In this document: piece by piece, positions 1 to 39,007 of the stretch
Numbering within the stretch: position 1 is the first letter of the stretch
How the letters are laid out: every line of letters starts with the position of its first letter
Source of the DNA: an uncultured Desulfomonile sp.
Lineage (GTDB): Bacteria; Desulfobacterota; Desulfomonilia; Desulfomonilales; Desulfomonilaceae
NCBI GenBank assembly: GCA_903952205.1
Contig: CAJBEZ010000034.1
Coordinates: 1-39,007 of the forward strand
Reading direction: 5' to 3'
Length of the DNA: 39,007 nt
Program-made: the position numbers and the translations under genes
Notes under the pieces: generated by a model
Databases searched by the model: none
Seen by the model: the letters and a program-made list of their open reading frames with translations, nothing else
Told to the model about the DNA's origin: nothing

Positions 1-24
1 GATATCTTCGGACCGGATCGTCAT
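1..24 (-). CDS. 5' end of a leftward gene, cut by the window edge
   Basis: Read on the minus strand, an ATG at 24 opens a frame (MTIRSEDI) that leaves the window after eight codons. A GGAGG Shine-Dalgarno lies six bases upstream (complement of 31-35), which is why this short stretch is listed. An 8-bp inverted repeat (ATGGGACA around 23-30 and its complement near 46-54) surrounds the start and could be an operator or chance. The product cannot be identified from eight residues. Confidence 0.45.
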
Positions 25-293
25 GGGACACCTCCAAATTACCGGATGTCCCATCCTTATCATCTTTAATATCGCTTGTCGCGCTCATTTTTCGCCCAGA
101 AAAATAAACCAACATCCGTCAATTCAGGTGCGGAATGTGAGCTTGAAGCCGGCGCCTCCATGTTTTCCCGCAGTATGCTGATGTCCATTCAACAGGAAAA
201 CTATTTCGCCTCATCCTGAACTCTTGTTGGCCCCGGATTCTGCCACAGTAATAACTACGGACCCGGACAAATTTTAGGGGTCAGGTGAATTTC

Positions 294-2015
294 TCAGTCG
301 GTCATTGTGTAAGAGCCCTTTAGGGCGTAGACATGATCATTCCATATAGCTGAAAACCTCGAGGGATTCGGCAACGGTCTTTGAATCATCCTCATGCAGA
401 TTTCCATTTGTTTTTCAGTGCTGTTAGGTTTGGAATGAAGCTGAAGCGCATATTTCGAAAAATCTCGAACCATGACGTCAAAGATCTGATCTAGCAGGTC
501 GTCGGAGATCTGATGGCGATTCAAGTTCCGATATTCGATAATAATCTGCCCGTACGCTACGAGAGTAAACAGTTCGCCCATGGTTAGGAGGAAGTCGATG
601 TCCTTGGCCTGAGCCTCGACGGCTGTCGCATCGCTTGCTGAGGCGATGAGGAATTCCTTGAAAATTTCTATTTGCTCGCAGAAGAGGTTTACATTGGGCA
701 AGTCTGCGGTTTTATACGCCAGATTGTAATCATGAAATTTGATCTTACCCAACCCCTTCGTCTGCCCCTGATTGAAGAGGAAATCGTCATTTCGAGGCTC
801 GTTAACTCGAGGTATTTCCGGAAATTCCACAGGCCCGAAAAAATAGTTTCGCATGAATTTAATGATGAGGGCCATGTTCACGTGCACCGTTCCCTCGAGT
901 TTGGGAAGGGCGCGGATGTCACGGGTGGCCATCTCAAAGTAGGTATCCCTCTCAAATCCTTTGGCTGCAATTACGTCCCAGAGTAGGTTGATCACTTCCT
1001 CACCCTGAGTGGTAACTTTCATCTTTACCATAGGGTTATATAGAAGGTAACGCCTGTCCTCTGAAGACGCCGACCGCATGTAGTCGGAAGCTCTTAGAGC
1101 GAACCCCTTCATGGCCACCAGCCTGCAATAGGCATCCGTAAGAAGTTGTTTTATGTGGGGAAAGTCTGTGACGTGTTTGCCATAGAGTACGCGGTTGGCG
1201 GCATGGTCAACCGCTTCGTACAAGGCGTGGGTACAAATCCCTATGGAGGCCCAGCCCAGGTTGAATTTGCCGATGTTTATTGTGTTGAGAGCCGCATCCC
1301 AGGCGTCTTGGCCGACGGAAAGGATGTCGGCGTCCGAAATGGGATAGTCGTTCAGGGCGTACTCCGCCACATAGGACTGCACATTGACCAAGTTCCGTAC
1401 ACATTCATACTTCCCGTGGGTTGAACCCACCACGAAAAACACAAAATCCCCAGAATCAACCATTTTTCCCAATGTTGATACGAGGGCAGCCTTGTTGGCG
1501 TTTCCTATGTAATATTTCCGGCCGGTAGCAAGATACGTCCCCTCACCCTGACGAGCCAAAGCCATCTCCGTAGAATAGATGTCCGCTCCATGCTCTTTCT
1601 CAGACAACCCGAAGGCGAAAATGCCTCCTTCCCGGAGAAGTTCGGCCGTTTTCTTCTTCACTTCCTCGTTCTTGCTCATCCAGATAGGGCCTAGCCCAAG
1701 AATAGACACCTGCCAAGCGTACCAATAATGAAGCGCATAGAAGGCTAGGATTTCGTTGAACTCACAGTTGCGCCAGGTATCCCAGCGGTAGTTCGGATCA
1801 CCTTGGCCATAGGCAGACGGAGTTAGGAGAGCGGCAAATATGTTCTCGTTTTTCACAAACTCGAGGAAATCAGCGTACCACACTCGTTCGTGATCGTCTC
1901 GTTTGAGATTTGTCTTACCCTTGGTTTCGAAGAAATTGATGGTCTTTCGCATTATCTCTTTCGATTGCTCATCGGAGCAACAGCTGACATATTTCTTGGG
2001 ATTTAGCAGCATCAT
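294..2015 (-). CDS. Acyl-CoA dehydrogenase family flavoprotein
   Basis: A 573-residue protein of the acyl-CoA dehydrogenase superfamily, flavoenzymes that introduce an alpha,beta double bond into acyl-CoA thioesters in the cytoplasm and pass electrons to ETF. The FAD/substrate-contact segment FAFGLSEKEHGADIYS (about 133-148) corresponds to the family's L(S/T)E..AGSD signature. LEGT (E374) falls where medium-chain enzymes carry the catalytic glutamate. The chain is longer than the usual 380-400 residues, with an extra helical C-terminal region (about 430-573) as in long-chain/DUF1974-type or acyl-CoA oxidase-like relatives. Substrate is not predictable. Two adjacent ATG codons open the frame; the GGAGG is three bases before the first (2015) and six before the second (2012), so 2012 may be the true start. 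It stands alone and has no ETF gene beside it here. Confidence 0.85.
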   Translation of the reverse strand: MMLLNPKKYVSCCSDEQSKEIMRKTINFFETKGKTNLKRDDHERVWYADFLEFVKNENIFAALLTPSAYGQGDPNYRWDTWRNCEFNEILAFYALHYWYAWQVSILGLGPIWMSKNEEVKKKTAELLREGGIFAFGLSEKEHGADIYSTEMALARQGEGTYLATGRKYYIGNANKAALVSTLGKMVDSGDFVFFVVGSTHGKYECVRNLVNVQSYVAEYALNDYPISDADILSVGQDAWDAALNTINIGKFNLGWASIGICTHALYEAVDHAANRVLYGKHVTDFPHIKQLLTDAYCRLVAMKGFALRASDYMRSASSEDRRYLLYNPMVKMKVTTQGEEVINLLWDVIAAKGFERDTYFEMATRDIRALPKLEGTVHVNMALIIKFMRNYFFGPVEFPEIPRVNEPRNDDFLFNQGQTKGLGKIKFHDYNLAYKTADLPNVNLFCEQIEIFKEFLIASASDATAVEAQAKDIDFLLTMGELFTLVAYGQIIIEYRNLNRHQISDDLLDQIFDVMVRDFSKYALQLHSKPNSTEKQMEICMRMIQRPLPNPSRFSAIWNDHVYALKGSYTMTD

Positions 2016-3056
2016 TAACCTCCTCAGGTGCGAGAGTTACAGCAATCGATGTAGGCCATTATTCATTGAACGTTTCCGGAAACATGGCGGCAACGGCAAC
2101 GGTCCAATGGTTCGGGACACCGAAAGGCCTGTTTTAAAATCAAGCCCCTTGTTCATCTTATCTCTGTTCGGTCATAATCCTAGTAGACTTTATAAAGAGG
2201 TCTTCTGTCAAGGCTCTCACACAAGCTTTCCAATAGCCAGGAATTCTTATACACCCACATTAGGAGATAACCCCGTCTGCCTCAAATGGGTTAATCAAGA
2301 AAGTCTGCTTTGATAGTGGTTAAATCCCTGAATGATCCTCTCAGTCCAATCATTTTAGAAAGCTCAGGATGAACAAATGACGAGTTTCTACTGAATCCTC
2401 CATAATGAGTACAAAGGAAAAAATATCTGAAACCGCCACTACGTTCAGGGTCCCATACCCGACTAAAGCGACTATGCCCATTGATTTGCGCAACTGCGCA
2501 TTCCCCCTTTTTCGGAATGTTTGTATTGTTGACTCCATTACATATCCCCTGATTCCATCACATCGAGTTTTTCGAGAAAGCCGGCACATTTTGGACCTCA
2601 AAAAAATAAAGAAATGTAATACATCCGTCTTCAATCGATTGACTCTGTTCACGATAACGTGAGAGGATTGAACTCAGCGTTTGTGGCCCCTATAAAAACT
2701 TGGCTGATTGATGTCTCTAAAGTGCTCCCCGTTGCACGACGCAGTCATTTCACCCCAGGAATTTCGCGCGATCCAAGCGAACATCGCAGCACCACAAAAA
2801 TCCTCACAACGTGGTTCACTCGCCACAGCTACTCTCTCAAAAAAAAGCAAAACTATAGTAAGATGGCGCCAGTAACAAGAGTATTCGGCTCCCAAAATTC
2901 ACCGGGTGTTTTTCTTAGGGTTAATCTGTGTGGTTTTTAGACCCCGAATTTTGTAAAGATGTTGTCTCCCCTCCGTGCGAACGGGTCTCGCCAGCACGTC
3001 CAACCTTTTGGCAGGCTCATTTTCCCATAAATAGCCCTTTTTTAAACGTACTTCCC
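2016..3056. other. Long region without a convincing gene; one possible gene remnant
   Basis: About 1 kb between the dehydrogenase and the insertion sequence holds no intact gene I can support. The only suggestive stretch is a 62-codon minus-strand frame (2538 to 2350) with an AGGGGA ribosome-binding site. Its residues 12-35 (NAQLRKSMGIVALVGYGT...) resemble the first amphipathic segment and first membrane helix of APC-type amino-acid permeases. It stops soon after and no continuation is visible in other frames, so it is at most a decayed N-terminus. The rest is mixed-composition sequence without clear hairpins or tRNA signals. Confidence 0.3.
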
Positions 3057-4765
3057 CCTAGACTTATATCAGCCCCCCTGAGCCGTTGAGTCATGATGCG
3101 ACGTGACTAGCCTGATTCGCAAAGTTTTAAAATCCTCCTCCGCATCTCAAAAAGTATCCCGTTGGATGGATGTCCCCCTGTCAGTCGAACAATCAGGGAT
3201 CTAGCATGATTGAGCACCCGTCCCGGAACGTTTATCAACGAAAACCGTATGGCCTTGAGCCGCTTGCTCACCCAGCTCTTCCCCAAAACCAGACGCTTCA
3301 TGGCTGAGTTGAGGTTAAGAGCCAGTATCATGATATGCCACCAGGCCGCGTTCGCCCCGAATAGACCAGAAGGGAGTTTTCCACCGGCTAAATCTTCTTT
3401 CATCACAGAATGCGCCTCTTCAGACTTCCCGCAACGTTTCCTATACCACCAGATTAACTCATCACCGGCAATCTCACGGTTGGTGACTACGCCGGCCACC
3501 TTGTATTTCACAGAATCAAAACTCATGGTTGGGAAAGGAAGGTCGAGCTGATCTTCCATTCCAGTCAGGGACGGTTGCTTCAAAGCCTCTCTAATAGCCA
3601 ATAATCTGTAATCAGGACCATCTTTCTTCCTGGCCATCTCCGAAGGCACAAAACACACCTCAGCATACTCCTGATCTGTCTCAACCAATTTTCCTTTTAC
3701 CTCACGACATAAAGGTCGCCAGTCCTGCACAGCGGCGACTGCATCCTTGAACGCATCGGTAACCTTTACGCCAATTGCGAACTCTATTACTCCAAACCGT
3801 TCATTCTTAGCCTCCGCACAATACCGCAGAAGGTCGTGTTGATACCCCGCGCTATCCGACCGCAAAAACACCTGCTCAACACCCGGAGGCAATAGATCCA
3901 AAGACTCCTTGAACACTCGAAGTTGCTCAAAACCAGCCCATACGTTACCATCACGAAATTCCGAGTGTAAAATAAGATCCTGCTCCGCCCAATACGTGTT
4001 CAGCGGTTGATATGCCTTATAATGCTTGTAACAGTATAGCGCTTCGTTCTTGCTCGTCTCCACAAGGGTGGCGTCCATATCCAGCGTGGCGATATTATGG
4101 GGGCAGCGCCTTTGCACAGAAGCTATAAAATCCCCTATTACTTGCGCCAAAGCTCGAAGATATGCGTTGGGAGCGGGAATAAAGGACTTTTCCGGCTCTC
4201 TGTGCTTCTCCTGTTCAGAATCATGAAACCAGTTCAAATACCGAAATATAGAAGACGCTGAAGGAAAATCGCTCTTTAGCTCTTTGCGTAAACGACGCTG
4301 ATGAACCCTGCGCTCCTTGCGTGAAAGTCCCTTGCACTGAATACTCTTCAAAATCCTACATAAACCATCATCACCCGACAAGGCCTTTAAATCACTGACG
4401 CAATCTCCACCAGCGAGATTAAGCAATATCAGCGACATCAATACCTGCTCGTCAGACCAACCCTGATCGCCTCCCCGCATCTTTAAACGATTGCTTATTG
4501 CCGCTCCTAATCCCATAACATATCCAAATTCAAGATACGGCGGCAACCCAGCCAAACCCGTCATCCCACCACTTCTCTTCTCAACTTCATACTGGAAATC
4601 AAATACTCCCTGTGCCATTATGCCTTCACCTCGTTGGTGATAGATTCTTTCTCTAAAATCAATTCTATCATCTTGATTTATCAAGAACAACGAGGTTTTT
4701 TACTTTTGTTGATGCGCAATCAAGGTAGTACAAGGCGCCTCCCTTCTCACTCGGCAATGTATAGG
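3057..4765 (-). mobile_element. Insertion sequence, IS1380 family (boundaries approximate)
   Basis: The transposase within is clearly IS1380-type. The ends proposed here are CCTAGACTTATATCA at 3057 and, inverted, CCTATACATTGCCGA ending at 4765. They share the CCTA tip typical of the family but match at only about 8 of 15 positions. The resulting length of 1.7 kb, with about 50 bp after the stop and about 150 bp before the start, fits the family. The flanks (TTCCC and TATTT) show no target duplication, so the insertion may be old or an end may be misplaced. Confidence 0.5.
3107..4618 (-). CDS. IS1380-family transposase
   Basis: A DDE transposase of 503 residues counted from ATG 4618, which has GAGGTGAAGG upstream; an upstream ATG at 4690 lacks a comparable site. 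The first catalytic Asp lies in IATLDMDAT (D180/D182), the second in FLRSDSAGYQ (D255), and the Glu in the signature YRKRCGKSEEAHSVMK (about E400), which matches the Y-R-E-K pattern of IS4/IS1380-like enzymes. Length is normal for the family (430-510), and the frame is uninterrupted, so the element may still be active. It is the sole gene of the insertion. Confidence 0.9.
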   Translation of the reverse strand: MAQGVFDFQYEVEKRSGGMTGLAGLPPYLEFGYVMGLGAAISNRLKMRGGDQGWSDEQVLMSLILLNLAGGDCVSDLKALSGDDGLCRILKSIQCKGLSRKERRVHQRRLRKELKSDFPSASSIFRYLNWFHDSEQEKHREPEKSFIPAPNAYLRALAQVIGDFIASVQRRCPHNIATLDMDATLVETSKNEALYCYKHYKAYQPLNTYWAEQDLILHSEFRDGNVWAGFEQLRVFKESLDLLPPGVEQVFLRSDSAGYQHDLLRYCAEAKNERFGVIEFAIGVKVTDAFKDAVAAVQDWRPLCREVKGKLVETDQEYAEVCFVPSEMARKKDGPDYRLLAIREALKQPSLTGMEDQLDLPFPTMSFDSVKYKVAGVVTNREIAGDELIWWYRKRCGKSEEAHSVMKEDLAGGKLPSGLFGANAAWWHIMILALNLNSAMKRLVLGKSWVSKRLKAIRFSLINVPGRVLNHARSLIVRLTGGHPSNGILFEMRRRILKLCESG

Positions 4766-5046
4766 TATTTTTCAATTCAGAAAATAGAGTTGGTTGCAGT
4801 GTTTTCATCAAGCATGATATTCTTTTTCATAACTTTACCGGCGTCTCCCATGACAAGGCATATTTCTGTTATACATCAAGAATTTGCCAGTGAAGCCCAT
4901 TGTTCGCCTGACTAATTGGCGAAACCATATTTTCTAAAGATGGTCGGTCTATAGTCGCTCTAATGCTACCGTTCCTTGACCTTTCTGTTTTTCAGGACCG
5001 CTGTAACGCTCTGAACTTTGCGGAAATTTGCTGGAGATAGTTCAAA

Positions 5047-7395
5047 ATGTCTAACCCTATACAAGACCCTCCTTATCGTTGCTTGTTTAGCCTCAAGCCG
5101 CTGATCGATTACTGGGCGGAGATTAAGACCGCCTCCGATCCACATGGGGCTCAATTAGCGGAAACAATCAAGTCCGGTTTAGTCAATGCCCCTGAGTTGC
5201 TTCAACCAATTGAAGACTTCTCGGTTCTCGAAACTCATCGGGATCTTGTCAGAACGCTTATGAGCGCCGTCCTCCCCAGGGCGTTTTGGGACACTGGGCT
5301 CTCAGGGGTAGTGGTCCCGTTCACTCTGCGGCCTGTCTTTGTCTCTCCGAAATTTCGGACTCTATTTGTAAATAATGACGGATCCTTTAGGGGAAGAGTC
5401 AACGTAAAAAAGGACGAGTTTTTGCGTGTCAGGCTGATTCGCTTTTATTTGCTGATCTTGAAACAGTTTTACGGTGTCGAGAAGGAACTGGAATATCCTC
5501 TCGTTACGGTGGTCCAGGATCTTAAGACTGGCTTGGACCGACACTTTCAGATGAGTCCGGATTTGCGATTTATAGATGTGCGCATGGTTGGGTCGCCTCC
5601 GAGTTTAACTGACGCTGATGTAGTTAATGTCATACGGAACCTCAATGATCCATCTGCGTTCTTGCATTTGTTCCCCCCCGAGAATTATGAACTTCACGGT
5701 TTTACTGTCATGCAGGCGGCAGATGTAACACTACCCGAAGTCATGTCAGCCCTGGAAAGGGATCTCATTGACAGCAGTGGCATATCATCCAAGGAGGGCT
5801 TCGGGCTCCTTCAGGATAGACTCCGGACCCTTCTGAGTCGTCCTGAACTGAAAGTCCACCTGGCAGTGGTAAAAAATGACCAGGTTTTGTTGCTTAACAG
5901 TGGCTGTGACATGAATAACTGCTGTATTTTTGCAAACTCTCGGCATGTGGACATAAATCAGTTTAAGGGATCATTTTATGATAGAGCGGTCCAGGGCGAC
6001 GGAATATTTTCCGTAAGGGATCTCGTTGAAGCGCCAGTCCTTACAGGAGTTGATGAAAAGATAGTGGAGGAAGGCATCAGGTCGATGATGGTGGCCCCGC
6101 TTAGGTTTCAGGGACAACTTATCGGGGCGCTGGAGGTTGGTTCCCCAAACCCGGATGACTTTGGCCCAGGGGAGGAATTAGTATTGAGCCAAATTCTCCC
6201 TTTATTTTCGATGGCCGTAAACAGATCCCTGGAAGAGCTTGAAAACCGAATTGACGCCGTCATCAAGGAACAATGTACGGCCATTCATCCGTCGGTAGAA
6301 TGGCGTTTCCGAAAGGCTGCCCTCAGGCATTTGGAACATTTGGGGGATTCTGATTTATCAGGAATGGACCCCATAGTTTTTAAGGATGTTTTTCCGTTGT
6401 ATGGCGCATCTGACATTAGAGGTTCATCTGAGCTTCGAAACCGTGCTATCCAGTCGGACCTTGTTGAACATCTCTGCCTAGCCCTCGACATAGTTCACGC
6501 CGCCGCTGAATTGACATCCATGCCAATTATCAATGAATTGTCGTTTCGGACGGAGCGACAACTGGAAATGGTGGAAAATGGTCTGGGAACCGGAGATCTA
6601 ACATCGATCTTGAAGTTTCTTCGCAACGAGTTGGAGCCAATTTTCCCACGGCTCCGAAATTTGGGTCGTCCTGTAACCGATCAGATTGAGACTTACCAAA
6701 GGGCTATGGATAGCAGCATTGGAATGGTTTATAGCGAGCGCAAAAATTTCGAGCGAAGTATTTCCTTATTCAATCAACGGATTTCCTCTTACCTAGAACA
6801 CGAAGAGGCTGTTGCGCAATCAACTCTCCCTCACTATTTCAACAAGCATCAGACTGACGGAGTGGATTACATAATCTACATCGGCGCTTCGATGATCGAA
6901 AATGGAGCCTTCGATATTCTTGATGTGAGAAACCTGCGTCTCTGGCAGCTTATGGTTGCCTGCGGTATTGCGTGGCACGCCGCCGACGTTCGAAAGTTAC
7001 TCGAGGTTCCACTGGATGCTACTCACCTTATACTCGTAAATCACAGCTCTGTTTCCATTAGATTTAGATTTGATGAAAAACGCTTTGATGTCGATGGAGC
7101 CTATGACGTTGGTCATGAGATTATTCGGTCCAGAATAGACAAGGCTATGGTCAAAGGTCGAGACGAAAGACTGACACAACCAGGTAAAATTGCAATCGTC
7201 TATTCTCGACCGAATGAATACCAGGAGATGAACAATCATATTAGCTTTCTTCAGGGACAAGACTATCTCAATGACGACCTCGAATCGCTTGAACTCGATG
7301 ATTTACCAGGAGTTCAAGGGTTGAGGGCCCTGCGAGTTGGAGTAAAACTTGAGTCCACAACGTTGGCTAGTAGGCTGAACAAGTTGGCGCCCTAA
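5047..7395 (+). CDS. Large GAF-domain protein of unknown role
   Basis: A 782-residue soluble protein without signal peptide or membrane helices. A GAF-like sensory domain is recognisable at about 235-400: the strands around RSMMVAPLRFQGQLIGALEVGS (345-366) and the closing helix LVLSQILPLFSMAVNRSLEELE are characteristic. Two cysteine-rich spots (CDMNNCC, about 287-293) sit in the loop where GAF domains bind ligands or haem. The N-terminal 230 and C-terminal 380 residues match nothing I recognise, and there is no HATPase, GGDEF or HTH motif, so the output function is unknown. GGAG lies about ten bases before the ATG. It stands just right of the insertion sequence and is probably monocistronic. 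Confidence 0.75.
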   Translation: MSNPIQDPPYRCLFSLKPLIDYWAEIKTASDPHGAQLAETIKSGLVNAPELLQPIEDFSVLETHRDLVRTLMSAVLPRAFWDTGLSGVVVPFTLRPVFVSPKFRTLFVNNDGSFRGRVNVKKDEFLRVRLIRFYLLILKQFYGVEKELEYPLVTVVQDLKTGLDRHFQMSPDLRFIDVRMVGSPPSLTDADVVNVIRNLNDPSAFLHLFPPENYELHGFTVMQAADVTLPEVMSALERDLIDSSGISSKEGFGLLQDRLRTLLSRPELKVHLAVVKNDQVLLLNSGCDMNNCCIFANSRHVDINQFKGSFYDRAVQGDGIFSVRDLVEAPVLTGVDEKIVEEGIRSMMVAPLRFQGQLIGALEVGSPNPDDFGPGEELVLSQILPLFSMAVNRSLEELENRIDAVIKEQCTAIHPSVEWRFRKAALRHLEHLGDSDLSGMDPIVFKDVFPLYGASDIRGSSELRNRAIQSDLVEHLCLALDIVHAAAELTSMPIINELSFRTERQLEMVENGLGTGDLTSILKFLRNELEPIFPRLRNLGRPVTDQIETYQRAMDSSIGMVYSERKNFERSISLFNQRISSYLEHEEAVAQSTLPHYFNKHQTDGVDYIIYIGASMIENGAFDILDVRNLRLWQLMVACGIAWHAADVRKLLEVPLDATHLILVNHSSVSIRFRFDEKRFDVDGAYDVGHEIIRSRIDKAMVKGRDERLTQPGKIAIVYSRPNEYQEMNNHISFLQGQDYLNDDLESLELDDLPGVQGLRALRVGVKLESTTLASRLNKLAP

Positions 7396-7603
7396 ACAAA
7401 ATCGACTGTTAGTTGTTGCTCTAGACTTACAATATGCTCCTGGGCCGAACCAGATGGACTCATTCAACGCAGAGGCGGTATGATCTATTACCTGGTGTAT
7501 TATCGGGAAGCCAACAATTGGGGGAACCAATTGTCAAATATTCTATTTCCGCCTTAATCATTCCTGCGTAGTTACGGCGCACTCGATATTGTGAGGACAC
7601 AGA

Positions 7604-9313
7604 ATGTCAAGAACAACTAATTACATGATCAGGGCTCTTTTGGATCAGGGGGTCAGCCACGTTTTCATTGGCCTTGGAGGCCTCAATGACAACTTCATGC
7701 CACCTCTGTCCGAGACTAAGGGGCTGAGGACCATCGTCGCCGCCTTCGAGGGAGGCGCTGCCTTCATGGCGGACGGTTATTCACGAGCTTCAGGCCAGCT
7801 AGGGGTGTGTTTCGGAATTGGCGGCCCAGGTATTCTGAACATGACTACGGCACTGGCCGCCGCTAGCACGGATCGTAGTTCGGTCCTCGCTATCAGTGGT
7901 GAAGTCGCCCGAAGTTGGGAAGGCATGGGAGGCTTTCAGGATGCTTCACAGGCTGGTATAGACGATATTGACATTCTCCAGCGCGTGACGGGATTTTCGA
8001 CGTCGATGTCGTCAGCGGCGGTTGTCCCACGTCATCTCAGGCATGCGATTACGTACGCCTTCACGAGGCGGTCGCCTGTTCACCTGTCGGTGCCTGTGGA
8101 CGTGCAGAAAGCTGAAATCCATGAAGAATGGCAGCCAATTCCGACAGCGCTGTTATCTCCGCAATTTGTCGACGAAAAAACGTTAGCGGTCGCAATCGGT
8201 CTGCTCAATACCCCAGAAACCAGAAACATTGTCATACTGGCCGGCCCCGGTATTAAGGGACACGGAGCGCATATTCTCCGCGAATTTGCGGAACGATTTG
8301 ATATTCCTGTGGCGACGACTCTTTCGGGCAAGGGTTTGATCCCGGAAGGTCACCCGCTTGCGCTCGGCGTGTTCGGATACGGGGGATCGCGGTGGGCAAT
8401 CGACGCAATCCGCTCCGATGAGGTGGAGGTTTTACTCGTCATCGGTTCCGATTTGTCACAGCGCGACACGATGCAATGGGATCCGAAAATGCTTCCATCC
8501 AAGGCTCTTATACAGGTCGACGCAGATCCGGTCCTAATAGGCAGGACTTGGAACGCGGATGTTCCGATTGTTGCTGATCCAGCATCGATGCTCAAAGCAT
8601 TAGCGGATCTTCAGGACGCCTCGGGACTGGAGGCCGGTCGTGACAGCCGGCTGGAATTTCTCCGCAAGATTCGTGGGCTGGGTCCTCGCTGGTACAACAG
8701 TGAAGACAGGGAGAGCGGCGCAGTGCCAATGCATCCGGCTCGAGTAGTATCGGAACTTAGAAATGCCTTCCCTGACAATGGCGTGCTTTGTGTCGATTCT
8801 GGCGCTCATAGAGCATGGTTTGCTGAGTATTGGGAAACACGCGAGCCTCGGACTCACTTCTCTCTTACCAACCTTGGACCAATGGGGGGCGCTATTCCTC
8901 TCGGTATTGGGGCAAAGATCGCCCAGCCGGAGCGCCCACTCATGATTGCCACTGGGGACGGATGTATGTTGATGCACGGCATGGAACTGCACACCGCAGC
9001 GCGCGAAAAGATTCCACTCGTCATTGCGCTGATGAACAACCAAGCATACGGCAATATTTATTTCCGTGCAGCGAAGATGGGCCCTGGTCCGGAGCGTCTC
9101 ACCGATATTCCAGGCATTGCCTGGGTCGCCTTCGCAAAATCAATGGGGGGAGACGGGGAGCTGGTCGAAAGTCCCGAAGGAATCCCAGGGGCTGTCAAGC
9201 GTAGCCTTGAGGCCTCTGGACCGTACCTCTTGGATCTTCGAATTGATAAGACTTATCCGACCCCGGTTGGAGTCTGGCGAGAACGCGTGAAAGAATGGGA
9301 GGATAATGAGTAA
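7604..9313 (+). CDS. Thiamine-pyrophosphate-dependent enzyme, acetolactate synthase/decarboxylase-like
   Basis: A 569-residue member of the TPP enzyme superfamily (acetolactate synthase, benzoylformate decarboxylase, 2-hydroxyacyl-CoA lyase types), which cleaves or forms C-C bonds next to a carbonyl. The N-terminal PYR domain has the activating glutamate in AFEGGAAFMADGYSRASG (E49). The central Rossmann-like domain (about 195-335) contains ILAGPGIKGHGA. The C-terminal PP domain has the metal/TPP motif GDG (451-453) followed by NNQAYGN (478-484). Sequence alone does not show which 2-oxo acid or acyl-CoA is used. GAGG precedes the ATG by about eight bases. The stop overlaps the start of the next gene by one base, so the two are translationally coupled and probably act in one catabolic step sequence. 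Confidence 0.85.
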   Translation: MSRTTNYMIRALLDQGVSHVFIGLGGLNDNFMPPLSETKGLRTIVAAFEGGAAFMADGYSRASGQLGVCFGIGGPGILNMTTALAAASTDRSSVLAISGEVARSWEGMGGFQDASQAGIDDIDILQRVTGFSTSMSSAAVVPRHLRHAITYAFTRRSPVHLSVPVDVQKAEIHEEWQPIPTALLSPQFVDEKTLAVAIGLLNTPETRNIVILAGPGIKGHGAHILREFAERFDIPVATTLSGKGLIPEGHPLALGVFGYGGSRWAIDAIRSDEVEVLLVIGSDLSQRDTMQWDPKMLPSKALIQVDADPVLIGRTWNADVPIVADPASMLKALADLQDASGLEAGRDSRLEFLRKIRGLGPRWYNSEDRESGAVPMHPARVVSELRNAFPDNGVLCVDSGAHRAWFAEYWETREPRTHFSLTNLGPMGGAIPLGIGAKIAQPERPLMIATGDGCMLMHGMELHTAAREKIPLVIALMNNQAYGNIYFRAAKMGPGPERLTDIPGIAWVAFAKSMGGDGELVESPEGIPGAVKRSLEASGPYLLDLRIDKTYPTPVGVWRERVKEWEDNE

Positions 9314-9873
9314 TGGCCGAGATACCTGATCCTACCAATAGCCTTACTGGCAAGGACCGTGAATTGTTCGATTACATGGCGTCCGCTCGTGCTCATGCCG
9401 AGGGCCGCTCCCATCTGGGCGACGTCTATGTGCGCATGTTCAACAATCCAGGTGTGGCAGAGAAAGTCGGCGCCCTTGGCGAACATCTAAGATTCCATGG
9501 CTCGCTCCCTGACGATGTCCGAGAACTTGTGATCTTACGCTTCGCCTCCAAGCAGCGGTTTCCCTACGAGTGGTCGCATCATCAGCGTCCAGCAAAGCTG
9601 GCTGGAATCAGCCAAGAGGTGATAGACGCTCTGACGGCTGGAGATGTTCCCCAAATACTACCCGAGGCATCCCAGGCGGCAATAGAAGTAGTCGATGCGA
9701 TTATAGCGATGAAATCCATCCCACCAGGCGTCCAGCGGCAATTCGTGGATACCTACGGCGTCTCTTGCCTCGTAGAGGTGGTCGCTGTCTGTGGCCTATA
9801 CGCTATCATGGGATACATGACCACAGCGTTCGACATCCATATTGAGGAAGGATTGCCAATGCCACCTTTTTGA
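9313..9873 (+). CDS. Carboxymuconolactone decarboxylase/AhpD-fold protein
   Basis: A 186-residue all-helical protein of the CMD family. The diagnostic core LPDDVRELVILRFASKQRFPYEW..H (about 65-89) carries the Glu/His pair of the proton-relay site (E86, H89/H90). The CxxC dithiol of AhpD-type peroxidase partners is absent, so a decarboxylase/lactonase or isomerase-like role is likelier than a redox one. The second helical half (about 118-180) repeats the fold. The ATG overlaps the stop of the TPP enzyme gene (TAATG), so expression depends on that gene. The pair suggests breakdown of an aromatic or keto-acid intermediate; this is inferred from context only. Confidence 0.8.
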   Translation: MAEIPDPTNSLTGKDRELFDYMASARAHAEGRSHLGDVYVRMFNNPGVAEKVGALGEHLRFHGSLPDDVRELVILRFASKQRFPYEWSHHQRPAKLAGISQEVIDALTAGDVPQILPEASQAAIEVVDAIIAMKSIPPGVQRQFVDTYGVSCLVEVVAVCGLYAIMGYMTTAFDIHIEEGLPMPPF

Positions 9874-10446
9874 GTGGATCTTTCTGAATAGACCCGGAAA
9901 CGACGCAAGCTATTTCACGTTGTTAAGGGTTAACCAACTGGTATCAAGGCTTAATTTGGTCTTGTTCCTGATCCTTATACAAAAGAAGTAAAGAAAAAAA
10001 AGACATATCAACGCATATGTAAAACCAACCAATCCTCGATTTTAGACTATTCAATCTACTCCTCTCCATAAATCTAGAAAAGAATGCTATCCAACGTGCA
10101 TTTTATCGAAAGACATCTGAAACGTTTTATGGAGAGTGTTGACGCTCTAAATCGTAATAGCTCGCAGGGCCTTCGACTCAGAACGAAACGGGCTTTTGCA
10201 AATATCTAAAGCAGTTCATGTATCTTTTTCACACTGTTTTGACTTTCTACGCATCGTGAGTTTTTTTGCCAATAGGCCAACTCTCCAACCGATTAATATA
10301 CACATAAGGATGATTACTAGAGACACTACAATTGTCATTGTCATTCTCCTCTATCTCGTTCCAAAATCACAGGCAAGTCATTACAAAGACGCTGTCATGG
10401 TCTAGTAATTGATTAGACTAACCTTTCGCCTTTGCCGACGTAGATA
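9874..10446. other. Intergenic region, no gene seen
   Basis: These 570 bp separate a rightward operon from a leftward gene. No supported reading frame, tRNA arm or strong terminator is visible. The only structures are a weak bulged palindrome around GTTAAGGGTTAAC near 9925 and AT-rich runs. Confidence 0.5.
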
Positions 10447-10938
10447 TTATGGCTTTATGTAGGCAAATCCCTTTTGTTGTAAGTTTACTATTTCCAGAAT
10501 TCCTGCAGGAACAATTTCGTAAACATCAATCAAATCTTCTTTTCTGATTTGATGGGCGGTCAAAGCGTTGTTGCACATCTTGAAATGAACTCCTGATGTA
10601 TGAAGTTCTTCGATTGTTTTGGCATGGTCAGACACTCGGCCCTTTGTTAAGAGGTTAACTGCTTTGCCATTTGCGACAACGCTGATTTCGCATTGTTGAG
10701 GCGGAATTTCTTTGAAAAGATTCTTTATATTGGTCAGGGCCAGAATTAATCTTTCTTCTTGGTCTAAATCAAGATGAAATACGGCTTTAAGTGATATCTT
10801 CATCGCATCATCTCCAGATTGTTTTGATTTTGCTAGCGTTGATTCAAAACCTTCTGCACAGTATCCGATAACTGGACAGACAGTCATCACCATTGCCAAC
10901 AAAAGGCCAGAAGATGTTAACACAAACAGTTTTTTCAT
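10447..10938 (-). CDS. Secreted DsrE/DsrF-like protein
   Basis: A 163-residue protein with a classical Sec signal peptide (MKKLF followed by a hydrophobic stretch to about residue 28), so it is predicted to be periplasmic. The mature part has the DsrE-like fold signature: a hydrophobic strand with VVANGKAVNLLTKG (about 87-100), the segment GVHFKMCNNAL with a single cysteine (about C120), and the typical ending VYEIVPAGILEIVNLQQKGFAYIKP. Cytoplasmic DsrE relatives handle protein-bound sulfur; the role of exported single-domain versions is not established, though they are frequent in sulfur-metabolising proteobacteria. AGGAG lies nine bases before the ATG. No partner dsr genes are nearby. Confidence 0.8.
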   Translation of the reverse strand: MKKLFVLTSSGLLLAMVMTVCPVIGYCAEGFESTLAKSKQSGDDAMKISLKAVFHLDLDQEERLILALTNIKNLFKEIPPQQCEISVVANGKAVNLLTKGRVSDHAKTIEELHTSGVHFKMCNNALTAHQIRKEDLIDVYEIVPAGILEIVNLQQKGFAYIKP

Positions 10939-11282
10939 TGAAATATACTCCTAATTTCCAACATACCTGACTCAAAAAAAAGCGGGGATCTTGGCAGTAT
11001 TATTGGTCGAGAAAAGTTGGACAGCGGCATAAGTGTATGAGCTGTTATAATTGATCAGAGGAAAGGGAGAGCTCAATTGTTCAATCCAATGAACCAGAGC
11101 TAGGAATCGTCAAAATTCAACGGTCATGAGACCAACTATTTTGGACTGTGAATTTATGATCTTGACGCTTTTGCGAAAATTTAGGCGGGTAAAAAGTTTT
11201 GAGGTTTTCCAAAAAACCGGATCTAAACCGGGTCGCAGTTCAGAAAATAAAATCACTGAAAATCGTAACCCACTGACATCTT
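10939..11282. other. Intergenic region, no gene seen
   Basis: About 340 bp between the dsrE-like gene start and the tRNA-Glu fragment. It should contain the promoter of the dsrE-like gene, but no clear -35/-10 pair stands out. Confidence 0.4.
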
Positions 11283-11346
11283 TGGCAGTCCCAACCGGTT
11301 TCGAACCGGTGTCTCCGCCGTGAGAGGGCGGTGTCCTGTTGCCAGG
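11283..11346 (-). pseudogene. 3' fragment of tRNA-Glu(CUC), possible old attachment site
   Basis: Reading the minus strand, the sequence contains a perfect anticodon arm (CCGCC-CTCTCAC-GGCGG, 11331-11315; anticodon CUC, glutamate). It also has a perfect T arm (ACCGG-TTCGAAA-CCGGT, 11310-11294), the 3' acceptor strand TGGGACT, discriminator G and encoded CCA ending at 11283. The 5' acceptor strand that should pair with TGGGACT is absent, and homology fades in the D arm near 11346. A clean break with an intact 3' part is what integrases leave when they use a tRNA 3' end. It sits beside hicAB and a decayed integrase, in keeping with the end of an old island. Confidence 0.65.
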
Positions 11347-11396
11347 AGGGTGCGGGCGGCGTGATATGGACTTAATGGCAAAAACCATGGCTCATT

Positions 11397-11618
11397 TCAT
11401 CCGGAAACCTGATATATGAGTGGCCGATACCTTGGCTCAGGAATAGATGCGCCGCGAGCGCCGGCAGCTTCCAGCCATATTTTTTTGGCGAGTTCCACTT
11501 CTGCAAGCGCTTCTTCTGGGGTATCACCAAAAGCTGAACATGAATCCAGATCCGGTATATCTGCGATGTATCCGCCATCTTCTTCACTATAAAAGATATT
11601 GATATGGTAATCTCTCAT
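11397..11618 (-). CDS. hicB: HicB-family antitoxin
   Basis: A 73-residue protein with the partial RNase-H fold of HicB: the start YHINIFYSEEDGGYIADIPDLDSCSAFGDTPEEALAEVE is the family hallmark (Y-A-x-(C/I)P-x-L). A separate C-terminal DNA-binding domain (RHH or HTH) is lacking, as in the shortest HicB forms. It should bind and neutralise the neighbouring HicA mRNA interferase. The ATG overlaps the hicA stop (ATGA), with GGAG upstream, so the antitoxin is translated from the toxin message. The toxin-first order is the usual one for hicAB. Confidence 0.85.
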   Translation of the reverse strand: MRDYHINIFYSEEDGGYIADIPDLDSCSAFGDTPEEALAEVELAKKIWLEAAGARGASIPEPRYRPLIYQVSG

Positions 11619-11872
11619 TCTTCGGGCTCCATCTTGATATTATAGCGTTCCACCAATCGCAGGAACTGCCTTGCCTGGTAAGGTTTGACCTCTCCTTTGA
11701 CATTCTGGATATTTACCAATTCACTGATCTGGGCGTGGCCGTAAATATTGTGACTTCCTCTGGTTCGAAGGAGCTTGAAACCAAAACTTTCCATGAGATT
11801 TATAAAATCCGAAAATGATATATTATTAAGGTTGCCTTGAGTAAGCAATCTCAGGAATTTTCTGCGGTTCAT
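11615..11872 (-). CDS. hicA: HicA-family mRNA interferase toxin
   Basis: An 85-residue HicA homologue with a double-stranded-RNA-binding-like fold. The catalytic histidine is in LRTRGSHNIY (H41), followed by the strand with INVQ-like residues (LVNIQNVKGEVKPYQARQFLRLVE). HicA toxins cleave mRNA independently of ribosomes. It is the promoter-proximal gene of the hicAB pair and is somewhat longer at its N-terminus than the minimal 60-residue forms. The ribosome-binding site is weak (GGA), which is common for toxins. Its position between a tRNA fragment and integrase remnants suggests arrival with an island that it may help stabilise. Confidence 0.85.
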   Translation of the reverse strand: MNRRKFLRLLTQGNLNNISFSDFINLMESFGFKLLRTRGSHNIYGHAQISELVNIQNVKGEVKPYQARQFLRLVERYNIKMEPEE

Positions 11873-12677
11873 CGTTCATTCCAGGTTGGCCAATTATATC
11901 TGTTGGACAAAGCCCGTCCGCAACATACGGTTCCGACGCATAGATTCAGTGGTGTATAGCAGTTGTTGTGGCATAAGGTGCCTGTCAAGCTTGCTGTGCA
12001 TTTCTATTATAACACGTATGAGTTCAATTTCTTCGTGTCAATTTCTTTTTTGTTCGAATAAGGCGTGTGTGATTGTCTGATGGCAACACCATACGAACAT
12101 GACATAATGATTGCAATGAGTAGGCTGCCTGGCCAGACCGGGGCCCCCTATCCCACTAAGCCCTCCCACGTATATGCCGCCAGGCCCAGAGATTTAGATG
12201 ACCATCCAACACGCGGGGCCGACCTGAAAAGGGCGCAAATACTGTTTTGCAGCTTGAAACAGGAGGGGAAACAAGCGCAGTCTAAAGGGACAGAGAAAGT
12301 AAGGACACGCCCCGGCGTCAGCGAAGAGGGAACGCTGTTTCTTGGAATCGAAACAAACCATACCTGTAAACCGTTTTGAGCCATGTTTGCATTGAAACAA
12401 ACTAGTTCCACCGCAGTGTTATTAGCAGGGAGAATGGCTCTCGGGAGGCTTTAGATGTGCGTGAATGTGGAGCCCCTGTCGTTTTGGCATGGGCAATTTA
12501 GCTCAATGCCACTGGAGAAGTAGAGCGCCGGGCGTCGTGAAATATCGACAGATTTTAGTAACCCTGAGACAGCGCTTCAGATTGGTAAGATTAAGTCGTC
12601 ATTCATGTTTTTATGATTTGAACTTCAAAAAACAGCTTGATATTGTAGCATGTTTAGTCTAAATTAAGTTTTACACT
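11873..12677. other. Intergenic region with no supported gene
   Basis: About 800 bp with a GC-richer block at roughly 12120-12330 flanked by AT-rich sequence. Overlapping open frames on both strands of the GC-rich block have no recognisable family, no good ribosome-binding site and mirror each other, so I do not call them. The composition change suggests a patch of separate origin. Confidence 0.4.
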
Positions 12678-13253
12678 ATGAACACAAACGAAATAAAAAT
12701 ATCAGTTAGAGACGCCCAAAAGAATGTTTTCCCGTTCATCAACTATGGAACCATACTCTTATGGATCAAGAAGGGGATCTTAATCCCAAACACACGGCAT
12801 AAGACACATCAAGGGCCTGACCCAATAATCCTGCTCGATAAGGCGGATCTCGTTACAATTGCAATATTACATGGCCTTTTGAGGTTTGGGGTTGGTTATA
12901 AAGATATTGGCGGAGCGCCGAACCCCAACAGGTTGATCTACAAATCTGTTGTCATGGAACTTGACGCTTCTGCGCTGATGCGGGGACCCATGGTAATCCC
13001 GCCGACGATTACCCTTGAATCTGGCCGACAAATTCAAGAGTTCCTACTGAACAATGACTATGACGTCATAGTGTGTTGGGCCCCTGAAGTTGAGGTCCAA
13101 GAATCCGCAATATACGTCTACCCTACATCTTTTAAAATTGAGCATGAACTCAAAACAAAAAGCATTACGGACATTACGCATTGCCCGTTTGGGACAATAT
13201 TTATTTATGCGAAGCAATGGGAGTGTTATGTGGAAAAAAAATTGAAGGCCTGA
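12678..13253 (+). CDS. MerR-like helix-turn-helix protein, hypothetical
   Basis: A 191-residue protein. The N-terminal 75 residues look like a MerR-type winged helix: ISVRDAQKNVFPFINYGTILLWIKKGILIP is followed by a wing-like segment and a helix. The C-terminal 110 residues are an alpha/beta region (MVIPPTITLESGRQIQEFL..., VIVCWAPEVEVQESAIYVYPT) that I do not recognise. It is probably a transcriptional regulator of the degraded island. No strong Shine-Dalgarno precedes the ATG and the upstream DNA is AT-rich. Confidence 0.55.
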   Translation: MNTNEIKISVRDAQKNVFPFINYGTILLWIKKGILIPNTRHKTHQGPDPIILLDKADLVTIAILHGLLRFGVGYKDIGGAPNPNRLIYKSVVMELDASALMRGPMVIPPTITLESGRQIQEFLLNNDYDVIVCWAPEVEVQESAIYVYPTSFKIEHELKTKSITDITHCPFGTIFIYAKQWECYVEKKLKA

Positions 13254-13317
13254 AATTAAGGAAGTAATTTTTTTGCCATCTAGTATGAAAGCGGTTGTAC
13301 ACTATAAGGAGGTATGA

Positions 13318-13515
13318 GTGGAGAGATTATTGAAGATTTCAGAGGTATCGCGAATCCTGGGTTGCCATAGGGTCACCCTTAAACGGTGGATTCGTGGCGG
13401 CAAAGGACCGAAGGCGACTATGAGCCCTGGGGGCAGATACATGTTCAGGGAAGCCGACATCATTGATTGGCAGGGGAGCCTGCGGTCAATCCGGCCATTG
13501 AACCCTAATGGGTGA
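13318..13515 (+). CDS. Excisionase-family small DNA-binding protein
   Basis: A 65-residue protein made of one MerR/excisionase-type winged helix: KISEVSRILGCHRVTLKRWIRGGKGPKA, then GGRYMFREADIIDW, the classic HTH_17 pattern in which the second part sets the wing and helix. GTG at 13318 is chosen as start because AAGGAGG ends five bases upstream. Such proteins act as excisionases or repressors next to integrases. Here a broken excisionase and integrase follow immediately, so this is probably what remains of an older element's integration module. Confidence 0.7.
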   Translation: MERLLKISEVSRILGCHRVTLKRWIRGGKGPKATMSPGGRYMFREADIIDWQGSLRSIRPLNPNG

Positions 13516-13592
13516 CGGCTTTAGCCTTTAAAGACTAAATGAAGATTGTCCGGGACAAAATGTTGTTAGTTGCAATTTGGGAGGGTTGGGTT

Positions 13593-13709
13593 TTGCAGGA
13601 TTATTTCACGATGTCGCAGGTGGCTGAAAGACTACACAAATCAGAGCAATCGGTTGTTCGATGGATCAGAGAAACGCCTATATCTCCTTTGACGATGTTC
13701 AACGTATAA
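13593..13709 (+). pseudogene. Truncated second excisionase-like fragment
   Basis: A 38-codon frame starting with TTG (GGAGG about eight bases upstream) encodes YFTMSQVAERLHKSEQSVVRWIRE, the recognition half of an excisionase-type helix-turn-helix. It then loses the expected wing and stops in unrelated codons. The downstream part overlaps, in another frame, the start of integrase homology at 13661. The simplest reading is a deletion that fused the start of an excisionase gene to the middle of an integrase gene. Confidence 0.5.
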
Positions 13710-14020
13710 GCGCCGAATGTCGTAGCTGGTTTCGGGACATGATTCAGATGGGGTATCTGACAGGCATGAGAAAGGGTGAGATTCACAGAATAAGATGGTC
13801 ACACATCAATCTTGCAAAAAGGATTATAACTTTTCATTCAAGCGAGACAAAAGAGGGCAAATCAAAGCGTGTTCCCATTCATGGGGACATAGTTCAAGTT
13901 TTTGAGCGAATTGGAAAAGTCAGGTCTTTGGGTAATGACGTCTTGTTTCAGATTAACGGAAACCCCATTAAATACGATTCGCTCCAGCATCCATGGACTA
14001 GAGCCTTAGCACTTAACTAA
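13661..14020 (+). pseudogene. Tyrosine recombinase remnant, truncated at both ends
   Basis: The 119 residues correspond to the first half of a phage-type integrase catalytic domain: YISFDDVQRISAECRSWF, then MGYLTGMRKGEIHRIRWSHI with the first catalytic Arg in TGMRKGE, then the beta-hairpin with its Lys around TKEGKSKRVPIH. The core-binding domain and the C-terminal H-x-x-R, H and Tyr boxes are missing. The frame ends at 14020, ten bases before the tRNA-Arg-derived attachment sequence, as though the rest was removed when the neighbouring element arrived or by a deletion at the att site. It cannot be a functional recombinase. Confidence 0.75.
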
Positions 14021-14030
14021 TTGATTTTAT

Positions 14031-14077
14031 TGGCACGCCCGACAGGGCTCGAACCTGTGACCTACGGATTAGAAGTC
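14031..14077 (-). other. Attachment site: 3' part of tRNA-Arg(UCU)
   Basis: On the minus strand the 47 bases from 14077 to 14031 read as the last two-thirds of a tRNA-Arg. They contain the anticodon loop CTTCTAA (anticodon UCU), the 3' anticodon strand TCCGT, variable loop AGGTC, T arm ACAGG-TTCGAGC-CCTGT, acceptor strand CGGGCGT, G and CCA. Nothing tRNA-like continues beyond 14077. Such a fragment next to a tyrosine integrase is the usual distal attachment core. The orientation predicts that the element lies at higher coordinates and that the intact tRNA-Arg, on the minus strand, closes its other end; no second copy is in the window. Confidence 0.75.
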
Positions 14078-14091
14078 ATGTGAGGTAGTTG

Positions 14092-14107
14092 AAATACCAT
14101 GGTATTT
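14092..14107. repeat. 16-bp perfect palindrome beside the attachment site
   Basis: AAATACCATGGTATTT is a perfect palindrome lying 15 bp inside the att core, between it and the integrase stop. Just after it, GTGGGC occurs twice (about 14116-14135), followed by a bulged hairpin ending in AAAAAAAGCC. Such sites next to att cores can bind integrase or excisionase, or end integrase transcription; function here is inferred from position. Confidence 0.5.
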
Positions 14108-14148
14108 TGAAGCTAGTGGGCTTTTAGTGGGCAAACTAAAAAAAGCCA

Positions 14149-15249
14149 TTATTCCAATACCTTGCGAAGCGGGTCCATTCTGTCAGCTATTGATCTAAAG
14201 TGTTCAGTTAAAACATGCGTGTATCTATTTGAAGTATTAAAGTTTGTGTGCCCCAAAATATCTTTTACAGCCTTCAGATCCCCTGTTATCTGGTATATTG
14301 TAGCGGCGGCGGTGTGTCTTAAACCATGAAACTGAAAAGAATCGTCGATTCCGGAAAGGCGCTTGATTTTTTCCCATTTTCTTCGAGGAAAAGTATCATA
14401 AGGATTTCCTGTTTGATGATTAATCCAGAAAAACTCCGATCCATTATCCGGTATAGAATTGAGCATCTCAAGGGTTTGATCACCCACTAAGACTACATGC
14501 CTCCGTTTTCTCTTTTGAGTCACGCAAATTATCCCTGAGTTAAGATCGACCTCCTCTCTTTTAAGAAGCACAACATTCATTTTTCTCAGCCCTGTCGCCA
14601 AGGCTACGGCGAGCATTTGAAAGCAAGTTGTGTCAACCTGTCTTGCGATTGACAACAGAGTCTCGGCTTTATCAACTGTCAAAAAACCCACGTCGCCATC
14701 ATCAGGTCTAAAAAGAGGTATTCTTGAAAATGGGCAAGGTTTATCTTCAACTGTATATTTCCAACAAGCCTTGGCCGCCGAATGATATCTGTCAATTGTG
14801 TTTTTTGCTAATTTAGTTCCCCTGCGTGTCTTCTTGTTCAGTAAATAGATCCTGAATTCTTTAAAAAGTGCGGGCGTGATCTCACTCACTTTTTTATCCC
14901 TACCCCAAAAATCACCCATTTCATTCAGCAACCTGTATGAATCAACACAATACTGACGACATCTACCTTCAGCTTCAATCTTAGCGCAAAACCTTTTTAC
15001 CAGATCCTTCCAACTAAAGTCATCAACTCGGCGCTCAGTAGTAGCAAGTATCTTTAACTCGGCCTCGGCCTGCCTTGCGGTTGAGAGGGCTACACGCCCC
15101 AGTTTTCTCCGGATTTTCTTTCCAGTGTTATCTCTCACTTCAATCCAATAAATAGCGCCCTGCGGAATAAACTTTTCCCCACATGAACAAAGCGCAGCCT
15201 TTAAGCTATTTCTTCTTAGACACTTGTCACATTCAAAATAGATAGACAT
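14149..15249 (-). CDS. int: Tyrosine site-specific recombinase (integrase)
   Basis: A complete 366-residue phage-type integrase that should insert and excise the element at the adjacent tRNA-Arg sequence. The N-terminus has a small zinc-ribbon-like knuckle (C7, C10, C21, C23) followed by an arm-binding-type segment. The core-binding SAM-like domain spans about 75-170. The catalytic domain shows all active-site boxes: R222 in ATGLRKMNVVLL, the H308-x-x-R311 box in FHGLRHTAA, H334 in LGHTN and the nucleophile Y343 in NRYTHV. GGGGTC precedes the ATG. It is transcribed toward the att site, with the regulator gene upstream on the same strand, and looks functional. Confidence 0.92.
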   Translation of the reverse strand: MSIYFECDKCLRRNSLKAALCSCGEKFIPQGAIYWIEVRDNTGKKIRRKLGRVALSTARQAEAELKILATTERRVDDFSWKDLVKRFCAKIEAEGRCRQYCVDSYRLLNEMGDFWGRDKKVSEITPALFKEFRIYLLNKKTRRGTKLAKNTIDRYHSAAKACWKYTVEDKPCPFSRIPLFRPDDGDVGFLTVDKAETLLSIARQVDTTCFQMLAVALATGLRKMNVVLLKREEVDLNSGIICVTQKRKRRHVVLVGDQTLEMLNSIPDNGSEFFWINHQTGNPYDTFPRRKWEKIKRLSGIDDSFQFHGLRHTAAATIYQITGDLKAVKDILGHTNFNTSNRYTHVLTEHFRSIADRMDPLRKVLE

Positions 15250-15301
15250 ATCTGACCCCGTTGATCACATTTTAAATCTGTAATTAATCCTGGATAGCTT
15301 C

Positions 15302-15910
15302 CTAAACCGTTTTCGGGCGAGTAAGAAACAAAACACGCTCGCTGTCAGGTACTTGCAAATTGTCCATTATTGATATCAGGTAATCTATGGAAATTTTAAC
15401 ATCTCCAGGACTACACTTAATCCAGTCAAGTAGATCCTGATACAAAATTCTTGCAGATCCGGCAAAGAAGATAAACCGATCCACCGGCGTAAGATAATCA
15501 TCCCCTTTGTTTCTGAACTCCCAGAATTTTCTGACTAAATGGTCGGGACTTAACTCCTCGATTAAAGAAATTAACTGTGAAGGAAGGAAATTGGGGGACA
15601 TTCCCAGCGTTTTGATCTGGGATATATCCCTTGCCTTTGCTGCAAGATAAAAGTTGTTTTCATCAACCGTAACATCCCAAGGTAGGTTGATCACCGCCTC
15701 AATAGTGGCTCGGTCGAATCCAGTTATAGCGCAAAACTTGTCTAAGGTTGATTCTTGAGGAACAATATCACTGGCTCCCCAGTTGATGACAGTCTGACGA
15801 CTGACACCGCAAACCTCATGAATTCGTGTCATAGCGACACCATTTAACTTCTCACCTGTCTTTTCAGCAAAAAGATGCTTGGACAGAAGATAAAGATGGT
15901 TAGATGCCAT
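15302..15910 (-). CDS. Helix-turn-helix regulator, probable element repressor
   Basis: A 202-residue protein whose N-terminal 70 residues form an XRE-like DNA-binding domain: MTRIHEVCGVSRQTVINWGAS contains the recognition helix, and VPQESTLDKFCAITGFD the following helices. The C-terminal 130 residues are mostly helical and unknown to me; there is no S24/LexA-like peptidase motif, so it would not be self-cleaving. AAGGAG lies about nine bases before the ATG. It is transcribed away from the early operon across a control region with operator-like repeats, the classic place of a lysogeny repressor. That role is inferred from position and domain. Confidence 0.65.
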   Translation of the reverse strand: MASNHLYLLSKHLFAEKTGEKLNGVAMTRIHEVCGVSRQTVINWGASDIVPQESTLDKFCAITGFDRATIEAVINLPWDVTVDENNFYLAAKARDISQIKTLGMSPNFLPSQLISLIEELSPDHLVRKFWEFRNKGDDYLTPVDRFIFFAGSARILYQDLLDWIKCSPGDVKISIDYLISIMDNLQVPDSERVLFLTRPKTV

Positions 15911-15983
15911 TTTCTTGCACTCCTTTTATGCTGTTTTATTAAAGTGACTAACATGTAAGATATTGAAACCGCATATTAATTGC

Positions 15984-16012
15984 TTGACAGATGAGTCAAC
16001 CCAGATTACAAT
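15984..16012 (+). promoter_or_regulatory. Early rightward promoter with an overlapping inverted repeat
   Basis: TTGACA (15984-15989) and TACAAT (16007-16012) are separated by 17 bases, a near-consensus sigma-70 promoter pointing into the early operon. The -35 box is embedded in TTGACAGATGAGTCAA, an inverted repeat with TTGAC/GTCAA arms, so a repressor bound there would block the promoter. It lies 74 bp from the divergent repressor start. Confidence 0.65.
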
Positions 16013-16044
16013 TCACTCATACAACAAATGACAGTTTATGTCTG

Positions 16045-16080
16045 TTAAATGCAATTATCTAATATTTAAATGCAATTGTC
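16045..16080 (+). promoter_or_regulatory. Operator-like direct repeats
   Basis: TTAAATGCAATTATC (16045) and TTAAATGCAATTGTC (16066) are identical at 14 of 15 positions and exactly 21 bp apart, that is two helical turns, so bound proteins would sit on the same face. They lie just downstream of the early promoter. Binding by the adjacent repressor is an inference. Confidence 0.5.
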
Positions 16081-16143
16081 AATAACTTTATAGTTTTGCA
16101 AACAAATAACAGAGATTGCGGTTTATGGGGAAAGGGAGACAGT

Positions 16144-16278
16144 ATGTTGTTATATCAATCAAAGCCACTCAGGCTAATTACTCAAAATAACGAACAATAT
16201 CAGCAATTATTATCAGCTTACATCCTATTGTCGATCACTAATGACAATAAGTTGTTGCCTATATCCAATTTAATATAG
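16144..16278 (+). CDS. Small hypothetical protein, first gene of the early operon
   Basis: A 44-codon frame with GGGAG five bases before the ATG encodes MLLYQSKPLRLITQNNEQYQ and continues to ...LLPISNLI. No family is recognised. Its location between the early promoter and the excisionase-like gene is where phages often keep small antirepressor or Cro-like products, but no helix-turn-helix is apparent. A longer frame from 16096 has no ribosome-binding site. Confidence 0.4.
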   Translation: MLLYQSKPLRLITQNNEQYQQLLSAYILLSITNDNKLLPISNLI

Positions 16279-16498
16279 TTGGAGATAGATTGAGGGGGTC
16301 GCCTTTTATGGGGGGCGGCAGACGTTTTTTAAAAAACAATAAAATCTTGTCACGGGGAACGACACGTTAATATAGGGATTTCGTTATCTTAATAAGATTG
16401 TTTTGTCTTTAGAAGGCATACCCTCGCGAAACCTTTTATAGAACTTCTCGCGTCTTCAGACAAATACGCAAAATAAAACACAGAGGAGGTTAATTAAT
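16279..16498. promoter_or_regulatory. Leader region with palindromes upstream of the excisionase-like gene
   Basis: This 220-bp gap holds a perfect palindrome GTTTTTTAAAAAAC (16324-16337), an imperfect one (ATCTTAATAAGAT, near 16388), and a weak promoter candidate: TTGTCA at 16347 with TATAGG 18 bases on. It ends in a strong GAGGAGGT ribosome-binding site. It probably contains a second control point of the operon. Confidence 0.35.
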
Positions 16499-16765
16499 GT
16501 GAGTTACGGAATAGATGAAAACTATCTCTATTCAGTAAAGGAAGCGGCAAAAGCCTTGCATATTTGCAAAGCGACTTTAGAGCGAGCAATCAAGGAAGCG
16601 CCAATACCGTTCATCGACTTAAATATGGGGATACAAAGATTCCCTCTAATTAAAATTGAGGGCTCGGCCCTGATCGAATTCGTCTCTAATAGAAGAATTG
16701 CAACAGAAAGGAAAGAATTGCATGAAGTCAAAAATCGAAAAGTTGCTCTTTTCCGAGGTCTGTAA
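16499..16765 (+). CDS. Excisionase-like helix-turn-helix protein
   Basis: An 88-residue protein starting with GTG, preceded by GAGGAGGT with eight bases spacing; the overlapping ATG at 16497 is followed at once by a stop and cannot be used. LYSVKEAAKALHICKATLERAIKEAPIPFIDLNMGIQRFPLIKIEGSALIEFV fits the HTH_17/excisionase layout of helix-turn-helix, wing and C-terminal helix. It may act as directionality factor for the integrase or as an early regulator. Its last 44 bases overlap the next gene in another frame. Confidence 0.6.
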   Translation: MSYGIDENYLYSVKEAAKALHICKATLERAIKEAPIPFIDLNMGIQRFPLIKIEGSALIEFVSNRRIATERKELHEVKNRKVALFRGL

Positions 16766-17027
16766 ACTGGCCGCCAAAAGAGGGCAATTGCCTGGTTTAA
16801 CCGTGCGCAAAGCGGCTACAGCTATTTTTGAGGAAATTGTCGAACAGTTAAAAGCCAACAAAAGTGTTTCGATGAAAGAATTTGGAACGTTCTTCACACG
16901 ATTTGTTCCGGCCAGAAAAGTGCCATGTAGGCCAGGGTCTTCGGATCTAAAAATTCTTCCTGCGCATCTAAAGCCCAAAATAAAATTCAGCAATATAGTC
17001 ACAAGGCGGATTAATGAATCATTCTAG
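16722..17027 (+). CDS. HU/IHF-family DNA-bending protein
   Basis: A 101-residue HU/IHF homologue. The N-terminal helices include LTVRKAATAIFEEIVEQLKANKSVSMKEFGTFF, matching the helix-turn-strand of HU. The beta-arm region FTRFVPARKVPCRPGSSDLKILPAHLKPKIKFS aligns with the HU arm that ends in IPA...P.F, although the usual GRNP tip reads CRPG. The start MKSKIEK is preferred over a more upstream ATG because AGGAAAG precedes it. Phage-borne HU/IHF proteins assist integrase, replication origins or packaging; here it follows the excisionase-like gene, so a recombination role is plausible. Confidence 0.8.
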   Translation: MKSKIEKLLFSEVCKLAAKRGQLPGLTVRKAATAIFEEIVEQLKANKSVSMKEFGTFFTRFVPARKVPCRPGSSDLKILPAHLKPKIKFSNIVTRRINESF

Positions 17028-17286
17028 CATACAGCCGAAAGATATCAACTGTCTGTTGAATTGCAGGATGAGTCTTGAATCGTGCGAAAAAAGGCAACTT
17101 AGCTATTGGAGATACACGAATCCAGGACAAAAGGATTTGATCAATGACATGTTTGCTACTTGTAAAAACTGCCAGAACTGGATCCCGGATGAAAAATACG
17201 AAGGAGAGGCCCCAAAGGAAATTCAGGGTCATTTTAGGAGGTCAAACTATGCCAAGAAAAACCGGAAAAATAATACAAATCAATAG
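17014..17286 (+). CDS. Cys-rich small hypothetical protein
   Basis: A 90-residue protein with five cysteines (C13, C17, C24, C50, C53), including CKNC, suggesting a metal-binding knuckle, and a very basic C-terminus. AAGGCGG lies a few bases before the ATG, which overlaps the end of the HU gene by 14 bases. No family is recognised. The tail overlaps the next gene by 38 bases, in keeping with compact phage packing. Confidence 0.5.
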   Translation: MNHSSIQPKDINCLLNCRMSLESCEKRQLSYWRYTNPGQKDLINDMFATCKNCQNWIPDEKYEGEAPKEIQGHFRRSNYAKKNRKNNTNQ

Positions 17287-17431
17287 CGATGAAACTCTGG
17301 ACCGAGTGATGGAAAGAATTTTTCACAGAACGGTTAACAATGCGTCTATCAAGGATAGCAGGGTTTTTGCTTCAGCGTATTGTAGGAAATTAATTAACTT
17401 TTTAAACTCTACCAATGTGTCGGCCGCATGA
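17249..17431 (+). CDS. Small hypothetical early protein
   Basis: A 60-residue basic protein beginning MPRKTGKIIQINSDETLDRV. The start at 17249 is chosen because AGGAGGT sits six bases upstream; the frame extends further upstream without a site. It is predicted to be helical after residue 14 (RVMERIFHRTVNNASIKDSRVFASAYCRKLINFL). Its stop overlaps the start of the RuvC-like gene (ATGA), so the two are coupled, and it may be an accessory factor of that nuclease. Confidence 0.55.
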   Translation: MPRKTGKIIQINSDETLDRVMERIFHRTVNNASIKDSRVFASAYCRKLINFLNSTNVSAA

Positions 17432-17880
17432 CCGACACCAGTTATCAAATTGCCTTTGATCCAGGAATGGTCGGTAGTGGTTACGCCGTTTGGCAAAACC
17501 AGAAATGGCTAAAAAACGGGACCATTATTCCAGAAGGCTTGGATCATTTGACCAAATTAAAAGATTTGAGCCAAAAATTACTGGTTTTTTACACGGACCT
17601 CTTAAGCGCTGCTAACGGTTTTGTCAGCAAGGTAATTATTGAGGAATGGGTAAAACATATTCCACGTTTCAAAATTGCCACAATGCTTAAAAGCGCAGAA
17701 GGGAGGGGTGTAATAGTTTCTGTCACATCTGGTTACTGCCGGGATATTTGCTTTTTAAGCAAGAACCAGGCTTCAAAAACAGAAGCTCAAGCCGTGGCGA
17801 AACAACACGGGGTTACAGGATCTAAACACGCAATAGACGCTTATTATCTTGGAATATTAGGGGGATTTGGACTTGGGTAA
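17428..17880 (+). CDS. RuvC-like Holliday junction resolvase
   Basis: A 150-residue protein with the RNase-H/RuvC fold. Acidic active-site positions are visible: D11 in IAFDPGMVGSGYAVW, E72/E73 in VIIEEW and D137 in SKHAIDAYYLG, with K117 and E119 in KTEAQA. RuvC proteins use such a cluster with two magnesium ions to cut four-way junctions. It is shorter than bacterial RuvC (about 170), as phage forms tend to be. Its place upstream of the annealase/exonuclease genes suggests it resolves branched intermediates of element replication and recombination. It is coupled to both neighbours by overlapping start and stop codons. Confidence 0.75.
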   Translation: MTDTSYQIAFDPGMVGSGYAVWQNQKWLKNGTIIPEGLDHLTKLKDLSQKLLVFYTDLLSAANGFVSKVIIEEWVKHIPRFKIATMLKSAEGRGVIVSVTSGYCRDICFLSKNQASKTEAQAVAKQHGVTGSKHAIDAYYLGILGGFGLG

Positions 17881-18310
17881 CAACGAAGGGTTTGTTTTAA
17901 TTGATGTCGCTAAAGAAGATCTTCCAGTTCCTTTTTTTGGAGAGGAAATCCTGGAAGCGTATAAATTAACTTTCAACCAATTTCCTGACAGAGAATTTGC
18001 CGTATACCGGTTCAGGTTGAATCCACGGCATGATCCAATTGCAAATACGCTGACAGAAAAAAAGTTTCTCTGGCAAGTCATGGACATGGTCCACGGAATA
18101 CCATTGTTGATACCGTCTTTGACAGGGTTACAGCCATACACTCAATTGTTAACCAAATGGAAGGCAATCGAAACAGCCAATAAACTGTTTCAGGAATTTA
18201 AAATTGGAACGACGGACAGTTTGGAAGCCATTTTGAGAGCGTTTTTCATGGTTCGTAATAATTATGAACTGTATCTCAGAAAAACTTCGAAAAAAGTGGA
18301 AGCCGCATGA
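17867..18310 (+). CDS. Hypothetical phage protein
   Basis: A protein of about 147 residues starting at TTG 17867 or TTG 17873; the second is better spaced from the run AGGGGG. It has an acidic N-terminus, VAKEDLPVPFFGEEILEAYKLTFNQFPDREFAVYRF, and a helical second half, and no motif I recognise. It overlaps the RuvC-like gene and is coupled by ATGA to the next gene, so it is certainly part of the early operon. Confidence 0.5.
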   Translation: MDLGNNEGFVLIDVAKEDLPVPFFGEEILEAYKLTFNQFPDREFAVYRFRLNPRHDPIANTLTEKKFLWQVMDMVHGIPLLIPSLTGLQPYTQLLTKWKAIETANKLFQEFKIGTTDSLEAILRAFFMVRNNYELYLRKTSKKVEAA

Positions 18311-18501
18311 CATTAACCCAGGTAATAATTACCCTTGCGGCCATATTGACAATTTTTTCAGCAGTAATCGAAGTTCAAACACTCTCGGTAATGGTTAGCA
18401 AATATCCCGGAAATAGATTCAGAAGTTATTTTATGTGTGTCACTTTGACATTAAGTTGCCTGATTCTGGGAGCTTATTCCTTATCCAAAGTGTTTGAATA
18501 A
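18307..18501 (+). CDS. Small two-helix membrane protein
   Basis: A 64-residue hydrophobic protein with two predicted membrane helices (about residues 4-24 and 40-60) separated by the basic loop SKYPGNRFRS. The ATG overlaps the previous stop. In phage early operons such proteins can be superinfection-exclusion or membrane-anchoring factors; nothing in the sequence decides between these. Confidence 0.5.
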   Translation: MTLTQVIITLAAILTIFSAVIEVQTLSVMVSKYPGNRFRSYFMCVTLTLSCLILGAYSLSKVFE

Positions 18502-18537
18502 AGATTTTTACGTGCAATGACGTGACAAAGACGAGAC

Positions 18538-18606
18538 ATGAAATGGCGGGACCGGGGGAGACAAGACAAGGTTTCCAAAAATAATCCAGGAGGTTTTGAA
18601 ATTTGA
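18538..18606 (+). CDS. Possible 22-codon leader peptide before the annealase gene
   Basis: An ATG at 18538 opens a basic 22-residue frame (MKWRDRGRQDKVSKNNPGGF...) whose TGA overlaps the TTG start of the next gene (TTGA). Its codons run through the ribosome-binding site of that gene. Translation of this peptide could therefore modulate annealase initiation, but its own ribosome-binding site is weak and it may be chance. Confidence 0.25.
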   Translation: MKWRDRGRQDKVSKNNPGGFEI

Positions 18607-19616
18607 ATTTACCGGCAACCACACCCCAAAATGAAGGGGATTTAGTCATTCCAGAACGGCTCAAAAAGATTTTAATGAACTCGGTGTTTAAAAATCTTTT
18701 CGAAGATGAAGCTCTTTTGGCCTGGCGTTTAGCGAAACGCAGAGGTTTGGATGTTGAGGCAAGACAGATCTATTTTGTCCCCTATACCGACAAAAAAGGT
18801 CGAAGGAGCGTTATACAACAGACATCAATTGACGGCCTTAGACTGATTGCTCAAAGATCAGGAACCTATGGAGGCCAGGTTAACCCAAAGCTGAACATTC
18901 GTTTGAAAGATGGCTCAAGAAAGCTTGTCCCTCACGAAGAATACGACCCTGGTGAAACAAAGGAAATCATTAGCGCCAGTATTTCGGTAGTCAATAAGGA
19001 ATTTCCTCAACCTCAACAGGCTACCGCCTTGTTTAAAAGCTACGCTCAAACCTACAACGGCCAGTTACAAGGGTTATGGGCAACGAAAACGGACGTCATG
19101 TTGCTAAAATGCGCCGAATCGTTGGCTTTACGAAAAGCCTTTCCTGAAGAAGTCAGCGGCATTTACAGTAATGAAGAAATGGATCAGGCCAGGAACGATA
19201 TTGAAGCCATCAATGTTGATTTTTCAACCTTGCAAAAAGAGCCTGCCCAGGTAAATTTGTCACCGGTAAATCCTGAACCGCCAGCACAGGAAACACCGAC
19301 CCAGGCTCCAGTTGGAACCCAGCAGGAAACGACTCAGCCGATAGTATCGGAACCGGCTCCAATTGAACAACCTGTTTCAGAAAATCCGGTAACGGAAGAA
19401 AGCGAGGGAATTAATAGTGTTTGGGCGAGGTTTATGGCGTTTTGTAAAAAAAGCGCCAAAGACCCAGCTTTGGCGATAGAAATAATATCAGACCTTGTAT
19501 GTGAGCGCTTCAAAATCGGAGATCCCGCGAAGATACCTGCCGAAAATGACGCTACTCTCACACTTTATCTAAAAACCGCAGGGTTATCTACCCTGGAAGC
19601 AGAGGAATTAATCTAA
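18603..19616 (+). CDS. bet: Bet/RecT-family single-strand annealing protein
   Basis: A 337-residue phage recombination protein of the Bet type within the RecT superfamily. Diagnostic segments are the helix LAWRLAKRRGLDVEARQIYFVPY (about 40-61), QTSIDGLRLIAQRSGTYGGQ (73-92) and LLKCAESLALRKAFPE (167-182). It coats single strands left by the partner exonuclease and anneals them. Residues 213-268 form a Pro/Gln/Glu-rich flexible linker to a small helical C-terminal domain, an extension beyond the roughly 260 residues of lambda Bet. TTG is the start, nine bases after CAGGAGG. The exonuclease gene follows after one base. Confidence 0.85.
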   Translation: MNLPATTPQNEGDLVIPERLKKILMNSVFKNLFEDEALLAWRLAKRRGLDVEARQIYFVPYTDKKGRRSVIQQTSIDGLRLIAQRSGTYGGQVNPKLNIRLKDGSRKLVPHEEYDPGETKEIISASISVVNKEFPQPQQATALFKSYAQTYNGQLQGLWATKTDVMLLKCAESLALRKAFPEEVSGIYSNEEMDQARNDIEAINVDFSTLQKEPAQVNLSPVNPEPPAQETPTQAPVGTQQETTQPIVSEPAPIEQPVSENPVTEESEGINSVWARFMAFCKKSAKDPALAIEIISDLVCERFKIGDPAKIPAENDATLTLYLKTAGLSTLEAEELI

Positions 19617-19617
19617 C

Positions 19618-20916
19618 ATGAAAGTCCGTCCGTGGTCAAAATCTTTCTATTCAATGATGAAAAAGTGCGCCTGGAGGGCTTACGCTTACAAGGTTTTAAG
19701 ACTCAAGGAACCTCCAAGGGAAGCGCCCGAACAGGGTAAAGAAACCCACAAGTATTGGCAGGATATTCTTGCCGGTAAAATGGGCGTTAACGACATGGGC
19801 GACACCAAATATCCATTTACAAAATCATTTGTCAGGAAAGCTCTTGAGATTGAGGAAATTGGAACGGGAGGTATTCAATTCTTTGAGCCTCATTTTATTA
19901 TCACCGATCAAGGTCTATCAAGCGTAACTTATGAAATGGGGATGTTTCATGGATACCTTGATCGTGTAGTTTTTTTTGACGCAATGGAAAATCCTGAAAC
20001 CGGATGGTTCGACATGTCTGAGGCTTCGATTTACGTTGAAGACCTTAAAACCAACGCTAGCATAAATGACGACATTACCGAACGACACGGTTACGTAGCC
20101 CTAGTTAAGGCGGCTTTTCCTGAGTGCAAGAAATTTACCTTCGCCCGATTGTTTTGCAGAAAAGGGGTCCGGCAAAAATGGGACTACACTTTTAGTGATG
20201 ATAACAAGAGCATTGAAATTTTCAATCATCAGAAACAAGTATCTGAGAACATGCGAATTACGTCCAGAAGCAAGGTCGTCGGACTTCCTGGCGCTAACCC
20301 TTTATTCAACTACCTTTTTAAAATGGATCTAGAAATCCAGAACGCCGCTCCAACTCCAAATCCGGGGAAAAACTGTGAAAATTGGTATGGCGATGTCTGT
20401 TTTTGCCTGGGCAAGGAATGTCCACTAGCGGCGAACACCCCTGCAATAGCGGCTGAAATGGATATTAAAATTGAAAATATCGATACGAAGGCTCTATTGC
20501 AGAAACTTATTTCCGAAAACCCTTCAGAATTTAAACAATGGGAGGTTAACACGGGTCTTTCAGGGGTTATGCAACTGGAAGGGTTTGTAAAAAAAATAAG
20601 GGACAACCTAAAAGCGTGGTCAAAGGCCAATGGTTCGATTTTTGTAGGGGACAGTGAATACGCCTGGGCGGAAACCGAAACGCCGGTAATCAACACGGAG
20701 AAAGCTTTAACCGCAATGGTTTTAGGAGGCATGGACGTTAAGGATATCGCTAGATCAATTAGCATTAATAAAACAGCGTTATCCAGGGCCCCTAAAGCCT
20801 ACGCCGAACTAATTGACAACATTTTACAGGAATCCTTTGTAAGTAAAAAGGCGATAAGATTTGGTCCAATTGAAAATGGCAATAAAATAGTGGAGGGAAC
20901 AATAAATGTCGGTTGA
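19618..20916 (+). CDS. PD-(D/E)XK exonuclease with probable Fe-S cluster
   Basis: A 432-residue nuclease of the RecB/Cas4-like PD-(D/E)XK family. Metal-binding residues are D115 in HGYLDRV and D142-x-K144 in VEDLKTN; H44 in KETHKYW occupies the usual upstream helix. C17 together with C253, C261, C263 and C268 (GKNCENWYGDVCFCLGKECP) forms the split cysteine set that holds a 4Fe-4S cluster in AddB/Cas4/Dna2 nucleases. The C-terminal 150 residues are helical. It should resect duplex ends to supply single strands for the annealase encoded just upstream, a Red-type pair. Confidence 0.8.
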   Translation: MKVRPWSKSFYSMMKKCAWRAYAYKVLRLKEPPREAPEQGKETHKYWQDILAGKMGVNDMGDTKYPFTKSFVRKALEIEEIGTGGIQFFEPHFIITDQGLSSVTYEMGMFHGYLDRVVFFDAMENPETGWFDMSEASIYVEDLKTNASINDDITERHGYVALVKAAFPECKKFTFARLFCRKGVRQKWDYTFSDDNKSIEIFNHQKQVSENMRITSRSKVVGLPGANPLFNYLFKMDLEIQNAAPTPNPGKNCENWYGDVCFCLGKECPLAANTPAIAAEMDIKIENIDTKALLQKLISENPSEFKQWEVNTGLSGVMQLEGFVKKIRDNLKAWSKANGSIFVGDSEYAWAETETPVINTEKALTAMVLGGMDVKDIARSISINKTALSRAPKAYAELIDNILQESFVSKKAIRFGPIENGNKIVEGTINVG

Positions 20917-21376
20917 CTGGTCTGAAGTGGACAGATTATATGAGGCGGCCGAGGTCGAAGACAGTAATTTCGATCTTATTCCTGACGGTGTTTACACGGC
21001 TCAAATACTTAACATTTCGCTCGAATACAGTAAAAAAGACAACACTCCTCAGTTAAAATGGGAGCTTAAAATTCTTGGGCCGAGTTACGCAAATAAACAT
21101 CTATGGAAATACGCATCTCTTATTCCTACGCCGGAAGCTTTGAAATGGCTCAAGAGCGAACTTCAGAAAATTGGTTTTATAGGAGATAAGATCAGCGCAT
21201 TTGTAAGCACTGCAAATTATTACATCGAAAAGACAGTTGAAGTTAACCTCAAGACGACGGAGCGAAACGGCGTCAAACGCCAGGCGATCTATTTCCGGAA
21301 GTTGATAGATGAAGGTCCGGCTCCGGTTCAAAGTTCTCGATTCCAGCAACCCGTTGACGACGGTATTCCATTTTAA
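20906..21376 (+). CDS. Phage ssDNA-binding protein, DUF669-like
   Basis: A 156-residue protein resembling DUF669-type phage proteins: LIPDGVYTAQILNISLEYSKKDNTPQLKWELKILG is followed by KHLWKYASLIPTPEALKWLKSELQKIGF. The C-terminus QPVDDGIPF matches the acidic DDxIPF tip by which bacterial SSB recruits partner enzymes. This supports an SSB-like role beside annealase and exonuclease. The ATG lies inside the end of the exonuclease gene (11 bases overlap). Confidence 0.7.
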   Translation: MSVDWSEVDRLYEAAEVEDSNFDLIPDGVYTAQILNISLEYSKKDNTPQLKWELKILGPSYANKHLWKYASLIPTPEALKWLKSELQKIGFIGDKISAFVSTANYYIEKTVEVNLKTTERNGVKRQAIYFRKLIDEGPAPVQSSRFQQPVDDGIPF

Positions 21377-21400
21377 ATTAAAAACAGTGAAGGAACAATA

Positions 21401-21634
21401 ATGACTAAATCAGAAATGACATGCCGCAACTGTATATTCTTAGAAAAAGGCGCCAGAAACGATTATTGCCATATTGAACCCATAGCCGTTCTGGACGAAT
21501 ACGACCATTGTATAGATTTTCCAAGAGTTTATAATCCAAATGGAACGTGGTGTGGCCAGGGCGAATGGGAAGGCGTCTCAAAACACGATCCAACTCATAA
21601 GGTTCTTTACCGATGGGGCGAATGGGCCGCATAG
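21401..21634 (+). CDS. Small Cys-rich phage protein
   Basis: A 77-residue protein with a four-to-five cysteine knuckle: CRNC (C8, C11), YCH (about C23), HC (about C37) and WCG (about C51). Small proteins with this CxxC...C...C spacing are common in phage early regions and probably bind zinc; the function is unknown. AAGGAAC precedes the ATG. It is the last gene before a strong terminator. Confidence 0.55.
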   Translation: MTKSEMTCRNCIFLEKGARNDYCHIEPIAVLDEYDHCIDFPRVYNPNGTWCGQGEWEGVSKHDPTHKVLYRWGEWAA

Positions 21635-21658
21635 GTAAAGCGTGACGTTAAACTCTCC

Positions 21659-21691
21659 GGGAAGCGTATAAAATCGCTTCCCATTTTTTTT
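21659..21691 (+). terminator. Rho-independent terminator
   Basis: GGGAAGCG (21659-21666) and CGCTTCCC (21675-21682) form a perfect 8-bp stem with loop TATAAAAT, followed by an A and eight T residues. It ends or attenuates the recombination-gene transcript before the replication block. Read-through or an antitermination system would be needed for the early promoter to serve the genes beyond it. Confidence 0.85.
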
Positions 21692-21790
21692 ACGAATTTT
21701 CACCCCCTATACAGCTAATCAAATTTTCATGGGGCCGTAAGGATAGTTTTACATGAGATCCATGTTTTATTCCAAGGGGGGTAACTTGCT

Positions 21791-22453
21791 GTGATATTTA
21801 AACAATATGGCGACGTTTGTCCAGTTTGTAACAAAAAGTTTAACAAAATATATTGGTCACAAGTTTATTGCGGTTACGAGTGTCGAAGAGCCGAACAAAA
21901 AAGAAAAGCCGACGCTAAGGCTGATTCAACAATAATGTGTCCGGTATGCTGCAAATCCTTCACAAAAAGAACCCAGAATCAGATCTATTGCAGTCCTGAT
22001 TGCAGGGACTTCTATATTTCACAACAAAACTGCAATCGGCCTAAACCTGCAATAGAGGCCAAATGCGTCATTTGTGGAGAACCATTAAACGATAAGCTCA
22101 AAAAAATTTGCAGTTCAGCGTCCTGTATAACGGTTTGGCGTAAACAAAATCAAAAGCGTTATCCAAGACCCAAAAAAGACAAAACACCTTCCATGACGCC
22201 AGAAATGCGTGTCAGGCTCAAAGAGGTAAGGGAAATAAACAAGTTGAGGGAATCTATGAACCTCCGGCCAATCAGCGCTGGAATGATCCCCTGCGCCCTT
22301 TGTGAACAAGATTTCTTTTCGGAAGACATTACGAGGGAAAAGATGTGTGAGACATGCAAGGAATCAAACGCCGGTATTGACAACGATTTCACAGAAACAG
22401 GGGAATCAAAACACAATAGAACACACATTATATGCTCAGGAAAGGGACAGTAA
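21791..22453 (+). CDS. Multi-zinc-knuckle protein
   Basis: A 220-residue protein built of four cysteine modules: CPVCNKKF...YCGYEC, CPVCCKSF...YCSPDC, CVICGEPL...CSSASC and CALCEQDF...MCETC. The first two are near repeats and resemble small treble-clef fingers found in phage HNH-associated or replication-linked proteins. A Lys/Arg-rich linker (about 117-150) could contact nucleic acid. GTG is the start, with GGGGGG about ten bases upstream. It ends one base before the replication initiator gene, so a role in replication is plausible. Confidence 0.6.
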   Translation: MIFKQYGDVCPVCNKKFNKIYWSQVYCGYECRRAEQKRKADAKADSTIMCPVCCKSFTKRTQNQIYCSPDCRDFYISQQNCNRPKPAIEAKCVICGEPLNDKLKKICSSASCITVWRKQNQKRYPRPKKDKTPSMTPEMRVRLKEVREINKLRESMNLRPISAGMIPCALCEQDFFSEDITREKMCETCKESNAGIDNDFTETGESKHNRTHIICSGKGQ

Positions 22454-22454
22454 A

Positions 22455-24221
22455 ATGGAACCATCAGATTTTATAACTATACCCAAGAGCATCATTAATG
22501 ACTGGAAATTCAAAGATGAAGCCGTGTTCAAATTCTGGTTTTTGCTCCTGGTTGAGGAAACCGAATCACAAAAAGACGAAGCAGGCCTGTTTCCGGTCAA
22601 AAGCCTCAGTAAACTTGCGCAAAAGGCCGGTATAAATCGCCACAAGGCCACGCGACTATTAAAACAAATGGAATCAACAGGCGACCTAGAGTTGTTGTCT
22701 TCGTATTACAGAGGAAAAGAAAAAAATTTCTGGAATATGAACAACGAGACAACGACGAAGATATGCATTACCAATAACATTACTCTTGCGCAATTTTGTG
22801 AGCAATTTTCAACTGACATAAAAAGCAGCCATAAAGCCGCTAAACCTGATCTAGGCGCTGATGGAGTGAGCAATTCAGCGATCATGTTTCCAGAGGAACC
22901 AGATGATTTCAAGTATTTTCGTGATGATGACGATTCCAAGAATGAAAGTGAGCAATTTTCAAATGACATAAAAAGACGTGATAGAGACATTGAAACAGAA
23001 TCAGAAGCCAAAAATGTGAGCAATTTTGAAACCACCCAAAAGGCCCCCATGACACCTGATCAGGAAGAACGAATCATACGGCGGTCCATGTTTTTACTGG
23101 CTATGAATAAAGAACTCCAACACACACTGCACGATGCAACATTCCATTCCGAATTTAATAGGATAGTGAAGCAATACGATGGATCTGACAGTGAATCTAT
23201 ACAACTAGCCGTAAGACAGGAGATTTATGATTTTATGTTTGAACATTTCGGTGACGGAATAGAAATTGTTAAAACTGATTTGATAAGAAGATACGGGCCG
23301 TTACACACTGAGACCCATCCTGAATCAGAAAAGCAATATGACAGGTTCCTCTCCCCGAAATTTATGGAACTCAGTAGAACCGCAAGAATTCGCATGAGTG
23401 AACAAAAACCAACAGGCATATCAATTAAGGGAGCTAGGTCAATCGGAGAGGTCGCCAATCAATACGTTGAGCAATTTGATGAGCAATTTTCCACTGACGC
23501 AAGAACCTTCGTTAAAGCCACGAAACCTGATTCCAACACTGAAAATGTGCGCAATTCCGTGATCAATGTTCCGGAAAAACCCGAAAAAAACCCTGACGAA
23601 AAAGCCTCTAAAGTTGGCACGGACATTGCTATTAAATACATAAGAAATAATAAGATTATGGAGAGTAATATTTTAAGTACTAGTACAAGTACAAATAAAA
23701 AAAATGTATATGTTCTGGAAGAGGTTAATAAGAGGGGGTATGGGGGAGAGAAGAAGGAGAAACGATCTTGTCTTGATTCTCAAGAAAAAAACAATTCAGA
23801 CGAACAAAAAACTGAAACCTCCAAGTTAGCCGAAAACCATCCCGACGGCAGGCCCGCTTTTTCGACAAACGCTTTTAAACTATTACCTAGAGACGAGCAG
23901 ATCGAAATAATCAAGGGACGCCTGGGCGATTTTGCCGACAAGTTCCCTACAATCGAAATTGAATTCGAGTTTGAACATTGGGCTGATTGGTTAGCGGCCA
24001 AAGGGACCAGGTATAAAGATTATTCGGCCGCCTTCAGAAACTGGCTAAGAAACATCCTAGTCTATGCCTCAACCAACAACCCTAGAAGTCCTGTCCGGGT
24101 TTACAACGCAACCGGGACTAAGCTCGTGACCAAAGAAGTGTTCACAAATCCGGCTCACGTACCATTTAAACCGGAACCTAAACGTAGACAAGCGCCACTT
24201 CAGCCAAACACGCAATTGTAG
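22455..24221 (+). CDS. Replication initiator, lambda O/DnaD-like
   Basis: A 588-residue protein from ATG 22455, which has AGGAAAGGGAC upstream. The N-terminal 85 residues are a winged helix (FKFWFLLLVEET, then LSKLAQKAGINRHKATRLLKQMESTGDLEL), the origin-recognition type domain of phage O/replisome-organiser proteins. A long, low-complexity, internally repeated middle (about 110-470) contains three related blocks beginning EQFS(T/N)D. The C-terminal 80 residues, with FEHWADWLAAKGTRYKDYSAAFRNWLRN, match the helicase-loading domain found at the end of many phage initiators. It would melt the origin and recruit the DnaB encoded next. The coding sequence itself carries iteron-like repeats. Confidence 0.75.
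   Translation: MEPSDFITIPKSIINDWKFKDEAVFKFWFLLLVEETESQKDEAGLFPVKSLSKLAQKAGINRHKATRLLKQMESTGDLELLSSYYRGKEKNFWNMNNETTTKICITNNITLAQFCEQFSTDIKSSHKAAKPDLGADGVSNSAIMFPEEPDDFKYFRDDDDSKNESEQFSNDIKRRDRDIETESEAKNVSNFETTQKAPMTPDQEERIIRRSMFLLAMNKELQHTLHDATFHSEFNRIVKQYDGSDSESIQLAVRQEIYDFMFEHFGDGIEIVKTDLIRRYGPLHTETHPESEKQYDRFLSPKFMELSRTARIRMSEQKPTGISIKGARSIGEVANQYVEQFDEQFSTDARTFVKATKPDSNTENVRNSVINVPEKPEKNPDEKASKVGTDIAIKYIRNNKIMESNILSTSTSTNKKNVYVLEEVNKRGYGGEKKEKRSCLDSQEKNNSDEQKTETSKLAENHPDGRPAFSTNAFKLLPRDEQIEIIKGRLGDFADKFPTIEIEFEFEHWADWLAAKGTRYKDYSAAFRNWLRNILVYASTNNPRSPVRVYNATGTKLVTKEVFTNPAHVPFKPEPKRRQAPLQPNTQL
22798..23713 (+). other. Putative replication origin inside the initiator gene
   Basis: The motif (G/A/T)TGAGCAATTT recurs at 22798, 22948, 23016, 23467 and 23479, with relatives at 22866 (GTGAGCAATTC) and 23547 (GTGCGCAATTC). 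At 22798 and 22948 it extends to about 28 bp ending TGACATAAAAAG. They are followed by a strongly AT-rich stretch at about 23630-23713 with runs such as AGTACTAGTACAAGTACAA and AAATAAAAAAAATG, a candidate unwinding element. Iterons followed by an AT-rich segment within the initiator gene is the lambda ori layout. Part of the periodicity comes from repeated protein blocks, so both explanations may hold. Confidence 0.5.
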
Positions 24222-24229
24222 GGGAGTCG

Positions 24230-25714
24230 ATGTTACCACAACATAAAAACGCCGAACAAATTGTCCTGGGTCTGGCCATCGACAACCCTATAATCGCCCA
24301 CCAGGTCGCCAAACTGAATAACAATCTGTTTTACGAACCTATCTATAAAATAATCCATCTGGCGGTAGCAAGATGTGTTCAGGGGAGCTACGGCCTGGAT
24401 TCATTCACAATAGCGAATATGGTTAAAACAGTTAAAATAAAAGGACTTTATAAAGATATCGAACTGTTGGATGTTATTCAATTAATCGACAATCTTCCTC
24501 CTAAAAGCCAAATTAACGCCTATGTCAAAATGCTTAAAGAGGCCCAAGCTCAACGCGATATTCTGAGCATGTGTCAGGACACAGCCGCAAAACTGAGGGG
24601 ACGGCTATTTTACCAATCCGAAATTGATGAAATTGTAAACGGCTTTAAAAATAACCTTTTTAAAATCCGGACCACCGATCAAAGGGTAGCTGAACATGCT
24701 CACTCTTCAGCCGCCAAAGCTGTTGAAAAAATAGAATCAGCGATAAAGCATGGGGATCAGGAAAACGGTATACCTTCCGGGTTTCCAGCCCTTGATGAAA
24801 TTACGTCAGGGTTTAGGGAGGGGCAGTTAATTATTTTTTGTGGCCGACCTGGAATGGGAAAAACGTCTCTAGCTCTTGATATTTGCGCTCACTCTTCAAG
24901 TTCAAAGCCAAATTGTAGCCGAACGAGTTATTTCTTTTCGCTGGAAATGTCCACGGAAGAAATTTCAGCACGTTTATTGTCAAAATTGTCCAATGTGAAC
25001 CTGAAAAACCTGCGAACTACCGACATTAGTAACAGCGATCTAAAACAATTACGGACCGCCGCCCTGAATTTACTTGATCACAAATTAGTTATCGACGACT
25101 CACCTCAATTATCTCCAGCGAATATAAAGGCGAGAATAACGGAACGCGAGGTTCTTTACGATGAAAAGCCGGACATTATTTTCGTGGATTACCTGCAATT
25201 AATGGCTCCGGACCAAAAACAAAATTCCCGTGAACGAGAGGTCGCAGGCATGAGCCGGGATCTCAAACTCCTGGCCCGTGAGTTAAATATACCTGTAGTT
25301 GTAATGAGCCAGTTAAACCGAGAACTTGAGAAAAGACCCAACCGCAGGCCAATTATGGCCGACATTAGAGAATCCGGAGCCGTCGAACAGGACGCAGACA
25401 TTATCATAGCGCTTTATCAACCGTTTCTTTACACCAACAACGTTAGTGACCAAGGCAAGGCCGAGGCCATAATACTAAAACATAGAAACGGGCCTGTTGG
25501 AACGGTCCCATTGATTTGGCGTTCCGCAACTTCGTCGTTTTTTCCAGTTCATATCAATGGAGCTTCCTACTTTCGAGACGAGCCGAACAATAGCGCCGTT
25601 TTAGCCAAACCCTATGAAACAGATGACGGCCCGGAAATCGAATACACATGTTTTTCACCTGACAACGCAGCCAATATTTCCAAAACAGTCAATGAGAAAG
25701 AACTACCGTTTTAG
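24230..25714 (+). CDS. dnaB: Replicative DNA helicase, DnaB family
   Basis: A 494-residue hexameric 5'-3' replicative helicase. The N-terminal helical domain spans 1-105 and a linker follows. The RecA-like motor shows Walker A GRPGMGKT (205-212), the H1a glutamate region FSLEMSTEE, Walker B IIFVDYLQL (D320), then SRDLKLLARELNIPVVVMSQLNRELEKR and the arginine-finger region around ILKHRNGPVGTVPL. Length and motif order are normal for DnaB. It follows the initiator gene by eight bases, with GGGGAG at the start, so initiator and helicase are co-expressed. The C-terminal residues KELPF loosely resemble an SSB tip. Confidence 0.93.
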   Translation: MLPQHKNAEQIVLGLAIDNPIIAHQVAKLNNNLFYEPIYKIIHLAVARCVQGSYGLDSFTIANMVKTVKIKGLYKDIELLDVIQLIDNLPPKSQINAYVKMLKEAQAQRDILSMCQDTAAKLRGRLFYQSEIDEIVNGFKNNLFKIRTTDQRVAEHAHSSAAKAVEKIESAIKHGDQENGIPSGFPALDEITSGFREGQLIIFCGRPGMGKTSLALDICAHSSSSKPNCSRTSYFFSLEMSTEEISARLLSKLSNVNLKNLRTTDISNSDLKQLRTAALNLLDHKLVIDDSPQLSPANIKARITEREVLYDEKPDIIFVDYLQLMAPDQKQNSREREVAGMSRDLKLLARELNIPVVVMSQLNRELEKRPNRRPIMADIRESGAVEQDADIIIALYQPFLYTNNVSDQGKAEAIILKHRNGPVGTVPLIWRSATSSFFPVHINGASYFRDEPNNSAVLAKPYETDDGPEIEYTCFSPDNAANISKTVNEKELPF

Positions 25715-25903
25715 GCGCAATCGCTTAAAACACGTCTATTTTAATCGTGGCGCAAGTTTATATTAAAACCGTCGAGGATACGTCGCCGGTAGATAACAAA
25801 CGCAACAGCGTGGACGCTGGACGGTATTTTGTAAACGTTTTGAGTAACATCTTAATGTGCCTTGTCATTTGCAAGTAAGTCATTGCTGTCAAGAGGGGGG
25901 AAA

Positions 25904-26524
25904 ATGAGACAGGAACCAGGTAAAGTTGTTTTAACATCAACAAAAGGGAACAATTCCGATCTCCTAGCGTCGGCTTTCAATCTCTATGTTCCGGATGGGA
26001 GTGTGGTTGCCGATGTTACTTTCGGTAAAGGGGTTTTTTGGAGAAACATTGATAAAACTAGATATTTACCGATTATATCAGACAAACAACCGGGTTTTAA
26101 CATCGACGCCAGAGTTGACTTCAGATCGTTACCGTACAGGGACGGATCAATTGACGCTGTGATGTTCGATCCGCCCTATCTGAGCGGTGGAGATACGGTT
26201 GTGGGCCACCTCAACAAGCAATATTCATGTGACGCCAGAACATCTCACCAGGGCATTATAAGGCGTTATACCGCCGGTATCGTGGAATGTTCTCGGGTGT
26301 TAAGAAAACGAGGCCGAATCTTTATCAAATGCCAGGATGAAACCGTTAGCGGTAAACAGCGATTCACACATCTTGAATTAATTAACATTCTGGAAATGTT
26401 GGGTTATTTAATTTTAGACCTATTTATATTAACCACGCCCGCCACGCCATGTATGCGGCATGATTACCAGAGATCGGCGAGAAAGAACCATTCATACCTT
26501 ATAGTGGCGGAATTACGAAACTAA
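25904..26524 (+). CDS. Small DNA methyltransferase (DPPY type)
   Basis: A 206-residue SAM-dependent methyltransferase. Motif I-like VADVTFGKGVFW (about 35-46) binds SAM and DPPY (89-92) in AVMFDPPYLSGGD is the catalytic motif of N6-adenine or N4-cytosine methylases. The protein is short, with no separate target-recognition domain, as in phage orphan methylases. It ends with RKNHSYLIVAEL, a strand common to the fold. ATG 25904 follows AAGAGGGGGG. No cognate restriction gene is present, so protection against host restriction or regulation of element genes is likelier than a restriction system. Confidence 0.75.
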   Translation: MRQEPGKVVLTSTKGNNSDLLASAFNLYVPDGSVVADVTFGKGVFWRNIDKTRYLPIISDKQPGFNIDARVDFRSLPYRDGSIDAVMFDPPYLSGGDTVVGHLNKQYSCDARTSHQGIIRRYTAGIVECSRVLRKRGRIFIKCQDETVSGKQRFTHLELINILEMLGYLILDLFILTTPATPCMRHDYQRSARKNHSYLIVAELRN

Positions 26525-26566
26525 TTTTAAACTGCAAGCTGTGACTAGTTACTAGCAAGAACTAGC

Positions 26567-26596
26567 TTGACATTGAAGTGGCGGTTGGTGTATAAT
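26567..26596 (+). promoter_or_regulatory. Consensus sigma-70 promoter with operator-like repeats
   Basis: A perfect TTGACA (26567-26572) and perfect TATAAT (26591-26596) are separated by 18 bases. Three ACTAG units (ACTAGTTACTAG and ACTAG, 26544-26565) lie immediately upstream of the -35 box and look like protein-binding sites. It should be the strongest promoter in the element and drives either the genes from 26747 onward or a short leader RNA. Confidence 0.75.
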
Positions 26597-26669
26597 TCAC
26601 CACAGTTGATGGACGCCTTGATGTGATTTTTGTTTTCTATCAGTTTCTTCTTTTTTCTTTTCGCTGCGA

Positions 26670-26716
26670 GGGGAAGAAAATTGTTAAAGCAACAAATTAA
26701 TAATCTTTTCTTCCCC
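26670..26716 (+). promoter_or_regulatory. Stable hairpin in the leader of the 26.75-kb operon
   Basis: GGGGAAGAAAA (26670-26680) pairs perfectly over 11 bp with TTTTCTTCCCC (26706-26716). An inner TTGTT/AACAA stem (26681-26695) stacks on it. ATTTTAAAAGTTTT follows. Placed about 70 bases after the predicted transcription start and 30 before the first gene, it may be an attenuator, a terminator of a small RNA, or a 5' stabiliser. The T-run is interrupted, so complete termination is not assured. Confidence 0.55.
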
Positions 26717-26746
26717 ATTTTAAAAGTTTTAAATATGGAGTTTTAA

Positions 26747-26953
26747 ATGAATGAAATTGAACATCGCTTGGCTAGTTTAAGATGCACAAATTGCGGCGAA
26801 TCATTACAGACAATCCTGTCAAGACTTTCACTTGGTGTGTTTAGATCACATCCAGTTCAATGTCCGAAGTGTCATTGGCTTTGTTATGTTAATACTGAGC
26901 TATCTCTCTCAATTAGCGATCAAGCTATATTGCCCGTGCCGAATGCGGCCTGA
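26747..26953 (+). CDS. Small zinc-ribbon protein
   Basis: A 68-residue protein with two CxxC knuckles, CTNCGESL (C13, C16) and CPKCHWLC (about C39, C42), the layout of a zinc ribbon. TGGAG lies about seven bases before the ATG. It is the first gene after the consensus promoter and hairpin leader. The Com-type translational activators of phage Mu are also small zinc-knuckle proteins placed ahead of a methylase gene, so a comparable role is conceivable but unproven. Confidence 0.55.
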   Translation: MNEIEHRLASLRCTNCGESLQTILSRLSLGVFRSHPVQCPKCHWLCYVNTELSLSISDQAILPVPNAA

Positions 26954-26964
26954 ATACCATTACT

Positions 26965-27480
26965 ATGCCTAATTTTGCAGACATTCCTGATCTGTCTCAA
27001 GGTGTAGTTAAGGCGGAAAAATCCAGGCAACTCAGCGCCCACATCAAGAAAAGACTTGTTACACTTCAGAAACGGGCCGAAGAAAGTAAGAGCATTAAAA
27101 GTATATTTGGTTTCCCTGTCTCGGCTCAAATTACTTCACAGCCTCTTGGCCGGTCTGAATACATTTCGATACCGAAAACGATTGCTCTAAACCCGCTTAT
27201 TCCGGCTCATGTCAAAATAATCTGGCTTTATATCAAGACTATTGCGCCGAATAGTGATGGTTTACGCATTATCAAACCTGAGATTGTGGCCGAGCGAATG
27301 AAATTATCCAGGTCAACCATTGAAAATTACCTTCAACACCTAAGAAACTATAATTTGCTGATCAAAGCCAAGAAGTCGGCATACAAATCGGCCTATTACC
27401 TGTTACAGCCGCATAAGTTCGACCCGAAAATGGATCAGCAAAAATACCGGAAAGACACTCATTCCTATGAACCATATTAA
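26965..27480 (+). CDS. Winged-helix protein, hypothetical
   Basis: A 171-residue protein. The C-terminal half holds a winged helix-turn-helix (PAHVKIIWLYIKTIAP, then IKPEIVAERMKLSRSTIENYLQHLRNYNLLIKAKKS) of the type found in phage replication and plasmid regulators. The N-terminal half is a basic helix. No strong ribosome-binding site precedes the ATG; translation may be coupled to the zinc-ribbon gene ending 11 bases upstream. Its last nine residues, KDTHSYEPY, are encoded by the first of two 29-bp repeats, and dcm starts within that end. Confidence 0.55.
   Translation: MPNFADIPDLSQGVVKAEKSRQLSAHIKKRLVTLQKRAEESKSIKSIFGFPVSAQITSQPLGRSEYISIPKTIALNPLIPAHVKIIWLYIKTIAPNSDGLRIIKPEIVAERMKLSRSTIENYLQHLRNYNLLIKAKKSAYKSAYYLLQPHKFDPKMDQQKYRKDTHSYEPY
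27452..27480 (+). repeat. 29-bp direct repeat, left copy, at the start of dcm
   Basis: This copy is identical at 28 of 29 positions to 28704-28732 (one A/T difference at 27474). It encodes the end of the upstream protein (DTHSYEPY, stop TAA) and contains, in another frame, the dcm start codon (27467). Repeat spacing is 1252 bp. Confidence 0.9.
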
Positions 27481-28732
27481 AACCGGTGGGGATCACTCAA
27501 TTACATTTGGCTCTTTATTTTCAGGCATAGGTGGAATTGATTTAGGTTTAGAAATGGTTGGAATGAAGCCTCTTTGGCAATGTGAAATCAACAAATTCTG
27601 CCGGGAGTTACTTAGTAAACGCTGGCCTGATTTAAAATTATACGGAGACATTGGAGACATTGACGAAAAAACACCAAGACCAGACGTCCTTTGTGGCGGA
27701 TTCCCCTGCCAGGATATTTCTACAGCCAACACAAAAGGCAAAGGGCTCGACGGTTCAAAATCGGGACTATGGTTTGAATTCTACCGAGTCATTCGCATAT
27801 TACGACCGAGATACGTCCTCGTGGAGAACGTTGCAAACCTCGTTAATAAAGGACTTGACCGAATACTGCAGGGCCTGGCCGAAATCGGGTATGATGCTGA
27901 ATGGCAGGTGCTATCGGCGGCCCAGTTTGGAGCGTGGCATCTGCGGCGAAGAATCTTCATTGTTGCCTACACCAACAGCTTCGACGGACAGGGCAGCGGC
28001 GAAACAGAATTTGAATTGGAGTGGACTGACTACGGCGTACAAAGAGAATGGAACAAAAGTTCAGATTCATCTCAAAGACGCCGTCCAGAAACTACTCTTG
28101 CCGACCCCTCGGAATTGCAGCGCAATGGCTGCTGCAATAACCACGGATTCAGCTCACAATCCAAAGAGATTTCCGAATCTGGAGACAGTGGTGGGGAGAA
28201 TGCTGCTTCCGACTCCACAAACCAACAGTATAGGCGGCAAAACCATTCCTCCGGATGCGAAGTGGCAAGGGCTCACAGTAGCGGTGAGTGGGGAGAGGAA
28301 AATGCAAGTTCCCCTGGAGACTGCGGTGAAAAAACTTCTTCCTACACCAACTGCGTCTTTGCAGGGGGGACGAGTCAACCACTGCGCCCAAGGGAAGGGC
28401 GGATGGGATCTGGCTTCGGCGGTAACAGACAGTATGTCCGAAATTCCCCGGTGTCTATGGGCTATCCCGACGGCTCAGGACACGAAAGACAACGCCGGTC
28501 CTTCACAATGTTCCCGGAACAGTTTGCCTCTGAACGTTATAGTTGGTGGAAGGCTGAACCCGGAATTTGTCGAGTTCATGATGGGATTCCCAATCGGGTG
28601 GACAGACTTAGGAGCCTCGGAAACGCCGTAGTTCCTGAAGTGGCTGAGTATTTAGGAGAACTGATTGTGAATCACAGTAGACGAGTCTTTGAGTCTATTA
28701 AACAAGACACTCATTCCTATGAACCTTATTAA
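27467..28732 (+). CDS. dcm: C5-cytosine DNA methyltransferase
   Basis: A 421-residue C5-methyltransferase. Motif I is SLFSGIGGIDLGLEMVGM (about 16-33). Motif IV GGFPCQDIS carries the catalytic C81. Motif VI is VLVENV (E120). Motif VIII is LRRRIFIVAY (159-168). The C-terminal motif IX/X region RVDRLRSLGNAVVPEVAEYLG closes the fold. Between motif VIII and IX, about 200 residues where the target-recognition domain belongs are Ser/Gly/Arg-rich and featureless. The same DNA encodes a conserved protein in the +1 frame, which may explain the odd composition. No endonuclease gene is present, so it is an orphan methylase. The start lies 14 bases inside the preceding gene, and the gene is bracketed by 29-bp repeats. 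Confidence 0.85.
   Translation: MNHIKTGGDHSITFGSLFSGIGGIDLGLEMVGMKPLWQCEINKFCRELLSKRWPDLKLYGDIGDIDEKTPRPDVLCGGFPCQDISTANTKGKGLDGSKSGLWFEFYRVIRILRPRYVLVENVANLVNKGLDRILQGLAEIGYDAEWQVLSAAQFGAWHLRRRIFIVAYTNSFDGQGSGETEFELEWTDYGVQREWNKSSDSSQRRRPETTLADPSELQRNGCCNNHGFSSQSKEISESGDSGGENAASDSTNQQYRRQNHSSGCEVARAHSSGEWGEENASSPGDCGEKTSSYTNCVFAGGTSQPLRPREGRMGSGFGGNRQYVRNSPVSMGYPDGSGHERQRRSFTMFPEQFASERYSWWKAEPGICRVHDGIPNRVDRLRSLGNAVVPEVAEYLGELIVNHSRRVFESIKQDTHSYEPY
27651..28631 (+). CDS. Overlapping +1-frame phage protein with LPTP repeats, nested in dcm
   Basis: A 326-codon frame lying wholly inside dcm in the +1 frame. Its product carries family-like blocks: YDRDTSSWRTLQTSLIKDL...WPKSGMMLNGRCY (about 51-88), four LPTP motifs (about 105, 150, 186, 230) each starting a similar unit, and the end LNPEFVEFMMGFPIGWTDL (302-320). 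I know this LPTP/GFPIGWT pattern from phage proteins usually encoded with C5-methylases; the function is unknown. A chance frame would not hold several spaced, repeated motifs over 326 codons. The start is uncertain: only TTG (27651, 27660) or GTG (27693) precede the conserved part, with GGAG close by. Frameshifting from dcm is another possible route of expression. Confidence 0.65.
   Translation: METLTKKHQDQTSFVADSPARIFLQPTQKAKGSTVQNRDYGLNSTESFAYYDRDTSSWRTLQTSLIKDLTEYCRAWPKSGMMLNGRCYRRPSLERGICGEESSLLPTPTASTDRAAAKQNLNWSGLTTAYKENGTKVQIHLKDAVQKLLLPTPRNCSAMAAAITTDSAHNPKRFPNLETVVGRMLLPTPQTNSIGGKTIPPDAKWQGLTVAVSGERKMQVPLETAVKKLLPTPTASLQGGRVNHCAQGKGGWDLASAVTDSMSEIPRCLWAIPTAQDTKDNAGPSQCSRNSLPLNVIVGGRLNPEFVEFMMGFPIGWTDLGASETP
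28704..28732 (+). repeat. 29-bp direct repeat, right copy, at the end of dcm
   Basis: The second copy of the 27452-27480 sequence. It encodes the last eight residues of the methyltransferase (DTHSYEPY, stop TAA) and contains the ATG (28719) of the next gene in the same relative position as the dcm start in the left copy. Recombination between the copies would remove exactly 1252 bp and leave the flanking genes joined with an intact stop/start overlap. Confidence 0.9.
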
Positions 28733-28958
28733 GCGGGGGAAAATGGAAGCAAAAACAGTTTATGTGGTTATGCGAACGATTGTTTTTGGGCCTGATGAAA
28801 GGTTCCCGGAATTCAGAATTGAACCAGTCGGAGTTTTTGCTACCCGATCTGAAGCCAATCTTGCAGTGGAGGAGGAATACAGAAACCAGTATGACACTCT
28901 TTTCCAGCAATTTTTCGTTCAACCGGCAGTATGGCGATCCAGAGTTTCACCATTTTAG
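28719..28958 (+). CDS. Small hypothetical protein
   Basis: A 79-residue frame from the ATG in the repeat, or 71 residues from ATG 28743 (MEAKTVYVVMRTIVFGPDERF...). The first overlaps the dcm stop and mimics the dcm start context, so coupled initiation there is favoured. The product looks like a compact alpha/beta protein (VYVVMRTIVF, FRIEPVGVFATRSEANLAVEEEYRNQYDTLF), of the kind in which a phage-encoded strand-helix unit is annotated as hypothetical. No function can be assigned. Confidence 0.5.
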   Translation: MNLIKRGKMEAKTVYVVMRTIVFGPDERFPEFRIEPVGVFATRSEANLAVEEEYRNQYDTLFQQFFVQPAVWRSRVSPF

Positions 28959-28977
28959 TCCCAGACATAGTTTTAAT

Positions 28978-29040
28978 GGGGCCATAGTTCAGCGGAAGAA
29001 CACCAAAGCCATCGCAGAGGTTCGATTCCTCTTGGCCCCC
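28978..29040 (+). tRNA. tRNA-like sequence lacking a normal anticodon arm
   Basis: A 7-bp acceptor stem GGGGCCA (28978-28984)/TGGCCCC (29033-29039), a D arm GTTC-AGCGGAA-GAAC and a perfect T arm AGAGG-TTCGATT-CCTCT (29016-29032) are all intact. Between D and T arms only 14 bases remain (normally about 23) and they cannot form an anticodon stem. No CCA is encoded. It is either a tRNA pseudogene with a deleted anticodon arm or a tRNA mimic. The untouched acceptor and T stems argue that the fold is kept or the deletion is recent. It cannot decode as it stands. Confidence 0.5.
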
Positions 29041-29086
29041 TAACAACTTAAATCCAGGCAAACAATGGAACAACCTGAGTAAAACC

Positions 29087-29230
29087 TTGAAGCGTAAATT
29101 AAAAATTTATTCCCCCCTTTGCCATAAGTGCCCACGGTATGATTATTACGAAGGAATAGCCTGGTGTTTTTATAATAACGTTTTCAGTAATCACGCTTTT
29201 ATTAAAATCTGTCCCGGAAGACCGGAATAA
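29087..29230 (+). CDS. Very small four-cysteine protein
   Basis: A 47-codon frame starting with TTG encodes a peptide with C12, C15, C27 and C42 (CHKCPRY..., AWCFYNN, KICPGRPE). The CxxC...C...C spacing recalls the 21401-21634 product and other phage metal knuckles, which is the reason for calling it. The start has only a weak TGAG upstream, so initiation is uncertain, and the frame is open further upstream. Confidence 0.4.
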   Translation: MKRKLKIYSPLCHKCPRYDYYEGIAWCFYNNVFSNHAFIKICPGRPE

Positions 29231-29264
29231 TTAAAACGACGAAATTGATTTAATGGAGGGAAAA

Positions 29265-29984
29265 ATGAAAAGGTTTGCAATCTTAATGCTGGTTTTGTTT
29301 CTGACGTCAACCGTTCATGCAAATATTCCCAAGACCAACATTGGACTCGATTTGGTAATCGCCAAACAAGATCTTAGCCTTGAACGTGACAATAAACCGG
29401 GAATAAATTTTAACGACGACATCAACGTCAACCGGGATACATCGCTTTGCGAGGTTTACGGAAGCGCAAATTCCGGGAATTTCTCAGCAAGAGGATACTA
29501 TTTATTCCCTAAAAAACTCTCCGGGTCTGGAAAACTTTTGCCGGGGCAATATGACTCGCCTGATCCTGAAAAAAACAAAAACGAAATTGCGGCGACAGTG
29601 GAAAATTCCTTTAAAGCGTCCAGGCTGGAAATTGGTGTCCCGATATTTTATCGAAATATTGCCGTTGAACCATTTTTCGTCAACCAGTGGACTACCTGCA
29701 ACTTTCAGATAAAATCCGATGAGTTCAACTATAACAAAGAGTTAAGCTGTTCAAATGCTGGCTTCGGTGTTTTTGTAACTGAGTTGTTTCAGGACGCTAC
29801 ACTTAATTTGAAATGGTTTAAAACCTCGAATGACTCCCTCTTTGAAGCTAAATATTCAGGTTTCAATCCTTCATACTTCTGGTCCATCGGGTACACTTAC
29901 AGGACATTTAACCTTGGATATTCGGAGGGGAAAATCCAAACCAGCATAAAAGGCCCGATATTTGAAGCGGGGGTTGTTTTTTGA
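29265..29984 (+). CDS. Secreted outer-membrane beta-barrel-like protein
   Basis: A protein of 239 residues from ATG 29265; an ATG at 29253 overlaps the GGAGGG ribosome-binding site, so the later start is preferred. A Sec signal peptide (MKRFAILMLVLFLTSTVHA) precedes the mature chain. The mature part is rich in alternating polar/hydrophobic strands and aromatic residues (ASRLEIGVPIFYRNIAVEPFFV, LFEAKYSGFNPSYFWSIGYTYRTFNLGY) and ends in FEAGVVF, the C-terminal aromatic signature recognised by the BAM machinery. It is unusual in a phage early operon; altering the cell surface against superinfection is a reasonable but unproven role. The dCMP deaminase start overlaps its stop. Confidence 0.6.
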   Translation: MKRFAILMLVLFLTSTVHANIPKTNIGLDLVIAKQDLSLERDNKPGINFNDDINVNRDTSLCEVYGSANSGNFSARGYYLFPKKLSGSGKLLPGQYDSPDPEKNKNEIAATVENSFKASRLEIGVPIFYRNIAVEPFFVNQWTTCNFQIKSDEFNYNKELSCSNAGFGVFVTELFQDATLNLKWFKTSNDSLFEAKYSGFNPSYFWSIGYTYRTFNLGYSEGKIQTSIKGPIFEAGVVF

Positions 29985-30538
29985 TGAGACCCTCCTGGCA
30001 CGAATACTTCATGATGTTGGCAAAATTGATAAGTTCCCGGTCTACGTGTAATTCACGAAAAGTTGGGGCAGTAATTGTTAAAAACAACATAATTCTGGTG
30101 GCTGGCTACAATGGAGCGCTCGGCGGACAACCTCACTGTTCCGATAAAACGCCGGGCTTTTGTTCCCGACGTTACATGGGAATAGGAGACGCTGAAAAAT
30201 ATAATTACTGTGTTGCGTCTCACGCAGAATCAAACGCAATTAGTCAGGCCGCCCGACATGGCGTGTCGTTGGAAGGCGGAACCCTTTACTGCACGCTCGA
30301 ACCCTGTAATGCGTGTTTAAAACAAATAATTCAGGCCGGGATCGCAGAAATATATTTTGAAACTACTTATGACTCCGAAAATGAGCAGTTTGATGAGTTT
30401 TGGCGACAAACCGTTAAAAACCAGAGAGGCGTGAAAGTTTGCAAGCAAATATCAGTTTCGGACCATGCGAAAGACTTTACCATTGATATCCTAAAAGGCA
30501 ATTCCAACAGGCAAATAAAGGAAGTGATAGCAATATGA
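29984..30538 (+). CDS. Deoxycytidylate deaminase family protein
   Basis: A 184-residue zinc-dependent deaminase of the dCMP/ComEB type that converts dCMP to dUMP, feeding dTTP synthesis. The zinc/catalytic site HAE (H80, E82) in VASHAESNAI and the PCNAC box (C108, C111) are intact. The insertion between strands (CSDKTPGFCSRRYMGIGDAEKYNYC) carries extra cysteines as in T4-like dCMP deaminases, which may bind a second zinc. ATG 29984 overlaps the previous stop (TGATG). Phages often carry this enzyme to support rapid DNA synthesis, which fits the replication genes upstream. Confidence 0.85.
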   Translation: MRPSWHEYFMMLAKLISSRSTCNSRKVGAVIVKNNIILVAGYNGALGGQPHCSDKTPGFCSRRYMGIGDAEKYNYCVASHAESNAISQAARHGVSLEGGTLYCTLEPCNACLKQIIQAGIAEIYFETTYDSENEQFDEFWRQTVKNQRGVKVCKQISVSDHAKDFTIDILKGNSNRQIKEVIAI

Positions 30539-30615
30539 TAGACGTATCCAATAGTAACTCGGCGCTAATTGACGCCCTGGCTTCTACGGCAGGATCAAGT
30601 TTTGAAAGCCGCTAA
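30535..30615 (+). CDS. Possible 26-residue micro-ORF
   Basis: An ATG overlapping the deaminase stop (ATGA) opens a 26-codon frame (MIDVSNSNSALIDALASTAG...) that ends at 30615, after the next gene has begun at 30602. The tight overlaps on both sides suggest it may serve to carry ribosomes across. There is no recognisable function. Confidence 0.3.
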   Translation: MIDVSNSNSALIDALASTAGSSFESR

Positions 30616-30853
30616 TACGCCAAAAGAAATCAGATGCAATAATTGCGGGCGAATAAATCAGTTCAAAAAGATCCAAACGATGAGGCCAAGCAAACCCGAA
30701 CCTTATTCCGGACAGGAAGACGAAACTAAATTCGCTAGTGATTGTGTTTGCGGGTGGACCACAATAGCGTTAGGTCCAGTGTCACATGAAGTTGATCCAT
30801 TAGTAATAACCACAAAATCCGAAAGAAAAATGACCTGGGGAAAAGATGAATAA
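30602..30853 (+). CDS. Small zinc-ribbon protein
   Basis: An 83-residue protein from TTG 30602 with CNNC (about C12, C15) and CVC (about C48, C50), followed by GW, a probable zinc ribbon. The linker is charged and Pro-containing. A TTG start with CAGGAT upstream is a compromise; a frame from 30569 has no better site. No family is assigned. Confidence 0.45.
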   Translation: MKAANTPKEIRCNNCGRINQFKKIQTMRPSKPEPYSGQEDETKFASDCVCGWTTIALGPVSHEVDPLVITTKSERKMTWGKDE

Positions 30854-30858
30854 AAAAA

Positions 30859-30975
30859 ATGATCGAGGCTATCGAAAACTTGTCTTTAGTGGAAATTATT
30901 AATGCCGCAAAAAAGACAATATCCTGGAATTTTTCTTGGAAAGTGTTTTTAGATTTCAAAATAACGGGAGAATAG
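30859..30975 (+). CDS. Small hypothetical protein
   Basis: A 38-codon frame starting five bases after the previous stop encodes MIEAIENLSLVEIINAAKKT and a short aromatic tail. Its location fills the gap to the next gene; the ribosome-binding site is poor (GAAGATG). It is listed as tentative. Confidence 0.3.
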   Translation: MIEAIENLSLVEIINAAKKTISWNFSWKVFLDFKITGE

Positions 30976-30981
30976 GATTTT

Positions 30982-31353
30982 ATGAGTAAAATATTTGTAG
31001 ATAAGGCTGACATAGTCAAGATGTTGGGTTTGCTTTGGGAAGGGGAGCCTCAATCGGTTGAATGTGTGAGGTGTATGCTTATCAATTTAGCAGAGACTAA
31101 ACCTGAAACGATTACTGAGGCAGAATATTTAGCTGATAAACCAATCCCATACCTAGCTCCGGAAATTGTTGTTAAGTCTATCCAAGAAGAATTCAGAAAC
31201 AGACAAGCCATTTTAAAGTTAGCTGATATGCTTGGGGAATACGCCAATGATGGAGATGCTGGCCCTGGGCATCCTGTGTTACCTCGAAGGGATTTGAAAA
31301 TGCGAGATAAATGCCATGAAATACAAAGAATGTTTGTCAATGAGGATCATTAG
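30982..31353 (+). CDS. Hypothetical protein of the element
   Basis: A 123-residue, mostly helical acidic protein (DKADIVKMLGLLWEGEPQSVECVRCMLINLAETKPE...). It has no recognised motif apart from a CVRC pair. GGGAGAATAGG precedes the ATG. The stop is directly followed by the next start without a base between them. Confidence 0.5.
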   Translation: MSKIFVDKADIVKMLGLLWEGEPQSVECVRCMLINLAETKPETITEAEYLADKPIPYLAPEIVVKSIQEEFRNRQAILKLADMLGEYANDGDAGPGHPVLPRRDLKMRDKCHEIQRMFVNEDH

Positions 31354-32106
31354 TTGAGCAAACAAACCCTTTTTAACGTCAAGTCACCAAGCCATTCGAA
31401 CTTAATGACCAAAACGCTACTTAAAAAACTCTTAACCAGGTCTCCGGCTTTAATTGAGATCCCTGCCGGAGCCCCCGTTGAAGTTGCAGAGGCCCATACC
31501 AGATACGCCAATAAATTTGACACCCCTGGGCCTCCATTACATGTTGGATCAGTTCATACCCCAACCAGACAGTCTACTCATTTTTACACAAATCACCCAA
31601 CGGAAGAGGCAAGACACCAGCAACTCGCCAAGCAAAAATCAACTAAGCTGTTGCCTGTTAACGAGGACGTTGAACGTGCAATGGCGGAAAGCAAACATGT
31701 TTTTGGTCAAGGATTTAACTGGGATTATTATAAAAAAAACCCGGAACTAAAAGAAGCTAAACCTTCCCTAGTGGCCCCTGATTGCCACGCCTGGCATTTA
31801 ATAGGCCCCGGTGTGTTTTTCATTTATACCCTGGAAACAATAAACACCATTGACGCCCAACAATATTTTACTCACCCTTTATACGCAATGCCCATAATAA
31901 GCCCTGTAATTGAATTCCTACCTATATTTGGTCAACCTAGACTGATACTGCCGGATACAAAAAAACCAGCCCAAATAGCCATATACGTGCCTGACACAAT
32001 TAAAATTGAATTCTTCTCAGTTTACCCTATTGCTCACCTTACACTTTTTTCCTCGCTGTTAACCCCGCCTGTAAACGAAATGTTTTCCTATGCCCTAGAA
32101 ACATGA
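31354..32106 (+). CDS. Hypothetical protein, last gene of the element
   Basis: A 250-residue protein starting at TTG 31354, seven bases after GAGGAT. The first 20 residues are basic; the middle is Pro/His/Thr-rich and extended (GPPLHVGSVHTPTRQSTHFYTNHPTEE); the last 90 residues alternate hydrophobic strands (WHLIGPGVFFIYTLETI, MPIISPVIEFLPIFG). It has no signal peptide and no known domain. Tight packing with the preceding gene puts it in the element's operon, and the change to host-like gene spacing begins after it. Confidence 0.5.
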   Translation: MSKQTLFNVKSPSHSNLMTKTLLKKLLTRSPALIEIPAGAPVEVAEAHTRYANKFDTPGPPLHVGSVHTPTRQSTHFYTNHPTEEARHQQLAKQKSTKLLPVNEDVERAMAESKHVFGQGFNWDYYKKNPELKEAKPSLVAPDCHAWHLIGPGVFFIYTLETINTIDAQQYFTHPLYAMPIISPVIEFLPIFGQPRLILPDTKKPAQIAIYVPDTIKIEFFSVYPIAHLTLFSSLLTPPVNEMFSYALET

Positions 32107-32123
32107 GGACTATCCCGATAATG

Positions 32124-32220
32124 TTTTAGGGCCGTCAGAAAAAATTTTCTGATCCGGTAAATCGACTAAAATGGGCTCTATATATTACAGGTATAGGAGG
32201 GAGGGGTAGAAATAGAAATT
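32124..32220 (+). repeat. Intergenic repeat, copy 1
   Basis: About 97 bp that align with 37810-37905 over their full length at roughly three-quarters identity. Conserved cores are TCAGAAAAAATTTTCTG (an AT-rich inverted repeat), TCTATAT and GGTATAGG...GAGGGGTAG.AATAG. It is non-coding and lies upstream of the small secreted protein gene. Confidence 0.75.
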
Positions 32221-32309
32221 GCGTCATCCTTACCTTGGGTATACAAAGTAATATCTCACAAGGGAAAAGATTAGCCGGGCCAATATCGCAGACGCTACAG
32301 GGGTCTGAA

Positions 32310-32564
32310 ATGAAAGTTATTGCCACCGCTATTATCTTCACTCTACTGCCAGTAGTCAGATTTGGATCTGACCGAAGCACTCAGGTCCGTGACCAATACG
32401 GCAATTTTATTCAAACAAAAGAACTATACTGGGATGAAACCACTGTCCGGGATCGCGATGGGAACATCACCCGAACCGAGCGACATGACGGCCAAGGCCA
32501 GAAAACCATCCGTGATAGGCAAGGGAATCTAATCGGAACTGAACAAGTTGATTTTTGGATATAA
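32310..32564 (+). CDS. Small exported protein with RD-x-x-GN repeats
   Basis: An 84-residue protein from ATG 32310, which has AGGGG six bases upstream. A hydrophobic N-terminus (MKVIATAIIFTLLPVV) looks like a signal peptide or anchor. The rest contains three short repeats with the pattern R-D-x-x-G-N (RDQYGNFIQTKE, RDRDGNITRTE, RDRQGNLIGTE), reminiscent of single YD/RHS-type beta turns. The function is unknown. Confidence 0.5.
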   Translation: MKVIATAIIFTLLPVVRFGSDRSTQVRDQYGNFIQTKELYWDETTVRDRDGNITRTERHDGQGQKTIRDRQGNLIGTEQVDFWI

Positions 32565-32643
32565 TTGTGGGAGCAATTCTAGAGCGCATCCTGATGCTTA
32601 AAACATGCGGGAGAAACTCGTTCTAAGACTTGGAGGACAACAG

Positions 32644-35496
32644 ATGAAGACCAAAACGTTATGGGGAATTATCTGGATTCTTCTTATTTTATGGGCTGGA
32701 ACAGTTCTGGCGCAAACTGAGAATGAGGCTATTAACCTGGCCAAGGAAGCCAGTAATATCTATGATAACGCCAAATCTAAAGAAGATTATCAGCGAGCTG
32801 CACAGAAATATGAAGAGGCCCTGAAAATCTTTGAAAGAGTCAAATTAGACATGTGGACAGGTATCTGTTCCCGCCAACTCGGTTTTATTCAAACTATTCT
32901 TGGACATTATCAGAAGTCGCTTGAGTATGGTGAGAAGTCTCTTGCGATAAATAAGAAGATAGGTGATGTAAAAGGTGAGGGGAGATCACTCAACAACATC
33001 GGTTTGGTCTACGAAAAGCTAGGCCAATACACCAAGGCCCTGGACTACCATGAGCGGTCGCTGGCGATACGTAAGAAGATAGGCGATGTGAGTGGCGAAG
33101 GTGTAAGTCTGGGCAACATCGGCTTAGTCAGCATGGGCCTCGGCCAATACACCAAGGCCCTGGACTACTATGAGCAGTCGCTGACAATAATGAAAAAGAC
33201 CGGGAACGCGAAACATGAGTGCTACGTACTTACCCACATAGGCTCGGTCTTGGAAAGACTGGGCCAATACACCAAGGCCCTGGACTACTATGAGCAATCA
33301 CTAACGATAAGTAAGAAGATAGGCGATGTGAGTGGCGAAGGTGCAAGTCTGGGCAACCTCGGCTTCGTCTACAAAAAGCTCGGCCAATACACCAAGGCCC
33401 TAGACTACTATGAGCAGTCGCTGGCGATACGTAAGAAGATAGGCGATGTAAGCGGTGAAAGCGACGTTCTTTGGAACATTGGGAATACATACGCTCAGAT
33501 GGGCAGTTATGACGAGGCCCTAAAAGTGGCAAATGAGTCGCTTGTAATCAAAACAAAAATGGGTGTTCCAATTAAACTAATCAAAGACAGCATCGCTAAC
33601 TATTATCTTGACGCTGGAAACCTGGTCAAAGCAGAACCCTTAATAAATGAGACCAAATATGATTCAACTCTTGGCCGATTGGCCCTCATAAAATCTGATT
33701 ATCCTTCAGCGCAAAGGTATTACCAAAAAGACTCAGCATGGGCAGAGAAGACCGGGATCACAGATTTGCTCTTTCGTAGTTACACAGGTCTGGCGAGGGC
33801 CTATGAGGGTATGAAGAACTACCCTAAAGCCGAAGAATATTATGAAAAAGCAATGAACCAGGTTGAGGAGATACGGTCCGGTCTTCAACCCTCAGAACGC
33901 ATGAACTTCTTTGAAGTAAATGAAAGCGGTTTTACCCGATCCGACCCGGCAAAGGGTTTAGCCAGGGTGAGGATGAAACTCAACAGACCTGAAGAGAGCG
34001 TAGCTCCGGGGGAACTGACAAAGGCAAGAGCATTCGCCGATCATTTGACTCAGACCAATGCGACAGGGGCAACAAACATTCCTCCTAAGATCATAGAGGA
34101 AGAGCAATCGCTGGTTAATTCTCTGGCCGCCATGAAGACGGAACTCTATAAGACCGACCGAGAAAAACAACCCGAGAAATACAAGAATTTATCTGAGGCT
34201 GTTGAGGAGATAAAGACCAAGCTGAGCAGATTTGTAGACGATCTTTGGAAATCCTATCCGGCCTATGCCGCTGTAAAGTATCCGAAGCCAATTACTGTTA
34301 AAGAATCCGCTGTGAAGCCTGAAGAATTTATGGTTCTATTCGATGTATCCAGCGAGGGCGTCGGTGTCAAACTGGTCGCTGACAAGAATATCAAGAAAGC
34401 TTTTTATGTGGATTGGAAGCAAAAAGACCTAGAGGAGACTGTAAAAAACTTCCGTGATCCACTTGTGGGTCTTAAATTCCGTGATTTTGACCCTGAGTTG
34501 GCCAAATTACTCTACGACAAACTTTTACGCCCGGCTTTGGACGAGGTGCCCAAAGGTGCCCCTATAATAGTTATACCTGACGGGATCCTTGCAATTCTGC
34601 CTTTTGAATCTCTGGTCACCAAAGGCAAGGCTTCGTGGAATAAAGGGATCGCTGGGCATCCTTATCCAGAGGGGTTGACCTTTCTGGCGGATGAGCACCC
34701 GATCGGCTACTATCAGTCACTTACCGCATTAACATTGGTTAGAACTCTTGGATCCAAAATCAAGCCGGGCACCAAACTTGTTGTTATCGCTGACCCTGTT
34801 TTCCAGATGACGGATGCCAGAGCCCAAAAGACAGGCGAAACCAAAATAACCAAAAAAGAGCAGGAAAGATCTATTGAGCTTATGGCCACCATTGAAGATA
34901 GTAGCCAGGGAACGTTGAGATTCAACAGACTTGAAAAAACGTCAGCCTTGGCCGACAACCTTGGAACCCTGTATGGTTCGGATTGCCTTGCGTTGAAAGG
35001 TTTAGCGGCCAGCAAGGCTGAATTCATGTCAAAAGTCGTCCCTAATCTGGATACTTACGGGAGCGTTGTTTTTGCAACGCATGGCGCTATGAGTACCAAG
35101 GTTCCTGGTTTAATGGAGCCGTTCCTGGCCCTTTGTATGGTTCCAGTTGGCACGGACGGATTCCTGAAGATGTCGGATATTGTCTCGTTGAAAATGAATA
35201 CCGACGTCGTAGCCTTGACCGCATGTCAAACAGCTCTTGGGAAAGATCTATCAGGCGAGGGTGTTATGAGTATGGGGCGAGCCTTTCAGTATGCTGGATC
35301 AAGTTCTGTGCTTATGACATTGTGGGAAGTTGAAGAGTCCTCAGCGGTGCAACTGGCTCAAAGTTTCTTCAAATATCGCAAGGAAGGCAAGAGTAAACTT
35401 GACGCTCTGCAGGCCGCCAAGAAGGATATTCGTGACGCCGGTTATAAACACCCTTATTTCTGGAGCGGATTCATACTGGTTGGGGAGGTGAATTGA
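32644..35496 (+). CDS. Exported TPR-CHAT protease-like protein
   Basis: A 950-residue protein from ATG 32644 (GGAGG seven bases upstream; a more upstream ATG lacks a site). A Sec signal peptide (MKTKTLWGIIWILLILWAGTVLAQ) predicts export. A tetratricopeptide array follows, with 40-residue units of the type GLGQYTKALDYYEQSL, then helical repeats to about 420 and a C-terminal CHAT caspase-like domain. The dyad is visible: H813 in VVFATHG and C861 in VALTACQT, with the usual GEGVMSMGRAFQYAGSSSVLMTLW after it. CHAT domains are cysteine peptidases often switched by TPRs. The extracytoplasmic location separates this from the cytoplasmic CRISPR-linked TPR-CHAT enzymes. Confidence 0.85.
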   Translation: MKTKTLWGIIWILLILWAGTVLAQTENEAINLAKEASNIYDNAKSKEDYQRAAQKYEEALKIFERVKLDMWTGICSRQLGFIQTILGHYQKSLEYGEKSLAINKKIGDVKGEGRSLNNIGLVYEKLGQYTKALDYHERSLAIRKKIGDVSGEGVSLGNIGLVSMGLGQYTKALDYYEQSLTIMKKTGNAKHECYVLTHIGSVLERLGQYTKALDYYEQSLTISKKIGDVSGEGASLGNLGFVYKKLGQYTKALDYYEQSLAIRKKIGDVSGESDVLWNIGNTYAQMGSYDEALKVANESLVIKTKMGVPIKLIKDSIANYYLDAGNLVKAEPLINETKYDSTLGRLALIKSDYPSAQRYYQKDSAWAEKTGITDLLFRSYTGLARAYEGMKNYPKAEEYYEKAMNQVEEIRSGLQPSERMNFFEVNESGFTRSDPAKGLARVRMKLNRPEESVAPGELTKARAFADHLTQTNATGATNIPPKIIEEEQSLVNSLAAMKTELYKTDREKQPEKYKNLSEAVEEIKTKLSRFVDDLWKSYPAYAAVKYPKPITVKESAVKPEEFMVLFDVSSEGVGVKLVADKNIKKAFYVDWKQKDLEETVKNFRDPLVGLKFRDFDPELAKLLYDKLLRPALDEVPKGAPIIVIPDGILAILPFESLVTKGKASWNKGIAGHPYPEGLTFLADEHPIGYYQSLTALTLVRTLGSKIKPGTKLVVIADPVFQMTDARAQKTGETKITKKEQERSIELMATIEDSSQGTLRFNRLEKTSALADNLGTLYGSDCLALKGLAASKAEFMSKVVPNLDTYGSVVFATHGAMSTKVPGLMEPFLALCMVPVGTDGFLKMSDIVSLKMNTDVVALTACQTALGKDLSGEGVMSMGRAFQYAGSSSVLMTLWEVEESSAVQLAQSFFKYRKEGKSKLDALQAAKKDIRDAGYKHPYFWSGFILVGEVN
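33001..33480 (+). repeat. Four tandem 120-bp units encoding TPRs
   Basis: Units start at 33001, 33121, 33241 and 33361, each containing GGCCAATACACCAAGGCCCT at the same offset. The high DNA identity, well beyond what the protein needs, points to recent duplication or gene conversion of 40-residue TPR modules. Copy number may vary between strains. Confidence 0.85.
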
Positions 35497-35683
35497 GGCA
35501 GAGTCACAGTCTTGAGCAAATCTGTGAAACGTATGCCATGAAAGTCTTTTTATGGTGGTCAGGCGGAACCATCAGGATAAAAAGGTTAAGCAGGATGGAC
35601 AAGACGGAAGCCTACTCAACAGGAATCAGACACCGGAAATTCCCCCTCTGGATAAGTTAGCATCAGCGCAAAGGAGGTTCGCA

Positions 35684-36556
35684 ATGAAGGCTCTAATCGC
35701 AATACTAATTGGATTCGTAATGGTATTTGTTTCCGCTTGTCAACAAGACTCAAAAGTGGCCGATGGCGATACCGACTTCAAAACTGGGCTAAAACATTAC
35801 GAGGGTGACGGCGTGCCTCAAGATTACGCAGATGCCATGAAATGGTTTAGCAAGGCATCTGATCAAGGGTCTTCAGCGGCTATGTTTGCTATCGGCACGA
35901 TGCATGCGGACGGAAAGGGCGTCACTCAAAATTATAGTCGGGCGCTGAAATGGTATCAGAAAGCCGCTGATCTGGGAAATACGACGGCTCAACATGCTAT
36001 TGGTTTGATGTATGCTAAAGGTGAGGGTGTTACTCAGAATTCTGCAGAGGCTCTGAAATGGTTTTTCAAAGCCGCGGAGAACGGCAATGCCAAAGCTCAG
36101 CTTGGTATTGGTGTCAGGTATTATACGGGCGAAGGAGTAACCCGAGACTATATGGAAGCGCTGAAATGGTATCAAAAAGCCGCTGATCAGGGTAACGCCA
36201 TGGCTCAAGAGGCCGTTGGGGGGATGTATAAAAATGGCCTAGGCGTAAACCAAAATGTTGCAGAGGCCCTGAAATGGTTTCGATTGGCCGCTGATCAAGG
36301 CGATGTTTTTGCTCAAATCGAGATTGGGTCCATGCATCACGCGGGCGTAGGAGCTACCCAAGATTATATGGAAGCATTGAGATGGTATCAAGAAGCCGCC
36401 TTTCAGGGAAACGCCATAGCTCAAACCGCCATTGGAATGATGTATGAAAAAGGAGAGGGCGTGACTCAAGATTATGCAGAGGCTAAAAAATGGTATAAAG
36501 AAGCCGCTGATCAAGGTTTTCAATTAGCCAAGGACCTGCTGAAAAAACTCCAATAG
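35684..36556 (+). CDS. Sel1-repeat lipoprotein
   Basis: A 290-residue lipoprotein from ATG 35684 (AGGAGG upstream). The signal peptide MKALIAILIGFVMVFVSAC ends in a lipobox with C19, so it is predicted to be membrane-anchored in the periplasm. Seven consecutive 36-residue Sel1-like repeats follow, each with the pattern G..Y..G.GV.QD(Y)..ALKW(Y/F)..AADQGNA.AQ, forming an alpha-solenoid for protein binding. The gene follows the TPR-CHAT gene after about 190 bp in the same direction; the exported repeat proteins could act together (inference). Frame upstream of 35684 has no ribosome-binding site. Confidence 0.85.
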   Translation: MKALIAILIGFVMVFVSACQQDSKVADGDTDFKTGLKHYEGDGVPQDYADAMKWFSKASDQGSSAAMFAIGTMHADGKGVTQNYSRALKWYQKAADLGNTTAQHAIGLMYAKGEGVTQNSAEALKWFFKAAENGNAKAQLGIGVRYYTGEGVTRDYMEALKWYQKAADQGNAMAQEAVGGMYKNGLGVNQNVAEALKWFRLAADQGDVFAQIEIGSMHHAGVGATQDYMEALRWYQEAAFQGNAIAQTAIGMMYEKGEGVTQDYAEAKKWYKEAADQGFQLAKDLLKKLQ

Positions 36557-36685
36557 GTATCGTTTGGTCCTTGGAATCAGAAGCATGGCGGATTTGCAAC
36601 GCCAGCCACCAACTTTTTATCTTAACTTTTGTCCAACTAAAGTGAAACCTTAAAACAAGAGCGTCATAATAGATTCTATTACAAT

Positions 36686-37204
36686 TCAGCGACGTTTGCT
36701 TTTCAGCTTTGTTATCGTCATGAAGACCAATATCACCGTCGTTGCACCGAAGAAACCCATACAAAGTAAACTCATCAGCCATTCGGAAGGTTCTATGTAA
36801 ATTATGAAGCCGCCCATAAGAACAAAGATGAACGACAATAATGACAGAACTACCAGAACCCATGTGCTGTAGTATGGAAGGCTCTGAGCAAGGCTCTCGG
36901 AATATCGAAGTCTTTCTGCGGAAACCACCAGCCGTCGGGTCACCGTAGCGCTCCAGACCAAATATCCGCCGATTCCGAGAATGGTGCAACCCGCAGCGTA
37001 AAACCAGTTCAAAAAATATATGCTAATTCCCATGGCCAGGAACATGACTACGTAGTATACCTTCAGGGCGGATCGTATACGAGAATGCTCTGCTGCTGAC
37101 GAAACTACGTACCCTTTCCCGATTATGCCCCAAGGATAGAAAAGGGTTGTCCCTGACTCAGACTTCTTGAACAGAGAATTCACAAGCGCATCTAAGTAAG
37201 ACAT
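36686..37204 (-). CDS. Four-helix membrane protein, hypothetical
   Basis: A 172-residue inner-membrane protein with four predicted helices at about 48-64, 65-86, 114-137 and 142-164, and a basic tail KLKSKRR. The N-terminal 45 residues are soluble and include FYPWGIIGKGYVV. GGAGGTGA precedes the ATG. No family is recognised. It points toward the Sel1 gene and is followed upstream by another small membrane protein on the same strand. Confidence 0.6.
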   Translation of the reverse strand: MSYLDALVNSLFKKSESGTTLFYPWGIIGKGYVVSSAAEHSRIRSALKVYYVVMFLAMGISIYFLNWFYAAGCTILGIGGYLVWSATVTRRLVVSAERLRYSESLAQSLPYYSTWVLVVLSLLSFIFVLMGGFIIYIEPSEWLMSLLCMGFFGATTVILVFMTITKLKSKRR

Positions 37205-37302
37205 TTCATCACCTCCAATTCTTTGAGCAGGGTTATTTTTTGACTCAAATTATGGTGAATGTCGGATTACAAGGGCCTAGTTTAAACACATATCGTCCGT
37301 AT

Positions 37303-37542
37303 TCATTTCGAGACGAGCCAGTGTAATATGACAAAAAACAGAACTACCAGACAACTGACTCCAGCAATACGCAACAACAAAATGATCGAAGATCTACCCG
37401 CCTTTCTGCTTAGTTGCCGCAATTCTGGAGATGACATCTCAGATTTCTTCTCAATTCCGGCACGTCGAAGAGCATGGTCCGCTTGTTCCGTGCACAGCAG
37501 GTCTATGTCGTGGTTACGTCCACATATTGGGCAATACGCCAT
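37303..37542 (-). CDS. Small zinc-ribbon protein with C-terminal membrane anchor
   Basis: A 79-residue protein from the ATG at 37542, chosen because GGAGGA lies seven bases upstream. It begins MAYCPICGRNHDIDLLC, half of a zinc ribbon, has a charged helical middle and ends in one membrane helix (about 53-76, IILLLRIAGVSCLVVLFFVILHW). Such ribbon-plus-anchor proteins are frequent and uncharacterised. It probably shares regulation with the membrane protein gene 100 bp downstream on the same strand. Confidence 0.55.
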   Translation of the reverse strand: MAYCPICGRNHDIDLLCTEQADHALRRAGIEKKSEMSSPELRQLSRKAGRSSIILLLRIAGVSCLVVLFFVILHWLVSK

Positions 37543-37809
37543 GAATTGTTCCTCCGACTTCTCGAACATCACCACCAAGAAGTAGTGATATCTACTGTGG
37601 GCTCAACAGAGATGAAATCCTTTCGCTTATTGGGCAACGCTTTGCGCCCTCATTGTGAGATTAATCGTACCGGTTTCAGTTTCTTAATAATGACAAACCT
37701 TGCTTATATCAGCGACAATTACATTTGAGTGTCAACGACAAATACATTTTTGCATCTTGCGGAAAGCGTTCGATTTCCCCTGGAGCCCAATGGTTTCCTA
37801 TAACTGCCC

Positions 37810-37905
37810 TTTTAGATTACTCAGAAAAAATTTTCTGGTCAGGGAAATTGACTCAGGCGCTTTCTATATGATGCCGGTATAGGGGGAGGGGTAGCAATAG
37901 GAATG
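37810..37905 (+). repeat. Intergenic repeat, copy 2
   Basis: The second copy of the 32124-32220 element, keeping TCAGAAAAAATTTTCTG, TCTATAT and GGTATAGGGGGAGGGGTAG. It lies in the 470-bp gap between the zinc-ribbon gene and the SpoIIAA-like gene, where I see no coding sequence. Confidence 0.75.
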
Positions 37906-38014
37906 GCATTTATCGGGGACAAAATCTTTATAGCATTTTCAATGGCACAATAGTTGGCTTTCATTATTGTTAAAGATGCGGCCCCCCCGTCTCACCATTG
38001 AGCCCTACAGTAGC

Positions 38015-38377
38015 TTAAGCTTTGACCCAACTCCATGCATCATCAAGCTGGTCAGCGGTGTAAGTCTTTATTTCGGCTGAAACTAGATGAGATGCGATTT
38101 TGGTACTCCATTCAGCCCACTTAGGACCGCCTACAACTGCGATCTTCTCGAAATCATTCCTGTGTTTCATACCGAATTTAGCGTCGTCCCACATGGCGCC
38201 CACTTCCCAACCTTGGAAGCCCTCGTCCATGAAATAGACACACCTGACCTTGCCGTACTCTTTGATTAGGTTCTCCAGGGTTGGCATAAAGACCTTCTTG
38301 TAATCGTCATCAGTAGCTTTACCCGTCAAACGGACTCCGAGAATCTTACCCTGCGATTTCGCCAGAACTTCGATCAT
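38015..38377 (-). CDS. SpoIIAA-like (STAS-fold) protein
   Basis: A 120-residue protein from ATG 38377, with AAGGAG upstream; an earlier ATG at 38419 lacks a site. The pattern MIEVLAKSQGKILGVRLTGKATDDDYKKVFMPTLENLI, then GWEVGAMWDDAKFGMKHRNDFEKIAVVGGPKWAEW and a closing helix, matches the SpoIIAA-like family with a STAS-related fold. Members occur widely in proteobacteria and their role is not settled; some may bind lipid or nucleotide. It stands alone and is divergent from the LysE-type gene. Confidence 0.8.
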   Translation of the reverse strand: MIEVLAKSQGKILGVRLTGKATDDDYKKVFMPTLENLIKEYGKVRCVYFMDEGFQGWEVGAMWDDAKFGMKHRNDFEKIAVVGGPKWAEWSTKIASHLVSAEIKTYTADQLDDAWSWVKA

Positions 38378-38548
38378 GGTCAGTCTCCTTTTAGTATTAG
38401 CCTGATTCTTCGACAACAAGATATCATTGCCCCTGAAGTTAAGTCAAAGATATCCAGATATATATTTGCAATTCACTTTGACATGTATAATGTGCAATGG
38501 GTTGGAGCGAAACTATTTTGTTGAAATGGTAGCAACTGTAGAATCGAC

Positions 38549-39007
38549 ATGGACATCTTTTTAAGCGCCGGGATTACATTGGGTCTGTCCGCAGGCTTCT
38601 CTCCAGGGCCACTTAGCACTCTCGTAATTTCTCACTCACTCCGGTATGGGACCAGAGAGGGGGTAAAGGTTGCGATGGCACCCTTTATCACCGATGTCCC
38701 CATTGTCTTGTTGTCTGTCTTTGTCATGGCGCAATTGCGTGATTCGAAAACCGCTTTTGGATTAATCTCTATGATCGGGGCTGCAGTCTTATTCTACCTC
38801 GCGTATGAGAGTTTTAAAGTCGATAAGATTGAAACAGAAATGGTAGGAGTCGCTGACTCGCGTTCCGTATTGAAGGGAACGCTTGTTAACTTTCTCAGTC
38901 CTAATCCATATCTTTTCTGGTTGACCATTGGAGGGCCCAAGGTTGTTGAGGCATGGATGGACAGCGCCTTGGCGGTGGTTGAGTTTCTTGTCGGTTTCTA
39001 CGTGTGC
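38549..39007 (+). CDS. LysE/RhtB-family exporter, 5' part
   Basis: An ATG at 38549 opens a frame that is still open at the window end (153 codons). The first membrane helix with LSAGFSPGPLSTLVISHSLRYGTREGVKVAM is the hallmark of LysE/RhtB amino-acid exporters, where the GPG/SPGP motif lies in helix 1. Further helices (VPIVLLSVFVMAQL, LISMIGAAVLFYLAYESF) and the conserved segment LKGTLVNFLSPNPYLFWLTIGGP (helix 4 region) follow in normal order. About 50 residues are missing beyond the edge. The ribosome-binding site is weak. The substrate cannot be predicted. Confidence 0.85.
   Translation, partial: MDIFLSAGITLGLSAGFSPGPLSTLVISHSLRYGTREGVKVAMAPFITDVPIVLLSVFVMAQLRDSKTAFGLISMIGAAVLFYLAYESFKVDKIETEMVGVADSRSVLKGTLVNFLSPNPYLFWLTIGGPKVVEAWMDSALAVVEFLVGFYVC

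Follow-up and report, generated by a model that had tools for sequence, protein, structure and literature searches.

Transcription from promoters of the sigma-70 type starts 6–8 nt past the -10 element. According to PMC5664571 the UP element consensus is an A-tract at -57 to -54, a T-tract at -53 to -47 and a further A-tract at -44 to -41. The bacterial MITE-like small repeats, as presented in PMC2229807, are shorter than 200 bp, non-coding and intergenic, and the repeat described here resembles them in these respects. From its sequence we tentatively predict, at a little under an even chance, that this repeat is a duplicated promoter/leader region belonging to a small and old family.

Two copies of the repeat lie in direct orientation, 5.69 kb apart, in the window, which is the whole 39,007-nt stretch analysed and the entire contig C34 of a 4.78-Mb genome in 120 contigs. 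Copy 1 (32124–32222, forward strand) is located between an open reading frame at 31354–32106 and a small-protein gene, and copy 2 (37810–37907, forward strand) adjoins an insertion-sequence end relic and has no close downstream co-directional gene. The initial annotation had reported two similar non-coding stretches at these places, and the alignment bears this out: 76 of 104 columns are identical when gaps are admitted, and a local alignment of copy 1 to the remainder of the window scores 82, whereas 100 dinucleotide shuffles average 25.3 and never exceed 33. A repeat search of the window pairs 32124–32205 with 37810–37891 without gaps at 72% identity, and blastn with copy 1 as query returns copy 2 with E 2.5e-13 (78% identity across 88 nt); no other match in the own genome is better than E 0.018. 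Common to both copies are TCAGAAAAAATTTTCTG, TCTATAT, GGTATAGG and GGGGTAG. A runs test finds the mismatches between them clustered (P 0.010), and a second measure, the most mismatches per ten columns, is not unusual (P 0.14); similarity is absent from the flanks past ~100 nt. The clustering of mismatches around near-identical blocks, together with the dissimilar flanks, suggests constraint on the shared part.

The repeat is not confined to the window. Positions 31760–32553 have a 72% identical paralogue on contig C71 that takes in the repeat region together with the small-protein gene and the end of a 31354-like gene. A model trained on the sequences of copy 1, the C71 copy and copy 2 (R1) identifies a fourth member, outside its training set, at C94:29281–29357 (C94b; 31.7 bits, E 5.1e-7). 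Over 19 genomes R1 gives four places that stand apart, all in the own genome, with the next matches on own contig C64 (E 0.0019; 0.059 with R2, below) and on C247 of G004, a genome of the same genus (E 0.003). The own genome thereby holds at least four copies by model searches, 55–73% identical to each other, which provides the genome-wide count suggested with the initial annotation; nor is the window pair, as had been allowed for, alone in the genome, as the profile finds the copies on C71 and C94. The description of the repeat as occurring twice around the CHAT/Sel1 cluster therefore holds in that both copies are present, and is incomplete in that further diverged copies exist on these two contigs, neither of which clearly pairs with another around a CHAT cluster.

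A second model, R2, built from the four own copies, matches two places in same-genus genomes, G006:C212 (E 0.0018) and G004:C247 (E 0.066), both weaker and partial. The latter ranks below several other weak candidates and was retained because its pattern match is unique in the genome collection; a degenerate pattern for the 3' half of the repeat has a single match among 84,980 species genomes, at JARLHM010000154.1 4219–4241 ('Syntrophaceae bacterium isolate MAG_BA410'). Other weak model matches are on own contig C95 (E 0.035) and, in the same genus, at G002:C47 (E 0.0076 with R1, 0.016 with R2) and G004:C215 (E 0.044). A core model from all six places, R3, scores those six strongly by construction, since all were used in building it, and adds no other strong place in the 19 genomes; below them, at E 0.065, comes the sequence in G002 that corresponds to the G004 leader. 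The model E-values are rough, and copy counts are lower bounds because only the best candidates in the own genome were scored (15 of 60 in a first look, then 150 of 160 with R1, 150 of 1356 with R2 and 150 of 681 with R3). Blastn finds no repeat copies in 59 related genomes at E 0.01, a search of plasmids gives none, phages give a single 24-nt match at chance level, and viral contigs give no convincing copy.

The G006 relative has a PAS histidine-kinase gene on one side and a HicA-like gene ~220 nt on, and the G004 relative lies ~120 nt upstream of a PAS histidine-kinase ORF that is 91% identical to that of G006 over 642 bp. C94b and the G006 relative are alike for ~35 nt further downstream, with 84% identity over 68 nt overall. 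Directly after the core they have in common AACCTAAGTTGNAGATTANGGTTAACCT (L064 14366–14393; L125 1468–1495), the inner part of which has 0 matches in viral contigs. The two ends of the repeat also occur apart, the last half in G006 and G004 and the first half on C94, where a 31354-like gene is followed by a degenerate first half only (11.2 bits).

The four own copies share a single order of elements: an A-run and then a T-run, AAAT and G, a spacer that has diverged without changing length, the hexamer, TATAGG, a G-rich run of variable length, and AATA. One aligned column holds TATATT, TATAAT, TATGAT or TACAAT, which agree with TATAAT at 5, 6, 5 and 5 of 6 positions, enough in every copy to count as a -10 hexamer. 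When columns are shuffled, 3.2% of shuffles have all rows at 5 of 6 or better somewhere, a modest result, and the four copies are related. The TATAGG that follows is invariant in all four, leads into a G/A-rich stretch, and places an A at the predicted start in each. In copy 1 the hexamer TATATT is at 32181–32186 with a predicted start at 32193, and in copy 2 TATGAT is at 37867–37872 with a predicted start at 37879 (both forward strand). A sigma-70 consensus scan of 31000–39007 calls no site at either window copy and finds no TTGACA-like -35 at 16–18 nt; in G006 and G004 the core is retained and the hexamer is absent. Upstream is an A/T-rich dyad, CAGAAAA-AA-TTTTCTG, at 32136–32151 in copy 1 and 37822–37837 in copy 2 (forward strand), a possible site for an activator or the polymerase alpha subunit. 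It is intact in the two window copies only and broken in C71 and C94b. We rejected the dyad as a genome-wide operator on match counts, 12 forward and 11 reverse with up to 2 mismatches versus 7 and 10 for a reversed control (palindromic ones being counted on both strands); on these counts no regulon can be claimed.

The predicted start of copy 1 is 117 nt from the start codon of the first gene after it, an 84-aa small-protein gene (32310–32564, forward strand) whose product has no Pfam or PHROG match, and the corresponding distance at C71 is 108 nt. These two loci are homologous and so count as a single observation. At C94b it is 112 nt from the predicted start to the start codon of a candidate 56-aa ORF, the sole ORF that C94b precedes. 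At copy 2 the nearest co-directional start codon is 670 nt from the predicted start, with an opposite-strand SpoIIAA-like gene between them. The spacing to start codons that the initial annotation proposed to check is similar at copy 1 and C71 and not at copy 2. Of the alternatives that it offered, the common regulatory leader has most in its favour for copy 1 and C71, given their fixed -10-like hexamer and this spacing; copy 2 does not fit it. The small-protein family, which has a common leader, occurs in several copies in the genome and the genus (L070, L071, L075, L077, L078 and L079) and is likewise unmatched in Pfam and PHROG. Downstream on the same strand are a TPR-CHAT gene (32605–35496) and a Sel1-repeat gene (35552–36556). 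By eye the start of the TPR-CHAT protein resembles a signal peptide, and among the matches listed DNA related to its gene is present on C53, C39, C98, C94, C41 and others. The literature searched contained no paper on Syntrophaceae and the CHAT domain, and none on a Syntrophales promoter and an intergenic repeat.

In the promoter/leader that we propose, the A/T-rich upstream site, present as the dyad in the window copies, would contact the polymerase alpha subunit or an activator; the -35 would be weak or absent, with the TATAAT-like -10 hexamer downstream. Transcription would begin with the first A in the invariant TATAGG and continue into a G/A-rich initial transcript. From copy 1 a transcript would run through a 117-nt leader into the genes for the small protein, TPR-CHAT and Sel1, the first two of which are probably on the same transcript. 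Rfam has 0 matches to the repeat at gathering score, and folding of 8 stretches against shuffles gives z-scores of -1.20 to +0.74, without a fold signal; a structured RNA leader was rejected on these grounds, and a signal at the DNA level is accordingly more likely. A G-quadruplex was also discarded, as by eye in the four-copy alignment C71 and C94b have not retained the series of G-tracts. Small-protein paralogues on C75, on C21 and in G001 and G002 share the leader of the window gene starting from 32247–32300, and a search at E 10 finds no repeat with them. The repeat is thus not the sole possible promoter of the small-protein gene, and seems to be a module added upstream, not the ancestral promoter of this gene.

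Copy 2 is probably orphaned beside the insertion-sequence end relic at 37708–37762, ~50 nt away, which we take to be IS21-like. Copy 2 may have been separated from its former gene by rearrangement at this relic, an event that would explain its isolation. Relic-like ends are present at eight places in G011, at least 6 of the 8 lying no more than ~140 nt from the end of a contig; several same-genus genomes have them too, among them G004, where one is next to Sel1-like sequence. At the right end of the window, the last 139 bases (38869–39007) are identical to C73:9747–9885 on the other strand, and the window probably continues there.

Both window copies could alternatively derive from an old segmental duplication and now be without function. 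We think this unlikely: the low identity among the own copies, the inclusion of copy 1 and C71 in a longer 72% duplication, and the position of copy 2 against the insertion-sequence relic are all compatible with it, but neutral decay is at odds with the clustered mismatches, the near-identical blocks and the loss of similarity in the flanks of the window copies beyond ~100 nt. The same relic, and the occurrence of a short non-coding unit of less than 200 bp at four unrelated places, could point to a miniature mobile (MITE-like) element copied to several sites, as the initial annotation had suggested. This is very unlikely, and we rejected it on ends, flanks and copy number. Compared as inverted repeats, the first and last 25 nt agree at just 3, 4, 2 and 9 positions in the four own copies; the longest flanking direct repeats measure 3, 4, 3 and 0 nt when 6 nt of slack is allowed at either side, so that the search for target duplications yields none longer than 4 nt; and the own copies (at least four) are few and diverged, with none recovered by blastn in the related genomes.

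The surroundings of copy 1 raise another possibility, that prophage-like elements of the genus end at the repeat, which would be a boundary or attachment site where cargo blocks are joined by recombination. A prophage-like element occupies ~13.3–32.1 kb of the window (13300–32106) and encodes an integrase, RecT, DnaB and two DNA methyltransferases (Pfam), with no virion structural proteins recognised among the scanned proteins of the prophage-like elements; a co-linear relative is present in the same genome at C94:229–20839, ~40–80% identical by protein. The gene at 31354–32106 (forward strand) is the last of the window element, as its counterpart is in the C94 relative, and on C71 and C94 its homologues are likewise followed closely by the repeat or by the first half of it, such that three related right ends (window, C94 and a C71 remnant) stop at the repeat. 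On C71 a lone 31354-like gene, 90% identical to that of C94 over 668 bp, is followed by a window-like repeat region. C71 is thus a mosaic with a breakpoint near the left edge of the repeat, and makes the strongest case for a junction role, with which the separability of the repeat's two ends (the first half on C94, the last half in G006 and G004) also agrees. Against this, neither the window element nor its C94 relative has a copy of the repeat on the left, and an attachment pair is unlikely as no left-end partner was found. No exact match of 11 nt or more links 9–14.15 kb with 31.9–33 kb, a comparison that cores of 10 nt or less escape and in which the left boundary is not fixed, and the copies, at 73%, are too diverged for recent duplication of a core. 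A tRNA-associated site was dismissed as the window contains no tRNA. A boundary role is unlikely, and the initial suggestion that the copies mark a movable segment is weak, with no recombinase recognised between copy 1 and copy 2 and no counterpart of the repeat at the left end of the prophage-like element. We regard as most unlikely a combination of the two roles, a recombination boundary module in which a conserved 95-nt element end would double as a promoter expressing the joined cargo (the small-protein/CHAT/Sel1 cluster, PAS sensor kinases) and paired copies would permit exchange of blocks; such a module would show how these prophage-like elements meet their neighbours.

If the repeat is a shared promoter, as we favor, it would place the small-protein/TPR-CHAT/Sel1 cluster and a few other loci under one control signal, and would be a small clue to the regulation of CHAT-protein clusters in these bacteria. 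The consequence is modest as things stand.

Compared with known systems, the repeat differs from the MITE-like small repeats of PMC2229807 in having neither terminal inverted repeats nor target duplication, and in its few and diverged copies. It is like an attL/attR site in its position, since copy 1 and the corresponding C71 and C94 sequences border a prophage-like element, or what is left of one, on the right; no matching left-end sequence was found, and mismatches between copies affect at least a quarter of positions. The closest likeness we propose is to a sigma-70-type promoter, with a TATAAT-like hexamer at a fixed place in all four own copies and an A as predicted start, although the repeat lacks a TTGACA-like box at 16–18 nt. 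An A/T-rich tract, possibly UP-like, lies ~45–54 nt before the predicted start: by eye, copy 1 has an A-run at -54 to -49 and a T-run at -48 to -45 relative to 32193. This tract is ~3 nt off the UP consensus given in PMC5664571, and the proximal A-tract of that consensus is missing.
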